DNA from: Stratiformator vulcanicus | Lineage (GTDB): Bacteria; Planctomycetota; Planctomycetia; Planctomycetales; Planctomycetaceae | Length of the DNA stretch: 64,000 bases | Reading direction: 5' to 3' | Assembly: GCF_007744515.1 (NCBI RefSeq) | Contig: NZ_CP036268.1 | Coordinates: 4,645,113-4,709,112 of the forward strand | Shown: one piece after another, positions 1 to 64,000 of the stretch | Layout of the letters: every line of letters begins with the position of its first letter | Numbering within the stretch: the stretch's first letter is position 1 | Translations under genes and position numbers: made by a program | The notes under the pieces: model-generated | The model's input: the letters and a program-made list of their open reading frames with translations, nothing else | Told to the model about the DNA's origin: nothing | Databases searched by the model: none

Positions 1-644
1 CCAACTCACGCGGAGCCGAACAGGCGGTTGTAAGAGCGGGCTCGGCCGTTGGCCCACGCCGAAAACAGGCGATGGAGATCGGCTCTTCCGGCAGCGGCTT
101 GTGATCCGCTAAACAAGATCGATGGCCGTTGCGTTCCACGTACGGGACAGTCCCCATTCGTTCATCCTGTTGAAGTTCTTGTGCGGTCACGGGCGGGGCC
201 GAACCTACTTCACAATAGCGGTGGTGCCGCCTTCCGGATACGGGTGTCCTGCGCGAAACATGCCGTTGCCAGCCGTTGAAGCATCAATTTCTGATAAAAT
301 ACCGGAAAAGGCCTCTCGCTCATGCCTCACATTTGAGGCCGAAGAGCCGTTCGTCGGAAAGTGAATCGCGTTTTCAGGAGTAGTTTTGGGCATCGCTCCG
401 CCTCGAAGGCGATCCAGCGTTGAAAACCGCGGCGGGTCGGGTTACACATATCGGCTTCTCCCCGGCGAGAGAGGCCGATCGGGTTATGCCCCGACTTTCA
501 TCGATGCCGGCGGGGGAAACTCCTTCAGCCGCACGCCGGAACAAGGTGACTGAGGTCTCAGCCCGGTGATGATCGCCGGCTGCCTCGACCTTGCACTGTC
601 TGAGTGCTCCGCGAAATTCGGGGACTCCGAGAAAGACGTTTGAT
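1..644. other. Intergenic/leader DNA with no recognised gene
   Basis: About 640 bases precede the first real gene. I see no convincing coding frame; the open frames on both strands have no family resemblance. I also see no tRNA, SRP RNA, tmRNA or RNase P RNA motifs. The one clear structure is a hairpin at 450-479, listed separately. The stretch may be the downstream flank of a gene outside the window plus the leader of the rplY operon. Confidence 0.5.
450..479 (+). promoter_or_regulatory. Stable hairpin upstream of rplY
   Basis: The bases 450-460 pair with 469-479 in an 11-bp stem with one G-U pair, closed by an 8-base loop. No U-run follows it, so it is not a standard rho-independent terminator. 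It lies about 165 bases upstream of rplY. It could be a leader structure or the end of an upstream transcript; its function is unknown. Confidence 0.4.
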
Positions 645-1310
645 ATGTCCGATGCAGAACACTTAAGCGCCGAACCGCGCTCGAAAACCGGATCGATCGC
701 CGCTCGACGGCTGCGCCAAAATGCCCAAATCCCCGGCAATGTGTACGGCCACGGCGAAGGCTCGGTCGCGATTGCCGCTCCGCGTGATCGAATCGATCAC
801 CTCGTCCATGGCGGACACCATATCGTTCAACTGGAGTTGGAAGGCGAGACCCAGCAGACACTTCTACGCGAAGTGCAATGGGACGCCTTCGGTCAGGAAG
901 TGCTGCACTTCGACCTGCAGCGGGTCTCGTCCGAAGAAAAGATTCAACTCGAAGTCCCTGTGGTCACCACCGGCGAGGCCCCTGGGGTCGTCAACGGCGG
1001 ACTGCTCGATGTTCCGTTGCACTCACTCGAAATCGAATGCCCCGCCGGACAGGTGCCCGACCAAATTACGGTGAATATCAATCAATTGAAGATTGGCGAC
1101 GGGATCCAGGTTCGCGACCTGAATTTGCCTGAGGGCGTCTCGACAACCGCCAATCCGGACGATACGGTCGTGCACGTGCTGTCGCCGAAGGAAATGGCGT
1201 CGGCCGAGGACATCGAAGACGTTGTCGACATGGCGGTCGAGCCGGAGTTAATTCGGAAGGACGAAGGAGACGAAGAGGCCGCTGCCAAGGCGGACGATTC
1301 GAACGACTAG
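645..1310 (+). CDS. rplY: 50S ribosomal protein L25 / general stress protein Ctc
   Basis: This 221-residue protein is the long (Ctc/TL5) form of bL25, which binds 5S rRNA in the large ribosomal subunit. The N-terminal L25 domain is clear (GSIAARRLRQNAQIPGNVYG, then the beta-barrel with HHIVQLELEG). A second, C-terminal TL5 domain contains the VVTTGEAPGVVNGGLLD and LEIECPAG segments. An acidic tail rich in Glu, Asp and Ala ends the protein. I chose the ATG at 645 because GAGAAAG lies about 10 bases upstream and homologues start near this point; a frame-open ATG at 591 would add 18 unrelated residues. The gene begins a co-directional series with pth, rpsF, ssb, rplI and dnaB. The rplY-pth pairing is common in bacteria and supports the call. 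Confidence 0.93.
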   Translation: MSDAEHLSAEPRSKTGSIAARRLRQNAQIPGNVYGHGEGSVAIAAPRDRIDHLVHGGHHIVQLELEGETQQTLLREVQWDAFGQEVLHFDLQRVSSEEKIQLEVPVVTTGEAPGVVNGGLLDVPLHSLEIECPAGQVPDQITVNINQLKIGDGIQVRDLNLPEGVSTTANPDDTVVHVLSPKEMASAEDIEDVVDMAVEPELIRKDEGDEEAAAKADDSND

Positions 1311-1360
1311 CCGCGAGAATCGAAATCGGGAGCGATGGAATACCGACGTGAGCCTTTGTC

Positions 1361-2017
1361 GTGAAACTCATTGTCGGACTCGGTAACCCCGGACGGGAAT
1401 ACGCAGGAACGCGGCACAATGCCGGGTTTGAAGTCATTGAAGAGTTGGTGCGACGCGGCGGATCGCCCGCACCGAAGATCAAATTTGAAGGGCAGTATTG
1501 GGAAGCAGTCTTCGGTTCGGTTTCGCTCAAGCTATTGGAACCGTCGACATTCATGAATCGCAGCGGTCGCAGCGTTGGGGCGGCCGTGCAGTTCTTGAAG
1601 CTTCCACTCGAAGACTTGCTCGTCATTTGTGATGACATGAATTTGGAGCCGGGACGTTTGCGACTGCGAGGACGCGGTTCGGCAGGCGGCTCGAACGGAA
1701 TGAAGGACATCATCGCGAGGTTGGGGACCGACGAGTTTCCGCGACTTCGCGTCGGGATCGGTCGGCCCGCCGGGCGGATGTCGGCTGTCGACCATGTCCT
1801 CGGCAGGTTTCGCGAGGACGAACGAAGCGAATTGGACATTGCCGTCCGCGAAGCCGCGGACGGTGTTGAAATGTGGGCCCGCGAGGGCTTGGTCACGGCG
1901 ATGAATCACGTCAACACGCGTGTCGACGCCGAGGCAAAATCGAACACGGAATCAAAGAAAACCGATCGAACAAAAGTCGAGACCGAGCGGCCTGCCGACG
2001 GAACCGACAATCAGTGA
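1361..2017 (+). CDS. pth: Peptidyl-tRNA hydrolase
   Basis: Pth cleaves the ester bond of peptidyl-tRNAs released from stalled ribosomes and so recycles tRNA in the cytoplasm. The diagnostic N-terminus LIVGLGNPGREYAGTRHNAG is present with the catalytic His of TRHNAG. So are the FMNRSG substrate-binding segment, the DDMNLEPGRLRLR motif with its catalytic Asp, and GSAGGSNGMKDI. The start is GTG at 1361. The protein is 218 residues; the family core ends near residue 190, and the rest is a charged, low-complexity tail. The gene sits 50 bases after rplY and 12 bases before rpsF, so one transcript is likely. Confidence 0.96.
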   Translation: MKLIVGLGNPGREYAGTRHNAGFEVIEELVRRGGSPAPKIKFEGQYWEAVFGSVSLKLLEPSTFMNRSGRSVGAAVQFLKLPLEDLLVICDDMNLEPGRLRLRGRGSAGGSNGMKDIIARLGTDEFPRLRVGIGRPAGRMSAVDHVLGRFREDERSELDIAVREAADGVEMWAREGLVTAMNHVNTRVDAEAKSNTESKKTDRTKVETERPADGTDNQ

Positions 2018-2029
2018 GGGGAGTAAAGC

Positions 2030-2464
2030 GTGGCTGAAGAGACCGTTGCAGAGCAAAAAGTCAATTACTACGAGGGCATGTTCCTGGTCGATAGCGCCCA
2101 GTACGCAACCGACCCTGACGGCATGACCGAGCTACTCGTTGGCTTGATCGAAAAAGCCGGCGGAGAGATCGCCGCGCACCGGGCTTGGCAGGACGGGCGG
2201 CTCGCGTACGAAATTCAGGGCCGCCGCAAAGGCCTGCACTACCTGCTCATGTTCACGATGCCGACCGACCGGCTCGACGATCTCGACCGGGCCTGTCGAC
2301 TCAACGACAAGGTCCTGCGGCAGATGATCATCCGACATCCGCACGTCCTGTTCGAAGCGATGGTCAATTCGATCGATCCGGAAGCGACGGATGAAGAATC
2401 GGACGGTTCCGAAGGCTCCGAGGCCGCGGATGTCCCGGACGCCGCGGTCGCATCGGCCGAGTAA
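2030..2464 (+). CDS. rpsF: 30S ribosomal protein S6
   Basis: bS6 binds the central domain of 16S rRNA, normally as a pair with S18. The protein (144 residues) shows the S6 fold signature: YYEGMFLVDS at the N-terminus, a helix, then KAGGEIAAHRAWQDGRLAYEI and the GLHYLLMFTMP strand. The acidic tail after about residue 115 is longer than in E. coli. The start is GTG at 2030, preceded at good spacing by a strong GAGGGGAG ribosome-binding site, so it is well supported. The usual order rpsF-ssb-rpsR-rplI is kept here except that rpsR is missing. Confidence 0.95.
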   Translation: MAEETVAEQKVNYYEGMFLVDSAQYATDPDGMTELLVGLIEKAGGEIAAHRAWQDGRLAYEIQGRRKGLHYLLMFTMPTDRLDDLDRACRLNDKVLRQMIIRHPHVLFEAMVNSIDPEATDEESDGSEGSEAADVPDAAVASAE

Positions 2465-2576
2465 TTGTCCCCAAACGGCGAACCGGCGATTTTGATCTCA
2501 TTCCGCCGCAATGGCGGTCGGGATGGAACGCAGCCACATTAAATTTGAACTCCCCTGCCCCTGACGAACCGGACCG

Positions 2577-3149
2577 ATGGCGAACCTCAACAAAGTGATG
2601 TTGATCGGGAATCTCACCCGCGATCCGGAAGTCCGCTACGTTTCGTCCGGCACAGCCGTTTGTGACATCGGCCTCGCTGTCAGTCGGCAGTGGTTCGACA
2701 AACAGGCGAATGAGCGGAAGGAAGACGTCACGTTCGTCGACATCACGCTCTGGGGCCGGACGGCGGAGGTTGCCGGCCAATACCTGTCAAAAGGTCGTCC
2801 GGTCTATATCGAAGGCCGCCTGCAACTCGACCAGTGGGAAGACAAGCAGTCCGGACAAAAGCGGTCAAAACTGAAAGTCGTCGGCGACCAAATGCAGATG
2901 CTCGGAGGCCGCGGCGATGGTGATGGCGGCAGCGGTGGCGGTTCCGGTAGTGGAGGAGGCGGCCAACGTCGCGGTAGCGGAGGCGGAGGCGGCGGAGCAC
3001 CACGGGGTGGAAATAGCGGCAGCGGAAACAGTGGCGGTGGAAATAGCGGCGGCGGGTACGAGCAGCAGGGCGGACCGTCGGCGGACGATTACTACAGCGA
3101 CCCCGGACCCTCCGGCGGCGACATCCCGGACGACGAAGTCCCGTTCTAA
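2577..3149 (+). CDS. ssb: Single-stranded DNA-binding protein
   Basis: SSB coats single-stranded DNA in replication, recombination and repair and recruits partners through its C-terminal tip. Residues 1-110 form the OB fold, with LNKVMLIGNLTRDPEVRY at the N-terminus and the VDITLWGRTAEVAGQYLSKG segment. From about residue 113 to 170 there is a linker made almost only of Gly and Ser, with some Asn and Arg. The end is the acidic tip DIPDDEVPF, the standard docking peptide for partner proteins. At 190 residues the length is normal for the family. The ATG at 2577 has no strong Shine-Dalgarno sequence. The gene lies between rpsF and rplI. Confidence 0.96.
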   Translation: MANLNKVMLIGNLTRDPEVRYVSSGTAVCDIGLAVSRQWFDKQANERKEDVTFVDITLWGRTAEVAGQYLSKGRPVYIEGRLQLDQWEDKQSGQKRSKLKVVGDQMQMLGGRGDGDGGSGGGSGSGGGGQRRGSGGGGGGAPRGGNSGSGNSGGGNSGGGYEQQGGPSADDYYSDPGPSGGDIPDDEVPF

Positions 3150-3250
3150 TTCGTCTCACGAGGGCGTTGAGTTCATCGGGCCTTAGAACACTTATTCGCG
3201 CGATCAAGCATTACTGAAGGCGGCACGACCGCTGATAGAGGATTCCAATC

Positions 3251-3760
3251 ATGGCTAAAGTCAAAACTCGTCGCGGCGTGGGCGGATCACGCCGGTCGCA
3301 TGTCGAAGTGCTGCTGACCGAAGACGTCGCCAATTTGGGTAACGCCGGAGACATCGTTCGGGTCAAACCTGGTTTTGCCCGCAACTTCCTGCTCCCGCAG
3401 GGTCTCGCGACGGTTGCGACCGAACAAAATAAGAAGATGGTCGAAGTCCACCGCGTGCGGCTCGAAGAGGCGGAGAAAGATCGGATCAAGAGCATCCGCA
3501 CGCAGGCCGACGCGATCAGCAAGTACTCGGTCACGCTGGAAGCGAACGCCAACGAAGAAGGTCATCTGTACGGCTCGATCGTTGCCGTCGACATCAGCAA
3601 GGCACTCAAGCAGGCTAACTTCCCGGTCGAGCCGGACCACATCAAACTTGATGGCCCGCTCCGCGAGCTCGGGATGTACACGGTCAAGATCGAGATGCAC
3701 GAAAAGGTGAAGACCGACGTGAAAGTGTGGGTCGTCCCGAGTGCCAAAGGTGAAAAATAG
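3251..3760 (+). CDS. rplI: 50S ribosomal protein L9
   Basis: bL9 is the elongated two-domain protein near the L1 stalk of the large subunit. The N-terminal domain has the family signature VEVLLTEDVANLGNAGDIVRVKPGFARNFLLP in an overlapping form (positions about 17-50), followed by the long helix and a C-terminal domain with LYGSIVAVDI. The protein is 169 residues; the first 16 residues (basic, KVKTRRGVGGSRRSHV) are an extension over the standard 149-residue form. GAGGATT upstream gives a good ribosome-binding site for ATG 3251. A likely terminator follows at 3815. Confidence 0.95.
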   Translation: MAKVKTRRGVGGSRRSHVEVLLTEDVANLGNAGDIVRVKPGFARNFLLPQGLATVATEQNKKMVEVHRVRLEEAEKDRIKSIRTQADAISKYSVTLEANANEEGHLYGSIVAVDISKALKQANFPVEPDHIKLDGPLRELGMYTVKIEMHEKVKTDVKVWVVPSAKGEK

Positions 3761-3814
3761 CGACCCGGTCGGCCTTTGTTCCGGCCCATCTCGGCGATAG
3801 GTTGCGTCGATCAC

Positions 3815-3853
3815 AGAAGGGGGCTTTGCCGGTCGCGGCGGTCCCCTTCTTTC
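3815..3853 (+). terminator. Probable rho-independent terminator after rplI
   Basis: AGAAGGGG at 3815-3822 pairs with CCCCTTCT at 3843-3850, enclosing a G+C-rich inner part that can also pair, and is followed by TTTCG. The U-run is short, so termination may be partial and leave some read-through into dnaB. Confidence 0.5.
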
Positions 3854-3945
3854 GCGCCCGGACGGTGGGACTGCGAATAACCTGTCGACAGTCGGCCGCC
3901 GGTGATTGATGCTGGCGAATTTCCTGTTCGCGATGAGGATCCGCG

Positions 3946-5343
3946 ATGGCTACTGCATCTGCAGCAAACGGCGCCGCCGGTCAACTTGAGCGTGTCCCGC
4001 CGCAAAATCTCGAAGCGGAGCGTGGCGTTCTCGGAAGCCTGCTCTTGATGAACGACGCGATCGACGAGGTCGCCGACGTTGTCACAGCCGACAGCTTCTA
4101 CAGCGACCGCCACCGCCTGATCTACGCGTCGATCCACGATCTCTACGAACGCGGCGTGCGCGGCATTGACGTTGTCACGCTTGCCGAAAAGCTGGAAAAA
4201 GAAAGACATCTCGAAGAGTGCGGCGGCCCCGCCTATCTCGTCGAAATCCTCGAATCGGTCCCCCACGCCGCACACGCCAAGTACTACGCCGAGATCGTGC
4301 GGGAAAAGGCAGTCGAACGCTCGCTGATCTACGCCTGCACCGACATCCTGAAGGAGTGCTACGACGCCACTCGCCCGATCGACGAGATCCTGCAATTGGC
4401 CGAACAGGGCATCTTCCGGATTCTCGAGCAGCAGGAGATCACCGAACGATTCTCGATCGATCAGATTCTCATCGATGCGTGGAGTCGCATTGAACAGCGG
4501 AGCCAGAACGAAGGAGAACTCAGCGGCCTGACAACCGGTTTCTCCGACCTCGATAAGCACACGAACGGCTTTCAGCCCTCAGAGCTCATCATCCTGGCCG
4601 CCCGGCCGAGTATGGGAAAAACCGCCTTGGTCTGTAACTGGGCCGAGGCGATCGCCGACCGCACCGGCAAGGCCGTGCTCCTGTTCAGCTTGGAGCAATC
4701 GAAGCTCGAACTCGCCGAGCGATTCCTCTGCATCCGCGCACAGGTCGACGGCCACAAATTGCGGTCGGGCGAATTTGACGAGGCCGAGCGCTATCGCCTG
4801 ATGGAGGCGTCCTCAGAGCTGCATGAGCTGCCGCTGTTTATCGACGACCAGGCTGGGCGAACCGTCTCTCAAATCGGTGCGATCGCCCGTCGGCTGAAGC
4901 GGCAGGGCAATCTGGGCATCATCATTGTGGACTACCTGCAGCTCATCGAGCCGGAAGACCGGAAGGCTCCCCGGGAGCAGCAGATCGCGTTCATTTCCCG
5001 TCGGCTGAAGTTCATTGCGAAAGAATTGAGCGTTCCTGTTGTCGCCCTCGCCCAGCTCAACCGTGGCGTCGAGCTCCGCGAAGACAAGCGGCCCCGACTG
5101 GCCGACCTTCGCGAATCAGGGGCAATCGAACAGGATGCCGACCTGATTTCGTTCCTGCACCGCCCCGATCAGTACGACAAGAACGATCGACCGGGCGAAG
5201 CGGAGGTAATCATCGCCAAGCACCGCTCCGGCCCGACCGGAATCGTGAAACTGACCTGGCGGGCGAAATACATGCGATTTGAAGACTACTCCGGCGCCGC
5301 CGAACCCGACGGCGGCTACGGCTTCGGTGATGACGGTTTTTAA
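3946..5343 (+). CDS. dnaB: Replicative DNA helicase
   Basis: DnaB is the hexameric ring helicase that unwinds DNA at the replication fork. The 465-residue protein has the N-terminal helical domain beginning PPQNLEAERGVLGSLLL. The RecA-like domain follows, with the Walker A motif ARPSMGKTAL near residue 220, the Walker B strand IIIVDYLQLI near residue 325, and the later motifs LAQLNRGVELREDKRP and LADLRESGAIEQDADL. No intein interrupts it. A GAGGATCC site lies just upstream of ATG 3946. Its place after rplI is conserved in many bacteria. The gene ends the translation/replication block. Confidence 0.97.
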   Translation: MATASAANGAAGQLERVPPQNLEAERGVLGSLLLMNDAIDEVADVVTADSFYSDRHRLIYASIHDLYERGVRGIDVVTLAEKLEKERHLEECGGPAYLVEILESVPHAAHAKYYAEIVREKAVERSLIYACTDILKECYDATRPIDEILQLAEQGIFRILEQQEITERFSIDQILIDAWSRIEQRSQNEGELSGLTTGFSDLDKHTNGFQPSELIILAARPSMGKTALVCNWAEAIADRTGKAVLLFSLEQSKLELAERFLCIRAQVDGHKLRSGEFDEAERYRLMEASSELHELPLFIDDQAGRTVSQIGAIARRLKRQGNLGIIIVDYLQLIEPEDRKAPREQQIAFISRRLKFIAKELSVPVVALAQLNRGVELREDKRPRLADLRESGAIEQDADLISFLHRPDQYDKNDRPGEAEVIIAKHRSGPTGIVKLTWRAKYMRFEDYSGAAEPDGGYGFGDDGF

Positions 5344-5386
5344 CTCGCCGTATACATTGCCCGAATTTCTAAGTTAAAATTGACCT

Positions 5387-5662
5387 ATGAGTCGGATTAC
5401 CATCGAAATTTCTGACGAATTGGTCGAGCACTTGGAGGAACGTGCGTCCTCGAAGGGCTTCGGTAGCGCTTCGGAATATCTTCAAGAGATTATCCGTGAC
5501 GATCGACGGCAGGCAGCGTTCCAGCGAGTCGAACAACTCCTCCTTGAGGGCCTCGATAGCGGCCCACCAAAGGAGTTGTTGCCAGAGGACTGGGATGCAC
5601 TGCGATCTCGACTGGCGAGCAAGCATGGCCAACCGGTTCCGCCCCGGAGCGCAGTCGGGTGA
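5387..5662 (+). CDS. ParD-like antitoxin (ribbon-helix-helix)
   Basis: The N-terminus ITIEISDELVEHLEERASS followed by GSASEYLQEIIRDD is the ribbon-helix-helix pattern of ParD/CopG-type antitoxins, which bind operator DNA through the first strand and neutralise a toxin with the C-terminal part. The protein is 91 residues. Its stop codon overlaps the start of the next gene by four bases (GTGA), the usual coupling of an antitoxin to its toxin. It lies 43 bases after dnaB but is probably an independent module. The family call is confident from pattern; the DNA target is not known. Confidence 0.85.
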   Translation: MSRITIEISDELVEHLEERASSKGFGSASEYLQEIIRDDRRQAAFQRVEQLLLEGLDSGPPKELLPEDWDALRSRLASKHGQPVPPRSAVG

Positions 5663-5973
5663 TCCGCCGACGCCCCCAAGTCGAGATCGATCTATTCGAA
5701 CTCGCTGACTTTATTGCGGCATCCGACTTTGACGCCGCGATTCGCTTCATCAATGCGGCTGAAGACACGATTGACAAACTCGGCGGGTCACCTTCGTTGG
5801 GCAATCAATTTCTGCACGGGCCGGTCGCGTTAGAGATGTTCCGCTTCTGGCGGATCGATAAGCATCCACACCACCTTATTTTTTATATAAGTGATGGTGA
5901 AGAAATCGAGATCGTGAGAGTTCTCCATTCGTCACGGGATATCGGCAAAGCGCTTGCGGAAGTCCAACCGTAA
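5659..5973 (+). CDS. ParE/RelE-family toxin
   Basis: This 104-residue protein matches the ParE branch of the RelE/ParE superfamily. It has an N-terminal helix pair (EIDLFELADFIAASDFDAAIRFINAAEDTI), the GGSPSLGNQF turn, and the C-terminal strands FRFWRIDKHPHHLIFYIS and EIVRVLHSSRDI. ParE toxins poison DNA gyrase, whereas RelE relatives cut mRNA; the sequence alone favours ParE but does not prove it. The start is GTG 5659, overlapping the antitoxin stop. No frameshift is visible, so the pair looks intact. Confidence 0.85.
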   Translation: MIRRRPQVEIDLFELADFIAASDFDAAIRFINAAEDTIDKLGGSPSLGNQFLHGPVALEMFRFWRIDKHPHHLIFYISDGEEIEIVRVLHSSRDIGKALAEVQP

Positions 5974-6064
5974 TTCCCGCGCCGCGGACCCCGTCTTGAC
6001 CGTTTTCGATTGGCCATCAATAATCCGGCGGCCCGTCCACCGTTCCTTCAGCCCGCACCGGTCG

Positions 6065-6646
6065 ATGAACTCTCTCCCGGCGAATCGGTACGCGATCTTC
6101 GCCTGCCTCGCGATCTTCGGCCTCGCCGCGGACCTCGTGTCCAAGAATGTCGTGTTCGCCCAGCTCGGTTCTCCGGCCGGGTCGACCGGCTGGCTGATCG
6201 ATAGCTGGCTCAAATTCCGTCTCTTCACAACGTTCAACGAAGGCGCCCTGTGGGGCTTCGGCCAAGGCCTGACGAGCCTGTTCGCCGTCTTTAGCATCGC
6301 CGCAGCCGCGGGGGTTATCTACTGGCTGTTCGTGGCAAAGGCAGCGAAGAGCCTGTGGCTGACGATTTCGCTGGCACTCGTGATGGCCGGCACGCTCGGC
6401 AATCTGTTCGACCGCTTCGGCCTGCACGGCCTGTCGGGACCCGACGGAGAGGTCCGGCTGGCAGTGCGGGACTTCCTGCATTTTCGATTCGGAACGTTCG
6501 ACTGGGCCGTCTTCAACGTGGCCGACATCCTGCTCGTAGTCGGAGCGATCATGCTCGGCCTGCAATCGCTCATGCCCGACCCCGCGCAGGCGAAAGCCTC
6601 ATCCGACAAAGAACCGCCCGGCGACGTCGCCACGCAAGCGGCCTAA
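6065..6646 (+). CDS. lspA: Lipoprotein signal peptidase (SPase II)
   Basis: LspA is the inner-membrane aspartyl protease that removes signal peptides from prolipoproteins after lipidation. Four membrane segments are visible in 193 residues. The two catalytic aspartates lie in the motifs GNLFDRFG and FNVADILLVVGA. Between them is a longer than usual stretch with DFLHFRFGTFDWAVFN, the LspA signature. I chose ATG 6065 (MNSLPANRY) because the first membrane helix begins about nine residues later; an in-frame start at 5954 would add 37 non-homologous residues and overlap the toxin gene. A short Ala/Pro-rich tail closes the protein. Confidence 0.93.
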   Translation: MNSLPANRYAIFACLAIFGLAADLVSKNVVFAQLGSPAGSTGWLIDSWLKFRLFTTFNEGALWGFGQGLTSLFAVFSIAAAAGVIYWLFVAKAAKSLWLTISLALVMAGTLGNLFDRFGLHGLSGPDGEVRLAVRDFLHFRFGTFDWAVFNVADILLVVGAIMLGLQSLMPDPAQAKASSDKEPPGDVATQAA

Positions 6647-6782
6647 GTTCGCGCAAATTGTCGACCGCTTTGCAGCCGCGCCCGGCAGGAAGCGGATCAC
6701 GCGTAGCGATGCCCGAGAAATTCGGCTGACAAGTTCGAAGCCTTCCGGCGCTACAATATTCAACGACGCGAATGTCGGGCGA

Positions 6783-7427
6783 TTATCGCTCCTCGATAAG
6801 CTGCTCAAGTAAATCGACCTGTCGCTGACTCGCGGTCGCGATGTCGGCGAACGCCCGAACGGCGTCGGCGAAAACGAGATACAGAAACGCATAAAAGGCA
6901 AAGACAACCGTAACGAACACGGCCAGAACGAGGCCCGGCATTAATCCATCATTCATCGCTCCACCAATGGCGAAGCTTGAAGCGAGTAATAAGCCGAATC
7001 CGAATACGAGCGCTGCGCCGAGAATCGCAGCGCCTCCGACGAAACGCAGAAACGGATACCCAAATCGTTTCTTTCCAGACACCGTGCGGCGCCGCGGAGT
7101 TGCCGGGAATTCAGCATCTCCGAAGTCCGCCGGCTCGTCTGGCGGAGGCGGCACGATTCCGTTTCCGCCAGACCAATCGTCGACCTCGCCATCGCCCCAC
7201 TCGTCGGTCGAAGGTTCCGCGCCCGCCATTGGGGGTGAGTCCGATTCAATCGGGTCAGGATTGGGAAACATCCCAGCAATGCGAATCGCCGGCCGCCACT
7301 TCGACTCGCCTTTGCGAACAAGCGTCTCTTCGGTAATTCGCCCGCTCTCTCTGAGCTTCTTCAACTGACTGGCAGTCAGCGGTCCGACCTTCTTTCCATT
7401 TTCCTGAATGAACCACTCAGCGGCCAT
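6783..7427 (-). CDS. GYF_2-domain membrane protein
   Basis: The first 55 residues (EWFIQENGKKVGPLTASQLK, then RITEETLVRKGESKWRPA) match the GYF_2/DUF4339 domain, a small fold often placed at the N-terminus of bacterial membrane proteins and thought to bind peptides. An acidic, Pro/Gly-rich linker follows, and then two hydrophobic segments (about 135-155 and 160-185), so the C-terminal half is membrane-bound. The protein is 214 residues. GGAGAGA upstream of ATG 7427 supports the start. It is convergent with lspA and lies upstream of nothing obvious in its own direction. The specific function is unknown. Confidence 0.8.
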   Translation of the reverse strand: MAAEWFIQENGKKVGPLTASQLKKLRESGRITEETLVRKGESKWRPAIRIAGMFPNPDPIESDSPPMAGAEPSTDEWGDGEVDDWSGGNGIVPPPPDEPADFGDAEFPATPRRRTVSGKKRFGYPFLRFVGGAAILGAALVFGFGLLLASSFAIGGAMNDGLMPGLVLAVFVTVVFAFYAFLYLVFADAVRAFADIATASQRQVDLLEQLIEER

Positions 7428-7619
7428 CGATGTCTCTCCGGAAGATGCTCTACCTATTCTTCAAAGTGTACGACCACCTGAACGCAATACAATACTGTTC
7501 GGATTCGCCGACAGTCCTCCCCGGTCGCAGTCGGAATTTCGAAGACCGAATTTATGCGGTCGTCACTGATCGCCGCACGCAGATAATCCGCTCCTTACCA
7601 GTCGCGGCTGCGTCTCTTT

Positions 7620-8708
7620 CTACGCCGGGGCGTCTGCGTCGGTTCCGAAGGGGTTCTTGGCTTCCGGTTGCAGGCGGCACATCCAGATGCCGAGTTCGTA
7701 GAGGCCGACGAGCGGGAGCATCATCAAGAGCATGCTCATCGGGTCGGCGGGGGTCATGAACATTGAGATGACCGCGATGACGAGAATCGCCATGCGTCGC
7801 CGTTTGCTGTATTCCTCGACGTCCACGATCCCCAGCCGCTCGATCACGAGCATCACCAGTGGCAATTGGAAGCTCAGCCCGAACATCACCGGTAGCATCA
7901 AGGCGAAGCTGATCCACTCCGACATCCGAATCTGCGGCGTCAGCCCCAGCCGCTCGTTGAAGCCGAGCAGGAAGTCGAGCACGAACGGGAAGACCGCGTA
8001 AAAGCAGAACATCGCCCCGATCAAAAATAGCGCGATGCTGAACGGCAAATAGGTTTGCACATATTTCCGTTCGTGGGGATAGAGACCCGCCGCCACGAAC
8101 AGCCACATTTGATAGCAGACCCACGGCGAAGCCAGCACCAGCCCGGCGACCAGCGCCACTTTCAGGTAGGTGAGGAAGGCCTCCTGCACGTTGAACGTCA
8201 CCGGTCGCTGCGGTTCGGCCGGCTTCAAATCGGCGAATCGGGACGACGAAAGGACCAGCTCCACCGTCGGCTCTTTCGACTCTCCGGCAACGACCGCTTT
8301 TGCAGGTGGCGGAATCTGTTCCGGATACATCTCGTGCAGCATCTCGGCGAACTCGCGACGTTCGATGGTCACAACAACGTCATCGGGCTTCGCAAACATC
8401 GAGGGCGTCGGCTTGGGGGCCTCGACCGGCTCACGCGGCTTGCCCGCCCACCAGTCGGCGACATCACTCCGGAAGTCGCTGAACGAGAAACCCTCCAGTT
8501 GGCTTTGGCTTTCGATGCCGTACTCGGCGAGGGCCGCGTTAATCGGCGATGACACGAACTGAATAATGTACTCGCCGAAAATCAGCGCGATGACCACGCC
8601 GAGCACGATTCCGATCACCGACATCCACAGCCGAATCCGTAACTCTTCGAGGTGTTCCCCGAAGGTCATGGTCGTCTCTTCGAACAGGTCCTGATTGGGC
8701 GTCGACAT
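7620..8708 (-). CDS. tatC: Sec-independent protein translocase TatC
   Basis: TatC is the membrane receptor for twin-arginine signal peptides. The N-terminal signature TMTFGEHLEELRIRLWMSV contains the conserved Glu residues, and six membrane spans can be followed, including LPFSIALFLIGAMFCFYAVF and the FQLPLVMLVIERLGIVD stretch. The protein is 362 residues against about 250 for E. coli. The extra length is an insertion of roughly 100 residues in the first periplasmic loop (about 60-160). ATG 8708 was kept, although the Met of MTFGEH at 8669 is an alternative start. No tatA or tatB lies nearby. A Tat substrate is encoded at 55101-56297. Confidence 0.94.
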   Translation of the reverse strand: MSTPNQDLFEETTMTFGEHLEELRIRLWMSVIGIVLGVVIALIFGEYIIQFVSSPINAALAEYGIESQSQLEGFSFSDFRSDVADWWAGKPREPVEAPKPTPSMFAKPDDVVVTIERREFAEMLHEMYPEQIPPPAKAVVAGESKEPTVELVLSSSRFADLKPAEPQRPVTFNVQEAFLTYLKVALVAGLVLASPWVCYQMWLFVAAGLYPHERKYVQTYLPFSIALFLIGAMFCFYAVFPFVLDFLLGFNERLGLTPQIRMSEWISFALMLPVMFGLSFQLPLVMLVIERLGIVDVEEYSKRRRMAILVIAVISMFMTPADPMSMLLMMLPLVGLYELGIWMCRLQPEAKNPFGTDADAPA

Positions 8709-8942
8709 GGTGAGGACTGCGAGGTTGAGAACGCGACCGGCCGCTGCAGCGGGAGCTGCTGATCAGTCGCGGAGCGGAGGCGTCGCTTCGAAATGGCGAC
8801 GTGAGCGGTGCGCGGCCTCCCAATCGGGGAAGCTCGCGCCGCGCCGATAGTATCGGGCCATTCGGCCACCCGCGTCAAACGCTTGGGACCGCGCTCGCCC
8901 GAAACAACGATCCCGACATCTCCGCCATCGTCCCGCGAAACG

Positions 8943-10889
8943 TTACGGCGTCGCGCCGTCCGCTGCGTCGTCGACCGGCACGTTCGGATCAACGCCCGGC
9001 GGAATCACACCAGGTTCGGCACCGCTATCAATTTCGGCCTCAGCTTCCGCAGCCGCCTGCTCAAGTTCACCGAACACTTCGACAATCCCCGTGGTGATCG
9101 CAATCGTTAAGCCGGCAGTCAAAATCAGGACGCCGAGCGCGTTGAGGACGAACAGGTATTTCGCCTCATCCCATTTGATGACCACAAAAATCGTGGTGAC
9201 GATCAGCGAAATCACTCCGAAGGGAATGCCGATCAAAAACGCAAGCGGCATCCAACCGGCAGAGAATGCAAGAATCGCCCATGGCAACTGCGCCAGGCCC
9301 AGCCCGATTCCCCAACCGGGATGCACGTTCCACCCCATTCGAATCCACATCGGCGTCAGATAGAACAACTGCTCGATGCGATAGATCCAAAACATCCCCA
9401 GTCCGATGCCCATCACAAACGAGATGTCGTCTTTGAAGACCGAGCCGACCAGACCGAAGGCGATGCCGATCATCAGCATCACGCCGCTGGCCGCCAGCAC
9501 GCCCGGCCAGGTTTCCAACTGGTTTTCTTCGGGCGCATTCGGATCTTTCTGCTCCTTCGCGACATATTTGACCTCCTTTTCCATCGCCTGCAGATCGAGT
9601 TGCTTCTTGAACTGCTTGGCGTAATAGCCGCAGAGCCGCGTCGCGAAGATTGATCCGTAGCCGAACAAAAATGCGAAGGGGACGACCACGGCGGCGGGGA
9701 TGATTAAAGGCGTCAGCGAAATTTCGCGCGGCTCGTTATCTCCGGCGGCTGCCGGGGCGGCGTTGGAATTCGAATCGTCCGAGGAGGCCTCGCCACGCTT
9801 GCGGCGGATGATTTCGGCGTTGTGCTCGAAGTCGGCCACGAGCTGCGAAAGACTCGGGTAAGAGAACGCGGCCGCTCCCGCGAACAGTCCGACGCCCGGC
9901 GCCAGTGCGAGCGCCGACAACCCTAGACAATACAGGTGCGGACCGAACAGGCGCAGAATCGCCGGATAGAGCTTCAGCGGCAACCATCCCGGGAACGCTT
10001 GGGGCATCGACATGTGCGCCAAACCGGCCGGCCACGCGAAGAAGGCGGCCGCCAATTGAGCGGCCCCGGCCGTGCAGAAGCCGATCAATGCGACATCAGT
10101 CTCGCCGAACATGAACATGATGAGACCGAGGCCGTAACCCAAAACGGCGATCGGCAATGCCACGACGAACGACCACGCGTAAAGGATCACGCCGTTCGAT
10201 GCCGCCTGAAACATGTCGACGCGGGGCTTCTTCAGTTTGACCTTTTTCGCGATCGTCTGCTGATCAACGATGATCTGCATTCCCCAGGACCAGCCCGGCG
10301 GAATCAGGAACGCGACCAGACCGAAGAACCCCCAGAACAATTTCAACGGCGTCGCCACGCACCACACGACCATCAACGCGCAGCAAAATGCGATGGTGCC
10401 GAAAATCAAATAGGTCAGTGAGGCTTTGACCGGCAGAAAAGGGTTCTTCTGCACGAATTGCAGCGCATCGGAGAACGCGTTGCGGTAGTAGACCTCCGGC
10501 TCGTAGCCGCCGCGCTGGGCCCGCAACCGCTGAGTTTTTCCGGCGCCCCCGGTATCGGGATCGGCACCGCACTTCGGGCACTCGATCTCCTCCTCATCGA
10601 CAACCGCGCCGCACTTCGCGCACACGCGCGTTTCGTGGTCCTCCGCTCTGGAGAGGTCCATCCCGGCGAGAAACTCTTCGGAGTCGTGCGGCTCTTCCGA
10701 ACGCGGTCGTCGGCGTTTTCGACTCGCACCGCCACTTGCGCCGCGTCCGCTTTGTGATGCCGTAGCCGCGGCCTGTCCGCCGACGCGAATACGCTGGCTG
10801 CACTTAGGGCACTTGATCGCTTTGCCACGTGCGGCATCGGGAAGTTTGAGCGCCGCGCCGCATTCGTCGCACCGAATTTTGATCGCCAT
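8943..10889 (-). CDS. Zinc-ribbon polytopic membrane protein, function unknown
   Basis: This 648-residue protein opens with a treble-clef or ribbon-like module (IRCDECGAALKLPDAARGKAIKCPKC) of the type common in planctomycete proteins. After a basic linker comes a second ribbon, VCAKCGAVVDEEEIECPKCG, at about 90-112. From about residue 155 on there are about ten hydrophobic segments in two blocks, separated by an acidic linker around 375-390 and a charged segment near 440-470. The tail is rich in Ala, Glu and Asp. The layout of two cytoplasmic ribbons plus a membrane domain suggests a sensor or scaffold, but I do not recognise a characterised family. Confidence 0.75.
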   Translation of the reverse strand: MAIKIRCDECGAALKLPDAARGKAIKCPKCSQRIRVGGQAAATASQSGRGASGGASRKRRRPRSEEPHDSEEFLAGMDLSRAEDHETRVCAKCGAVVDEEEIECPKCGADPDTGGAGKTQRLRAQRGGYEPEVYYRNAFSDALQFVQKNPFLPVKASLTYLIFGTIAFCCALMVVWCVATPLKLFWGFFGLVAFLIPPGWSWGMQIIVDQQTIAKKVKLKKPRVDMFQAASNGVILYAWSFVVALPIAVLGYGLGLIMFMFGETDVALIGFCTAGAAQLAAAFFAWPAGLAHMSMPQAFPGWLPLKLYPAILRLFGPHLYCLGLSALALAPGVGLFAGAAAFSYPSLSQLVADFEHNAEIIRRKRGEASSDDSNSNAAPAAAGDNEPREISLTPLIIPAAVVVPFAFLFGYGSIFATRLCGYYAKQFKKQLDLQAMEKEVKYVAKEQKDPNAPEENQLETWPGVLAASGVMLMIGIAFGLVGSVFKDDISFVMGIGLGMFWIYRIEQLFYLTPMWIRMGWNVHPGWGIGLGLAQLPWAILAFSAGWMPLAFLIGIPFGVISLIVTTIFVVIKWDEAKYLFVLNALGVLILTAGLTIAITTGIVEVFGELEQAAAEAEAEIDSGAEPGVIPPGVDPNVPVDDAADGATP

Positions 10890-11017
10890 CGAAGACGCCC
10901 GAATCGAAAGGAAGTCGAACGGTTGGAATTGAAACCGTGTGAAATGTCGATAGTTGACTGACCCGGCATCATCCCGCCACGTGCGGTGCGATGCAACCGG
11001 CCACGAAAGGCGGGGAG

Positions 11018-11650
11018 CTATTCCGGCTGTGCATCCAGCGGCGCATCGATCGACTCAGATTCTTGCGCGGAAGCGGCCTGTTTCACGTGCACACGGATCG
11101 ACATCGCTCCCATGTCGAGTGACCAATCGGGACGCCAGATGTCCGACGCCGCCATCTCCCGCCGCGCCGGCAACCGCACGATCAAGATTGCATCGCTTGA
11201 AGAAACGTCATCACGCCCGAGCTGCTTCAGGCTGCGGAGGAACTTTCCGCCCGGGGCCAGGTCGGCGGCGTCTTTGAACGGCGGATCGAAAAAGATCACA
11301 TCATACGGCAAATACGACTCTTTCCCCTTCGGCCGATAAGAGCAGCGCATCGCGTCGGCCCGCCAAGCGAACGCCGCGTCCTCGATTCCTAGCTTCGCGA
11401 TATTGGATTGAAGCAGTTCGAACGCAGCGCGATCCTTCTCAATAAAGACCGACGAGACCGCGCCGCGGCTGAGCGCCTCAAGCCCGAGCGTGCCGGTGCC
11501 CGAGAAAACGTCGAGGACACGGGCACCGTCGAAGTGGCCCAGCAGCTTGGCAAACAATCGCTCTTTGGCACGATCCGTGATCGGCCGAGTGCCTGAGCCC
11601 GATACCGCCGCGAGCGTGCGGCGTTTGAAGCGCCCCGCAATGATCCGCAT
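11018..11650 (-). CDS. rsmD: 16S rRNA (guanine-966 N2)-methyltransferase
   Basis: RsmD methylates G966 of 16S rRNA in the assembled small subunit using S-adenosylmethionine. The start MRIIAGRFKRRTL is the family hallmark. It is followed by TRPITDRAKERLFAKL, the SAM-binding motif I VLDVFSGTGTLGLEALSRGA and the catalytic motif IV FFDPPF. The protein is 210 residues, normal plus a short tail. Its ATG overlaps the stop of the upstream FHA gene by a single base (TAATG), which suggests translational coupling. Confidence 0.94.
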   Translation of the reverse strand: MRIIAGRFKRRTLAAVSGSGTRPITDRAKERLFAKLLGHFDGARVLDVFSGTGTLGLEALSRGAVSSVFIEKDRAAFELLQSNIAKLGIEDAAFAWRADAMRCSYRPKGKESYLPYDVIFFDPPFKDAADLAPGGKFLRSLKQLGRDDVSSSDAILIVRLPARREMAASDIWRPDWSLDMGAMSIRVHVKQAASAQESESIDAPLDAQPE

Positions 11651-12204
11651 TAGTTTCGGGCCTGCTCACGACGATAAGACTGAATGATCTCCGACGCCTT
11701 CGCGACGAACGGATCGTCACTCACTTCAACGGGCCCCCCTTCGGCGGGAACAGGATCAGCCCCCGATTGCGCCGCATTCGCCGCGGCGTCCTCCCTCAAT
11801 TGGGCCGCCTGAGGACCGCTGACGATCGTCGTGTCGCCGATGGAGGACGCATTCGACAGTGACTCCAAGTCATCGGTTGCCAAGGCCGTCCGTGGTTCGG
11901 CCTCTTTGGCCGGCGTCCGTTCGGGCATTTGGAAAACCAAAGGGCCGACCTGTAGCAGGTCACCCGGATTCAACGGCGTATTCTCCGCGACCTTCTCGTC
12001 ATTGATGCGAGTGCCGTTGCCGCTGTCGAGATCGCTCACTGAAATTTCGTCGTTGCGACAGACCAGTTTGCAGTGCTTCCGGCTCAGATCGGGAGACGGA
12101 AACCGAATCTGGCATTCTTCGCCCCGACCGATAAACACTTCGCCGTCCGGCAGTGTGAGTTTCTTGCCTTGGTGCTTACCGAATCGAATCACAAGCGCGG
12201 CCAT
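11650..12204 (-). CDS. FHA-domain protein
   Basis: Residues 1-90 form a forkhead-associated domain, which binds phosphothreonine peptides. The key residues are in VFIGRGEECQIRFPSPDLSRKHC (Gly-Arg and Ser-x-x-His) and SDLDSGNGTRIND (Asn-Gly). The remaining 90 residues are low-complexity and acidic, with a short helix EIIQSYRREQ at the end. The total is 184 residues. I chose ATG 12204 because GGAGAGTCTG precedes it and the first strand of the fold (ALVIRFG) begins at once. The one-base overlap with rsmD implies co-expression, although no functional link is known. A partner Ser/Thr kinase is not in this window. Confidence 0.88.
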   Translation of the reverse strand: MAALVIRFGKHQGKKLTLPDGEVFIGRGEECQIRFPSPDLSRKHCKLVCRNDEISVSDLDSGNGTRINDEKVAENTPLNPGDLLQVGPLVFQMPERTPAKEAEPRTALATDDLESLSNASSIGDTTIVSGPQAAQLREDAAANAAQSGADPVPAEGGPVEVSDDPFVAKASEIIQSYRREQARN

Positions 12205-12335
12205 CAGACTCTCCGGTCGATATCGACGGTTGAAATGGCAAGTCGCACCGACAGGGCATCGTGCCGTCAATGCATTCCTTGAAGTGACTTATCAGCCGGG
12301 AACAGAACTTCCCTTTGAAATCGCTGCGCAAGCGA

Positions 12336-12373
12336 CCGGTTGATCCTTTCACCCGAATGGGTCAATCAACCGG
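12336..12373. repeat. Nested inverted repeat
   Basis: CCGGTTGAT at 12336-12344 pairs perfectly with ATCAACCGG at 12365-12373, and the interior contains a second stem, ACCC with GGGT around a GAAT loop. No U-run is adjacent. It could be a regulator-binding site or an RNA leader structure between the FHA and HU genes. Confidence 0.4.
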
Positions 12374-12536
12374 CGAAGACGTCGCAGAATTGATCGGCTT
12401 CATCTTGGTGGCTTGGCGGTTCGGCGTCCACCGTCGAGGAATCCCGAAGCGGATCGCGCGACCTCCCCACGCGGGTCGGGAACGGCGCGACCGGCCTTTG
12501 ACCACAAAAAACGCTGGAAATTCGGCGTTGCGTTCG

Positions 12537-12564
12537 TTGACAAAGTTTCGGGTGGAGCTTTAAC
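12537..12564 (+). promoter_or_regulatory. Candidate sigma-70-type promoter of the HU gene
   Basis: A consensus -35 box TTGACA (12537-12542) is followed after 16 bases by TTTAAC (12559-12564), a four-of-six match to the -10 box. It lies about 65 bases upstream of the HU start codon. This is based on motif and spacing only. Confidence 0.45.
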
Positions 12565-12628
12565 TACCACCTTCCCGGCCGGATAACGACGTCCGGCACG
12601 GTCGTGCAGCCTGATTAAGGAGCTTCAG

Positions 12629-12952
12629 ATGGCCAAGAAGACCGTCGCCAAAAAGCCGATGTCAAAGACGGAGATTTACACCACGCTTGCCGAGCGCACC
12701 GGATTCTCGAAAAAGGATATCGGCACGGTCTTCGACGAGTTGACACAACTCATTGAGGAAAACCTGAGCAAAAAAGGCCCCCGCGTGTTCAACATGCCGG
12801 GGATGATGAAAATCTACGTCCATCACAAAAAGGCCACCAAGGCCCGCATGGGACGAAACCCGCAGACCGGCGAGGAAGTCAAGATTTCCGCCAAGCCTGC
12901 GACCGACGTCATCAAAGTGCGACCCCTCAAGGGTCTCAAAGAGATGCTCTAA
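12629..12952 (+). CDS. hup: HU/IHF-family DNA-binding protein
   Basis: This 107-residue protein belongs to the HU family of small DNA-bending proteins that shape the nucleoid. The helical dimerisation part (MSKTEIYTTLAERTGFSKKD, VFDELTQLIEENL) is followed by the beta-arm region ARMGRNPQTGEEVKISAKPA, whose conserved Arg-Asn-Pro tip inserts into the minor groove. The first ten residues are Lys/Ala-rich, an extra basic tail, and the C-terminus is longer than in E. coli HU. AAGGAG stands at ideal distance before ATG 12629. A hairpin terminator candidate follows. Confidence 0.93.
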   Translation: MAKKTVAKKPMSKTEIYTTLAERTGFSKKDIGTVFDELTQLIEENLSKKGPRVFNMPGMMKIYVHHKKATKARMGRNPQTGEEVKISAKPATDVIKVRPLKGLKEML

Positions 12953-13022
12953 CGGAGATTCGGGAGTCGACGACTCCGCAAAATCCGATAGCGTTTCGCG
13001 TGCGGCAAAGCGAATTGTGCTT

Positions 13023-13060
13023 GCCGCGGCTGTCTTTACGCAGCCGCGGCGAGATATTTT
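13023..13060 (+). terminator. Strong hairpin after the HU gene
   Basis: GCCGCGGCTG (13023-13032) and CAGCCGCGGC (13041-13050) form a perfect 10-bp stem with an 8-base loop, followed by GAGATATTTT. The T-tract is interrupted, so termination is likely but not certain. It separates the HU gene from the csrA promoter. Confidence 0.6.
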
Positions 13061-13074
13061 CGCATTTCCGCCAC

Positions 13075-13102
13075 TTGACGGCCCATCATTCGCAGTTAGA
13101 CT
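13075..13102 (+). promoter_or_regulatory. Candidate promoter of csrA
   Basis: TTGACG (13075-13080, five of six to the -35 box) and TAGACT (13097-13102, four of six to the -10 box) are separated by 16 bases and end about 69 bases before the csrA start codon. It directly follows the hairpin that closes the HU unit, which makes an independent csrA transcript plausible. Confidence 0.45.
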
Positions 13103-13170
13103 CACGGGTGTGTGGGGAGTACGTACCGACTTCCCAAAGGGTTTCGCGGGATCACGGGAGCAGTGATCCG

Positions 13171-13362
13171 ATGTTGGTGCTGTCTCGAAAAAAAAATGAG
13201 TCTGTCGTCGTCGACGACCGGATCGTGATTACGATCGTGGAAATCCGCGGCGATAAGGTGCGACTCGGAATCGAGGCGCCGCGCGAGGTCCCCGTCCATC
13301 GAAAAGAGATTTTCGATGCGATCCAGGCCGAACGAAATGCCGAAGAACGTTCCGCCTCGTGA
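13171..13362 (+). CDS. csrA: Carbon storage regulator CsrA
   Basis: CsrA is a small dimeric RNA-binding protein that blocks or stabilises target mRNAs at GGA-containing hairpins. The whole family pattern is visible in 63 residues: MLVLSRKKNESVVVDD, then ITIVEIRGDKVRLGIEAP, the RNA-contact segment REVPVHRKEIFDAI, and a short charged tail. The RNA-binding Leu4 and the R44-type Arg region are kept. An in-frame extension to 13000 has no homology, so ATG 13171 is used. The gene stands alone between the HU gene and a tRNA. No flagellar genes or fliW are in the window. Confidence 0.96.
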   Translation: MLVLSRKKNESVVVDDRIVITIVEIRGDKVRLGIEAPREVPVHRKEIFDAIQAERNAEERSAS

Positions 13363-13457
13363 GATAATCGGTCAAGTTTCGATCTGTCGAAAGCCGATTC
13401 TCGCTGAGTGCTTCGCTTGACGCCGCGGCGAGTTTCTCTAATCTACGCCGTACTGAC

Positions 13458-13532
13458 GGCCCCATCGTCTAGTCAGGTCCAGGACATCGGATTTTCAGTC
13501 CGAGAACAGGGGTTCGAATCCCCTTGGGGTCA
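13458..13532 (+). tRNA. tRNA-Glu (anticodon UUC)
   Basis: The sequence folds as a complete cloverleaf. The acceptor GGCCCCA pairs with TGGGGTC with one G-U pair. The D arm GTCT/AGGAC is typical of tRNA-Glu. The anticodon stem is TCGGA/TCCGA with loop TTTTCAG, giving UUC. The T arm reads CAGGGGTTCGAATCCCCTT. The CCA end is not encoded. A rho-independent terminator follows 11 bases later. Confidence 0.96.
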
Positions 13533-13542
13533 CTTTCAATTT

Positions 13543-13576
13543 CCCGCGCGGCCTTGTGAGCCCCGCGGGTTTTTTC
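13543..13576 (+). terminator. Rho-independent terminator of tRNA-Glu
   Basis: CCCGCG (13543-13548) pairs with CGCGGG (13564-13569), and GGC/GCC adds three more pairs around a seven-base loop. Six T residues follow directly. This is the clearest terminator in the window. Confidence 0.85.
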
Positions 13577-13601
13577 TTGCCCCGTCGTTCGGAGCCAAAG
13601 A

Positions 13602-13880
13602 ATGTCTGCGATGGTTGCTGCCGATTCGTGGCGGTCATTGTTTGAAAGCTGGCCCGAAAGCATCCCGCGTCAGGGATTGTGCGTGACGGCGTTCGGCGAG
13701 CAAATCCCGTTCGTCGATTTTCTCGTCTCAGGTGGCATCGTTTTGCTGCAACGAGACAAACCTGACACGCAGGGCGCCCGGAAAGTCATTGTCTCCTACG
13801 AAGCAGTTCAAGCCATCAAGATGGCCGACCCCGGCGAGTTGGCTCGCTATCAGGTCATGGGCTTTCAGCCGCCGATGTGA
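13602..13880 (+). CDS. Conserved small protein, function unknown
   Basis: This 92-residue protein has no motif I recognise. It looks like a folded globular domain: an N-terminal helix (DSWRSLFESWPESIP), strands around GLCVTAFGEQIPFVDFLVSG and GIVLLQRDKP, and a closing amphipathic helix with Tyr, Met and Ala. It has no signal peptide or membrane segment. GGAGCC sits eight bases upstream of ATG 13602. Its codon use is like its neighbours, which supports a real gene. A lone palindrome arm follows at 13911. Confidence 0.65.
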   Translation: MSAMVAADSWRSLFESWPESIPRQGLCVTAFGEQIPFVDFLVSGGIVLLQRDKPDTQGARKVIVSYEAVQAIKMADPGELARYQVMGFQPPM

Positions 13881-13910
13881 CTGAGGGATGACTCAGCGGC
13901 AAATGGGGTG

Positions 13911-13936
13911 ATCCGCTTACTTCGTGCGCGGCTTGT
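13911..13936 (+). repeat. Single arm of the 26-bp palindromic repeat (family A, GCTTACTTCG variant)
   Basis: These 26 bases, beginning ATCCGCTTAC and ending GCGGCTTGT, are identical to the right arm of the palindrome at 24831-24899. No matching left arm is seen nearby, so this is a solo copy between two convergent genes. Confidence 0.7.
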
Positions 13937-14003
13937 GCCTCCCCCAAAAAACCCGAGCGGCACTTCGGCTACGTTGTGCGCTGCTTGTAGTGCTGCAATC
14001 GTC

Positions 14004-14933
14004 TTACGTGACGGCCATTCGGCGGGCCAGGGCAACGGTCGGAACGATCAGCGCCGCGGTGATCCCGGCAGCGACGACATTCCCAGAAGCGGCGTAGACG
14101 GCTGCGGCATCGAGTACGATCACCGTGAGCAGCAATACGCGTACGGCCGTCTGAACATGGCGCGGGGTCGGTTCCTTCACCGCGCGACCGATCCGCATAT
14201 TCAGCGAAAACGCCAGTGCGGCGTAGCAGATCAGGGCCCGAACCGGACCGACGTCGGGAAACCACTCGGCTGAGAACGCTCCGCCGAGTGCCGCGGCGAA
14301 TAGCAGGATCGCCCCGTTAATGATGATCGCCGCCCCGATCAATTCGATCCGTCCACTCTGTTGCGATTCAGTCCGGGCAAACCATGTGACGCCGCCAATG
14401 TAGACCCCCATAACGGCCGCATAAATGATTGCCGGCATCAGATGCATCGGCAAGACGTCGCCCGTTGTTCCCATCCCGACGGCGGCGGCCCCAAGTAGAA
14501 CGTTCAACAGCCGGCACAGGCCCATCGCCCCCGGTCCCACAAAAGTTTCCTTGAGCAGCCCGTCATAAGCGAACACGGCCCCGGCGATCAGCAGCGCGAT
14601 GATCACCCCGCCCATCCCGAGCGCTGCGGCAAATAGAATTCCGGCGAGCATCAACGCACTCGCCAACCGCCCCGCGGCCTTGGGCGAAATCGCCCCGGAG
14701 GGAATCGGGCGCTCGGGACGTTCGAATTCGTCGGCGGCCCGATCGAACACGTCGTTCCAAATCATGCCCGACAAATAGAGCCCGACCGAGGCCAGCACGG
14801 CGCAGCCGAGCCATAAAAGCTTCGTCGATGTCGAGAGGTCTCCGCCGGCCAACGCGTAGCCCGCGGCGATATTCGACATCGCCGAAAAGACGGCCGGGAG
14901 CCGCATCAAGCGAAGCCAGGGGAGCAATTTCAA
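14004..14933 (-). CDS. UbiA-superfamily prenyltransferase
   Basis: Membrane enzymes of this superfamily transfer prenyl chains to aromatic or other acceptors with Mg2+ bound by Asp-rich motifs. The first motif is clear at about 60-75 (NDVFDRAADEFERPERPIPSG). The second region, YDGLLKETFVGPGAMGLCR at about 123-141, has the Gly-Pro and Cys-Arg pattern I associate with the EboC-like branch rather than with UbiA or MenA. There are about eight to nine membrane segments in 309 residues. The start is TTG 14933, four bases after the stop of the upstream mutase gene, so the two are probably co-translated. No other ebo-cluster genes are here, and the substrate is unknown. Confidence 0.8.
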   Translation of the reverse strand: MKLLPWLRLMRLPAVFSAMSNIAAGYALAGGDLSTSTKLLWLGCAVLASVGLYLSGMIWNDVFDRAADEFERPERPIPSGAISPKAAGRLASALMLAGILFAAALGMGGVIIALLIAGAVFAYDGLLKETFVGPGAMGLCRLLNVLLGAAAVGMGTTGDVLPMHLMPAIIYAAVMGVYIGGVTWFARTESQQSGRIELIGAAIIINGAILLFAAALGGAFSAEWFPDVGPVRALICYAALAFSLNMRIGRAVKEPTPRHVQTAVRVLLLTVIVLDAAAVYAASGNVVAAGITAALIVPTVALARRMAVT

Positions 14934-14936
14934 TGC

Positions 14937-16757
14937 TCAGCTTTCCATCTGACCGACGGTCGATTTCACCCACGCACTCAGAGCATCCTGCACTTCGGTC
15001 ATCTTCGCATCGGCGGCTGCCTGCACCGCGGCGAGTGAGTTTCCGTCGGGCACATCGGCTTTGACGAAGAAGTAGAACTTGATCTTCGGTTCCGTCCCCG
15101 ACGGTCGGGCCGCGATCTTCACTTCGATTTCACCGGGAGCCGATTCGAAGAACAACAACTCGCCTTGCGGTTCTGGAAGGTCGCCCGATTTCGCGTTACC
15201 CGGCAGGCTGCGAACCTCGTGCGTTCCGTAGTCGCGAACCGACGCGAGCGTGACCCCGGCCAATTCCTCGGGCGGCTTGGCGCGAAGGGCTTTGATCAGT
15301 CCTTTGATCTGCTCTCGCCCCGCCGGCCCCGGGCAGACCTCGGAGCGCTGACCCTCATTATGATAGCCGTGCGCGATGAACAGCTCGTCGAGCCGATCGA
15401 GCAGCGTCTTGCCCTTCTCTTTGAGTTCTGCCCCCAGTTCGGCCACGTATAGACCGGCGACGGCGGCGTCTTTGTCGCGGGCGTACTCGCCGGCGAGATA
15501 GCCGAGCGACTCTTCGGCACCGAAGACGAATTTGTCGGGGCCATTCTGGTCCATCGCCTGGCCGATGTACTTGAAGCCGACGAGCAGGTCGTCGATCAGG
15601 CCGACGTTGTACGACTTCGCGATCGCGCCGATCAGCGGTGTCGTGACCATCGTTTCGACGACGTAGTGCTCCGGAGTCAGATCGCCCTTCTCCGTCCGTT
15701 TGCCGAGGACGTAGTCCACGATCAACGCACCGACACGGTTGCCGGTCAGATGGACCGCCCCGGAATCTTCGGGCACCACGATGCCGAGCCTGTCGGCGTC
15801 GGGATCGCTCGCCATAATGACGTCTGCGCCCGACTCCTTCGCCCGCTCGATCGCCGGGTCGAATACGACCGTCCGCTCGGGGTTCGGAAAGTGATCGGCC
15901 ACGTTGGGGAAGTCGCCGTGCGGCTCGCGTTGCGGTTCGAATATCTCCAATTGCCGAAAGCCGGTCCGCTTGAGGACACCGGCGACGTTCGACTCACCCA
16001 CGCCGTGCAGCGGTGAGAAGAGAATCGACACATCTCGCGCTTCCGACAGGCTCAGCTCCGCGGCAGCGTCGAGATAAGCCGAGTCGATCTGCGGACCCAC
16101 GACCTCGATCGCCTGCTCGGCGACGGCCTGATCGAAATTCCGCGTCGGGATATCTTCGGCCCTGTAGACGTGATCGATGATCCCCTTGTCGTGCGGCGGC
16201 AGGACCTGCCCGCCGGATGTCCAATAGGCCTTGAAGCCGTTGTCGCTGGGCGGATTGTGCGAGGCGGAGACCATGACTCCGACGTCGCAGCCGAGGTGCC
16301 GAACTGCGAAAGAGAGCTCGGGAGTCGAACGGTGCGACTCGAAGAAGAAGACCTTCATCCCATGTGCGGCGAAGGTCGTCGCGGTGAGCTGCGCGAATTC
16401 GAAGGAGCGATTTCGCGTGTCACAGGCGACAACCGCCGAGCGGGGCCCTTCCGGCTTTTGCGTTTTCAGATAGGCGGCGAGGCCGTCGGCCGATTCGGCA
16501 ATCGTGCGGTCGTTAATGGTCGCGCTGCCGATGTCGGACATCAGTCCGCGGCGTCCGCCGGTGCCGAACGGGATCGTCTCGTAAAACAGGATGTCGAGCC
16601 GCTTCCAATCGCCGGCGTCAATCAGCGAAGTGAGCTTGTCCCGATACGGCTCCAGATAGGATTCGCTCAGCCAGCGAGCGATATTTTTACCAGAGGCCTC
16701 CGTCAGGTCGCCTGACCGCACCGCCTCATCAACCTTCGCCTGATACTCCGCACTCAT
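14937..16757 (-). CDS. Alpha-D-phosphohexomutase (phosphoglucomutase/phosphomannomutase)
   Basis: These enzymes interconvert hexose 1- and 6-phosphates through a phosphoserine. The active-site motif VMVSASHNPPSDNG lies near residue 166, the metal-binding loop SDPDADRLGIV near 315, the sugar-binding GAEESLGY motif near 445, and the phosphate-binding RPSGTEPKIKFY close to the end. The 606-residue length fits the long PgcA-type branch. I preferred ATG 16757 (MSAEYQAKV) because AGGA lies nine bases upstream; a start at 16826 would add 23 non-homologous residues. Substrate preference (glucose or mannose) cannot be read from the sequence. Confidence 0.9.
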   Translation of the reverse strand: MSAEYQAKVDEAVRSGDLTEASGKNIARWLSESYLEPYRDKLTSLIDAGDWKRLDILFYETIPFGTGGRRGLMSDIGSATINDRTIAESADGLAAYLKTQKPEGPRSAVVACDTRNRSFEFAQLTATTFAAHGMKVFFFESHRSTPELSFAVRHLGCDVGVMVSASHNPPSDNGFKAYWTSGGQVLPPHDKGIIDHVYRAEDIPTRNFDQAVAEQAIEVVGPQIDSAYLDAAAELSLSEARDVSILFSPLHGVGESNVAGVLKRTGFRQLEIFEPQREPHGDFPNVADHFPNPERTVVFDPAIERAKESGADVIMASDPDADRLGIVVPEDSGAVHLTGNRVGALIVDYVLGKRTEKGDLTPEHYVVETMVTTPLIGAIAKSYNVGLIDDLLVGFKYIGQAMDQNGPDKFVFGAEESLGYLAGEYARDKDAAVAGLYVAELGAELKEKGKTLLDRLDELFIAHGYHNEGQRSEVCPGPAGREQIKGLIKALRAKPPEELAGVTLASVRDYGTHEVRSLPGNAKSGDLPEPQGELLFFESAPGEIEVKIAARPSGTEPKIKFYFFVKADVPDGNSLAAVQAAADAKMTEVQDALSAWVKSTVGQMES

Positions 16758-16989
16758 GTCGCCTGTTCCTGAAGGATAAGACTTCACTGCCGAGGGGCCC
16801 GAACGTTCCCTCGCTTCCGGTTCCATTTCCGGACTGAAGACGACGGCACCTTACCAGAGCCGAACGCGCCGTGCGACCGGGCACATCCCCGTGTTCCGGC
16901 CCAAATGGCTTGAAAAACTCTTGCAATTGCGTCACGCGAAACTGACCTTGTGTGAGAACGCACACCATTGACCCTTGCCCATTATTCGA

Positions 16990-17973
16990 ATGCATCGCTT
17001 ACGTGGTTTCACACTAATTGAACTGCTCGTGGTGATCGCGATCATCGCGATATTGATCGCCGTGTTGCTGCCGGCTGTTCAACAGGCCCGTGAAGCAGCC
17101 CGACTGGCCAGTTGCCGTTCGAATCTCAAGCAAATGGGAATCGCGCTGGCCAACTATCACGACGTCCACTGGCAATTCCCCATCGGTTCTCGCGGCCCGA
17201 CCGATTTCGACAATCGCAAAGACTGGTTCAATTGGCGGGGCAGCCTGCTGCCGTTTGTCGATCAGGAGCCGCTGTACGACCAGCTCGATTTCGACGGCAA
17301 TCTGGCAGCCGACGCGCTCAGCAACGGGAATGAGGTACTCGAAGGGTTGGTGGTCGACGTTTACCGCTGCCCATCGAGCGCGGCTCCGATCGCCTCTGAT
17401 CTGGAAGGAAGAAACCCCAACCAGGTGATGAACCATCAGTACGTCGGCATTCAAGGGGCTTCGCCGACCAGCCACCTGCCGCCGCACTACCCGTTCGACA
17501 TCTCTGCCAACACCTTCGCCGATTGCGGTCAGGGTTGGAGCTGCAACTCAGGACTACTCACGTTCAACGAGTCGTTCGCGATCCGCGACTGCACCGACGG
17601 TACGAGCAACACGCTCATTATCGGGGAGCAATCGGGACTGATGGATAACACTGATCGCCGCAGCGCTTATTACGGCGGATGGGCCGGAGCCAGAGACCTC
17701 GAAACGGTCAGCAACTGCACAAATTCGACCGGCTCAACCTGGCAGACCGGAACAACCTGCCAGCGCTACCCGATCAATGAATCGCGAACGACGCTCGCCG
17801 GGGCGGATCATGCGTGGAAAAACAATCTGCCGTTCAATTCGTTTCACACCGGTGGTGCGGTCTTCCTGCTCGCGGACGGTTCGGCGCGCTTCATCGGCGA
17901 GAACATCGATTACGAACTCGTTATGAAGCAGCTCTGCATCCGCATGGACGGCGAACCACTCGGCGAGTTCTAA
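16990..17973 (+). CDS. DUF1559 family prepilin-like protein
   Basis: This is a hallmark planctomycete family. The N-terminus [20 protein letters not shown] is a type IV prepilin-like signal with the cleavage site after Gly, followed by [23 protein letters not shown]. The C-terminal H-X9-DG box reads [16 protein letters not shown] (about 285-300). The protein is 327 residues and probably exported by a type II/IV pilin-like route; its biological role is not established. I start at ATG 16990, although TTG at 16975 is open. It is divergent from the mutase gene and transcribed alone, against its lipid A neighbours. Confidence 0.95.
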
Positions 17974-17984
17974 GGCGCCCACAC

Positions 17985-18080
17985 ACAAGCGCGCAGCGCA
18001 AGCAAGGGATTTCGCTCTTTTAAGTCCGATACGCGCAGGTTGCCCTGCCAAAAAATCCCTCGCTCGCGCGTCGGGCTATT
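17985..18080. repeat. Palindromic repeat, family A, imperfect copy
   Basis: The left arm (17985-18010, ACAAGCGCGCAGCGC then AAGCAAGGGAT) and the inverse right arm (18055-18080, ending CGTCGGGCTATT) enclose about 44 bases. The arms differ at several places, so this is an older or diverged copy. It sits between two convergent genes. Confidence 0.75.
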
Positions 18081-18112
18081 GGTGGATGATATGCGAAGTT
18101 GAGTCAACTAAA

Positions 18113-19225
18113 CTACGCCGCTTTGCGGACGGGTGTTGCCGGGGCGTTGAACCAAGCGAGGGGGCCGACGGCTCCGTTGGCGCGGCCGTCCCACTGATGG
18201 GCGGCGACTTCCTGCAAAACTCGGTCGGCAATCGCGAGGGCCTTCGTCGCTTCGGTTCCGCTGACGATCGGTCGTGTCCCGGTGCGGGCACAATCGACGA
18301 ACGCCGCGAGTTCAGCCGTTAAGGCGTCGGCTCCGCTCACCTCGGGTGTCTCGACACCAAGGTCGATACCGAAGAGATCGGCTTTCAATTGATCGATATC
18401 CGCTCCCGGACGTCGCGCCTTCGCGAGTGGTCCGTTCCCGGCGAGCAACGCTTCTGACGGACGGAAGACCGTCACATCGCGACTGGTCAAATCGGCGGCA
18501 ACACACGCCTGCGGCGACCACGTTTGAATCGCCCGGCTCGGTGACGGGTTCACGCGGTTGACCGACAAGTCGGCGATGCAGCCGTTCTCGAATTTGATGC
18601 GAGCCTGAACGGCGTCTTCATGGCTGCCCAGAATACTCACTCCGAAAGCTTCAACACTGGCGACGTCCGCGTCGACAAGACCGAGCGTGAGGTCGATGTC
18701 ATGGATCATCAGGTCATGCACGACGCCGATGTCGGTCGAGCGAAACGCGAACGGGCTGAAGCGTTCGGCCTTGAGATATTTTACATCTCCGGCGTGTTGC
18801 TGGACGGTTTGATAAGCGGGGTTGAATCGCTCGACATGCCCGACCTGCAAAACGGTGTTGTGCGTATCGGCCACCTCACACAAAACGCGAGCGTCCTCGA
18901 GTTGCGAAGCAAGCGGCTTCTCGATCAAGGTCGGGATTTTGCGACTGAGGAATTCCGTCCCGACAGAGCGGTGCGCGAACGTGGGTGTGGCGATCACAAC
19001 GGCATCAACGCGGCCGACCAACTCACGATAGTCGGTCGTCCAGCCGCAAGGCGCCAGATCGGCGATCTTCTTCGCCTGCTGGGCATTGGCATCGGCGACG
19101 GCGACGAGATTGACGCCTTTTATTCCCGACAAAATGCGGGCGTGATGCCGACCGAGAGCACCGACACCGATCACCGCCACGTTGAGCGGTTCGCCTTCCA
19201 ATTTAACAGTTGCGCCGTCCGCCAT
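18113..19225 (-). CDS. Gfo/Idh/MocA-family oxidoreductase next to lpxA
   Basis: The Rossmann nucleotide-binding motif VAVIGVGALGRHHARIL is at residues 16-32, the EKPLA motif (IPTLIEKPLASQ) near 98, and the C-terminal domain has VHDLMIHDIDLTLGL with the conserved Asp-His region. At 370 residues it is normal for the family. GGGAGA precedes ATG 19225. It lies 89 bases downstream of lpxA on the same strand. In Acidithiobacillus and Leptospira, GnnA, an NAD-dependent UDP-GlcNAc 3-dehydrogenase of this same family, is encoded beside lpxA and serves a diamino-sugar lipid A. That makes GnnA a fair hypothesis, but no GnnB aminotransferase is visible in the window. Confidence 0.88.
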   Translation of the reverse strand: MADGATVKLEGEPLNVAVIGVGALGRHHARILSGIKGVNLVAVADANAQQAKKIADLAPCGWTTDYRELVGRVDAVVIATPTFAHRSVGTEFLSRKIPTLIEKPLASQLEDARVLCEVADTHNTVLQVGHVERFNPAYQTVQQHAGDVKYLKAERFSPFAFRSTDIGVVHDLMIHDIDLTLGLVDADVASVEAFGVSILGSHEDAVQARIKFENGCIADLSVNRVNPSPSRAIQTWSPQACVAADLTSRDVTVFRPSEALLAGNGPLAKARRPGADIDQLKADLFGIDLGVETPEVSGADALTAELAAFVDCARTGTRPIVSGTEATKALAIADRVLQEVAAHQWDGRANGAVGPLAWFNAPATPVRKAA

Positions 19226-19314
19226 GTCCGTCTCCCGAAGCGTGACCGGTCGCCCGGCCCATATTTTGTTGAACTAATTTTCAATACCGGCCCGGCTGCG
19301 TCGGCGAGCGTTCC

Positions 19315-20166
19315 TCAGGCAGCCTGGCGACTTGATGATTCCGCAGCCGGTTTCGCACTGCGTACGGCTTCGCGACCCCGGCCCATTTTGCCTTCTCGTT
19401 GACGTTCGACGAAGTCGAGCATCGTCATTAATTCGATCGGCATCACACCGTCGAGTTCGTCCTGCAGCGTCTGCCGCACGACGTCGATCTTCTTGTGCTC
19501 GCGGTACAGCAGTTTGAATGCTTTCTTGACGAGCCGGATCGTCGGTTCGGAGATGCCGCGCCGTCGCATCCCGACGATGTTGAGCGTTTTGATCTCCGGA
19601 TTGTCGCTTCCCGCGGCGAGCAGGTAGGGCGGGATGTCGTGCGGAACCCGGCAGCCGCCGCTAACGAAGGCGAGCGTCCCGATCGTCGAAAAGTGATGGA
19701 CGACCGAGTTGCCGGAGATGATCGCGCCGTCGTGGACGTGAACGTGGCCGCCGAGCAGCACGCCGTTGACGAGGATCGTGTCGTCGAACACATGGCAGTT
19801 GTGCGCGACATGGGCGTTCGACATCAGCAGATTTCGGTTGCCGATGCGGGTCACGCCGTCTTCTTTTTCGGCTCCGCGATGGACGGTGACGCCTTCGCGG
19901 AATTGATTATCGGTACCGATCTCGACCGAGGTGTCGGCATCGGTCCAACCTTTATCCTGGGGTTCTCCGCCAACGACGACGTTCGGCCAGAAGCGATTGT
20001 TCGAGCCGACCGTTACCCGACCGGTCATGGCGACATGGCTGTCGAGCACGCAGCCGGGACCGAGCGTGACCTGGGGACCGACGACGCAAAACGGACCGAT
20101 CCGGACGTCGTCCGCGATCGTCGCGTTCGGATCGATAGCGGAAAGCGGATGTATGTCGCTTGGCAC
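19315..20166 (-). CDS. lpxA: UDP-N-acetylglucosamine O-acyltransferase
   Basis: LpxA adds the first 3-hydroxyacyl chain in lipid A synthesis. The left-handed beta-helix hexapeptide repeats are evident (SAIDPNATIADDVRIGPFCVVG), and the catalytic His lies in SNAHVAHNCHVFDDTI near residue 120. The C-terminal helical domain starts near 190 and contains GMRRRGISEPTIRLVKKAF. I start at GTG 20166 because GGGAGG lies nine bases before it; GTG 20187 is an alternative. The predicted length is 283 residues, about 20 longer than E. coli LpxA because of a Ser/Arg-rich tail. It is in a run with lpxC and the skp-like gene. Confidence 0.95.
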   Translation of the reverse strand: MPSDIHPLSAIDPNATIADDVRIGPFCVVGPQVTLGPGCVLDSHVAMTGRVTVGSNNRFWPNVVVGGEPQDKGWTDADTSVEIGTDNQFREGVTVHRGAEKEDGVTRIGNRNLLMSNAHVAHNCHVFDDTILVNGVLLGGHVHVHDGAIISGNSVVHHFSTIGTLAFVSGGCRVPHDIPPYLLAAGSDNPEIKTLNIVGMRRRGISEPTIRLVKKAFKLLYREHKKIDVVRQTLQDELDGVMPIELMTMLDFVERQREGKMGRGREAVRSAKPAAESSSRQAA

Positions 20167-20347
20167 GGCGAAGGCCCTCCCTGGCACATCGGTGTTTCGA
20201 TCGGCTAAGCGACGTGGAGCAATTCACGCCCGCCGAGTGTTGAGTTGTTCGTTCGCTTTCGAAGTCGGTCGATCGGGGTGCAATGTCGTCGGATATTAAG
20301 TTGCCGCGAATCACTCAATTCCAATTTGACGGAATTTTTGCCGACGC

Positions 20348-21238
20348 CTACGCGGCGCGTGACTGGTCAATCAGTTCGCCCGACGCTGCACACGTTCTGA
20401 GTTGCCGGACCAGTTGCCGATTCAACGCATGTCCGCTGCGCTGCGCGGTGACACGACCGGAGATGTCGCAACCGATGAGGGCGAAGTCGCCGACGCAGTC
20501 GAGAATTTTGTGACGCGCGCATTCGTCGGGAAATCGTAATTCGTTGTCGATCGGGCCGTTCTCGCCGAGAACAAGTAAGTCTTCGGCGGTCACGTGCTGA
20601 CCGTAGCCTAGTTTCTTGAGACCTTCGATTTCCGCCGCGTCGATGAACGTGCGGGCGGGCGCGATCTGCTCGGCGAAGACGTCGGGCGTAATTTCGTATT
20701 CCGACGTCTGAGTTGGCACGGTCGACGCCGCTCCGTAGTCGAGTTCGTATCGAATCGTGAACTCATGAGGTTCGGCGCGATCGATCGTCAGTCGCGACCC
20801 GTCCGAATAGAACGCACCGGTACTCCGCATCGGTCGGACGATGCGAACCGGCGCCGCCTGTTCGACGATTTCCGCCGAAAGAATGGCGTCCACAAACGGT
20901 CGGGCGGAGCCATCGCAGCCCGGGGCTTCGCACGCGTCGAGTTCGATCCGACAGTTGTCGATCGCCATCCCGGCGAGCGCGGCGAGCACATGTTCGGTCA
21001 GTTCGACTTCGGCTTCCCCCCGTTTCAAGACGGTCCGCCGATGCCGTTCGACGGCGAAATCGATCTCGGCCCGAATCTCGGGAGCACCGTCCAAATCGAC
21101 CCGGACGAACTTCCGCCCGTAGTTTTCGGGGGCCGGGTTCAGCGTCAATGTCACGGCGGCGTTGGTGAAGAAGCCGAAACCGTTAACCGTAACGGGTCGG
21201 CCGATCGTCCGCTGCGAACGCGGGAACGGGATATTCAA
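20348..21238 (-). CDS. lpxC: UDP-3-O-acyl-N-acetylglucosamine deacetylase
   Basis: LpxC is the zinc deacetylase that commits the cell to lipid A. The catalytic Glu-His is in ELTEHVLAALAGMAIDN, the DGSARPFVDA segment follows, then PARTFIDAAEIEGLKKLGY. The zinc ligands His and Asp are in DECARHKILDCVGDF, and the proton-donor His is in SGHALN. I prefer TTG 21238, with GAGG five bases upstream, because the protein then begins just before SQRTIGRP like other LpxC proteins and is 296 residues. In-frame ATG 21313 or 21403 would give longer N-termini with no homology. The usual GVGLHTG near the start reads GFGFFTN here. Confidence 0.92.
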   Translation of the reverse strand: MNIPFPRSQRTIGRPVTVNGFGFFTNAAVTLTLNPAPENYGRKFVRVDLDGAPEIRAEIDFAVERHRRTVLKRGEAEVELTEHVLAALAGMAIDNCRIELDACEAPGCDGSARPFVDAILSAEIVEQAAPVRIVRPMRSTGAFYSDGSRLTIDRAEPHEFTIRYELDYGAASTVPTQTSEYEITPDVFAEQIAPARTFIDAAEIEGLKKLGYGQHVTAEDLLVLGENGPIDNELRFPDECARHKILDCVGDFALIGCDISGRVTAQRSGHALNRQLVRQLRTCAASGELIDQSRAA

Positions 21239-21454
21239 GGCGACCTCAATTTCGATGGGATGCAGGACACGATCGGATGAGTGAATCGACCTTTTGACTG
21301 CCGTTCGCCTCATGCAGAAGTGCGATGCCGAGCGAGCTTCAAACTCAGTAGCGGGCAGAAAAAAGACCGGCAGGGGCGGACGGTCCGCCACGCTGCCGGT
21401 CATTTACCAGACCCACTCTGGAATCTCAGCAGTCGCCATCAGCGACCGATTGAC

Positions 21455-22057
21455 TTATCGACCGGCGACCGGTCGGTATCGCTTGTTGAGCACTTCAATC
21501 ACGCGTTGAGTGATGTCGTCGGTCTCTTGGTGGTAGATGACCAACTGGCTCATGTTCTGGATCAGCTTCTGCGGATCGTCCTGGGCGGCGACGTCTTCAG
21601 CCTTGAAGCGAATCACCATTGTGTAGCCATAATGCTCGGCGGCGGCGCCGACCATCTGCGTGACTTCGACATAGATGTCTTTATACATCGTCGATTCGCG
21701 GCGAAGAAATTCGCGTTGAATCGTGGCCTGCTTCGACTTGATCAGACCGTTCAGTTCGATGACCTTCTTTTCCTGAGCGGCGTACTGCGGCGAATCTTTG
21801 CCGTAGGGAGAGTTCTTCAACTCTTCGCCGGCGGCTTTGATCTGCTCGGCCAAGGCCTTGATTTCAGTTTCGCGTTTTTTGAGCTCGTCTTTCAGAGCTT
21901 CGCGTTCGTCTTTGAAGCGTTGGTAGTTTTCAAAGACCTTCGCCATGTCGACCAAGCCGATGCGTGTCGATTTGTTCTGAGCGAACGCTTCGGTCTGGGC
22001 GAATGTGAAGCCGGCGAAAATCGCGGCGATAACGGCGAGTCGGGTGAATCGAATCAC
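21455..22057 (-). CDS. OmpH/Skp-family periplasmic chaperone
   Basis: Skp-like chaperones hold unfolded outer membrane proteins in the periplasm. The protein has a signal peptide (IRFTRLAVIAAIFAGFTFAQ with cleavage near AFAQ), the opening strand STRIGLVDMAKVFENYQRF, a long highly charged coiled coil (about 50-150), and the closing strands (YTMVIRFKAEDV; QLVIYHQETDDI). GTG 22057 is supported by AAAGGAG ten bases upstream and by the signal peptide starting there; the upstream ORF extension is rejected. It totals 200 residues. Its place upstream of lpxC and lpxA recalls the skp-lpxD-fabZ-lpxA order of other bacteria. Confidence 0.88.
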   Translation of the reverse strand: MIRFTRLAVIAAIFAGFTFAQTEAFAQNKSTRIGLVDMAKVFENYQRFKDEREALKDELKKRETEIKALAEQIKAAGEELKNSPYGKDSPQYAAQEKKVIELNGLIKSKQATIQREFLRRESTMYKDIYVEVTQMVGAAAEHYGYTMVIRFKAEDVAAQDDPQKLIQNMSQLVIYHQETDDITQRVIEVLNKRYRPVAGR

Positions 22058-22694
22058 GGCGTGGGCACTCCTTTGCGTTGCCGAAAATTGCCGAATATAC
22101 GGCTGGAGGATTCCATCCTCCGAATCTGTTTCATTTGAGGGCGGCGAAGCCGGAGCGGGTTTTCGCACCTTTGACCAAACCGGTCAAGATGCGTTCCCGC
22201 ACGAAACTTTCCGCCATAGAATTAGCATCGTCCGAACAGGCAAACCGGTTGAATCGATTCAATCGATTCTAATGATTAGGCAAAATTGAGAGGGCCCTCC
22301 TAGCTTGCCAGGGTGCATATCGCTTGCGTGCCGGGGTGCGTGTCGCCCCCGCAGGGCAAAGTCCGCCCGCTGCTTGCATCGCATCCACTTCACAAGACTG
22401 ATGCAACGGACCGTGTGTTGTATTCAGATCGCGAATCGCCCGGTGCGGCGCCCACGCCGGGTGCCGGGGTGCGTGTCGCCCCCGCAGGGTTGAGGTCGCT
22501 CGCGCTTTGCATCGCTTCCACTCCGCACGACTGATGCAACGGACCGTGTTGTATTCGGATTGCGAATCGCTCGGCGCGAAGCCCACGCCGGGTGCCGGGG
22601 TGCGTGTCGCCCCCGCAGGGTTGAGGTCGCTCGCGCTTTGCATCGCCCCCATTTTGCAACGCCAGCACAAAGAAACCCGCACTCCGCCTTCTTA
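22058..22694. other. Intergenic region before the skp-like gene, largely repeats
   Basis: The part next to the skp-like gene (22058-22300) is ordinary sequence with a short AATCGATTC doublet near 22250 and presumably holds the promoter. The rest is the tandem repeat described at 22328-22650. I see no gene. Confidence 0.6.
22328..22650. repeat. Tandem array of family C repeats (about 132-bp unit)
   Basis: A unit starting GTGCCGGGGTGCGTGTCGCC begins at 22328, 22461 and 22592, with spacings of 133 and 131 bases. The inner part also repeats (ACTGATGCAACGGACCGTGT around 22398 and 22530; CCCACGCCGGGTGCCGG at the joints). The third unit is cut short near 22650. The same head sequence occurs with an inverse partner at 54952-55088 and 63768-63918. 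Confidence 0.85.
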
Positions 22695-23492
22695 TCACGG
22701 CGTCCACAATCGCCGCTCGCCGTCGCTCTTCTCCTGCATCGCGACCCGTCGGGCTTTGAGCCGCACGTAAGGGGCGACAAACCGCCCGCGATGTCCCATT
22801 GATCCGACCGGAGCCCGGCGTTCCGCTCTGATCGGCTCACGCAGATCTTCGAGTACAAAGCCCGCCCGGCACAGCCCGCCCACAATCTGGTCCCAGCGAT
22901 GCAAAAACTCCGTCGCACCCGTCTCGCGGTACGATGTGTCTTCCGTCTGGGGCAGTGCGGTCTCGCGATAGTATTCGAGACCGAGGACGTGCTGCCCCTG
23001 CGGCGTCCGGTGCGTCACCTGCAGTGAGGTCGGCGTCTTGTGCTGACTGATATAAAGCCCGTCCGGTTTCGTCACCCGCGCGACCTCGGAATACACCGGC
23101 TCAACATCGGGCACGTAGCAGGTACTGACCGGTTGGTGCACGATATCGAACCGGCTGTCCTCGAGAGACGACAGGTCATCCATTGAGAGTGGAATTGCGG
23201 TGACAGCAAGGCCCCGCCGAGCGGCTTCGCGCCGATCGAGTGCCAGCATTTCGTCGCTGATGTCGACGACGGTGACGCGAGCCCCGGCTGAGGCATAAAG
23301 AATCGACTGCCAACCTCCTCCCGCCGCCAGGCACAGCACCTCAAGACCTTCGACCGACTTCGGCAGCCAACCCCGAGAATCGAGCGTCGCCAGCGGGTTC
23401 GCACATTGCTCATCGGTCGCCACCTTTGCGAACGCACTCCCCGATCGCACAAGACGATCATAAGCAGCCGCATTCGCGGAACGATAAGACAT
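22695..23492 (-). CDS. Class I SAM-dependent methyltransferase
   Basis: The Rossmann SAM-binding motif is VLCLAAGGGWQSILYASAGA with the acidic ribose-binding residue after VTVVDISDEML. The FDIVHQPVSTCYVPDVEPVY segment corresponds to motif IV, and ARVTKPDGLYISQHK to the post-motif. The protein is 265 residues from ATG 23492, or eight more from TTG 23516. Similar proteins are common in cyanobacteria and planctomycetes, but the substrate is not known. Its neighbours give no pathway hint. The C-terminus (VAPYVRLKARRVAMQEK) is basic. Confidence 0.82.
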   Translation of the reverse strand: MSYRSANAAAYDRLVRSGSAFAKVATDEQCANPLATLDSRGWLPKSVEGLEVLCLAAGGGWQSILYASAGARVTVVDISDEMLALDRREAARRGLAVTAIPLSMDDLSSLEDSRFDIVHQPVSTCYVPDVEPVYSEVARVTKPDGLYISQHKTPTSLQVTHRTPQGQHVLGLEYYRETALPQTEDTSYRETGATEFLHRWDQIVGGLCRAGFVLEDLREPIRAERRAPVGSMGHRGRFVAPYVRLKARRVAMQEKSDGERRLWTP

Positions 23493-23569
23493 TTCGAGGT
23501 GAGTGGTGAGAGGCAAAACGTTTAGCCGCGACCGCCAGGAAGCGTTTCAATCATCGCGATACGGCCACC

Positions 23570-24730
23570 TTAATCATCGGTCCGGCCATCGCAGATCGCC
23601 GCGACATATCGGATCGCATCGCCATTCTTCTCCGCCACTTCTCGCAGCACGTCGAATCTCCCCGCCTTTCGGCAGACCTCGGCAAACGAGAAACCGCTCG
23701 GCTGCTCGATGCCTTCGAGCCAAGGCCGGGCCGCGGCGAGCGCCTGATCGTATTCGCCGCATCGCATCAACAGATCGACGAGCACGAACGCCAGCCCCGG
23801 CTTATCCGGCTCGTCCGGTTCCTCATCCAGCCGATCACGAAAGTATTGCACCCCGGATGCCCGGTCTTCATCGGCAATCGCCCCGTAATACGCCGCGTAA
23901 GCGTTGTAGAAATCCTGAAACGGAGGCTCGCCGGCGTACTGCAGTTGCGGCGCGAGGTGACGGCCGTATTCGACCAATTCCCGGACCATCGCGAACTCTT
24001 CGACGTCGGGCTCCAACACCTGCGCGAATCGGACCGATGCGTTCAGATGCGACACATCGGTGTGATAGTTGGCGTTCTCGAATAACCAGCCACGCTCGGC
24101 GAACCAATCTGAGAGGCGTCCCTCAGGAGGCCGTCCCTCCTTTGATTCAATTTCCGCCCGAACCGCGGTTGAAACCTCACCATGCAATTGCCGCACGAGC
24201 AGCTTGGCAACCCCGGCACGGTCTTCGTCATTGAGCTGCCCGAATGCCTGATCGGAGGCCGTGACCGCGTTGCAGGTACCGTGCGTGGCGAGCATCAGCT
24301 CAACCCCTTTGGCCGGATGAACCGCCTCGTACAACGCGATGCCGACCAGTTCTTCGACCTCTTCGTAATCGACCTTAGCCGGGTCGAGCCGCTCGAGCGC
24401 GTCGTGAACCGGGTCGAACTCGCGGATCGTTTTGAAGTAGGGCCACGCCGACTTAATCGCACCGGCGTCGAGGTGCAATTGCCCGACTTCGCGCGCGGCC
24501 TCGACGTAAGCTTTCTCAAATTCATCGCGCGGCCCGCCCTCGACGTCATCGAGCGCCGTCGGACGTGCCGTCGGAAGCCCGAGTTCGAACCGTTTGCGAA
24601 GCAGCAGGGCATCGAACAGCCGGTCGTATTCGCCCGACTGGCGCAGATGCGAAACGAGTCGGGCGACCGCTTCTTCGGGTCCGCCGTTCTCGGCTGCGGT
24701 GCGGATTTCGTCAATCGTCGGATTCGCCAT
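23570..24730 (-). CDS. Alpha-helical repeat protein, function unknown
   Basis: The protein (386 residues from ATG 24730, MANPTIDEIR) is almost wholly alpha-helical, acidic and soluble, with no signal peptide. Helix pairs of TPR-like spacing appear at both ends, for example EEAVARLVSHLRQSGEYDRL and AFVLVDLLMRCGEYDQALAA. A middle region holds HLNASVRFAQVLEPDVEEFAM. I do not recognise the family. The next 12 residues upstream in frame would give an alternative start at 24766. The gene is separate from its neighbours and has ordinary codon use. Confidence 0.72.
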   Translation of the reverse strand: MANPTIDEIRTAAENGGPEEAVARLVSHLRQSGEYDRLFDALLLRKRFELGLPTARPTALDDVEGGPRDEFEKAYVEAAREVGQLHLDAGAIKSAWPYFKTIREFDPVHDALERLDPAKVDYEEVEELVGIALYEAVHPAKGVELMLATHGTCNAVTASDQAFGQLNDEDRAGVAKLLVRQLHGEVSTAVRAEIESKEGRPPEGRLSDWFAERGWLFENANYHTDVSHLNASVRFAQVLEPDVEEFAMVRELVEYGRHLAPQLQYAGEPPFQDFYNAYAAYYGAIADEDRASGVQYFRDRLDEEPDEPDKPGLAFVLVDLLMRCGEYDQALAAARPWLEGIEQPSGFSFAEVCRKAGRFDVLREVAEKNGDAIRYVAAICDGRTDD

Positions 24731-25457
24731 CGGTCCATCGCCAAAATGTGTCGTGTCTCGCAACACGCGACATTGTCATGCAATCCGCACGACGGCAACC
24801 GTCCGCAGCGAAAACGTGTACGCCCCACCTACAAGCCGCGCACGAAGTAAGCGGATATTCACGCTGCATTCCGATCCGCTTACTTCGTGCGCGGCTTGTT
24901 GCGGTGACCGCTCAAGTCAACGCCGCAGGCCGACGCTTCGCACGATAGCCCGACGCGCGAGCGAGGCCGTTCAAAACCCCGCGACACGTCGAAAGGATCG
25001 CGACGAAGAGAGCTGATAACTGTCGCATTGACCAAAGGCACGTCCGGTGCCAAACGTCAGACTTCACGGCCTCGCTGGCGCGTCGGGCTATCGGCGACCG
25101 GATCGATCGGCTCGCAAGGCAGCCCGACGCGCGAGCGAGGCCGTTCAAAACCCCGCGACACGTCGAAAGGATCGCGACGAAGAGAGCTAATATCGGTCGC
25201 GTTAGACCAAACGCACATTCGTTGCCAAACGTCGGACATCACAGCCTCGCTGGCGCGTCGGGCTATCGGCGACCGAATCGATCGGCTCGCAAGGCAGCCC
25301 GACGCGCGAGCGAGGCCGTTCAAAGCCCCGCGACACGTCGAAAGGATCGCGACGAAGAGAGAGCTGATAACTGTCGCATTGACCAAACGCACGTCCGGTG
25401 CCAAACGTCAGACTTCACGGCCTCGCTGGCGCGTCGGGCTATCGGCGACCGGATCGA
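24731..25457. other. Repeat-rich intergenic region
   Basis: About 730 bases without a supported gene. It contains the perfect 26-bp palindrome at 24831-24899 and the three-copy tandem array at 24947-25459. The open frames that run through it on both strands arise from the repeats themselves. Confidence 0.7.
24831..24899. repeat. Perfect 26-bp palindrome, family A (GCTTACTTCG variant)
   Basis: The left arm 24831-24856 (ACAAGCCGCGCACG then AAGTAAGCGGAT) is the exact inverse of the right arm 24874-24899, with 17 bases between. A single arm of the same type occurs at 13911 and a diverged one at 63215. Confidence 0.85.
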
Positions 25458-25459
25458 TC
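24947..25459. repeat. Three-copy tandem repeat, unit 174-175 bp
   Basis: Units start AGCCCGACGCGCGAGCGAGG at 24947, 25121 and 25296, so the period is 174 and 175 bases. Each unit has CGCGACACGTCGAAAGGATC in the middle and ends with the inverse arm GCCTCGCTGGCGCGTCGGGC, so each is itself a long stem-loop related to family A. The last unit touches the stop codon of the outer membrane protein gene. A truncated copy of the flank (GCCGCAGGCCGACGC) lies at about 24920. Confidence 0.9.
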
Positions 25460-26645
25460 AGCGACGCAGGCCGACGCGGAAGAGGAAGGAACTGTCGGGC
25501 GAGAAGTCGCCGATGCCTGACTCGAATTCGACGTCACGCCCGAAGACGTAGCCCGTCTCGACAAGCACAGCCAACCCGGAGTCGTACTTCTGCTCGGCAC
25601 CGACAATCAGTCGGAAGTCGCGGATCGTTATTTCGTCGTTGAGGCCACTGGCTCGCTCTACGGCCCAGCTTCCGCCCCCGAACTCCCCGCCGATGTAGCC
25701 CCAGATTTCGCTGTTCGGCCCGCTGCCGATCTTTTTTGTCACCTTTGGTCGAGGGAAGACAAGCTCGTACCGCAGGTCAGGATTCGGGGCATAGATCATA
25801 CCCAAGGCGGGTACAGCCAGAATGTCATCGCGATCGAGGTACACCACGCCGACTGCAAATTGAAGCTGCCGCGACATTGCGATGAACAACAGAGCTCGGG
25901 CCGGCAGGCGAAATGCGTCCGAGGTCGTGTTGTTGAAGTCGGTGAAGAAACTCGGCGTCACCGCGACTTCGTAGCCGTATTGAATATTGATTTGACCGCG
26001 ATAGGAGAACGTCAGTTGCAAGTTGTAGAGCTGATCGGGAACGTCGGCCGCGAACGATGCCGACTCGTCCGCGAAAGTGCCGCCGAAACCTGGGGTGATG
26101 GAAAAACCGGGCAGCACCGGGCTGAACGACGTGGCCGATAGGTCGAACTCATTGAGTCCAAATCCACTGTCGGCAGTACCGACGAGGGTGTAAGTCGCCC
26201 GCATTTTCTTGAGGCCGACGGGGACGCCGCCGAACGTCGTTGTGACGGCATCACCGAGTGCGGCGGGCGGTCCCTGTGCCCGAACGATCGGTTCGGCGCG
26301 AGCGATGTCGCTTGCGGTCCCGAACGGAACCTCGCCACCGGCATAGCCAAAGACGTCTTCAACGAGTTCGTCGAGAGACTCGATCCGTGTCGACGCAGGA
26401 GCTTCGACGAACCGGTAGTCATTCTCGGAAGCGGTTGCCGGATTGAGCAGATCGCGCCGCTGCGGTACCTCGGCAAAGCGATTTTGTGGGATCGCGAAAA
26501 TGTTGGTATCAGCCGATTTGAAGCGGCGGCCTGACCGAGCTTCTTCGGCGGCGTCGAGTCCGCGATCGGCCTCGACCTGAGCTATGGCCGGGGCGGCAGC
26601 GCAGAACGCCAGAGCCGCGATGAGTAATCTCACGGGAATGATCAC
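25458..26645 (-). CDS. Putative outer membrane beta-barrel protein
   Basis: A signal peptide (LLIAALAFCAAAPAIAQ) is followed by a disordered N-terminal third. From about residue 145 there are repeating amphipathic strands with aromatic ends, such as QLYNLQLTFSYRGQINIQYG and DSGLAVLVETGYVFG, and the protein ends SSFLFRVGLRR. This is a beta-barrel pattern; it resembles planctomycete proteins grouped as DUF6268, which I name from memory and not from a search. The start is GTG 26645; GTG 26630 is an alternative. The gene ends exactly at the tandem array. Its load or substrate is unknown. Confidence 0.75.
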   Translation of the reverse strand: MIIPVRLLIAALAFCAAAPAIAQVEADRGLDAAEEARSGRRFKSADTNIFAIPQNRFAEVPQRRDLLNPATASENDYRFVEAPASTRIESLDELVEDVFGYAGGEVPFGTASDIARAEPIVRAQGPPAALGDAVTTTFGGVPVGLKKMRATYTLVGTADSGFGLNEFDLSATSFSPVLPGFSITPGFGGTFADESASFAADVPDQLYNLQLTFSYRGQINIQYGYEVAVTPSFFTDFNNTTSDAFRLPARALLFIAMSRQLQFAVGVVYLDRDDILAVPALGMIYAPNPDLRYELVFPRPKVTKKIGSGPNSEIWGYIGGEFGGGSWAVERASGLNDEITIRDFRLIVGAEQKYDSGLAVLVETGYVFGRDVEFESGIGDFSPDSSFLFRVGLRR

Positions 26646-26880
26646 GTTGGGAGAGTCGAAGACGAAATGTCAGAAATGAAGAGAGGGCCGGGAGCGATAG
26701 CAGGAACCGTTGAGGAACGTCAAGCCGAAACCCGGGATCGCACCGGTCTTGTCCGATGCGATTCGATTGCAAGATGACAGCAATCGGCGTATCTTGCCCG
26801 ACTCGAAACTTCGCGACTCCGACCGAGTCGATGAGCCCTGTATCTTCACTTCGATAAATTACTGACGGACGAGTTTGATC

Positions 26881-27060
26881 ATGCCACGTGTTGAACGCAG
26901 CCGAGAAATCGCACGCCGCCGAACCCGCCGGGCGAAGTTGGCGAAGCTGCGAAAGAAGTACGCCGAAGCACAAACCGACGCCGAGCGCGACGAAATTTTC
27001 GCCAAAGCCCGCCGAATCAGCCCCTTCGTCGAGTTCCAAGCCGAAGCCAAAGAAGAGTAG
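26881..27060 (+). CDS. Small basic conserved protein (DUF6800-like)
   Basis: This 59-residue protein begins PRVERSREIARRRTRRAKLA and is strongly basic up to residue 30, then amphipathic (KARRISPFVEFQAEAKEE). I recall such proteins as a planctomycete family (DUF6800), but that is not verified here. The sequence suggests RNA or ribosome binding, since it resembles short ribosomal proteins in composition. ATG 26881 has GGACGAG eight bases upstream. A perfect palindrome followed by a T-run, which can terminate its transcript, stands 27 bases after the stop. Confidence 0.72.
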   Translation: MPRVERSREIARRRTRRAKLAKLRKKYAEAQTDAERDEIFAKARRISPFVEFQAEAKEE

Positions 27061-27087
27061 AGCGCGAGACGCAATTCTAAAGCGCAA

Positions 27088-27157
27088 ACAAGCCCGAAGC
27101 GCAAGCGAGGGACAATTGATCACGTCCCTCGCTTGCGCTTCGGGCTTGTAAATTTTT
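27088..27157 (+). repeat. Perfect 26-bp palindrome, family A, acting as a terminator
   Basis: The left arm (27088-27113, ACAAGCCCGAAGCGCAAGCG...) and the right arm (27124-27149) are exact inverses, with a 10-base loop. AAATTTTTTG follows, so on the plus strand this forms a textbook intrinsic terminator for the small gene at 26881-27060. It is the best-preserved copy of the family. Confidence 0.88.
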
Positions 27158-27172
27158 TGAACAAATAAGAAA

Positions 27173-27202
27173 GCCCGCCGGATCAGCGATCCGGCGGGCT
27201 TC
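27173..27202 (-). terminator. Terminator of dnaK
   Basis: A 12-bp perfect stem (GCCCGCCGGATC and its inverse) with a three-base loop lies just after the dnaK stop codon. On the minus strand it is followed by TTTCTTATTTG. It probably also serves convergent transcription. Confidence 0.75.
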
Positions 27203-27223
27203 ATCTATTGAGACGTCGAGCGA

Positions 27224-29143
27224 TCAGCTCTTGGTCTCGAATTCGGCATCGATCACGTCGTCATCCGACTCCGTTGATCCGCCGTCTGGTTCCTGTCTAC
27301 CGGGAGCAGCTCCGGCTTCGCCAGCCTGCTCTTCGGCACCGGCATAGAGCTGCGCCGAGAATGCCTGCACCGCCTGTTGCAGATCGTTGACCGCACTCGT
27401 AATCAAGTCGGCGTCTTCACCGCCCACTGCCTCATTGACCTTATCGATCGACGATTGCAGCGACGACTTGGCGGAATCGTCCAGCTTCTCTTCGTTCTCC
27501 TTGATCAACTTCTCGGTCTGATAGACGAGCGTGCTGCCGGAGTTTTTCGCTTCGGCCAACTTTCGCTTCTTCTCGTCCTCGGCCGCGTGCGCTTCGGCGT
27601 CCTTGCGCATCCCGGCGATTTCGTCTTCGCTCAGGCCGCTCGACTGCTCGATCTTAACGGTCTGCTCTTTGCCACTCGCCTTGTCCTTGGCGGAGACGTT
27701 CAAGATACCGTTCACATCGATGTCGAAGCCGACTTCGATCTGCGGCACGCCACGCGGCGCCGACGGAATGCCGTCGAGATTGAACTCGCCCAACAGCCGG
27801 TTGTCGGCGGCCATCTTGCGTTCGCCTTGGAAAACGCGGACTGTCACCGCCGGCTGATTGTCGGCTGCCGTTGAGAACGTCTCGGTCTTCGTGACGGGAA
27901 CCGTCGTGTTTCGTTCGACGAGGACCGTCATGATGCCGCCTTCGGTTTCGATACCGAGCGACAGCGGCGTCACATCGAGCAGCACGACGTCTTTGACGTC
28001 ACCGGCGATAATGCCGCCTTGAATCGCGGCGCCGACGGCAACGACCTCGTCCGGGTTGACGCCTTTGTGCGGCTCCTTGCCGAACATCTCCTTGACGAGT
28101 GCCTGCACAGCGGGGACGCGGGTCGAACCACCGACGAGAACAACCTCGTCGATTTCGCCCTTGCTCAGCCCGGCATCTTTCAGACAGCTTTCGACCGGAC
28201 CGCGGAGCCGGCTCAGAAGCGGGTCGATCAATTTTTCGAACTCGCTGCGCGAGACCTGCATTTGCAGGTGCTTCGCGCCGGAGGCATCCGCGGTGATGAA
28301 CGGCAGATTGATGTCGGTCGATTGAGCCGAGGAGAGTTCCTTCTTGGCTTTCTCAGCCGCTTCCCGCAGCCGCTGCAAGGCCATCGCGTCGCTTCGCAGG
28401 TCGATGCCCTGCTCCGACTTGAACTGATCGGCAATGTGGTCGATGAGAACTTCGTCAAAGTCGTCCCCGCCGAGGTGCCCGTCACCACTGGTGCTGAGCA
28501 CTTCGACAAGTTCGTCGCCGACTTCGAGGATCGAAACGTCGAAGGTGCCGCCCCCGAGGTCGAACACCACGATCTTCTCGTCCTTTTTCTTTTCAAGCCC
28601 GTACGCGAGCGCGGCGGCGGTCGGCTCGTTGATGATCCGCCCGACTTCGAGCCCGGCGATCTGACCGGCGTCTTTGGTCGCTTGGCGCTGGGCATCGTTG
28701 AAGTACGCCGGGACGGTGATGACCGCTTTGTTGACCTTGTGGCCGAGATAGCTTTCGGCCGCTTCCTTGAGCTTGCGCAGCACGAGAGCGGAAACCTCGG
28801 ACGGCGTCATTTGCTTACCGCCGACTTCGACCTTCACGTAGTCCTCACCCCCGCCAATGACGGGATAGGGGACCATTTTCTCTTCCGACTGAACTTCGTT
28901 GTGCCGACGGCCCATGAACCGCTTGATCGAATAGACGGTGTTCTTGGGGTTCGTCACGGCCTGCCGCTTGGCAGGCTCGCCGACGTGGACGTCGCCTTTG
29001 TCGGTGAAGGCCACGACACTGGGGGTAATGCGATTGCCCTCTTGGTTCGCGATGACTTTCGCCTCGCCCCCTTCGAGCACGGCAACGACCGAGTTGGTCG
29101 TTCCGAGGTCAATTCCGATAATCTTTTCGCCTGATGAGGCCAT
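27224..29143 (-). CDS. dnaK: Chaperone DnaK (Hsp70)
   Basis: DnaK is the ATP-dependent Hsp70 that binds exposed hydrophobic peptides. The N-terminal phosphate-binding motif [18 protein letters not shown] is intact, followed by the second phosphate motif [18 protein letters not shown] and the adenosine motif [17 protein letters not shown]. The linker is followed by [13 protein letters not shown], and the substrate-binding domain and helical lid complete 639 residues. The tail ends with acidic residues (DDDVIDAEF). GGAGA lies before ATG 29143. No dnaJ or grpE is adjacent. A long leader with a strong hairpin precedes it. Confidence 0.98.
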
Positions 29144-29250
29144 GCTTCAATCTCCAATGAAATTCGTTGATGCGGGGGCCGAAGAGCCGTGCCCGCTGTG
29201 ATTGTCGAGGTGGTTGAGAGTTGTGACGGGCTGAATGCCGAATCGGGTCG

Positions 29251-29291
29251 CTCTCGTCACCGAGCAGGACCAATCCTGCTCACCGCGAGAG
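29251..29291 (-). promoter_or_regulatory. Nested hairpin in the dnaK leader
   Basis: GAGCAGGA at 29262-29269 pairs with TCCTGCTC at 29274-29281 around a four-base loop, and the outer CTCTCG (29251-29256) pairs with CGAGAG (29286-29291) across an internal loop. It is about 110 bases before the dnaK start codon, inside the predicted transcript. A temperature- or protein-sensing role is possible but unproven. Confidence 0.4.
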
Positions 29292-29391
29292 TCACTCCAC
29301 CATGTTACCGGCGAGTGGGACGCACTTTCAGCCGCCAATAAGCAAAGCAACCGACATGCCGGGAACGCCAGAAGCCGCTATAAATCGTAAA

Positions 29392-29420
29392 CTAATATTT
29401 TCATTACACTTACGACTCAA
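29392..29420 (-). promoter_or_regulatory. Candidate promoter of dnaK
   Basis: Reading the minus strand, TTGAGT (29420-29415) is followed by 17 bases and TATTAG (29397-29392). Each box matches the sigma-70 consensus at four of six positions, in an AT-rich island. It would give a leader of roughly 240 bases. Confidence 0.35.
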
Positions 29421-29755
29421 GACAGGCCCGTTCCTCTCTTCACGGTAACGATCGCACGCACTTCACCCGCCAAAGTGGCAACACCCGAGAGTCACGCGCG
29501 GCCAAAACGACAGGCCATTTTGGCAGTCCGCGGTTGTCGTTGCCGCTGCACAGACCGGTTTACAGGACACGTAGCCGACATCGACCCGCTTCCTTGACAC
29601 CCTGAATGGGCACCGGTACAACCCCCGATCTCATCGGAGGTTACGTGCTCCCGGCGATTACAGAACGGCGAGCGTCGATTTCGATGGCGGTATCCAGACC
29701 GCCGCATTGATTTCAGCCCGCCCTGATTCACCCACCAACGAACCGCCCCATCGCC

Positions 29756-30901
29756 ATGGCCAAGAAAGCGACCGCGAGTTCGAACGCAGCAAAGAAAACG
29801 GGGTCGAAGACCGGGGCAAAGAAGTCGGTCAAACGCAAGAAGCCAACCGCGACCGCGGTGAAGCAGCTCGATCAACAGATCGTGAAACTCCTGAACGAGC
29901 GGGCCGACCAGATCGCCGAACTGCTGCGAGGCGAGGAGGATCCGGCCGCCGCGCTGTACGATCCCACTCACGATGAGCAATTGCTGAAGACCGCCGTGGG
30001 CCTCAACAAAGGGGACCTGCCAGAGCAAACGCTTCGTCGCGTTTTTCAGGAGGTCATCAGCGCGGCCAAGCGACGCATTCGCGTGCAGCGGGTCGTCTAT
30101 CTCGGTCCGGAATTCAGCTTCTCCCATCTGGCGGCAATCGAACGATTCGGGCAATCGGCTGACCTGGTGCCGGTCAACACAATCGGCGCGGTCTTCGAAG
30201 AGGTCAATCGCGGGCACGCGATGTTCGGGATCGTTCCGATCGAAAACAGCACCGACGGACGCGTGGTCGACACGCTTTCGATGTTCGGCAAATTGCCGGT
30301 TCGAATTTGCGGCGAGGTTCAGCTTCAGATCCACCTGCACCTGTTAGCGAACGGTCCGCGTGGGCAAATCACCGAGGTTTACAGCAAGCCGCAGGCGCTG
30401 TCGCAGTGTCGCAACTGGCTGGCCCGCAACATGCCGCAGGCGCGGCTGATCGAGGTCACCAGCACATCGACTGCCGCACAACTGGCCCGCACGAAACCGG
30501 GGGCTGCGGCCGTCGCAAGCCAGCAGGCTGCCGTCGACAATGGCCTGACGATCCAAGCCGAAAACATTGAAGACAACCCGCACAACATCACGCGCTTCGC
30601 CGTGATCGGCGAGGACATCTGCAAGCGCAGCGGTAAAGACCGCACGGCTGTTCTGCTGCAGGTCGCCCACCAACCGGGCGCCTTGCACGATGCACTGATG
30701 GCTTTTAAGAAGAACAAGATTAATCTGACTTGGATCGAATCGTTCCCGCTGTTCGGTGCCGAAAACGGCTACCAGTTTTTCCTCGACTTCGAGGGACACG
30801 CCGATGATGCTGCCATCAGTCGAGTATTGAGCGATTTGGAGAAAAAAGCCGTCCGGATGGAACTGCTGGGATCGTATCCTCGCAGTTTGACGATCGGTTA
30901 G
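29756..30901 (+). CDS. pheA: Bifunctional chorismate mutase / prephenate dehydratase
   Basis: This enzyme makes phenylpyruvate from chorismate through prephenate. Residues about 35-100 form the chorismate mutase helix ([20 protein letters not shown]). From about 105 comes the dehydratase, starting [20 protein letters not shown] and containing the active-site [15 protein letters not shown] and [10 protein letters not shown]. The ACT regulatory domain holds [21 protein letters not shown] and TWIESFP. The mutase plus P-protein layout of 381 residues is common in planctomycetes. The first 30 residues are a Lys/Ala-rich extension. The start ATG 29756 lacks a clear Shine-Dalgarno site. Confidence 0.95.
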
Positions 30902-30924
30902 AATTGACCGGGACATCGCGGAAC

Positions 30925-30941
30925 GGCGCCCGGGCGCCTTT
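30925..30941 (+). terminator. Weak hairpin after pheA
   Basis: GGCGC and GCGCC flank CCGG and are followed by TTT. The stem is short and the T-run minimal, so termination would be weak. Confidence 0.3.
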
Positions 30942-31019
30942 CGTCGACAGGATGGCCCCTACCTTTATCTACGATCGGCGAAAGCGACGCCGTTCAGCTT
31001 CGAATCGAAGGTCGAGTTT

Positions 31020-31796
31020 ATGCGGCGGTTATACGTGGCCGGCAACTGGAAGATGAACACGACGCGAACGTCGGGGGTCGACCTCGCGACCGCGATCGCC
31101 GCAAAGGTTCCCGCGGAGGGATGTCCGGTCGACGTCCTGGTGGCGCCGCCGTTCCCCTATCTCACCGCGGTCAGCGACGCGATCTCGGGCAGCGGCGTCA
31201 AACTCGGAGCGCAGAACGCGTACTTCGAAGCGTCGGGAGCGTTCACCGGCGAAGTCGCCGTCGACATGCTCAGGGACGTCGGCTGCGATGCCGTGATCCT
31301 CGGCCACAGCGAACGTCGTCACGTGCTTGGTGAGACCGACGAGACGATCAACCGCAAAGTGCTGGCGTCGCTTGAGGGCGGACTGCCGGTCATCCTGTGC
31401 ATCGGCGAATTGCTCGAAGACCGCAAGGCCGACCGAACTGAAGCGATTCTCGATGAGCAACTGACCGGCGGCCTGAACGACGTCTCGGCCGAGCAGTTAA
31501 GCGAGATCGTGCTGGCTTACGAACCGGTTTGGGCGATCGGGACCGGCGAAACCGCCACGCCCGAGCAGGCCCAAGCGGCCCACGCCTACACGAGAGACTG
31601 GATTCGCCGGAAATACGGTGACGCCCCCGCAGACGCGATCCGCATCCAATATGGCGGAAGCGTTAAACCAAACAATGCGGCCGAATTGCTGGGGCAGTCC
31701 GACGTTGACGGAGCGTTGGTCGGCGGAGCCAGTTTGAAAGCAGACTCCTTCACGGCCATCATTGAAGCCGCGATTAGTGTCGCCGAGGGTGCGTGA
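31020..31796 (+). CDS. tpiA: Triosephosphate isomerase
   Basis: TpiA interconverts dihydroxyacetone phosphate and glyceraldehyde 3-phosphate in glycolysis. The catalytic Lys is in [10 protein letters not shown], the electrophilic His in [16 protein letters not shown], and the catalytic Glu in [21 protein letters not shown] with the mobile loop 6. The phosphate site [12 protein letters not shown] is present. At 258 residues the length is normal. It is followed at 79 bases by secG, a gene pair often found in bacteria. Confidence 0.97.
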
Positions 31797-31874
31797 TTCG
31801 ACGTACCATCGAACAAGCCGCTGAATCAGCCATCTTAATTATCGATCATTCACGGAATTTCTAAGGTCCATCTG

Positions 31875-32294
31875 ATGCTCTTGGTTTTTGCAAGCGTGTG
31901 GTCCTACATCACAATGACCCTCCTGATGATTGTCGGCCTGTTGCTGATGTTCATCATTCTGTTGCAGCGGGGACGAGGCGGTGGCCTCGCCGGTGCATTC
32001 GGCGGTGCCGGCGGTCAAAGCGCCTTCGGTACGAAAGCAGGCGACGTGTTCACTCGCATTACGATCGTGGTAACGGTTGTCTGGGTTGCCTTGGCCGCGG
32101 CGAACGGATTTCAATTGCGAGCCGATGCGGTCGTGAACGCCGACAAATTTAAACCGAGCGGTCCGGCGATCGAATCAACGGAGGACGGTGAGGACATCTT
32201 CGGCCCCGCCGAGTCAGGCTCGGCCGTCGAATCGTCCGGAACTGGCGAGCCGAATCCGTTCGAAGAGCTCGAGTCGGGTTCGGCTACGAATTGA
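31875..32294 (+). CDS. secG: Preprotein translocase subunit SecG
   Basis: SecG is the small auxiliary subunit of the SecYEG channel. It has two membrane helices ([19 protein letters not shown] and [16 protein letters not shown]). The family signature, an [13 protein letters not shown] stretch followed by [16 protein letters not shown], lies between them on the cytoplasmic side. The protein is 139 residues; the last 60, acidic and low-complexity, extend beyond the second helix. ATG 31875 follows tpiA at 79 bases. Confidence 0.93.
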
Positions 32295-32385
32295 AGCGTC
32301 GGTATTTAGCTCAATTACGGTCGCTTCTTATTCGGCTCGGCCGACTGGTCGATTAATCCCGGTTCTTTCCCGCCAAGGTGTCACT

Positions 32386-33270
32386 GTGCTACTGAGCATG
32401 ACCGGCTTCGGCACCGCGCGGGCCGAGACAGAAGCCTGGGCCGCCACCGTTGAACTCAAATCGGTCAACAACCGCTATTTGAAAGTTTCGACGCGCCTGC
32501 CGGAAGTGCTCAACCCCAAGGAAGGGGATGTTGAGCGGATCATCAAAGAGTTCGTCGCTCGCGGCTCGGTGCAATTGCAGATTCGGTTGGAGCCGACAGA
32601 CTGCAAGACCCCCTACCGCGTGAATGCGGACCTCGTCAAAGACTATTGGACGCAGGCCGAAGCGATCCGGCTCGACCTTGGAAAGTCGGCGCCGATCCCG
32701 ATTTCGAGCCTGTTTCAGTTGCCTGGAACACTTGTCGATGTGTCGAAAGCGACCGCCTCAATCGAAGAGGTCTGGCCGCTCGTCGAGCGAGCGTTGCGAT
32801 CGGCGGGCGAAAAGCTGCTGGAGTTCCGTCACTACGAGGGAGCCGCGATGGATGCAGAGCTGCGAAAGTACGCCAAGGTGATCGCCGAGCAGGTCGACGC
32901 CGTCGAGAAGCAAGCCCCGGCGGTAATCAGCACCTACCGCGAAAAGATGCTCGATCGGATTCGCACGGCCTTGAGTGAGTCCGACGCGACGGTGACCGAA
33001 GAGAATCTCATCCGCGAAACGGCGATCCACGCGGACCGCTGCGACGTCACCGAAGAGATCGCCAGAATGCGATCGCATCTGACCCAATTCGAGCAATTTC
33101 TCGACGACTCCGAGTCTCAGGGACGCAAACTCGACTTCCTGATTCAGGAGATGAATCGGGAGATCAACACGATCGGCTCGAAGGCGAATGACGCGTCGAT
33201 CGCCCATCTCGTGGTGGAATTGAAGGGGGCGGTGGAAAAACTGCGTGAGATTTTGCAGAATGTCGAATGA
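32386..33270 (+). CDS. YicC-family endoribonuclease
   Basis: YicC proteins are ribonucleases implicated in RNA decay; the family is recognised by SMTGFGTARAE at the start, SVNNRYLKVSTRLPEVL and a helical middle. The C-terminal DUF1732 part reads RCDVTEEIARMRSHLTQFEQ and LDFLIQEMNREINTIGSKA. The predicted length is 294 residues. GTG 32386 is supported by AAGGTG five to seven bases upstream; the ATG four codons later would also start the core. The gene overlaps gmk by 11 bases, the usual yicC-gmk association in this and many other bacterial groups. Confidence 0.92.
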   Translation: MLLSMTGFGTARAETEAWAATVELKSVNNRYLKVSTRLPEVLNPKEGDVERIIKEFVARGSVQLQIRLEPTDCKTPYRVNADLVKDYWTQAEAIRLDLGKSAPIPISSLFQLPGTLVDVSKATASIEEVWPLVERALRSAGEKLLEFRHYEGAAMDAELRKYAKVIAEQVDAVEKQAPAVISTYREKMLDRIRTALSESDATVTEENLIRETAIHADRCDVTEEIARMRSHLTQFEQFLDDSESQGRKLDFLIQEMNREINTIGSKANDASIAHLVVELKGAVEKLREILQNVE

Positions 33271-33922
33271 CGGTCTGGGAGTTGCGATTCGGCGGGGCAG
33301 GCTCCGGGTGGAAAATTCAGTTCCCGCTCCGGAGAGAGCGATCCGAATTCTCGTGCTGTCCGGCCCCAGTGGCTCGGGCAAATCAACCGTTGTGAATCGA
33401 TTGATTCAGACGACCACATTGCCGATTGAAAAAGCGGTTTCTGCGACGACGCGCCCGCCGCGTCCGCACGAACAAAACGGCGTCGACTACCATTTTTTGT
33501 CACCTGAGGAATTCGAGACGAAGCAGGCAGCAGGCGAATTCCTGGAGACGGCTGAAGTACACCGCACCGGACACTGGTACGGCACACTGCGATCCGAAGT
33601 CGAGCGGGCCATTGGGCAACGACGCTGGTCGCTTCTTGAAATTGACGTCGATGGAGCGGCCGAAGTTCGAAGAGCATTCCCCGGCAGCCTGCTCATTTTT
33701 TTGAAGACGAAATCGCTAGAGGAATACGAATCGCGACTTCGTGGTCGCGGAACAGAATCGGCAGAAGTCATCGCCCGACGAATGCAAACCGCCGCAGCGG
33801 AACTAACGCGGGCCGCCGACTATGATTTTCAGGTAAATAACGACGATCTCGACCGGGCGGTCGGTGAAATCGTCGGTATCGTTGAAGAGCGTGAGGCCCA
33901 AATCGATGCTGGAAGCGTTTAA
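33260..33922 (+). CDS. gmk: Guanylate kinase
   Basis: Gmk phosphorylates GMP to GDP. The P-loop is [18 protein letters not shown] at about residues 36-53. The GMP-binding segment [20 protein letters not shown] and [14 protein letters not shown] follow, and the [13 protein letters not shown] part corresponds to the core sheet. The protein is 220 residues with a 30-residue N-terminal extension that is poorly conserved. ATG 33260 overlaps the end of the yicC-like gene by 11 bases, and the gmk end overlaps rpoZ by 17 bases, so the three are translationally linked. Confidence 0.95.
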
Positions 33923-34190
33923 AGAAGAAGAAATCGTCAACAAGGTCGGCGGGCGATTTAAGCTCTCGTCGCTCATCCAGAAGCGGCTCGTTGCGCTGAA
34001 CCGCGGCGCCCGGCCGCTCGTCGAAATGCAGACGAAAAACCAGATGGAAATCGTCGTGCAGGAGATCATCCAGAATAAGATCTTCCTCGACGCCTCCGGC
34101 GAAGTAAAACCGGTCAGCCCACTCGACGCCTTGGGTGGCGACGGCGGTCCGGACGAAGCCGACGGCGGTCCATCGTTGGATGAACTCTAA
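33906..34190 (+). CDS. rpoZ: RNA polymerase omega subunit
   Basis: Omega helps RNA polymerase assembly. The 94-residue protein has the helical core [39 protein letters not shown], then [19 protein letters not shown], with a Gly/Asp-rich tail. This is the short form typical of planctomycetes and relatives; identification rests on this pattern plus the gmk-rpoZ-coaC order. GAGG lies before ATG 33906. The overlap with gmk is 17 bases. Confidence 0.85.
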
Positions 34191-34202
34191 GTCGGGCTCA
34201 AT

Positions 34203-34345
34203 ACAAGCCCACAGCGCAAGCGAGGGATATAAGGGAAGACCTCCAATTCGTCACCGGGTGTCGCCGATCGCTGCTCTCTGTATGGACCTGCGATCCCTCA
34301 AAGGACGCCGCGTGAGCAAATCTCTTGCTCGCGCGGCGGGCTTGT
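34203..34345. repeat. Palindromic repeat, family A, with long insert
   Basis: The left arm 34203-34228 (ACAAGCCCACAGCGC...) and inverse right arm 34320-34345 (ending CGGCGGGCTTGT) are about 91 bases apart and not fully matched. Five T residues follow, so it may terminate the yicC-gmk-rpoZ transcript just before coaC. Confidence 0.75.
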
Positions 34346-34364
34346 TTTTCGATCGAATCCGACC

Positions 34365-34907
34365 ATGTCTGAATCGCGAGAAATCCTCCTCGGCGTCACC
34401 GGCGGGATCGCGGCGTACAAGTCGGCCGACCTGGCAAGCAAGCTGGTTCAGGACGGCCACGGCGTCACCGTCGTGATGACCAAGGCGGCGCACGCCTTCA
34501 TCGGCAAGACGACCTTTGAAGCGCTGACCGACCGACCGGTCTACACCTCGCTATTCGACTGGAAGGAGCACCCGCGGGGAGAGCACATCGGCCTCGCCCG
34601 CCGCGCCGACATTTTCGTAATCGCCCCCTGCTCCGCCGATGTGCTGTCGAAACTCGCCCATGGCGCTGCGGATGACTTGCTCTCGACGCTCACGCTCAGC
34701 GCGACCTGCCCGATGCTGCTCGCCCCGGCGATGAACGTCGAAATGTGGTCGAAAGCCGCGGTGCAGCGCAACGTGGAGCAACTCCGAGACGACGGCTTCC
34801 ACTTCGCCGAACCGGGCAGTGGCTGGCTCAGCTGCCGCGAAGTCGGCGCCGGTCGCATGGCGGAGCCGGAAGAAATCCGCTCGCGGATTGCTGAGGCGTT
34901 GGCTTAG
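34365..34907 (+). CDS. coaC: Phosphopantothenoylcysteine decarboxylase
   Basis: CoaC is the FMN enzyme that decarboxylates 4'-phosphopantothenoylcysteine in coenzyme A synthesis. The start [20 protein letters not shown] is diagnostic. The active-site His is in [20 protein letters not shown], and the substrate clamp is [17 protein letters not shown]. The protein has 180 residues and lacks the CoaB half, which in many bacteria is fused. CoaB is encoded separately at 35641, with a Uma2-family gene between them. Confidence 0.93.
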
Positions 34908-34919
34908 AATGGGGTTGCC

Positions 34920-35648
34920 ATGGCAACTGACACCGCCGCTCACAACTTCAATCCCCCCGCCCACGACCCCGTCGAGTCGCTGCCGCTGGAATTGCACAGC
35001 GGCGACCGGATGAACCGCGAAGAGTTTCACTACATCTACTCGCGGATGCCGGAGAACTTCCGGGCGGAACTTATTGACGGAGTCGTCTACGTGGCCTCAC
35101 CTGCGAAATACAATCATGGGAGACCCATTACGTTCCTGAGTGCGTTGCTGCTTGAATACGAGGCAACAACGCCGGGCTGTGAGGTCAACGAGAACGTGAC
35201 GGTCCTGCTGGACGACGGAACCGAAGTCCAACCTGATATCCTACTTCGAATCTGCGAGGGATTTGGCGGTCAGTCCAGACTGACGGAGGATGATTACATC
35301 GACGGCGGTCCTGAGTTTGTGATCGAAGTCGCAAATACGACCCGGTCGATCGACCTCAATAATAAGAAAGCGAAGTACCGCGAGAACGGAGTGCGCGAGT
35401 ATGTCGTCTACGAGCCAACACGGAATGTTTTCCACTGGTTCGACCTTTCAGCCGATAAGCAGCTCACTCTCCCCAAAGATAACATTGCCCGTTCGATCGC
35501 CTTCCCCGGCTTATGGATCGACGTGGAGGCCGTCGCGACGAAATCACTCGGCAAGGCCAAGGCGACGTTGGAGGCGGGTTTGAAGACCACCGAGTACGCG
35601 ACCTTTAAAGAGCAGCTTGCCGCTGCAAAAAAGCCCGGCGATGCCTGA
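34920..35648 (+). CDS. Uma2-family (DUF820) putative nuclease
   Basis: The Uma2 family carries a PD-(D/E)XK nuclease-like core. Here the pattern is AELIDGVVYVASPAKYNHG near residue 45, the Asp in DGTEVQPDILLR near 105, and the Glu of PEFVIEVANTT near 130. The Lys and GVREYVVYEP segment follow. The total is 242 residues. It lies 12 bases after coaC and overlaps coaB by eight bases (the ATGCCTGA stop/start), so it is transcribed and translated within the coenzyme A unit. The family is abundant in cyanobacteria and planctomycetes; no function is known. Confidence 0.85.
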   Translation: MATDTAAHNFNPPAHDPVESLPLELHSGDRMNREEFHYIYSRMPENFRAELIDGVVYVASPAKYNHGRPITFLSALLLEYEATTPGCEVNENVTVLLDDGTEVQPDILLRICEGFGGQSRLTEDDYIDGGPEFVIEVANTTRSIDLNNKKAKYRENGVREYVVYEPTRNVFHWFDLSADKQLTLPKDNIARSIAFPGLWIDVEAVATKSLGKAKATLEAGLKTTEYATFKEQLAAAKKPGDA

Positions 35649-36273
35649 CCTCCCGCGACTGCTCATCACCGCGGGGCCGACGCGCGAGTACCTCGATGAC
35701 GTCCGCTATCTCTCGAATGCCAGTAGCGGCAAGATGGGTTACGCCATTGCCGAAGCCGCTGCAAAGGCCGGCTATGCGGTCACGCTCGTCAGCGGGCCGG
35801 TCGACCTGACCTGCCCAACGGGAGTCGATCGCGTTGACGTCGAAACGACCGCCGAGATGCGCAAAGCCTGCATGGGGGCTCTCACGTCGTGTGAAGGTGT
35901 CATCGCCGCGGCGGCGGTTTGCGACTATCGTCCCGCTACTCGCATCATCGGCAAGCTCGCCAAGACGGGCGGACCGATGACCGTCGAGATGATCGAGACC
36001 GACGATGTCCTCGCTGAGATCGGTCGCTGCAAAGAAGCTCGCTGGGTCGTCGGCTTTGCCCTCGAAGCCGAAAACGCCCGCGAACGAGCGTTACAAAAGC
36101 TCCGCGCCAAGAATTGCGATTGGATCGTGGTGAACGACCCAACGGCGATCGGGTCCGATTCGAATTCCGTCGAGCTGATGGACCCCGCCGGCGCAATTGC
36201 GGCTGAGTGGACCGGTCCGAAGTCTGCGATCGCGGCGTCCTTAATAGACTGGCTGCACAGTCGCTACGACTAA
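35641..36273 (+). CDS. coaB: Phosphopantothenate-cysteine ligase
   Basis: CoaB joins cysteine to 4'-phosphopantothenate using CTP or ATP. The opening LLITAGPTREYLDDVRYLSN and SSGKMGYAIAEAAAKAGYAV are family motifs. AAAVCDYRP, the KTGGPMTVEMIETDDVLAEI part and VVNDPTAIGSDSNSVEL follow. The length is 210 residues, the stand-alone form. The start ATG 35641 overlaps the preceding stop codon region, which implies coupling. The gene is followed by an intergenic region and ftsK. Confidence 0.93.
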   Translation: MPDLPRLLITAGPTREYLDDVRYLSNASSGKMGYAIAEAAAKAGYAVTLVSGPVDLTCPTGVDRVDVETTAEMRKACMGALTSCEGVIAAAAVCDYRPATRIIGKLAKTGGPMTVEMIETDDVLAEIGRCKEARWVVGFALEAENARERALQKLRAKNCDWIVVNDPTAIGSDSNSVELMDPAGAIAAEWTGPKSAIAASLIDWLHSRYD

Positions 36274-36451
36274 CCGCATCCGAGCAACCGTCACGACCGT
36301 TCGCTCGGCGCCCGAAAAATTCGCAAGACCCGAGCACTTTGTTGACCGAAGTCAACACCCGGTGTTGCGAAAAGGCGACACGTCACTGCCCCGGTGCTAA
36401 TCTTCACGGGACGGATTGCGCAACGACGAATTTTGGATTGCGTCGGAGTCT

Positions 36452-38746
36452 ATGATCGATTTCAGGAGGATGATGCTTGATCTGGTCGCGCTGGGGCTGC
36501 TCGCAGCCTCGGCGTTTGTCGCGCTGAGCCTATTGACCTTCGATCCTGCCGACCCCCCTTCGACCGCCGTCTTCCCCGCCCCCGAGTCGGTCGTCAACGC
36601 CTGCGGACCGGTTGGTGCTCGCGTCGCCCATTACATGCTTTCCGCGTTCGGATTCGGGACCTATCTGATCCTGATCAACCTGATCGTGATTGACCTGCAA
36701 CTGTTTTCGCGGGGAAACGTGAAGGACCGCTGGATGCGGCTCGCCGGCAGCACATTGATGCTCGTCGCCATCTGCACGGCCTTTGATATCACCGCCCCGG
36801 CAGTCGGCACAACGACTCTCGTCGGTAGCGGCGGGCTTCTCGGAGCCGTCACCGCGGCCACGCTCGAATCGCTTTTCTCTGGCCTCGGCGCGACCGTGCT
36901 GCTGATGGCCATTCTGACCGCCGGTCTGATCATCACCGAAGACGCCCTGCTTGCCGCTCGGTTTGTTGGCCTCCTCCTGAAACCTTTCGCGTTCATCGGT
37001 CATTTCTTCGGAAATATAAGATTGCCGAGGCTTAACTTCTCTCGCTTTGTGCCGTCAATGTGGCGGAAACGATCCCAGGAATCGATCTCCACTGAAGAAG
37101 AAATTGAGCTCGAAGACGAGACGGAAGACGCACCCGAAGCAGATGCCGCTGCCGACCGTGAGATTCGGATTAATCCCCCCGCAACGCTGACCCGCAGTCT
37201 CGCAGCCCCACGACCGCCGGTGGTCGACAGCCCGCAAGAGATCGTTGAAATTGATCTGCCCGATCTTGACCTGCTCGAAGACGCCGAAGAGTTTCCTTAC
37301 GAGGAACTCGCGGCGAATGCCCGCATCGCCGCGGAGACGTTGGAGCAGACCTTCCAAGAGTTCGGCCTCAACGTCACCGTTTCGGAAATCGATACGGGCC
37401 CGGTCGTCACGCAGTACGAATTGAAACTTGAAAAGGGCCTTCGCGTTAATAAGGTCACGGCGTTAGCCGATGACCTCGCGATCGCACTCCGCGTCCCCGC
37501 GGTGCGGATCGTCTCGCCGATCCCCGGCAAGAATACCGTCGGCGTTGAGGTTCCGAATGAAACCCGCGTCATGGTACGGATGCGGGAACTGATCGAGACG
37601 GCCCCTGAAAAGTCTCAAAAGTTCAGCGTCCCGCTGTTCTTAGGCAAAGACGTAAGCGGCCACCCGCTCGTGGTCGATATGACAAAGATGCCGCATCTCT
37701 TAATCGCGGGCCGAACTGGTACCGGTAAATCGGTCTGTATTAACACCTTAATTCTGTCCATTCTTTACACGCGTCGCCCCGATGAAGTGAAGCTGTTGAT
37801 GGTCGACCCAAAAATGGTCGAGCTCAGCCCTTACAAACGGCTGCCCCACCTGATGCACCCGGTCATCACCGATATGAAAAAAGCCGAGGCGATGCTCGCT
37901 TGGGCCGTCGACAAGATGGAAGAACGCTACGACATTCTCGCCCGATGCGGCGTCCGCCATTTGGACGATTACAATAAGCTTTCGCGCGAACAACGCCTCG
38001 ACCGCATGGGGCTGTCGGAACTGGAGATCGAACCCGGTTCGCTGCCGGAGAAGATGCCTTACATCGTGATCATTGCCGACGAAATGGCCGACATGATGAT
38101 GACCAGCGGTAAGGACGTGGAAGGACACATTATTCGCCTCGCCCAAAAGTCACGGGCCGTCGGCATCCACCTGGTCCTCGCCACGCAGAAGCCGACCGTC
38201 GACGTAATTACCGGTCTTATTAAATCGAACCTGCCGGCACGCATCTCGTTCCAGGTGGCCAGCCGAACCGACAGCCGGGTCGTCCTCGATGAAATGGGAG
38301 CCGAGCGGCTCCTCGGCGCCGGTGACATGCTCTACCTCGAACCGGGCACCAGTAACCTGATCCGCTCGCAGGGCACTTATATCAGTGGTCAGGAAGTCGA
38401 TAACGTGATCGACTTCTTCGGCGACGTCGAACCGCAATATAGCGATGAATTAAAGAACGTCACCGCCTCTGGCGGCAGTGGCAAGACGGCCGACGCGGAC
38501 GAAATCCGCAAGAAGGATGACATGTACGAGCAGGCGATCGACGTGGTCGTCAGCGAAGGCCGCGGCAGCACCAGCTTATTGCAACGGGCCCTCGGCATCG
38601 GCTACGGCCGAGCGGCGCGATTAATCGACTACATGGCCGAAGACGGCATCGTCGGCGAATACAACGGCTCCCAAGCCCGCGAAGTACTTTACACCGCGGA
38701 GCAATGGGAGGCCGTAAAAAGCGGCGGGGAGTTGGTTGAGGTGTAG
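36452..38746 (+). CDS. ftsK: DNA translocase FtsK/SpoIIIE
   Basis: FtsK pumps DNA through the division septum and helps resolve chromosome dimers. The N-terminal membrane domain has about four hydrophobic segments (residues 8-180), followed by an acidic linker. The motor domain carries the Walker A motif AGRTGTGKSVCI near residue 420, Walker B VIIADEMADMMM near 545, and IHLVLATQKPTVDVITG. The C-terminal gamma winged-helix domain is TSLLQRALGIGYGRAARLID. The length is 764 residues. GGAGTCT lies upstream of ATG 36452; AGGAGG with ATG 36473 is another possible start. The division partners are elsewhere. Confidence 0.95.
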   Translation: MIDFRRMMLDLVALGLLAASAFVALSLLTFDPADPPSTAVFPAPESVVNACGPVGARVAHYMLSAFGFGTYLILINLIVIDLQLFSRGNVKDRWMRLAGSTLMLVAICTAFDITAPAVGTTTLVGSGGLLGAVTAATLESLFSGLGATVLLMAILTAGLIITEDALLAARFVGLLLKPFAFIGHFFGNIRLPRLNFSRFVPSMWRKRSQESISTEEEIELEDETEDAPEADAAADREIRINPPATLTRSLAAPRPPVVDSPQEIVEIDLPDLDLLEDAEEFPYEELAANARIAAETLEQTFQEFGLNVTVSEIDTGPVVTQYELKLEKGLRVNKVTALADDLAIALRVPAVRIVSPIPGKNTVGVEVPNETRVMVRMRELIETAPEKSQKFSVPLFLGKDVSGHPLVVDMTKMPHLLIAGRTGTGKSVCINTLILSILYTRRPDEVKLLMVDPKMVELSPYKRLPHLMHPVITDMKKAEAMLAWAVDKMEERYDILARCGVRHLDDYNKLSREQRLDRMGLSELEIEPGSLPEKMPYIVIIADEMADMMMTSGKDVEGHIIRLAQKSRAVGIHLVLATQKPTVDVITGLIKSNLPARISFQVASRTDSRVVLDEMGAERLLGAGDMLYLEPGTSNLIRSQGTYISGQEVDNVIDFFGDVEPQYSDELKNVTASGGSGKTADADEIRKKDDMYEQAIDVVVSEGRGSTSLLQRALGIGYGRAARLIDYMAEDGIVGEYNGSQAREVLYTAEQWEAVKSGGELVEV

Positions 38747-38916
38747 GCTGTAGCGCGAGGGCACACCATTTCCCAATCGACACGGCCGCGATTGCGTTTG
38801 GCCCGGTTCTCGCGCAGACTTCAACGGTCACCGATAGCTTCAACCAGACTGAGGCGATTCGATCCTCCGATCGTCTCCTCGTAGTAATTCCAGCATTCCT
38901 CAGCTATCAAAAAATC

Positions 38917-40275
38917 ATGCGCAGAAAACGGATTCGGCTGATTGCAGCCGCCTATTTACTATTCGCAGCAGCCGCCATCTGGGGATTTTCAGTCGGTCGA
39001 TATGAGGCCTTCCCATGGGCATATCTTAGTCCCATCGAAAAGTTTGTTCTGTTTGTTCCGGAAGTGGAAGAGAAGCCGACTCTAGTCCAGAAGCTCACGA
39101 AGCACCGAATGGAGACACCTTCATTGTTTGCGGCGGACGGATTCGTCATGCGAGATGACGAGTTCGTCGATCCAGGCTATTTACTAATGTCTCGCTACAG
39201 CAGTGCTCACAGCCAGACGATTGTAGAGCTTGTCCGCTTGAGAGACTTCAGAATATTACATTCGTGGATTCCCCCTGTTGACGAACTTCTAGAGACCATG
39301 TTCCCGGAGCAGGAACCCATGATCTCTTACAATCGTTCACGAGACGGGTTTGCCGCCCGTCATCCGTTACTGTTGCCTGATGGCAGAATCGTAGTTCATC
39401 CTGGTTTAGGAGCCCTATTTTGCCTCGATAGGCAGAGCCGTGTTGTTTGGAGGCTTGGTAGCAAATATGCATGCCATCATTCGATCGATATTGATGCAGT
39501 CGGAAATGTTATTGCCGCTGGAAACATTGCTTTTCCGGGCGAACGAACTTGGCCGGAAGGACTCGACGTGTCCAGCAATAGAACCTTTCCTCGTGACGGC
39601 TACTTTGTCGTCTCGCCCGAACATGGTGAAGTATTGCGCAGTGAATCGGTCGCCGACATTTTGGTTCACAATAATTTTCATGGATTGTTATTCGGAATCT
39701 CACAAAGGGGCGATACTCAAGACTCTCTCCATCTGAATGATGTGCAACCGCTTCGATACGAAGTTGGCGAGTACCGATACGGAGATCTGGCGTTTAGTCT
39801 CCGGGACATTTCGACTGTTTTCGTTTACCGTCCCTCTACTCGAAAAGTTCTATGGCTCAGAACCGGACCATGGGTTTCGCAACATGATGTGGATATGCTG
39901 CCTGACGGCGACTTTACGGTTTTCAGCAATAACAGTTATCGCAAGGAAAAAGAGAAGTATCGGGAGATTAGTAATGTCATTCGGTTTAATGTCAAGAGTG
40001 ACGAATTCGATGCACCTTACGACGAGATCTTGCGCGAGGTAGGCTCCTTTACGATGTCACAAGGTTGTTGCCGCGTGCTTCCCGGAGGCGACGTCGTGTT
40101 CGAGCAACAAAACGAAGGGCGAGTCTTTCGCGTTTCTCGCCGTGAAGTCCGTTGGGAGTTCGTCAATAAGACGCGTGACGGATACGCGGGGTGGGTCAAC
40201 TGGTGCCGGTATTATCTTGCATCAGAGATCGATCTGTCATGGCTCGAGCGAGTTTCTCATGATGATTCAATTTGA
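38917..40275 (+). CDS. Arylsulfotransferase-like (ASST) beta-propeller protein
   Basis: This protein has an N-terminal membrane anchor (AAYLLFAAAAIWGFSVG) and an exported remainder. The repeating propeller-like blades carry HHSIDIDAVGNVIAAGN, SLHLNDVQPLRYE, LAFSLRDISTVFVYRP and VSQHDVDMLPDGDFTVFSNN. These short tracts resemble arylsulfotransferase (ASST) proteins, in which periplasmic propellers move sulfate from phenyl sulfates; the His residues of those tracts are kept. The assignment is by pattern and not certain. The length is 452 residues. Its DNA is less GC-rich than its neighbours, with many TTA, AAT and ATT codons. It overlaps the following small gene by 17 bases. Confidence 0.65.
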   Translation: MRRKRIRLIAAAYLLFAAAAIWGFSVGRYEAFPWAYLSPIEKFVLFVPEVEEKPTLVQKLTKHRMETPSLFAADGFVMRDDEFVDPGYLLMSRYSSAHSQTIVELVRLRDFRILHSWIPPVDELLETMFPEQEPMISYNRSRDGFAARHPLLLPDGRIVVHPGLGALFCLDRQSRVVWRLGSKYACHHSIDIDAVGNVIAAGNIAFPGERTWPEGLDVSSNRTFPRDGYFVVSPEHGEVLRSESVADILVHNNFHGLLFGISQRGDTQDSLHLNDVQPLRYEVGEYRYGDLAFSLRDISTVFVYRPSTRKVLWLRTGPWVSQHDVDMLPDGDFTVFSNNSYRKEKEKYREISNVIRFNVKSDEFDAPYDEILREVGSFTMSQGCCRVLPGGDVVFEQQNEGRVFRVSRREVRWEFVNKTRDGYAGWVNWCRYYLASEIDLSWLERVSHDDSI

Positions 40276-40489
40276 TTTAGTGGGTTTATTGTTCGCATAC
40301 ATTGGACCCGGCCTCGGGGCCGGTGCCGTCGCGATCGTTTGTGGGTTCATCGGCTCGATTTTTCTTGCGGTCTTCGCCCTGGTCTGGTTTCCGCTGAAGC
40401 GGCTGTTCAAAGCGATGAGACGCAGCGTCGGGGATCGGGCGATTGAGAACGATGCCGGCGCGGCACAGCCTATTGACCCCGATACGTAG
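40259..40489 (+). CDS. Small membrane protein with Gly-rich helix
   Basis: The 76-residue protein has one or two hydrophobic helices (FDLVGLLFAYIGPGLGAGAV then AIVCGFIGSIFLAVFALVWF) followed by a basic segment LKRLFKAMRR and an acidic tail. The IGPGLGAG motif resembles small TM proteins found beside surface polysaccharide genes. I do not recognise a named family. ATG 40259 overlaps the end of the sulfotransferase-like propeller gene, so the two are coupled; a second ATG is at 40262. Confidence 0.6.
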   Translation: MMIQFDLVGLLFAYIGPGLGAGAVAIVCGFIGSIFLAVFALVWFPLKRLFKAMRRSVGDRAIENDAGAAQPIDPDT

Positions 40490-40508
40490 TGAAGCTGTGA
40501 AACCTGCG

Positions 40509-40880
40509 ATGCAAGAGTTGTGTCTGTTTTTCGTCTCAGTGTTGATCGCGGAATTATTATGCCGGATCCCGATGGGGCGTCGGGTCGCGCGTATTGGTTC
40601 GGTGGCACGACGTTCTTCCCGCGTAATCGTCTCGAGTCGGGTGTCCGATCACTGGAAGGAACGGGCGATCTTACGTTACTCGGCTCAGTTATCTGTCGAC
40701 ACAACGGTCATCGCACTTTGGTTTGTCATGGTGGCGGGGGCGGTCATCGGTTTCGACCGGCTTTGCGCGTTCGGGTTGAGGTTCTCCCTTTTCGATTATG
40801 CACTGACATTCGGAGGGCTCATGTTGGCGACCGGGTCATCGACGCTCTGGTTGATCGCGAGACGATTTGTTGTTCGCTGA
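40509..40880 (+). CDS. Small polytopic membrane protein
   Basis: The 123-residue protein has an N-terminal helix (ELCLFFVSVLIAELLCRIP), a basic loop and two more helices (VIALWFVMVAGAVIGF; ALTFGGLMLATGSSTLWLIA). No domain is recognised. ATG 40509 is 19 bases after the previous stop. The end overlaps the next gene's TTG start by 14 bases. Its place between the two putative sulfotransferase genes suggests a membrane partner of the same system, which is inference. Confidence 0.6.
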   Translation: MQELCLFFVSVLIAELLCRIPMGRRVARIGSVARRSSRVIVSSRVSDHWKERAILRYSAQLSVDTTVIALWFVMVAGAVIGFDRLCAFGLRFSLFDYALTFGGLMLATGSSTLWLIARRFVVR

Positions 40881-41922
40881 AGACTACAATTTTTTCGAGC
40901 GACTATTGCACAGAATCGCTCTCGGGTCCGCGACAGTGTCGGCCGCATCTTTCGAAGTCCAGCGGCTGGTGGCGAACACCGACACTCCGAAAGTCGCTCG
41001 TGCAAAACATCTGTTCGTCGCAGGGCTGGCCAGAGCCGGAACGACGATCTTGATGCGGCGTTTGTATGAGACCGGAAGGTTTCGCTCGTTGACCTATCGA
41101 GATATGCCGTTCGTCTTAATGCCGGACCTGTGGGGTAGAATTAGAGGCCGCGCGCCCGCTTCCGCATCCGTCGAACGCGCCCACGGCGACGGTATCATGG
41201 TGAATAATGAATCGCCCGAAGCGTTGGAGGAAGTGTTTTGGCGGGTTCACTTCGGTTCAAAGTATATCCGCCCCGACCGACTCAAAAGTTGCGAGTTGTC
41301 GGCCGAGGCTGTTTCACAGTTTCGGGAGTACCTGGCGATTTTGCTGACGGGAACCGATAGCGGAAGGTACTTGTCCAAGAACAACAACAACATCTTGCGA
41401 CTCCGAGTGATCGCGGCGGCATTTCCGAACGCGGTGCAAATTGTCCCATTTCGCGAGCCCCGTTCTCATGCCGCGTCATTGCTGAGACAGCATAGGCGTT
41501 TCTTGAGGATTCACGCCGAGTCGCGCTTTTCAAGACAATACATGCGCTGGTTGGTGCATCACGAGTTCGGTGCCGATCACCGTCCGTTCGAATTCGATCC
41601 CGCGACGGTGATGGTCGGCGGAGATCGTCTGTCATTAGGATATTGGATGCGGCAATGGGTCCACGTGTACCGCGGACTGCTTGACACTGCCCCGCCTTCG
41701 GCGGTTTTCGTGTGCTATGAAGACCTCTGTCGCGAGGATAATCAACTGTGGATGAAGTTGACGGAGATTCTTGAGCTTCCGGTCGTCGAAGGGAGCGACG
41801 TGGGGGGCTTTGTCAGTCGGAACAAGCCGTGCGACGAATCGTTGCCCGAAGGGTTGGAAGCAAATGCGCGGGACTTGTACGAGGTGCTGCAGCGGCGGCA
41901 GGTTGAACGACTTTCTCAATGA
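40867..41922 (+). CDS. PAPS-dependent sulfotransferase-like protein
   Basis: The 5'-phosphosulfate-binding loop KHLFVAGLARAGTTILMRRL (residues 47-66) is of the sulfotransferase P-loop type. A 3'-phosphate-binding region is visible around VIAAAFPNAVQIVPFREPRS (about 176-195). The chain is 351 residues with no signal peptide, so it acts in the cytoplasm on a substrate later exported, or on the inner membrane surface. The start is TTG 40867, with TTG 40870 next. The tail overlaps the convergent gene's end by seven bases. It belongs with the two small membrane genes upstream. Confidence 0.8.
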   Translation: MLFAEDYNFFERLLHRIALGSATVSAASFEVQRLVANTDTPKVARAKHLFVAGLARAGTTILMRRLYETGRFRSLTYRDMPFVLMPDLWGRIRGRAPASASVERAHGDGIMVNNESPEALEEVFWRVHFGSKYIRPDRLKSCELSAEAVSQFREYLAILLTGTDSGRYLSKNNNNILRLRVIAAAFPNAVQIVPFREPRSHAASLLRQHRRFLRIHAESRFSRQYMRWLVHHEFGADHRPFEFDPATVMVGGDRLSLGYWMRQWVHVYRGLLDTAPPSAVFVCYEDLCREDNQLWMKLTEILELPVVEGSDVGGFVSRNKPCDESLPEGLEANARDLYEVLQRRQVERLSQ

Positions 41923-43010
41923 GTTTCGAAAGTCGTTGACGAGCCAGGTAAGGGGAGGCTCGGTTTTTTTGCCGAGCGACGACGCTTCCAAATGATGCCG
42001 TCGACCACATAGTGGTGGAAGTTGATCGATTGATAAATCACGACTGCCGCTACCGGAATGGCGGTAAAAAAATCGACCCTTAAAACGCCACCGATGACGG
42101 CATAGAAAGCGGTCGAAATGGCGAGGCACACCGCGAAGTAACTCACAATGTTGAGCCAGCGCGGCTGACTGAGCCATGACAGGAATCGATGTTGTGGGTC
42201 GATTCCGCTCTTGAACCGATTTTGATTAAACCACCACACAAACATGATGTATTGCGCATTGTGCCATACGTTCAAGACCAGCCAGCCCGTGTCGATGCTC
42301 GTGATCGCGTAGTAACCGATGTAAAACACGGCGAAATGCGAAAGCAGATACATCACAAGAATTGGTCGAGGGTTGCCTTGTCGCCAAGCACGTGCTTCGA
42401 GGATTGCCCACCATCCGAGAAACGTGACGGCGGCCAAGCCGATAATAGTGAGGACAGGCAGTGTGATGGGAATGCAGAAGAGCTGCATCCCGAGAAATCT
42501 TCCGGGGTTTTCATAGGAGCGCCAGGCGATTCCGAAGAGCGGAACCAAATAAAGAGCGGCGCTGGTCACCCGGGATTCGAGCAATCCCATTGAACCCGAC
42601 TTACGTTCGAACGCGCGAAAAATCCCGTAACTCTGTCGTGTATAATGAAACCACTGCCAGTAGAAGTAGAGGCTCGCGATTGACCAGAGCCCGAAGAAGT
42701 AGATCATACCCCCGGAACCGGCGAGGATTACCCACGGAAGCACGAACACGAGAAACCAGTTTTCACGTGCGCTCTTGGCGTCGAAGGCGAGTCGCGTAAA
42801 AGTCGATATGACGTGATGAAACCCGAGAAGCCATATGTCCAGAAAAAGGACTTGGCTGAACAAGTGGGGGTTCAGTACGACAATGTAACCACTGGTAACG
42901 GCCAGTGCCGCCACGCCGAGAATGAGCGTCAGGTCGAAAAACGGTCCGGCAAGCCACGTCCCGCCAAGAACGCGTTTGCCCGATGTCGAAAGTGGTGCTG
43001 AGGTTGCCAT
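41916..43010 (-). CDS. Histidine-rich polytopic membrane protein, function unknown
   Basis: About nine to ten membrane helices are visible in 364 residues. Histidines sit in or near four helices: LLGFHHVISTF, YWQWFHYTRQSYGIF, VWHNAQYIMFVWW and SINFHHYVVDGIIWK. This arrangement is like that of membrane metal-dependent oxygenases or desaturases, but the motif spacing does not match a family I can name. The gene runs on the minus strand and meets the sulfotransferase gene tail to tail. ATG 43010 has no obvious Shine-Dalgarno site. Its role is unknown. Confidence 0.75.
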   Translation of the reverse strand: MATSAPLSTSGKRVLGGTWLAGPFFDLTLILGVAALAVTSGYIVVLNPHLFSQVLFLDIWLLGFHHVISTFTRLAFDAKSARENWFLVFVLPWVILAGSGGMIYFFGLWSIASLYFYWQWFHYTRQSYGIFRAFERKSGSMGLLESRVTSAALYLVPLFGIAWRSYENPGRFLGMQLFCIPITLPVLTIIGLAAVTFLGWWAILEARAWRQGNPRPILVMYLLSHFAVFYIGYYAITSIDTGWLVLNVWHNAQYIMFVWWFNQNRFKSGIDPQHRFLSWLSQPRWLNIVSYFAVCLAISTAFYAVIGGVLRVDFFTAIPVAAVVIYQSINFHHYVVDGIIWKRRRSAKKPSLPLPGSSTTFETH

Positions 43011-43236
43011 TTCTTCGAAGATAAAAGGCCGTCAGTCGATGCCGACGCGGTGCGAGACAGACTGCCGCGTTGACAGTAATACTCGGCATGATCTTCGTTC
43101 GCCTCGTAAAATGCGATTAAGCACAGTGTGAAATTATTGTGAATGCCTTGCAAGCTTGCGTATCGTTGCAGCCTGGCCGTCGATGCCGGTAATCTCCGTT
43201 TTGTCTTTCGACTGACTGTCAATTTGTGATTTTGCA

Positions 43237-44775
43237 GTGACCCGCCCAGCCAAGTTCTTCTCGTTTGCTGCCGCATTTTTCGCCGCCGGGTATGCCGGGC
43301 TGATCGCGCTGACCGGTTGCCTCGCAGCGTTGCTGGCGGGGGAGTCCCCCTTCTACCTGTTCACGCGGCAGTTCTGGATCGACGAGTCGATCACGTTCAT
43401 GCTGGCGGAGTTGCGGAACCCCGTTACGCAGGTGCAGCGGCTCGCCGAAGGGGCCGACCTGAATCCGCCGGGGCATCTGTTCCTACTCGACCTGTGGCAC
43501 CTCATTTGGTTTTGGCCGTCGGAAATCTCGGTGCGGGTCTTCAGCCTCGCATCGGTCGCGGTCGGGGCGACCGCGGTGGTGCTGACGCTTCGGAAGACAT
43601 TCGACGTTCAGACGGCATTCATCGCGACGGCGACTGTGCTGCTTGTGCAGCAGTCACTTTTGATGCAGGCGTTCGAGGGGCGGTTCTACGCACCGCTGTT
43701 CGGAGCGGCCGGCCTGCTCTGCTTAGCACTTAATTCGCGCGATCGCGGCTGGTGGACGCCGCTCTCGATCTTCCTCGCGGCCGCCCTACTCTGTTCGATT
43801 CATTACTTCGGCCTGTTCTCGGCGGTCCTCGCGGTCACCGGCTATGCGGCGGGAAATCTGCCGAACGTAAAACGAGCCCTTTCTCGAATAATCGCCGGGG
43901 CTGCGGGCGTCGGTACGATGGTGCTTTACATCCCGCTGATGCAAGCTCAGAAAGCGGCGTTGGGTGACGCCCCGACGTGGCTGGAACCGCCGCTGTTTCA
44001 AGATATAGCGGCGTTTCTTATAAGCAGCTACGCAGCGACGGCTATTCTTCTGGCCGCAATCGCGGCCACTTTATCCGTGTTGTGGATTCGCCCTCCGTTT
44101 AACCCGAGCTGTAATTACTCAATTAACTCACCCGCAGCCCTCACGACGGTGCTCTCGTTTCTTGTGCTCCCATTCGTGATGCTTTGGTTCACTTATGTGG
44201 TTCAGCCGGCGTACGCCCCCCGCTACGGGATTAATACCGGAATCGGGGTCATGGGTGTCGCCGCGTTTCTCCTCCGCGGAACTAATCGAAGGATTCAGCT
44301 CGCGCTGATCGCAACCTGCGTGCTGATCGGCGTGACAACTCTCGTCACTGCGAAATCGCGATTTCGCCCGCCGCTGTTCGGGCTCGACCGGCCCGTCGCC
44401 GCGGCGATTAACCCTGCGCGTGATCAGATCTCCGCCGAGACACCGCTTATCGCCTATCGTTATCTCGGCATTCAGGCGTGGCGTTACGGCGGGCTGCCCG
44501 CCGATCACCTGCGAATTTTGATGCCCGACATCGACCGTGACGGCAAGCTTCTCGACCGACATCAATGGAGAATGCTCGAGAACGTCGCTGACGCGATGGA
44601 GGCCCCCCGGCCAATCGGCGTTTTGGAATTAAGCACGCTGCGCCAGTTCTTTCTTTTGCGAGACGGCAGCGAAACTCAGCTCGACTTAAGCTCTCTTGAC
44701 GAGCCGCCCTTTGAGAGAAAACTAGTTGACGAAGTCGATGGGCGCCTCTCCCTCTATTATTTTGAGATTCAGTGA
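43237..44775 (+). CDS. GT-C fold glycosyltransferase (GT39/ArnT-like)
   Basis: Multi-spanning membrane glycosyltransferase of the GT-C class, which uses lipid-linked sugar donors. The acidic-loop signature FWIDESITFMLAE lies near residue 47, and the next loop reads ADLNPPGHLFLLDLWHLIW, typical of PMT/GT39 enzymes, with a catalytic Asp candidate in the first. There are about ten further helices. The length is 512 residues from GTG 43237. The acceptor is unknown; the nearby sulfotransferases suggest a surface polysaccharide or glycoprotein. Confidence 0.8.
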   Translation: MTRPAKFFSFAAAFFAAGYAGLIALTGCLAALLAGESPFYLFTRQFWIDESITFMLAELRNPVTQVQRLAEGADLNPPGHLFLLDLWHLIWFWPSEISVRVFSLASVAVGATAVVLTLRKTFDVQTAFIATATVLLVQQSLLMQAFEGRFYAPLFGAAGLLCLALNSRDRGWWTPLSIFLAAALLCSIHYFGLFSAVLAVTGYAAGNLPNVKRALSRIIAGAAGVGTMVLYIPLMQAQKAALGDAPTWLEPPLFQDIAAFLISSYAATAILLAAIAATLSVLWIRPPFNPSCNYSINSPAALTTVLSFLVLPFVMLWFTYVVQPAYAPRYGINTGIGVMGVAAFLLRGTNRRIQLALIATCVLIGVTTLVTAKSRFRPPLFGLDRPVAAAINPARDQISAETPLIAYRYLGIQAWRYGGLPADHLRILMPDIDRDGKLLDRHQWRMLENVADAMEAPRPIGVLELSTLRQFFLLRDGSETQLDLSSLDEPPFERKLVDEVDGRLSLYYFEIQ

Positions 44776-44797
44776 CCGAGTGGCAACGAACCTTAAT

Positions 44798-47700
44798 TCA
44801 CCGGCCTTTGTTTTCTAAGAACTCTTCGAACTGAGCAGCCGAGAGCACGAGCAACCCTTCGCTGGTGCCCAGATATAATTTGTTATTCGCGGCGGCGAGC
44901 GAGAATACTTCCAAGTCAACTCCCCCCACGATCTGATAAAGTCTCCCCGCCTTCGGGTCTCCAGCCAACAGCCCGTGCCCGGTGGCGAAGAGGAAGTGAT
45001 CTTGCCAATAAATGAAGTCAAAAGTATCGGATAGTTCGAACGACGTTGATTGAAAAAAAGTGGGGTCGTCGAGATATGCCCGGATTTCTGGGCGCAGCGG
45101 CGTACCCCCCGACTGCTTCATGGTCAGGATCTGATTCCCATGCAATCGCACACGATTTTTAAATTCGGATTTGATGACCTTTTGTTCGTCCGGCAGATAA
45201 GCGACATCGACCCACTCAAGTCGCACGGAGGGATGAGGCGGTAAATCCAACTTCAGTTCTTCGGAAATCTTCGTTCTCAGATCGAGACAAAAGGCATTTG
45301 CGTATTCGGTCACGGCGTAGAGCATGGCTTGGCCGTGCGTGATTTTGAGCGCGGCATCTACCCGCCCGTTCTTCTCATCCGGGGTTGCCTTCCAGATCTG
45401 ATTGGCAACTCCCTCCTCCGAAATTTCATAGATCGCTCCCTCGCCGCCAACCGCAAACCCTTTTCCATACCCAACTGACAAATCTCTAACCGATCGAGAC
45501 CCTGGCAGCAGTTGCGTGACGCTGTCCGTTTTCGCGTCAACGCGAAAGCCGAACGCCCAAGGTCTTCGCATCGACCCAAGGAAATAAGGCCCGTGCGAAA
45601 TACCAAAAACGGTGTCGTTCCAACTTGATAACTCTCCGACATGAACCTCTTCGGCGTTGTCAATGTTTAATTGCCCTTCACGAGTGGCCATCACACGGCC
45701 GGGCGAAACCTTTTCGTGCGGCACTTCCACTTTAATTAAGTCATGCGCGTCGAGATATTGTATCTCACCAAGTTCCCTTGCAAATTTATTCCGCCAGCGA
45801 AGAAAGTACCCGAAAGAGTCGGAGGTCGACGATGCGATGTATCCCTCTCGAATAGTGATATCAGGACCACGGGTACGTCGCACGACTTCTGGCATCTCGA
45901 ATGATCTAAGCCGTGCCAGCATCTTTCGTTTCTGTTCATTTGACTTGGCGTCCGGCAGTGCCTTTCCGATTATTGTGGAATACCAATACACCGCTTCGAG
46001 GTCGGTCTCTTCAAGCGTATCTAAAAGACGAATGAGATCATCAGGATCGATCGCAAGTCGAGACGTCCCGCCAATCGCGTCTGAAATTCCCACGCAGCCA
46101 TGACTGAACAGCATCAGTCTCGTGTTCTGTGAGTTCAAATGGGCGTCCCGAAAGGAGACGGAAGCTTCAGCCGCAGCGACCAACTCGTCAACAATGTCTT
46201 TGCCGCCGCCCTTGCTGCCGCGAGCCCTCGCCATCAGTACGGCACGCATTATGTGGCCGCAACATTTTTTAATAGGATGAGGTAATTCGACGAGGCGGTC
46301 AGCGAACTTCCATTCATCGGCCGTTGGCATAATCTTCTTGTTACGGGTGGCGGGATCAGCCGACAAGAACAGACGAGTCGCTTCGGGCAACAGGAAGGCT
46401 TGATTGTGTTCAACGCTTGAATCATCCCCATCCAGATTCTGATCTAGAATTTCGCGATAATTGGCCGCCCGTTCCGCAGGTTCCAGATCATGATCAAGGT
46501 ACATTCTGGTGGCCCACTGTTTCGCCGCCAAGGTGAAGCCCGTCTTACCCATTCGACCTCGAATAATTTGACGTGCGATTGGCTCGCGTTGCTCGGGGAA
46601 AGCACGAATATACAGGCCGTCATAAAACGATCCGACACCCGCTCCGGCGACAGTAAAGTAGGTTAGTGACGTTTCTCGATCTCTACGAAGCCGAAGGGCC
46701 GTGACGGCGTAATCCATTGCCGAGACCAAATATGCTTTCGCATCCGCTTCGACTTTAAAACTAGGGCTATAATAACGACCAGAATGGTAGTTCGCCGATT
46801 TTTTCGCCATAGCATGCAGCAATAGCGAGGTGAGAGCCAACAGGTCGGGATCATCTGCCCGAAACAAAAGAGCGTTTTCGGCGGCGGTCATCGCCCGTGA
46901 AAGTTCAGGCCATTCTGTGCGATGATGTCGTTTAAAATGCGGGTTGCCATCTCGATCAAAAAATTTCCCGTCGCGGGAAGCGAGCGGCATCAGCGCAAAT
47001 GCTTGATCCTTTAAGACTGTGTATTCATCATAATTCCGGCCGGCGGCCAGTTTGCGTTTCACTTCTTCCGGGACGTACTCTGAAATGTCGTCGAGTCGCG
47101 TACGGACTGCCGCTGCAATCTCTTTGGGATTCGAATTGTTGTAAGGGAATTCCATTTTCTCCGCCGGGAATAGTCCGGTCGGCGACAGAAAATAGATGGT
47201 GAGCAATTCGGGCTCGACAAAATCTTTCTCTTTCCGCCATCTTTTCTTGTTGTCCGCCTCAACATCACTGGGGGCGGAAAGTCGTCCCAGAATTAAGATG
47301 TCAGAGGGTGCCGAAGTCATACTCTGTTTGACACGTTTGGTCAGTCCGCCGCGCGCTAATTGAAATTCTTTAAGAATATTGGTCGGGAACAGCCGCTCGC
47401 GGAGCACGATTCGATCCGCATTGAACAGGCCACGTCTGAGGTGGCGATGCACGTTGTCGGTCAGTTCAGGCATGAACTTGACCCCCTGCTCCGATGTGAT
47501 GGACCCCAGAGCCAGTTCCAACGAACTGTCGTCGCGCCGGACGAGGTCCACCTCGCGGGACATCCTGAGCACGATCTGACGCGAAGCGCTGATGAGATCG
47601 TCGGACGACTCGGTCGTAAAATCGGTGACAACCGTGCCTCGCGGGAAAGCCGTCACAATGGCGCGAAGCCCCTCTTCGTCTGAATCCGGAACCCGCACGG

Positions 47701-48016
47701 TTGCCAGATAATCGCAACCGAGCAGTTGGCCGACCTTGAGATCGGTCCGCTCTTGGGAGAGATTCAGTTCCTGTTCGGCCACGATCTTGGAAATCGCAGC
47801 CCGCTCCAACACGTCGCCAGTCCACAGTTCCAAAAGATCGGCCTGAAGCAAGGTCTCGACCGCTGCGGAGCGATCCGACGTTCCTCCCTTTTCATCCGAC
47901 GTAAACAACGCGAGGCGGCGGGTTCCCTCTGCCTCGGCGGCAACACCATTGGGCATGGCGAACAGGAGAGCCACTAAGAGCGGGCAATAGCGAGAAAAGA
48001 ACTCGGCACAACTCAT
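44798..48016 (-). CDS. Large secreted protein: CsgG-like domain plus beta-propeller
   Basis: After a signal peptide (YCPLLVALLFAMPNGVAA), residues about 30-160 have the pattern of CsgG/TolB-like peptidoglycan- or lipoprotein-associated domains: RRLALFTSDEKGGTS, then ADLLELWTGDVLERAAISKI and VGQLLGCDYLATVRV. A long helical middle (about 400-650) follows. The C-terminal third consists of repeated segments of propeller type (for example VEHAQNDTVFGISHGPYFLG-like strands, then KLYLGTSEGLLVLSAAQF). The length is 1072 residues. ATG 48016 was chosen because the signal peptide begins there; a longer open frame to 48139 adds non-homologous residues. The role, perhaps envelope quality control, is not known. 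Confidence 0.7.
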   Translation of the reverse strand: MSCAEFFSRYCPLLVALLFAMPNGVAAEAEGTRRLALFTSDEKGGTSDRSAAVETLLQADLLELWTGDVLERAAISKIVAEQELNLSQERTDLKVGQLLGCDYLATVRVPDSDEEGLRAIVTAFPRGTVVTDFTTESSDDLISASRQIVLRMSREVDLVRRDDSSLELALGSITSEQGVKFMPELTDNVHRHLRRGLFNADRIVLRERLFPTNILKEFQLARGGLTKRVKQSMTSAPSDILILGRLSAPSDVEADNKKRWRKEKDFVEPELLTIYFLSPTGLFPAEKMEFPYNNSNPKEIAAAVRTRLDDISEYVPEEVKRKLAAGRNYDEYTVLKDQAFALMPLASRDGKFFDRDGNPHFKRHHRTEWPELSRAMTAAENALLFRADDPDLLALTSLLLHAMAKKSANYHSGRYYSPSFKVEADAKAYLVSAMDYAVTALRLRRDRETSLTYFTVAGAGVGSFYDGLYIRAFPEQREPIARQIIRGRMGKTGFTLAAKQWATRMYLDHDLEPAERAANYREILDQNLDGDDSSVEHNQAFLLPEATRLFLSADPATRNKKIMPTADEWKFADRLVELPHPIKKCCGHIMRAVLMARARGSKGGGKDIVDELVAAAEASVSFRDAHLNSQNTRLMLFSHGCVGISDAIGGTSRLAIDPDDLIRLLDTLEETDLEAVYWYSTIIGKALPDAKSNEQKRKMLARLRSFEMPEVVRRTRGPDITIREGYIASSTSDSFGYFLRWRNKFARELGEIQYLDAHDLIKVEVPHEKVSPGRVMATREGQLNIDNAEEVHVGELSSWNDTVFGISHGPYFLGSMRRPWAFGFRVDAKTDSVTQLLPGSRSVRDLSVGYGKGFAVGGEGAIYEISEEGVANQIWKATPDEKNGRVDAALKITHGQAMLYAVTEYANAFCLDLRTKISEELKLDLPPHPSVRLEWVDVAYLPDEQKVIKSEFKNRVRLHGNQILTMKQSGGTPLRPEIRAYLDDPTFFQSTSFELSDTFDFIYWQDHFLFATGHGLLAGDPKAGRLYQIVGGVDLEVFSLAAANNKLYLGTSEGLLVLSAAQFEEFLENKGR

Positions 48017-48398
48017 CGTTGACAAATCTTTCAAATCGAATCGTTCGGCAACCACAGATTGAACGCAATCACACCAGCACTTCTGAGTTCTGGCAAGCGA
48101 GATTGTCCTCAGGAAGAAACGGCGATTTGACGGCCCCATTGCCGCCGTTTACAATCACCGACTGAACTTGATCTTTCGATCGATGAACGAAAATGGTCAA
48201 CACCTTCCGCATCGCCAGCATTATGATTCCCGGCACGACCGGGGGGCTCTGAGGTTGCGGACCGACGCATGATCGATCACAACCCTCGGGTCACCCGGCC
48301 CGGGGGTTTTTTCGTGGAAGCTCACAGCCATCAGCTATCGGCTGTCGGCTTCCTTGAATCCGAGCTGGTAGCTGAATGCTGAGAGTTGAGAGCTTCGA
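48017..48398 (+). other. Leader region of cimA
   Basis: About 380 bases contain a possible nine-codon ORF at 48223-48252 (MIPGTTGGL), a possible antiterminator pairing (48251-48257 with 48280-48287), the terminator at 48283-48312, and a block of imperfect AGCTG/GCTGA repeats at 48326-48390. No gene is seen. Confidence 0.5.
48283..48312 (+). terminator. Strong intrinsic terminator upstream of cimA
   Basis: CCCTCGGG (48283-48290) pairs with CCCGGGGG (48299-48306), eight base pairs with one G-U pair, with an eight-base loop and then six T residues. There is no plus-strand gene for it to close within the preceding 3.5 kb, so an attenuator for cimA or the end of a small RNA is more likely than a simple operon end. 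Confidence 0.75.
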
Positions 48399-50009
48399 AT
48401 GCCCCGGATCGAAATCTACGATACGACGCTTCGCGACGGCAGTCAGGGTGAGGGGGTGAACTTCTCGCTGCAGGACAAGCTGCTGATTACGCAGAAGCTC
48501 GACGACCTGGGATTCGATTTCGTCGAGGGAGGCTACCCGCTCTCGAATCCCAAGGACGCCGAGTACTTCCAGCGGGTCCGCGACCTCGATCTAAAGCATG
48601 TCAAAGTCTGCGCGTTCGGCATGACCCGACGCCGGGGCATCGATGCTTCTGAAGATGTCGGCATGGTTGCGCTGCGCGACTCACTCGCCCCGGTCTGCAC
48701 CGTGGTCGGCAAAACTTGGGACCTCCACGTGACGGAAGTACTGCGGGTCGATCTCGAAGAGAACCTCGCGATGATCCGCGACTCCGTCGGCTTTCTCTTC
48801 AGCGAAGGCCGTCGCGTCATCTATGATGCCGAGCATTACTTCGACGGCTACAAAGCGAACCCTGACTACGCTCTAAAAACGATTGCCGCCGCGGCCGATG
48901 CGGGAGCCGAAATCGTGGTCTTGTGCGACACCAACGGCGGCAGCCTGCCGGAACACGTGGCGAACTGTGTCGACGCCGCGCGGGACGCGATCTCCTGCCC
49001 CGTCGGCATTCACTGCCACAACGACTCCGATCTCGCCACGGCGAACACCTTGGCTGCCGTCGAACACGGAGCAAAGCAGGTCCAGGGCACAATCAACGGG
49101 ATCGGTGAACGCTGCGGCAACGTCGATCTCGTGGCCGCGGTCTCGAATCTTGTTCTTAAGCAAGATTATGAAGCCCTTGCCGACGGCGGAGTCGGCCGGC
49201 TGACGGAGCTTTCCCGCTACGTCTACGAACTGGCGAACATGAACTTTCGCACCAATCAGCCGTTCGTCGGTTCCAGCGCTTTCGCCCACAAGGGCGGCAT
49301 GCACGTACACGCGGTCAACCGGATCGCCCACAGCTACGAGCACCTCGACCCGGCGCTCGTCGGCAATCACCGCCGCATCCTCGTTAGCGAACTTTCCGGC
49401 CGCTCAAACATTGTCGCCGCGACGACTCGCCTGCAATTGCAGCAGGACGATGAGCTGATGAAAACAATTCTCTTTAAGGTGCAGGACCTCGAAAACGAAG
49501 GTTACCAATTTGAAGCAGCCGAGGCTTCGTTCGACCTGTTGGTTAAGAAGCTCGCCGGAACCTATGAACCGAAGTTCGAGCGGATTCACTATCGGGTTAA
49601 TGTCGAAACGGCGAGCGACACGGTTCCTGTTACAGAGGCGACTGTGAAGTTAAGAGTCGACGGGCACCTCGAACACGTGGTGGGTGAAGGGGACGGCCCG
49701 GTCAACGCCCTCGACTCCGCGCTGCGCAAGGCATTAAGACCGTATTATCCCAACCTCAGCTCGATGCAACTCATCGATTATAAAGTCCGCGTGATCAACA
49801 GCAGCGAAGGCACCGCAGCCCGGGTGCGCGTTGTGATTGAAAGCAGTGACGAGAACGACGAGTGGACCACGGTGGGCGTGAGCGAGAACGTCATCGAGGC
49901 TAGTTGGATCGCGCTCGTCGACAGCGTGGAATACAAACTGTTTAAGGACGACGGACTAATGGGCGGCGACACGACCGCGGCCCCGGCTCTGACGGAGGAA
50001 GCAATATGA
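48399..50009 (+). CDS. cimA: Citramalate synthase
   Basis: CimA condenses pyruvate with acetyl-CoA to make citramalate, the start of the threonine-independent route to isoleucine. The TIM-barrel HMGL motifs are present: IEIYDTTLRDGSQGEGV, FDFVEGGYPLSNPKDAEYF (the CimA-specific GG-P variant), VLCDTNGG and IGIHCHND-like region (VGIHCHNDSDLATANTLA). The regulatory LeuA_dimer domain covers about 370 to the end. The total is 536 residues. The start ATG 48399 has a weak GAGAG site. It overlaps the following Uma2 gene by four bases. Confidence 0.93.
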   Translation: MPRIEIYDTTLRDGSQGEGVNFSLQDKLLITQKLDDLGFDFVEGGYPLSNPKDAEYFQRVRDLDLKHVKVCAFGMTRRRGIDASEDVGMVALRDSLAPVCTVVGKTWDLHVTEVLRVDLEENLAMIRDSVGFLFSEGRRVIYDAEHYFDGYKANPDYALKTIAAAADAGAEIVVLCDTNGGSLPEHVANCVDAARDAISCPVGIHCHNDSDLATANTLAAVEHGAKQVQGTINGIGERCGNVDLVAAVSNLVLKQDYEALADGGVGRLTELSRYVYELANMNFRTNQPFVGSSAFAHKGGMHVHAVNRIAHSYEHLDPALVGNHRRILVSELSGRSNIVAATTRLQLQQDDELMKTILFKVQDLENEGYQFEAAEASFDLLVKKLAGTYEPKFERIHYRVNVETASDTVPVTEATVKLRVDGHLEHVVGEGDGPVNALDSALRKALRPYYPNLSSMQLIDYKVRVINSSEGTAARVRVVIESSDENDEWTTVGVSENVIEASWIALVDSVEYKLFKDDGLMGGDTTAAPALTEEAI

Positions 50010-50659
50010 CAACTGGCGCAGCCGCGACACCGACCGAAGCTCAACATTTATTGGTCGGTGAGACTAATGTCATGCCGCTCCGAGTCGAGCAGTATCAGAA
50101 GATGGTCGAGATCGGCATGCTCCCGGAGCACGCCTCCGTCGAGCTTCTTGATGGGCTGCTCGTTATTAAAGACCGCCGCGACGGCGAAGGCGATATTATG
50201 ACAGAAGGTAGATTTCACAGAGCGATTCGGGGACTCCTTGCCGAATTGATTGCGGACCAACTCGACCGCTCCATCGCGTTCGTCGATCAAAACAGCCCGT
50301 TTGAGCTTAAACCATTCAGTGTCCCCGAGCCGGACGTCTACGTGGCACGCGGTACCCGCAGAGACTACTTCCAAAAGCTGCCTGCCGCTTCAGATATGTT
50401 ACTTGTCGCAGAAATAGCTCACAGCTCGCTTCCGGGTGATCGATCATCCAAATTTGCTCGTTATGCCTCTGCCGGCATTCCGAATTATTGGATCGTAAAC
50501 GTCCCCGCATCGATCGTTGAGGCGTGGTCTGCTCCGGTGCCGGAAAAGAACATCTATACGAAGAGTACTGTTTACCAAAGGGACGACACAATCTCACTCG
50601 ATTTGCTGCCGGACCTCGGCCTCACTGTTGCAGCGAAAGACTTTCTCCCGGAAGAATAA
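50006..50659 (+). CDS. Uma2-family (DUF820) putative nuclease
   Basis: The second Uma2 protein in the window has 217 residues. The core is visible as HASVELLDGLLVIKDRRDG, then SVPEPDVYVARGTRRDY, LLVAEIAHSSLPGDRSSKFA and GIPNYWIVN. The Glu of LLVAEIA and the Asp of EPDVYV are the expected PD-(D/E)XK residues. The ATG overlaps the cimA stop codon by four bases, so the expression is coupled. It shares the family but little close sequence with the copy at 34920. Confidence 0.85.
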   Translation: MTTGAAATPTEAQHLLVGETNVMPLRVEQYQKMVEIGMLPEHASVELLDGLLVIKDRRDGEGDIMTEGRFHRAIRGLLAELIADQLDRSIAFVDQNSPFELKPFSVPEPDVYVARGTRRDYFQKLPAASDMLLVAEIAHSSLPGDRSSKFARYASAGIPNYWIVNVPASIVEAWSAPVPEKNIYTKSTVYQRDDTISLDLLPDLGLTVAAKDFLPEE

Positions 50660-50725
50660 TCCGGCCGAACATAACGTCAGCTTTCGCTCTCTCGCTCCCA
50701 CCTTTCTGCTTTCGACGCCTCTCCC

Positions 50726-53892
<3,167 letters not shown>

Positions 53893-53896
<4 letters not shown>

Positions 53897-54267
53897 GCGG
53901 GGAGGCCATCGTGTCTTACGACCTCGAAAGACAAGGAATATATGTTCCACTAGATGAGTCTGCTGCCGGACAGCAGTCCCTGCGAGAGTCGGTATATCAA
54001 GTCAGAGTTGGAGTCAGCGAAGTCTTTTCCGACCGGTGGTACAAGAACCTCTTCGACGGCATTAATCGTCACTGTGGTTCGTTGATCGATGAACATGAAA
54101 CCGAAGAGATTCGCCCCGATTTAGTTCCTCAAGTCATTCGAGCCATCGAATCACATCGGCATAACTGCCCGCCGCGTCCCGGCCACGAAAGTGAATTCAT
54201 CGAACAGCTCGAAGTCGCGGCCAATCTTGCGTTGGCGAATGGCCGCCCGATAATCTTTGTGATGTAA
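53893..54267 (+). CDS. Small protein overlapping valS, function unknown
   Basis: The 124-residue frame starts at GTG 53893, sharing four bases with the valS stop, or at a later GTG (53911). It is acidic and mostly helical, with features such as REIYQVR-like strands and HRHNCPPRPGHESEFIEQLE. No family is recognised. A short hairpin follows. Overlap and length argue for a real gene, but it has no homology evidence. Confidence 0.5.
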
Positions 54268-54279
54268 CGGTTGTGAGTG

Positions 54280-54301
54280 CTTCGTATCAGCACGAAGTTT
54301 T
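54280..54301 (+). terminator. Candidate terminator after the valS unit
   Basis: CTTCGT (54280-54285) and ACGAAG (54292-54297) form a six-base stem with loop ATCAGC and TTTT behind. An alternative pairing GTGCT/AGCAC overlaps it. Confidence 0.4.
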
Positions 54302-54438
54302 GGCAATCGAAGCTTTTGAGGCCACCTAACTCCCTGCGAGCCATAGCCCGGAAGATAGTTCAACAAGCCGTGGGTCCTGAGACCCGCGGATCGATCGCGG
54401 GGCGAATCCGGAACGAGTTTGAGAAAGTGGGTGGGATT

Positions 54439-54553
54439 GCTGGGGACAGCCTCGAAGAGCCGCCCAAGCGACCGCGGGGTAATTGTTGCAGTATTAATTT
54501 ACTTGCCGTAAGAGGCGATCCACTGGGGGAAGGCGAAAGCGCCTGTCCCCAGC
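54439..54553. repeat. Inverted repeat GCTGGGGACAG / CTGTCCCCAGC
   Basis: An 11-base arm at 54439-54449 has an exact inverse at 54543-54553, about 93 bases apart. It has the look of a small mobile or extragenic element remnant; no ORF or target-site duplication is recognised. Confidence 0.5.
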
Positions 54554-54722
54554 CACCCGTTGGATTCCGGCCACTATCTGTTTCGCAAGCGTGAGCTGAA
54601 TACTCCGGCAGCTGCGCCGCACGGACGGTGTCCGTGCCACTCGGGATTTATTAGTTTCACTTCCGTAGTCGGCCTCCAATTCTTTCTTAATGTTCTCAAG
54701 CGGCATCTTGTGCCTGTCGGCA

Positions 54723-54787
54723 CCCGGCCATCAAAGGCCGGGCTACCCAATTTCTGCTAACAGCTAAACGCTAATAGCTAACAGCTT
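54723..54787. repeat. CCCGGCC hairpin and AGCTA-type filler repeats
   Basis: CCCGGCC (54723-54729) and GGCCGGG (54736-54742) form a hairpin; behind it the bases 54754-54787 are a run of imperfect CTAACAGCTAA-like words. A similar AGCTG/GCTGA filler precedes cimA at 48326-48390. Confidence 0.5.
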
Positions 54788-54951
54788 CTGAAAAAAATCG
54801 GACGCGCGCCCGGCAGTTTTGCCGCGGCAACATCCGCCGCATGGGGATAACGCAGTCAAGTGACTGCTCCCACCGGCGGGGCGAACAGAGGCGGTGCGCA
54901 CCGTGTGTTCCTCTACTCAAGGAAAGATGGTTGCGCGGTCCTAAACTTCGG

Positions 54952-55088
54952 GTGCCGGGGTGCGTCTCGCCCCCGCAGTGTGCGGCTCGTTACCTCATTG
55001 CATCGATTCCAGCCGTCGACTGTCACGGGAGCGAGCTGTGCAAGGACAATGCGAGCGTTCCGATGCGGGGGCGACACGCCCCCGGCAC
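54952..55088. repeat. Family C inverted-repeat element (137 bp)
   Basis: The head GTGCCGGGGTGCGTCTCGCC (54952) and the inverse tail ending CGACACGCCCCCGGCAC (55088) bracket about 85 bases. The terminal arms of some 25 bases match except for two or three places. The same structure is at 63768-63918; the tandem copy is at 22328-22650. Confidence 0.85.
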
Positions 55089-55100
55089 ACGCGCATTCAC

Positions 55101-56297
55101 TCATGCGCGGAGGTCGAAGTTCACCTTGGCGTTTGCGAATCGTTTTTCGTCGAGCCTTAGACCGAAGCCCGGGGCGTCGGGGACGGTGATGTGGCCGTCT
55201 TTAATTTCGTAGCCGTCGGCGATGAGCAAATCAGACGACAGCGGGTCGTGCTCCGCTCGATAAAAGTTGGGGAGCACGAGGCCGACGTGAGCTTGCATAT
55301 AGATCGAAAGCAGCGAACTCCAGTTGTGCGGGGCGATTTGAATGCCCGCAGGGGCGGCGAGGGCACTTTCGGCCATGATGCCTTCGATGCCGAGGCCGTA
55401 CATATCTCCCTGAAGGACATCGACGGCCTTCGCCTCGACGAGTGGTCGAAATTGCTCGACGTGGGAAGTGCCTTCGCCGTCGGCGAGCAGCGTATTCAGA
55501 CCTTCATCCTTAATGAACTCTTTCAGCGCGACACAGGGTTCGACTTTTTCCGGAAATGGTTCTTCCAGAAAATCGAGCTTGCAGTCGGCCGTCTCTTTTA
55601 AAAATCGGCGGGCGTGGTCGGGGCCGAAGGTGTTGTTGGCGTCGACGCCGATGCCGACTTTTTCGCCGGCATGTTCGCGGACGAGTTTAACGACTTCGAT
55701 ATCCCGCCGGTGCCCGGCTTCGCCCTTCATCCATTTGTGACCGCGGCCCACCTTCAATTTGAAGAAACGGTGTCCCATGTCGAGGCTGAGGTCGATCTCC
55801 TCGCGAAAGCGGTCCTGCCAGCGGTTGGCGTGCTTGGGGATGAGATCGCTGAAATAGATGGAGCCGTCATAAACCGGCGTGCGGTCCGACTTCGCATCAC
55901 CCAGGAGTTGATAGACCGGTTTATTCAACAATCGGCCGAGCAGGTCCCACAGGATCATCGTCCGCGGCCCGAGCGGGCTCTCGATGCGTCGCGACGAGAG
56001 GTCGAAGTCGGCGAAAGGATTGGTGCCGACGATTTGGGCGAGGTCTTTCTCCGGTCGCCAGCATCTGCCGATCGCTTCGACGCCGACGTTGGTCCAGAGG
56101 CGGACCATTTTCTCGTAGGACTTGCGACCGTTCTCGCCACGGTTGGCGTTGCGACCGACGTACTTCGGCCGCGTCGTGTGCAAGTCGAAGCCGACGGCGC
56201 GGGTGATTTTAAGATCGGGCGGGATCTCCGCCGACGTGGCAAGTTTTCCCCACAGGCCTGCGGCGAGCAGTGAAGTCGTGAATTGTCGGCGATTCAT
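55101..56297 (-). CDS. Exported enolase-superfamily (mandelate racemase/muconate lactonizing type) enzyme
   Basis: The enolase fold carries out proton abstraction at a carbon next to a carboxylate. The N-terminus NRRQFTTSLLAAGLWG is a Tat signal (RRxFT), cleaved near ATSA. Catalytic and metal residues are seen at about KLK 180-182, Asp219 (GVDANNTF), Glu245/246 (FLEEPFP), Asp273 (LLADGEG) and His324 (APHNWS). The Lys-x-Lys and His pairing suggests a dehydratase- or racemase-like subgroup, but the substrate is unknown. The length is 398 residues. Such enzymes are usually cytoplasmic, so the export signal is unusual. It is divergent from the gene at 56439. Confidence 0.85.
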   Translation of the reverse strand: MNRRQFTTSLLAAGLWGKLATSAEIPPDLKITRAVGFDLHTTRPKYVGRNANRGENGRKSYEKMVRLWTNVGVEAIGRCWRPEKDLAQIVGTNPFADFDLSSRRIESPLGPRTMILWDLLGRLLNKPVYQLLGDAKSDRTPVYDGSIYFSDLIPKHANRWQDRFREEIDLSLDMGHRFFKLKVGRGHKWMKGEAGHRRDIEVVKLVREHAGEKVGIGVDANNTFGPDHARRFLKETADCKLDFLEEPFPEKVEPCVALKEFIKDEGLNTLLADGEGTSHVEQFRPLVEAKAVDVLQGDMYGLGIEGIMAESALAAPAGIQIAPHNWSSLLSIYMQAHVGLVLPNFYRAEHDPLSSDLLIADGYEIKDGHITVPDAPGFGLRLDEKRFANAKVNFDLRA

Positions 56298-56438
56298 GGC
56301 GGCTCAATGGGTGACGAGGACTCGGTCCGATGACGCTGTCACTTCCTAATTTGTTCAACATAAACTGATGCCGAACAAAGACCGATCGCGCGGCCGATCA
56401 TGAGTTGAGGCACCTGCCAATATCATAAGGGGATTTTG

Positions 56439-56840
56439 ATGCAAAATCGATTCGCGATACCACTGATACTGACGATCTGCCTGTTCGCGATCGGGGCCGG
56501 CGGCGTCAGTCACGGGCGGCTCAATGAGTTGCTCGATGAGCGGACCGTGCTCAATAAGCATTATAAAAAGCAGTTCATCGAAGACGCGGCAGGCTTCGCG
56601 ATGGAAGAGAAATTGAAACTGTATGAGGGAAAGGTCGCCGACGCGTACCTCGAACTCATTGAGTACGCGAAGCAAAGCGATGATACGAAGCTGAAGAAGA
56701 TCGTCTTGCGGATGGAGTATTACGACGAACTCCGCGGCTACGTGTGGGATGTCGATGCAGCGCAGGACGGGTTCGAAAGAGCCGCGGGGATGGCCGGTAT
56801 TATCACTTATGAGCAGAAGCTCAAAGAACTCGAAAAGTGA
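56439..56840 (+). CDS. Small exported protein, function unknown
   Basis: A hydrophobic N-terminus (FAIPLILTICLFAIGAGGV) serves as a signal peptide or anchor, followed by a highly helical, charged remainder with a possible coiled coil (LNELLDERTVLNKHYKKQFI; QKLKELEK at the end). It has 133 residues. AAGGGG lies seven bases before ATG 56439. It lies 84 bases before the bifunctional nuclease gene. I do not recognise its family. Confidence 0.65.
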   Translation: MQNRFAIPLILTICLFAIGAGGVSHGRLNELLDERTVLNKHYKKQFIEDAAGFAMEEKLKLYEGKVADAYLELIEYAKQSDDTKLKKIVLRMEYYDELRGYVWDVDAAQDGFERAAGMAGIITYEQKLKELEK

Positions 56841-56924
56841 GTCGAGGCGGTCGGTTCGTGAAACGGTTCCCGTACGATATGATGGACGATTCTACTCGAC
56901 ACAACGCCTGCCGGAGAACCGCCC

Positions 56925-57323
56925 GTGCTCGTACGCATGGAACTGAGCCGGATCATTATCAGCGAAATCAACGAGCAGCAGGTCATCACCCTCGATGAGG
57001 TTGATGGGGACCGCTCGTTTCCCATTTTGATCGGGATTTTCGAGGCAACCTGCATCGATCGACGGGTCAAGGGGGACGTCCCGCCGCGACCGCTGACGCA
57101 TGACCTGATTCGCAATTCGATCGAAGAGATGGGGGGCGAAGTGCAGGATGTCGTGGTCAGCAGCCTGCTCGACCACACCTATTACGCGAACATTCGCGTC
57201 CGCAACGAAGGCGAACTGATCGAAATCGACAGCCGACCGAGTGATGCGATCGCTCTGGCCATGCACTTCGACCCGCCGCTGCCGATTTATGTGTCGGACG
57301 ACGTGTTGTCGGAGGTGTCGTAA
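56925..57323 (+). CDS. Bifunctional nuclease family protein (DUF151)
   Basis: DUF151 proteins are small nucleases; relatives are reported to cut DNA and RNA. The pattern is complete here: SRIIISEINEQQVITLDEV, FPILIGIFEATCIDR, LTHDLIRNSIEEMGG, YYANIRVRNEGELIEIDSRP and SDAIALAMHFDPPLPIYVSD. The protein is 132 residues from GTG 56925 with GGAG about eight bases upstream; ATG 56937 is an alternative. The signature is strong, the cellular role open. Confidence 0.9.
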   Translation: MLVRMELSRIIISEINEQQVITLDEVDGDRSFPILIGIFEATCIDRRVKGDVPPRPLTHDLIRNSIEEMGGEVQDVVVSSLLDHTYYANIRVRNEGELIEIDSRPSDAIALAMHFDPPLPIYVSDDVLSEVS

Positions 57324-57456
57324 AGCGCTTGCGGACCCACGGGGCGGTGCTCGTGGGCTTTGGGATGTTTGAGCTTTGTGCGCGGCGCTTCAATGTGGGG
57401 GAGATACGTGGTACAGAAGGCTCGCGATTCTGAAACTTCACCCCGATCCGCTGCCG

Positions 57457-58737
57457 ATGAACCGTAAGAGCCAACGCCCCGTCGACTATCTCCGGCTGTT
57501 CCCCTGGCTACGGCTGTTTCGAGCCTTCGGGTTGGCACTCGACCCGAAGAAGATGTTCCTCGGCGGAGTATCGTTGCTGCTGATCGTTCTGGGGCATTGG
57601 GGGATCGGTGCCCTCCTCCTGACGCCGGCTCAGCAGGGTTCCGATTCGCTACGAGATCTCACTGGCGCGAGTCAGTTCCTTGAACAACCCAGAACGGCTT
57701 TTCCGATCTCTGGAGTGAATCACGGGGTTGTGCGGATGTTACGCGGTGGTCGAACGTCGGAGATTTCCGGCCCGCAAACACTTCGGCTGGCTTTTCCCTA
57801 CCTGTCGCTGCTGAAACCGGCGGCGGTGGCCGCGCTTCCCGGTCAGACGGGGCGGCAAAGGACGGCGGCAATACTGGGACTTTGCTGGTCGGTCCTGATT
57901 TGGACGCTGTTCGGATCGATCTTATGCCGCATGACCGCTCTCGAATTCGCAGCCGGCGGGGGCGTCGGCATTTTCAGCGGCAGCGGTTTCGGATTACGAA
58001 AATGGTTTGCAAATATCAGCGCGATCATTTTGCCGATTAGCGGTCTTGTTCTCGCCGCGTTGTTCTGTGCGGCGATCGGATTGCTCGCCAGAATTCCGGC
58101 AGCGGGTCCGTGGATCGCGGCCGTGCTCTATGGATTAGCAATGCTGGCAGGCGGTTTCTCGCTGCTCATCCTGTACGGGTTACTGCCCGGATGGCCGCTG
58201 ATGGTCGCCACGATCAGCGTTGAAGGCAGTGATGCCTTTGACGGGTTTAGCCGAACTTACAGCTATCTTCTTGCTCGGCCTTGGCTGGCGATTTGGTGCG
58301 TGCTGGTCGCGCTGCTCTTCGGAATCATTTCACTCACTGTCGTTGAGTTGGCCGGGTCGGCACTGCTGTGGGTGACCGATCGCTTCGTGCTTGTCGGCGG
58401 CGGTTCGGCCGCTGAGCCGCTACTCACCCGCCACGAACCGTTCTACCAAGCCACGGACGGCAGCCCGACGACGTCACATCCGGCGGCCGGCTTTTGGTCG
58501 GGGCTCGTGCAATTTTTCGTCGCCGGGTACGGCGTCGCCTACTTCTGGTCAGCGGCAACGCTGATTTACTTCATCCTTCGCCGATCTGATGACGGCACCT
58601 ACTTCGACGAAGTCTTTGTCGAAGACGAACCCGAAGACGAGGGCCTGCCACTTTCCGGCATCGCGGCGACAGATGTCGCAATGCCGGAACGATCGCACCA
58701 CCCGACGGTTGAACGACCGGATGACAGCAACGTGTAG
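57457..58737 (+). CDS. Polytopic membrane protein, function unknown
   Basis: The 426-residue protein starts with a basic segment (NRKSQRPVDYLRLFPW) and an amphipathic LRLFRAFGLALDPKKMF. It then has six or seven hydrophobic segments (ILGLCWSVLIWTLFG, ISAIILPISGLVLAALFCA, AVLYGLAMLAGGFSLLIL). The tail is acidic with repeated Glu, Asp and Pro. No motif is recognised; ATG 57457 has no strong ribosome site. It lies 133 bases after the nuclease gene on the same strand. It may be a membrane scaffold, but that is only a guess. Confidence 0.7.
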   Translation: MNRKSQRPVDYLRLFPWLRLFRAFGLALDPKKMFLGGVSLLLIVLGHWGIGALLLTPAQQGSDSLRDLTGASQFLEQPRTAFPISGVNHGVVRMLRGGRTSEISGPQTLRLAFPYLSLLKPAAVAALPGQTGRQRTAAILGLCWSVLIWTLFGSILCRMTALEFAAGGGVGIFSGSGFGLRKWFANISAIILPISGLVLAALFCAAIGLLARIPAAGPWIAAVLYGLAMLAGGFSLLILYGLLPGWPLMVATISVEGSDAFDGFSRTYSYLLARPWLAIWCVLVALLFGIISLTVVELAGSALLWVTDRFVLVGGGSAAEPLLTRHEPFYQATDGSPTTSHPAAGFWSGLVQFFVAGYGVAYFWSAATLIYFILRRSDDGTYFDEVFVEDEPEDEGLPLSGIAATDVAMPERSHHPTVERPDDSNV

Positions 58738-58821
58738 GAAGAGGGCAGAGGGCATCGGCGATTCGGAACGGCCCGGAAGCTCCTTGGCATGCTTTATATT
58801 GCAGAGGGAAACTCGGTGATT

Positions 58822-58851
58822 GAGTCCCTTGCTTGCGCTGCGGGCTCGTGT
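58822..58851 (+). repeat. Single arm of family A
   Basis: Right-arm type sequence, GAGTCCCTTGCTTGCGCTGC then GGGCTCGTGT, without a clear left partner. It lies between convergent genes. Confidence 0.6.
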
Positions 58852-58948
58852 TTGGACTTGCAACTGAAGCGCCGCCGCGACTGAAACCCCGCTCATCACA
58901 CTTCTGTGTTCCCACCTCGCGAGGCGCGAGCATATCCCCCACAATTTG

Positions 58949-58989
58949 CTGCCGCAGGCCCGAAAGGGCCGAAGGCCCCTGCCGCAGGC
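58949..58989. repeat. Short GCC-rich direct repeat with GAAA-loop hairpin
   Basis: CTGCCGCAGGC occurs at 58949 and 58979. Between them GGCCC GAAA GGGCC forms a hairpin with a GNRA-type loop. It is next to the fabH stop codon and may affect termination of that gene. Confidence 0.45.
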
Positions 58990-59008
58990 ACAAAAAGGGC
59001 CTGTGGCC

Positions 59009-60109
59009 TCACCAGCGGAAGATGCCGGTGTTCCAGGTGAGGCCGGCTCCGAATCCGGACATGAGCAGGAGGTCGCCCGGTTCGATGAGGCCGGAGCGAT
59101 AGGCTTCGTCCATGGCCAGGGGGATCGACGCCGCGGAGGTATTGCCGTAGCGGTCGAGGTTGCTCCAAACCTTTTCGGGTGGCACGCCGAACGGGTCCAT
59201 CGCCGCTTTGAGGATGCGGGCGTTAGCCTGATGGAGCAGGTAGAGGCTGATCTCGTGCGGCGACAGTTCGGACTTTTCGAGAACGAGGTCGATCGTCTCG
59301 GTGACGGCTCGGACCGCCCATTTGAAGACGTTGCGACCGTCCATTTGAAGGAAGTGTTCTCCCGCCGCGACGGTTTCGGCCGTTGAGGGCTTGCGCGTGC
59401 CGCCGGAGACCATTTCGAGCAGCGGTCCGCCACTGCCATCGGCCCCGGCTTGATAGCAGACGAGTCCCTGTTCGGGTCCGCCGCGGGAGACGAGGACCGC
59501 ACCGGCTCCGTCGCCGAACAGGGGTGCGGTGCGCTGGTCTTTCGCGTCGACGATCCGGCTGTTGACGTCGCCACCGATGACGAGCGCGAGGCGACTGTTG
59601 CCTGTGGCAACGAATTGCGATGCGGTCATCAGGGCGTACATGAATCCGCTGCACGCGGCCTGTACGTCGAACGCAGGGGCATCGAGACCGAGCCGATCTT
59701 GCACGAGGCAGGCGGTCGACGGGCAGCCCGAGTCGGGCGTGAATGTTCCGACAACGCACAGGTCGATCTCATCAGCGGTCACACCCGCGGCTTCCATCGC
59801 CCGTTTGGCGGCCTCGTAGCAGAGGTCACTGGTGGCTTGGTGCGGAAAGGCATACCGGCGTTCGAGAATTCCGCTGCGTCGCTCGATCCAACCCGGCTCA
59901 AAACCGTAGGACTGTTCGAGCTCGTGGTTCGTCACGACACGGTCCGGAACGTACGAGCCGGTCCCGACGATGCGAATGCCGGTGAGGCGATTCGTTCGGT
60001 CCGACCGACGAAACGTCTGCTCCGCCGCGGGCGAACGCGACTTAACGGCAACCGCGGCCTCTTTCCCCGTGGGAGAAGCGGCCGGGTAATGCGGCGAGTT
60101 CTCTTGCAT
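59009..60109 (-). CDS. fabH: 3-oxoacyl-ACP synthase III
   Basis: FabH starts fatty acid chains by condensing acyl-CoA with malonyl-ACP. The catalytic Cys is in DVQAACSGFMYAL near residue 160, the His in LLHQANARI near 289, and the Asn in YGNTSAASIPL near 319. The full triad is intact. The chain is 366 residues from ATG 60109, with an AAGGAAG site four bases away. The first 40 residues are a non-conserved extension, and homology starts with IRIVGTGSYVPDRVVTN. No other fab genes are adjacent. Confidence 0.94.
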   Translation of the reverse strand: MQENSPHYPAASPTGKEAAVAVKSRSPAAEQTFRRSDRTNRLTGIRIVGTGSYVPDRVVTNHELEQSYGFEPGWIERRSGILERRYAFPHQATSDLCYEAAKRAMEAAGVTADEIDLCVVGTFTPDSGCPSTACLVQDRLGLDAPAFDVQAACSGFMYALMTASQFVATGNSRLALVIGGDVNSRIVDAKDQRTAPLFGDGAGAVLVSRGGPEQGLVCYQAGADGSGGPLLEMVSGGTRKPSTAETVAAGEHFLQMDGRNVFKWAVRAVTETIDLVLEKSELSPHEISLYLLHQANARILKAAMDPFGVPPEKVWSNLDRYGNTSAASIPLAMDEAYRSGLIEPGDLLLMSGFGAGLTWNTGIFRW

Positions 60110-60384
60110 ATCTTCCTTACATCGCCGGAAGCTGCTCACTGGGGAGCAAATCCGCCACGACGACGCGGTTTTCGTCTCGGTCGACAGTTCAAACGCGACC
60201 GACGAGCGGGACGCGTCTGCGATCAGGCACCTTCATTCACGGCGCAAATCGGGCGGAGTATAAGGATTCCAGAGAACCGCGACTACCTAAGTTGACACGG
60301 TTTTCGTGCAGTCGGGTCGAAAGATGGCCCCGACAACCGAATCATTCGGAAAGATGATGCCTGAATCAAGGACGCAGGGGCAAC

Positions 60385-60777
60385 GTGAACCCGTCTGAAC
60401 CACATCTGATTCGCTTGCACGGACCGTGGGAGGTCACGGCCGGTCTCGATAATTCTCCGCAGCGCGTGCGGCTGCCCGACTCAATCGAGGTGCCCCAAAA
60501 CGCCAATGTTGCGGTCTCGAGCCTGCATTTCAGCCGGGCGTTTGGGCTGCCGACGAATATCGATGCGAAAAGCGTTCGCCTGATCGTCGAAGAGATTGGC
60601 GGGCCGGGAACCCTCGACTTGAACGGCGAATGGCTCGCAAATGCAGATGCCGGGGACGATATCGCGATCGACGTCACGCCGATGCTGCGGTCACGAAATC
60701 GTATGACGCTGCGAATTCAGATTGAGGGTTGCCAATCAATCACGCCGTTTCGCGCGGTCCGGCTCGAAATCACGTAA
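60385..60777 (+). CDS. Conserved protein with jelly-roll-like fold, function unknown
   Basis: The 130-residue protein has a strand-rich pattern like the N-terminal sugar-binding domain of family 2 glycoside hydrolases: IRLHGPWEVTAGL, then LHFSRAFGLPTN, VRLIVEEIGGPGTLDLNGEW and NRMTLRIQIEG. No catalytic domain is attached. The start is GTG 60385 with GGGG a few bases upstream. It is convergent with the gene at 60784, only six bases away. The family link is by fold pattern only. Confidence 0.6.
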   Translation: MNPSEPHLIRLHGPWEVTAGLDNSPQRVRLPDSIEVPQNANVAVSSLHFSRAFGLPTNIDAKSVRLIVEEIGGPGTLDLNGEWLANADAGDDIAIDVTPMLRSRNRMTLRIQIEGCQSITPFRAVRLEIT

Positions 60778-60783
60778 ATCGGA

Positions 60784-61773
60784 TTAGGCGACCTGTTCGT
60801 TCGTGGCTGTCCAATGCAGCATTGCCCTCAATTCGCCCGCAAGTTCTCCGCGACGACGGGTTTCAATCCTCGCCCCGAACGCGCGGCTGGATGATAATTT
60901 CGCCGTGACGGACTCCGATTCCGCGTCACAATCCAACTCGATGTGCGGTGCGGCCGGAAAAGCGGGTTGAAACGTGAGATGGATATATTGCACGCGCTCG
61001 CCCGGTTCGAACAGGACCACTTTCGAACCTCGCCCGCACAACGATCCGTCTGCCGATCGGCGCCACTCGGCTGTGCCGATCAGCGAGTGGTCGGTCTCGT
61101 CGAAGTCATCCCGCTCGTCCCCATATCCGGCTTCGACGGCGTCGCCATCGAGCGGCGATTGAGCGTCATCGCCCCCGGCGAGGGCCATCAGTCGCGACTC
61201 TAAATCTTGATCGACGTGCGAAGTCTTCTCGCTCGTTGCATCGCCATCATCACGTGCGACCGGCTCCAACGTTTTGGGGGAACGACGGCTCGCAGGCTGA
61301 ATTGAAGCTTGGGGAATCGAGCCGAAGACATGGTCAACGACCCGCTTGCGATAGACGAAGCCTGCGGCTGCGGCCATGACCATCGCCGCCCCGCAACACC
61401 CGGCAGCCGAGACCGACCCGATAGCGGCCCCCAACAGCAAAGCCGAAAGCGTGGCAACACCCACACGCAACGCATCGATCGTTTTCGAACTCCGCTCACC
61501 GGTCGTCACGCCCGAGACCAGCCGCAGTGCGTGGGGAAGCGTCGCGATCAAAGCGGTCACCAACCCGCCGAGCAATAACGTCGATTCCGGCGCGGGTAGA
61601 CGGGAATCGATCCCGCCGAGCAGAGCTCGGATCGTGATCGCCAAGACGGCCAGAATCATTGCAATCGCCGCCGTTACCGCGTGCAACCCGAGCAGCCGCC
61701 CGGCAAAATCAACAGGGGCACCCGGATCTGCATGAGATTCCGAGTGCCCCGAGTTGTCGTATCGCATTGTCAT
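60784..61773 (-). CDS. Membrane protein with soluble C-terminal domain, function unknown
   Basis: Residues about 25-140 hold four hydrophobic helices (LLGLHAVTAAIAMILAVLAI, TLLLGGLVTALIATL, ATLSALLLGAAIGSVSAAGC, AAMVMAAAAGFVY). A charged region follows, then a strand-rich domain at about 235-320 (GTAEWRRSADGSLCGRG; QYIHLTFQPAFPAAPHIELD). The length is 329 residues. I do not recognise the family. It ends six bases from the end of the plus-strand gene at 60777, and its start is close to metK on the same strand. Confidence 0.65.
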   Translation of the reverse strand: MTMRYDNSGHSESHADPGAPVDFAGRLLGLHAVTAAIAMILAVLAITIRALLGGIDSRLPAPESTLLLGGLVTALIATLPHALRLVSGVTTGERSSKTIDALRVGVATLSALLLGAAIGSVSAAGCCGAAMVMAAAAGFVYRKRVVDHVFGSIPQASIQPASRRSPKTLEPVARDDGDATSEKTSHVDQDLESRLMALAGGDDAQSPLDGDAVEAGYGDERDDFDETDHSLIGTAEWRRSADGSLCGRGSKVVLFEPGERVQYIHLTFQPAFPAAPHIELDCDAESESVTAKLSSSRAFGARIETRRRGELAGELRAMLHWTATNEQVA

Positions 61774-61805
61774 CGACGGGTCCGTCCGGCGATCGAATCA
61801 GGGTA

Positions 61806-62987
<1,182 letters not shown>

Positions 62988-63214
62988 ACGTTCTCCTAAA
63001 ATCTCAAAAAGCGAGCGTGTAACCATGACGCACCGTATCCGCGGCGCGCAGCGACTGCCGTAAGCGGCAGATTGTAGGGGGGACGAGTGTAGGCCACAAC
63101 TGACTCTCAATCCCTCCCGAGCCAAGCGTACTCTCGGAACCGCCGATGCAGCCGCGACTGGAAAGGAGCGGACCGCGGAGTCGGTTTACATAATGCGAGG
63201 AGACGTTCACCCTG

Positions 63215-63240
63215 ATCCGCTTACTGCCGTGCGCGGCTTC
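63215..63240 (+). repeat. Diverged single arm of family A (GCTTACTGCC variant)
   Basis: The 26 bases match the arm at 13911 apart from a change of TTCG to GCCG and the final base. The arm overlaps the last codons and stop of waaA, so the repeat supplies the end of that gene. Confidence 0.65.
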
Positions 63241-64000
63241 AGGCAGCCAAGCGTTGCTTGTTGATTGGACGAATCAAGTTGGTCACCAGCGTAACCGTTC
63301 GCTCCGTTGCTCCTCGGCCCTTCGCCACGACCTGGGCGGCTCGCTGCCCTCGCTCTGAGGCGGATTCGCGATCACAAAGCACCTCGGCAACCCGTTCGCG
63401 CAGTTCTGTTTCATCGGTCGCGAATTCGACCGCGTCGGCCATCTTCAGTTGCTCGACGACGTCGCGAAAGTTCTGCGTATTCGGGCCGAGGATCAACGGG
63501 ACGCCGTAGGCGGCGGGTTCGATCATGTTCTGCCCGCCCCGCCCCGTCCCCGGCATGCTCCCGCCCACAAAGGCGATATCGGCCAACGCCCAACACGCCG
63601 AGAGTTCGCCCAACGTATCAAGCAACCTCACACAAGGCCCACTTCCACTAGCCCGACGCGCAAGCGAGGGATTCGCGGGGCAAGATTCAAGAACATCTTG
63701 CGACCCTTCGAGCGGAATCCCTTGCTTGCGCTGCGGGCTTGTGTTGGGGAGTGATGTCTCTTGCGGGGTGCCGGGGGCGTGTCGCCCCCGCAGGGATGAG
63801 TCCGCTTGCTCCTTGCACGGGTTTAATCCTGTCGCATCCCCATCATCGGCTGTCGCGGTTACGGGCGATGCAACGATTGGACGAGCCTCCAGATGCGGGG
63901 GCGACACGCCCCCGGCACCCGACTTCAGATTTGATCGACGTATCAAACCGAATCCTTTCGACGCGATCAGCGACGCCACTTCGTCGAAGCGTTCGCGATG
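63239..64000 (-). CDS. waaA: Kdo transferase (3-deoxy-D-manno-octulosonic acid transferase), C-terminal part, with repeat-derived insert
   Basis: WaaA adds Kdo to lipid A at the inner membrane. The visible 253 residues (the N-terminus is beyond the window edge) start HRERFDEVASLIASKGFG and later contain VRLLDTLGELSACWALADIA, FVGGSMPGTGRGGQNMIEPA and GPNTQNFRDVVEQLKMADAV, all family motifs. Between RRSNLKS and CVRLLDTLGEL lie about 95 residues translated from the family C element (GAGGVSPP...RGRHAPGTPQ) and from the family A element (NTSPQRKQGIP...NPSLARRASGSGP), with no frameshift or stop. A normal homologue would have only a short loop here. Confidence 0.88.
   Translation of the reverse strand, partial: HRERFDEVASLIASKGFGLIRRSNLKSGAGGVSPPHLEARPIVASPVTATADDGDATGLNPCKEQADSSLRGRHAPGTPQETSLPNTSPQRKQGIPLEGSQDVLESCPANPSLARRASGSGPCVRLLDTLGELSACWALADIAFVGGSMPGTGRGGQNMIEPAAYGVPLILGPNTQNFRDVVEQLKMADAVEFATDETELRERVAEVLCDRESASERGQRAAQVVAKGRGATERTVTLVTNLIRPINKQRLAA
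63647..63742. repeat. Family A palindrome inside waaA
   Basis: The left arm 63647-63673 (ACTAGCCCGACGCGC...) and the inverse right arm 63716-63742 (ending GCGGGCTTGT) are about 42 bases apart. On the minus strand they are translated as SPQRKQG and SLARRAS-type peptides within waaA. Confidence 0.85.
63768..63918. repeat. Family C inverted-repeat element inside waaA (151 bp)
   Basis: The head GTGCCGGGGGCGTGTCGCCC (63768) and inverse tail ending ACACGCCCCCGGCAC (63918) bracket about 99 bases. The arms pair over about 25 bases. The element lies within the waaA reading frame and is read through on the minus strand. Confidence 0.85.

Follow-up and report, generated by a model that had tools for sequence, protein, structure and literature searches.

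A four-gene sulfotransferase locus in Stratiformator vulcanicus

We analysed a stretch of 64,000 nucleotides of the Stratiformator vulcanicus genome (hereafter the window), in which four genes follow each other closely on one strand. Their place and strand agree with a preliminary description of this DNA, with an overlap of 17 bases between A and B, a gap of 19 bases between B and C, and an overlap of 14 bases between C and D:

38917..40275, + strand: gene A, arylsulfate sulfotransferase-like beta-propeller of 452 aa with an N-terminal membrane anchor (PF14269)
40259..40489, + strand: gene B, 76-aa membrane protein with an invariant YxGPG motif (YIGPG here)
40509..40880, + strand: gene C, membrane protein of 123 aa whose positively charged loop contains SDHWKE
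40867..41922, + strand: gene D, PAPS-type P-loop sulfotransferase (Sulfotransfer_3, PF13469) of 351 aa with a TTG start

The start of C was placed at the ATG at 40509, and not at the mechanically called TTG at 40443, because its relatives start at the ATG position. Gene A had been described as less GC-rich than its surroundings, and a comparison of the 31 long open reading frames of the window bears this out, A having the lowest value (GC 0.497, about 3 s.d. low in both GC and GC3), while the composition of B, C and D is ordinary (GC 0.556-0.566, GC3 0.655-0.659). Scanning for promoters and terminators returned one promoter-like site (2.4 in shuffled sequences) and seven terminator-like sites (4.7 in shuffled sequences, s.d. 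2.4). NCBIfam gave no useful match for A, B, C or D.

Gene A resembles arylsulfate sulfotransferases and gene D resembles PAPS-dependent sulfotransferases

Because phmmer searches with the A and D sequences against the PDB returned no match, profiles and structure models were used for both proteins; in the PDB profile searches, most of the listed matches in one search and the top two in another were designed or repeat proteins, which we disregarded. Gene A matches PF14269 at 2.3e-23 (83.5 bits, above the Pfam cut-off of 27). The solved fold closest to its predicted structure is that of Cpz4 (9kf6; Z 26.0, 323 aligned residues, 4.1 A), with the E. coli arylsulfate sulfotransferase (ASST) 3ets at Z 22.3 and other propellers at 20.7 or below. 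Fold and family agree on the ASST-like propeller proposed earlier. The protein had also been called exported, for which membrane-anchored is the better term, given a single hydrophobic segment at residues 8-24.

The active-site residues given for E. coli ASST in the available part of a 2026 review are His252, His356, Asn358, Arg374 and His436, together with Thr501 (PMC13426309). In A proteins the conserved residues (His, His-x-Asn, Arg, His) follow one another much as they do in 3ELQ, with H188, H272, N274 and H323 present in 31/31 aligned sequences and R296 in 27/31, the mapping being by order and motif; nothing in A aligns with residues 1-114 of 3ELQ. The candidate catalytic residue is:

39883..39885, + strand: His323 of A, part of an invariant QHD motif and candidate for the histidine that is sulfated (31/31 aligned A proteins)

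This QHD motif aligns with the QHD of Cpz4, and by motif and order His323 may be the equivalent of His436. By analogy with known ASSTs, A would transfer sulfate from aryl sulfates independently of PAPS. The E. coli operon includes DsbL/DsbI, according to the same part of the review (PMC13426309), whereas A is membrane-anchored and has B, C and D as neighbours.

Gene D matches PF13469 at 3e-10 (41.2 bits, cut-off 27), and a search with its structure model (pLDDT 93.5) listed sulfotransferases or sulfotransferase domains in all 50 rows. The predicted fold resembles those of mycobacterial STF9 (Z 16.8) and STF1 (Z 15.9), tyrosylprotein sulfotransferases (Z about 15) and Cpz8 (Z 10.2), although D shares an identity of 12-16% with STF1/STF9 and the tyrosylprotein sulfotransferases, and its likeness to the latter would lie in the fold alone. 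We know of no case in which either of these two groups is paired with an ASST. Two motifs stand out among 45 sequences:

41023..41046, + strand: D P-loop GLARAGTT, residues 53-60 (G53, R56 and G58 invariant, T59/T60 nearly so)
41452..41478, + strand: D R196...S204, putative 3'-phosphate-binding residues (both invariant)

We take GLARAGTT to be the 5'-phosphosulfate loop and R196/S204 to be the 3'-phosphate Arg and Ser, a role carried over from the sulfotransferase family. Pfam, fold and motifs agree on the P-loop sulfotransferase identity first proposed and do not point to another substrate class.

Genes B and C encode small membrane proteins with invariant residues

The two small membrane proteins described between A and D are present, and neither has a significant match in Pfam. 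Their conserved features are:

40298..40300, + strand: B Tyr14 of YIGPG, invariant tyrosine
40644..40661, + strand: C SDHWKE motif

YxGPG occurs in 82/82 B matches, and D47 and K50 of C are invariant in 48 sequences. The C profile, which matches the window at 1.5e-31 (the window itself being among its 48 sequences), was built from open reading frames in the gap between B and D in 47 loci and the window, so that the presence of C there is partly a matter of construction and the evidence for C is the shared motif. The mean net charge of the C loops is +5.5 for loop 1 and -1.2 for loop 2.

The gene set is conserved in at least seven phyla

An initial genome-contig scan using A alone found no relative. 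Scanning with D alone yielded 352 relatives, of which we used the best 80 loci, near relatives included (many are from Sphingomonas and several from Mucilaginibacter; L091 and L046 are one contig). Bacteria of seven or more phyla, as assigned from the titles of the submitters' records, keep the four genes side by side. Among the 68 loci in which the DNA upstream of D spans 2.6 kb or more, A was found in 63, B in 66 and C in 62; all four genes were present in 57, and in the order A-B-C-D in 53. These loci served for iterating the A and B profiles; in the first round, with the window and its relatives as the only seeds, 83 matches to A and 82 to B were already obtained over 87 loci. Three annotated plasmids, examined out of seven matched, all read ASST - hypothetical - hypothetical - sulfotransferase.

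An A match adjoins D in 69/80 loci, and 10 of the remaining 11 have an A-profile match elsewhere in the genome (5/5 and 5/6), such that A accompanies D in 79/80 loci or host genomes; the distant matches could be ASSTs of other duty. In 14/80 loci (L067 and L070 among them) a single open frame covers both C and D, which does not prove that a single protein is made. With the set conserved elsewhere, chance adjacency of the four genes is untenable. The genes are not scattered among relatives, and the retained order, the shared C-D frames and the A matches elsewhere in 10/11 genomes strengthen the earlier proposal that the four act together.

Within the phylum of the window, D occurs in 4/294 genomes, all four of them among the 58/294 with PF14269. 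Neither C nor D was found at 13 other planctomycete PF14269 loci (L053-L065), which were hand-picked as controls from the PF14269 matches and include some short contigs. At two further planctomycete PF14269 loci (G039 and G176) D adjoins A. In several relatives in this phylum the C slot is filled by another gene (C') without detectable kinship to C, and C is therefore not indispensable. Homology between C' and C is not supported (hhalign probabilities of 0.1, 0.1 and 0.7%), and for a conjectured resemblance of C' to EMC3 the sole Pfam match is at E 0.1, in one member; the second and third C' variants may be related to each other (hhalign 88.5%). The clusters at L053 and L063 resemble the set in having an ASST, a YIGPG segment and an adjoining membrane protein, with a P-loop sulfotransferase as well at L050, but differ from it in that YIGPG heads a PF01663 phosphodiesterase, a second phosphodiesterase is present, and C' is not detectably related to C.

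Most host genomes searched encode APS kinase, and the scanned flank proteins include no constant glycan gene

Host genomes were searched for 47 of the 80 loci. APS kinase was found in 45/47, and lies close to D in 5/80 loci; the window genome has one PF14269, one PF13469 and one APS kinase. A type III polyketide synthase was present in 9/47 hosts (8 above the cut-off), and the only one in the window genome lies about 757 kb from the set. A polyketide carrier of the Cpz6 type was accordingly rejected as a general rule.

The flanks were scanned with Pfam on a custom gene call, excluding 15 near-duplicate loci and covering hand-picked proteins (70/87 upstream, 79/110 downstream). Glycos_transf_2 was found in 7/70 upstream and 4/79 downstream proteins, and no glycan gene was a constant neighbour among those scanned. 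It had been suggested that a GT-C-like enzyme at 43237 builds a surface glycan that serves as acceptor. This gene is close to the set in this window only, its protein has no Pfam match, an opposite-strand gene (41916-43010) intervenes, and a phmmer search of the 20 loci L046-L065 (E up to 0.01) returned no relative of the 43237 gene or of its two neighbours. We regard it as very improbable that this glycan is the acceptor, and the suggestion was dropped.

The caprazamycin pathway is the closest known system

In caprazamycin biosynthesis, as set out in the available portions of three papers, the PAPS enzyme Cpz8 loads a triketide pyrone with sulfate, which Cpz4 unloads (PMC6731281, PMC4257720, PMC4924298). 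As in Cpz8/Cpz6/Cpz4, the set links a PAPS-type P-loop sulfotransferase to an ASST-like protein predicted to be PAPS-independent, and the best fold match of A and one of those of D are the caprazamycin enzymes themselves. The set differs from that antibiotic cluster in containing no polyketide synthase, in its additional membrane proteins B and C, in the occasional single frame for C and D, and in occurring in seven phyla. The combination had been called unknown, which does not hold for the pairing of the two enzymes; for the four-gene membrane version, our literature search found no published description.

A model for sulfate transfer across the inner membrane

To our knowledge there is no PAPS outside the membrane. 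From what we observe directly (the four genes, how they are ordered and distributed, the folds and motifs, the C-D frames, the co-occurrence of A and D in genomes, and the capacity to make PAPS), we consider it reasonably probable that A-D work as a single unit that relays a sulfuryl group across the inner membrane in two steps. With C keeping it at the inner face, D would sulfate a phenolic carrier from PAPS; the loaded carrier would cross to the outer face, B and C providing a scaffold or path in the membrane; and A, anchored at the outer face, would accept the sulfuryl group at its active-site histidine before passing it to an extracytoplasmic acceptor. The sidedness of D and A is predicted from the positive-inside rule and the membrane anchor, and the carrier would be phenolic if A, like known ASSTs, takes aryl sulfates. 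Passage of sulfate across the membrane, as proposed earlier, is the most economical reading, and its probable destination is a component of the cell surface.

Several observations count against the relay. Confidence in the A model is moderate (pLDDT 73.4), and A lies away from D in 5/68 loci with sufficient DNA. No A-profile match exists anywhere in the L077 host genome, and the best in the L088 host is 3.4e-23; in one planctomycete (G003) with a D relative, the A3 profile found no A, and the PF14269 match is on a separate contig. APS kinase is absent in 2/47 hosts and a weak match in 3 others, and no constant neighbour making a phenolic carrier was found in the flanks. A passage of the review also mentions one putative ASST, Hoch_5094, in connection with PAPS use (PMC13426309); were such use general, no carrier would be required.

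PAPS sulfotransferases and ASSTs are each known to act alone, and the two enzymes might work in parallel, with D sulfating a cytoplasmic or membrane precursor as its end product and A separately decorating that polymer or lipid with sulfate drawn from external aryl sulfates, their adjacency reflecting a common product. Glycosyltransferases near some loci fit this, as does Bacteroides vulgatus, which is credited with one enzyme of each kind in part of the review (PMC13426309). However, the flank scans show no constant glycan family, an A match in 79/80 cases goes beyond what a shared product needs, and the precedent, the path from Cpz8 to Cpz4, is a serial one; we consider parallel action fairly unlikely. 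A still less probable alternative is that D sulfates a toxic phenol for export while A recycles or trades the sulfate outside, in detoxification and not construction. The promiscuity of ASSTs toward phenols in vitro, noted in the same review as far as available (PMC13426309), would suit such a role, but for soluble detoxification one would not expect two membrane-associated enzymes or a gene set that stays fixed in seven phyla, and no frequent aromatic-degradation family is among the 25 commonest flank families listed.

The sulfuryl relay could extend to a general bacterial machine for sulfation beyond the membrane, in which a phenol common to all hosts is loaded inside by C-D and unloaded outside by A, candidates being a quinol of the respiratory chain, some other lipid phenol, or B's own invariant tyrosine. 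We hold this wider version to be tentative and rather doubtful.

The donor section of the 2026 review states that over more than 40 years no natural ASST substrate has come to light (PMC13426309), although the caprazamycin case is in print. The set gives a context to B and C, which have no significant Pfam or NCBIfam match, and, as a conserved partner able to make the donor, D renders the ASST donor question testable on defined proteins. If correct, the relay would explain how bacteria of several phyla can sulfate surface molecules despite the cytoplasmic origin of PAPS. The general machine, if true, would be a sulfate counterpart of lipid-carrier sugar transfer and identify what a large group of ASSTs uses as its native donor.

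Gene content and genomic setting of the cassette

The cassette lies on the forward strand of the window (positions 4645113-4709112 of a 5.23-Mb single-contig genome) and comprises four genes, none of which gave a useful match in an NCBIfam search.

Genes of the cassette
38917-40275, +: gene A, membrane-anchored ASST-like propeller (452 aa); PF14269 match, 2.3e-23
40259-40489, +: gene B, membrane protein with YIGPG (76 aa); without significant Pfam match
40509-40880, +: gene C, membrane protein with SDHWKE (123 aa); without significant Pfam match
40867-41922, +: gene D, PAPS-type P-loop sulfotransferase (351 aa); PF13469 match, 3e-10

The preliminary description had singled out A as low in GC, and its GC is indeed the lowest of the window's 31 long ORFs, with ordinary values for B, C and D. 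The genome holds one PF14269 gene, one PF13469 gene, one APS kinase gene and one type III polyketide synthase, the last ~757 kb away from the cassette. A 364-aa ORF (41916-43010, - strand), hydrophobic by eye and without Pfam match, converges with D, overlaps its end by 7 bases and has the second lowest GC of the 31 (0.531); a 1113-aa ORF without Pfam match (44798-48139, - strand) is low in GC too (0.531).

The gene set is conserved across phyla

The four genes co-occur in conserved order, and C and D can share a frame. A contig scan seeded by D only yielded 352 relatives; the best 80 loci were retained, near relatives included (cut-offs for locus strings: A 1e-8, B 1e-5, C 1e-6, D 1e-20). Among these best 80 of 352, 58 read A-B-C-D, five of them with A doubled and the other 53 in the plain form; A adjoins D in 69, and C and D lie within one open frame in 14. 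In 68 loci, D is preceded by 2.6 kb or more of sequence; of these, 63 have A, 66 have B, 62 have C, 57 have all four genes and 53 show the order A-B-C-D. By submitters' titles, ordered four-gene loci occur in Pseudomonadota, Thermodesulfobacteriota, Bacteroidota, Verrucomicrobiota, Planctomycetota, Nitrospinota and Fibrobacterota. Eleven loci have no A beside D, five with full flanks (L083, L087, L100, L113, L141) and six with little upstream DNA on the contig (L070, L073, L074, L077, L088, L110); the A profile matched elsewhere in the genome for 5/5 of the former and 5/6 of the latter, more weakly for L088 (3.4e-23), and gave no match in the whole genome of L077.

Seven D matches were found in a plasmid collection; in all three of these that were examined, an arylsulfotransferase family protein, two hypothetical proteins and a sulfotransferase follow in sequence, overlapping or nearly so, with a 15-base gap in one. 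Two loci titled Pelagibacteraceae (L104, without a C match) and Alphaproteobacteria (L139) also carry the gene set; their assemblies are small (1.0 and 1.5 Mb), with a weak APS kinase match in both. Another, L130, is titled Bordetella parapertussis and is a MAG of 2.2 Mb, a size that casts doubt on the label.

Patchy distribution and sister clusters in planctomycetes

Among 99 genomes searched, A occurs in 6 and B in 8, counting the window's own genome in both. In one other genome, G028, all four genes stand in the order A-B-C-D; G039, G045 and G176 retain A, B and D and carry another gene where C would stand, and G092 reads B-D-A. Across 294 genomes of the phylum, PF14269 is present in 58 and D in 4, all within the 58; G000, G039 and G176 carry the two genes side by side, and G003 has them on separate contigs. 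At 13 other, hand-picked planctomycete PF14269 loci, searches for C and D found neither (0/13 each), and 2/13 carry a YIGPG-headed phosphodiesterase. Within the window's family, D occurs in 11/170 genomes (45-row profile, 1e-30), and only the window genome and G028 reach a main-type score. The D tree places the variants of G003, G039, G092 and G176 on their own long branch (support 100/100), and the window's D within a large multi-phylum clade with no firm neighbour; its top identity is 52%, to a Roseobacter. The patchy occurrence and the low GC of A are consistent with transfer, which the D tree does not prove.

Some planctomycete clusters of ASST, phosphodiesterases and a membrane protein, C', occupy slots similar to those of the cassette.

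Sister architecture in planctomycetes
L050 (genome G064), 2462-10592: PF05935 ASST, YIGPG-headed PF01663 phosphodiesterase, second PF01663 protein (weak TAT-signal match), C', P-loop sulfotransferase
L053, 8186-16064: ASST with both phosphodiesterases and C'
L063, 834-10858: ASST with both phosphodiesterases and C'

At L052 (490-6280), the same phosphodiesterase pair, C' and a P-loop sulfotransferase occur, with no ASST match within the 14 kb searched; at L049 (8286-11353, genome G042), two tandem ASST genes stand with B, and D was not found on the 37-kb contig.

Predicted properties of the four proteins

The model of A (pLDDT 73.4) best matches Cpz4 (9kf6; Z 26.0, 323 aligned), followed by E. 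coli ASST (3ets; Z 22.3) and other propellers (at most 20.7). An alignment of 31 A proteins shows H188, H272, N274 and H323 in every sequence and R296 in 27. The residue order, together with a QHD motif aligned with Cpz4, suggests that H188, H272, N274, H323 and R296 correspond to His252, His356, Asn358, His436 and Arg374 of E. coli ASST, residues named in a review (PMC13426309). For D (pLDDT 93.5), the best folds are STF9 (Z 16.8), STF1 (15.9), human tyrosylprotein sulfotransferases (~15) and Cpz8 (10.2), and its P-loop and 3'-phosphate residues are conserved across 45 sequences.

All 82 B matches contain YxGPG, and in 67 a small-x-small triplet precedes the tyrosine, such that signal-peptide cleavage could expose it as the N-terminus. 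The window's B is without this pattern, having 13 residues ahead of the tyrosine, and a simple scan places hydrophobic segments at 8-24 and 26-42, next to each other. The 48 C members have three such segments in 33 cases, two in 10 (the window's C included) and four in 5, and all carry an SDHWKE-type motif between the first two. The motif loop has a mean net charge of +5.5 and the loop after it one of -1.2; under the positive-inside rule, this would place the motif in the cytoplasm and, with three segments, the C-terminus and the following D likewise.

A serial sulfate relay as the simplest model

No description of the four-gene set was found in the titles and abstracts of the literature searched, mostly outside subscription journals. 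A precedent exists in caprazamycin sulfation, for which the original study is reportedly that of Tang et al. 2013. As described in three papers, Cpz8 sulfates a triketide pyrone with PAPS and Cpz4 then hands the sulfate on (PMC6731281, PMC4257720, PMC4924298). Given this precedent, and since A and D are the structural counterparts of Cpz4 and Cpz8, respectively, a serial relay would be the simplest model for the cassette: D would load sulfate onto a carrier, A would unload it, and B and C may bridge the membrane between them.

Gene order, frame sharing and co-occurrence are observed, and the relay itself, its carrier and its acceptor are inferred. The proposal that a quinol, some lipid phenol or B's own tyrosine serves as carrier is tentative and rather doubtful; against it stands a review that brings up PAPS in discussing Hoch_5094, a putative ASST (PMC13426309). 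Type III polyketide synthase was detected in 9/47 hosts (8 above the cut-off), and APS kinase in 45/47 host genomes tested, three of these weakly (E above 1e-12). An APS-kinase P-loop motif lies near D in 5 of the best 80 of 352 loci, four from Bacteroidota and one other. At L092 and L099 (from position 7084), the APS kinase beside D bears an N-terminal membrane-like stretch, which may be DUF2061-like.

Among the 79 downstream proteins scanned, APS_kinase shares first place with 5 members, and among the 70 upstream proteins Glycos_transf_2 leads with 7. No family was more frequent than these in either set. The cassette therefore looks self-contained, with a carrier that most hosts would be expected to have.
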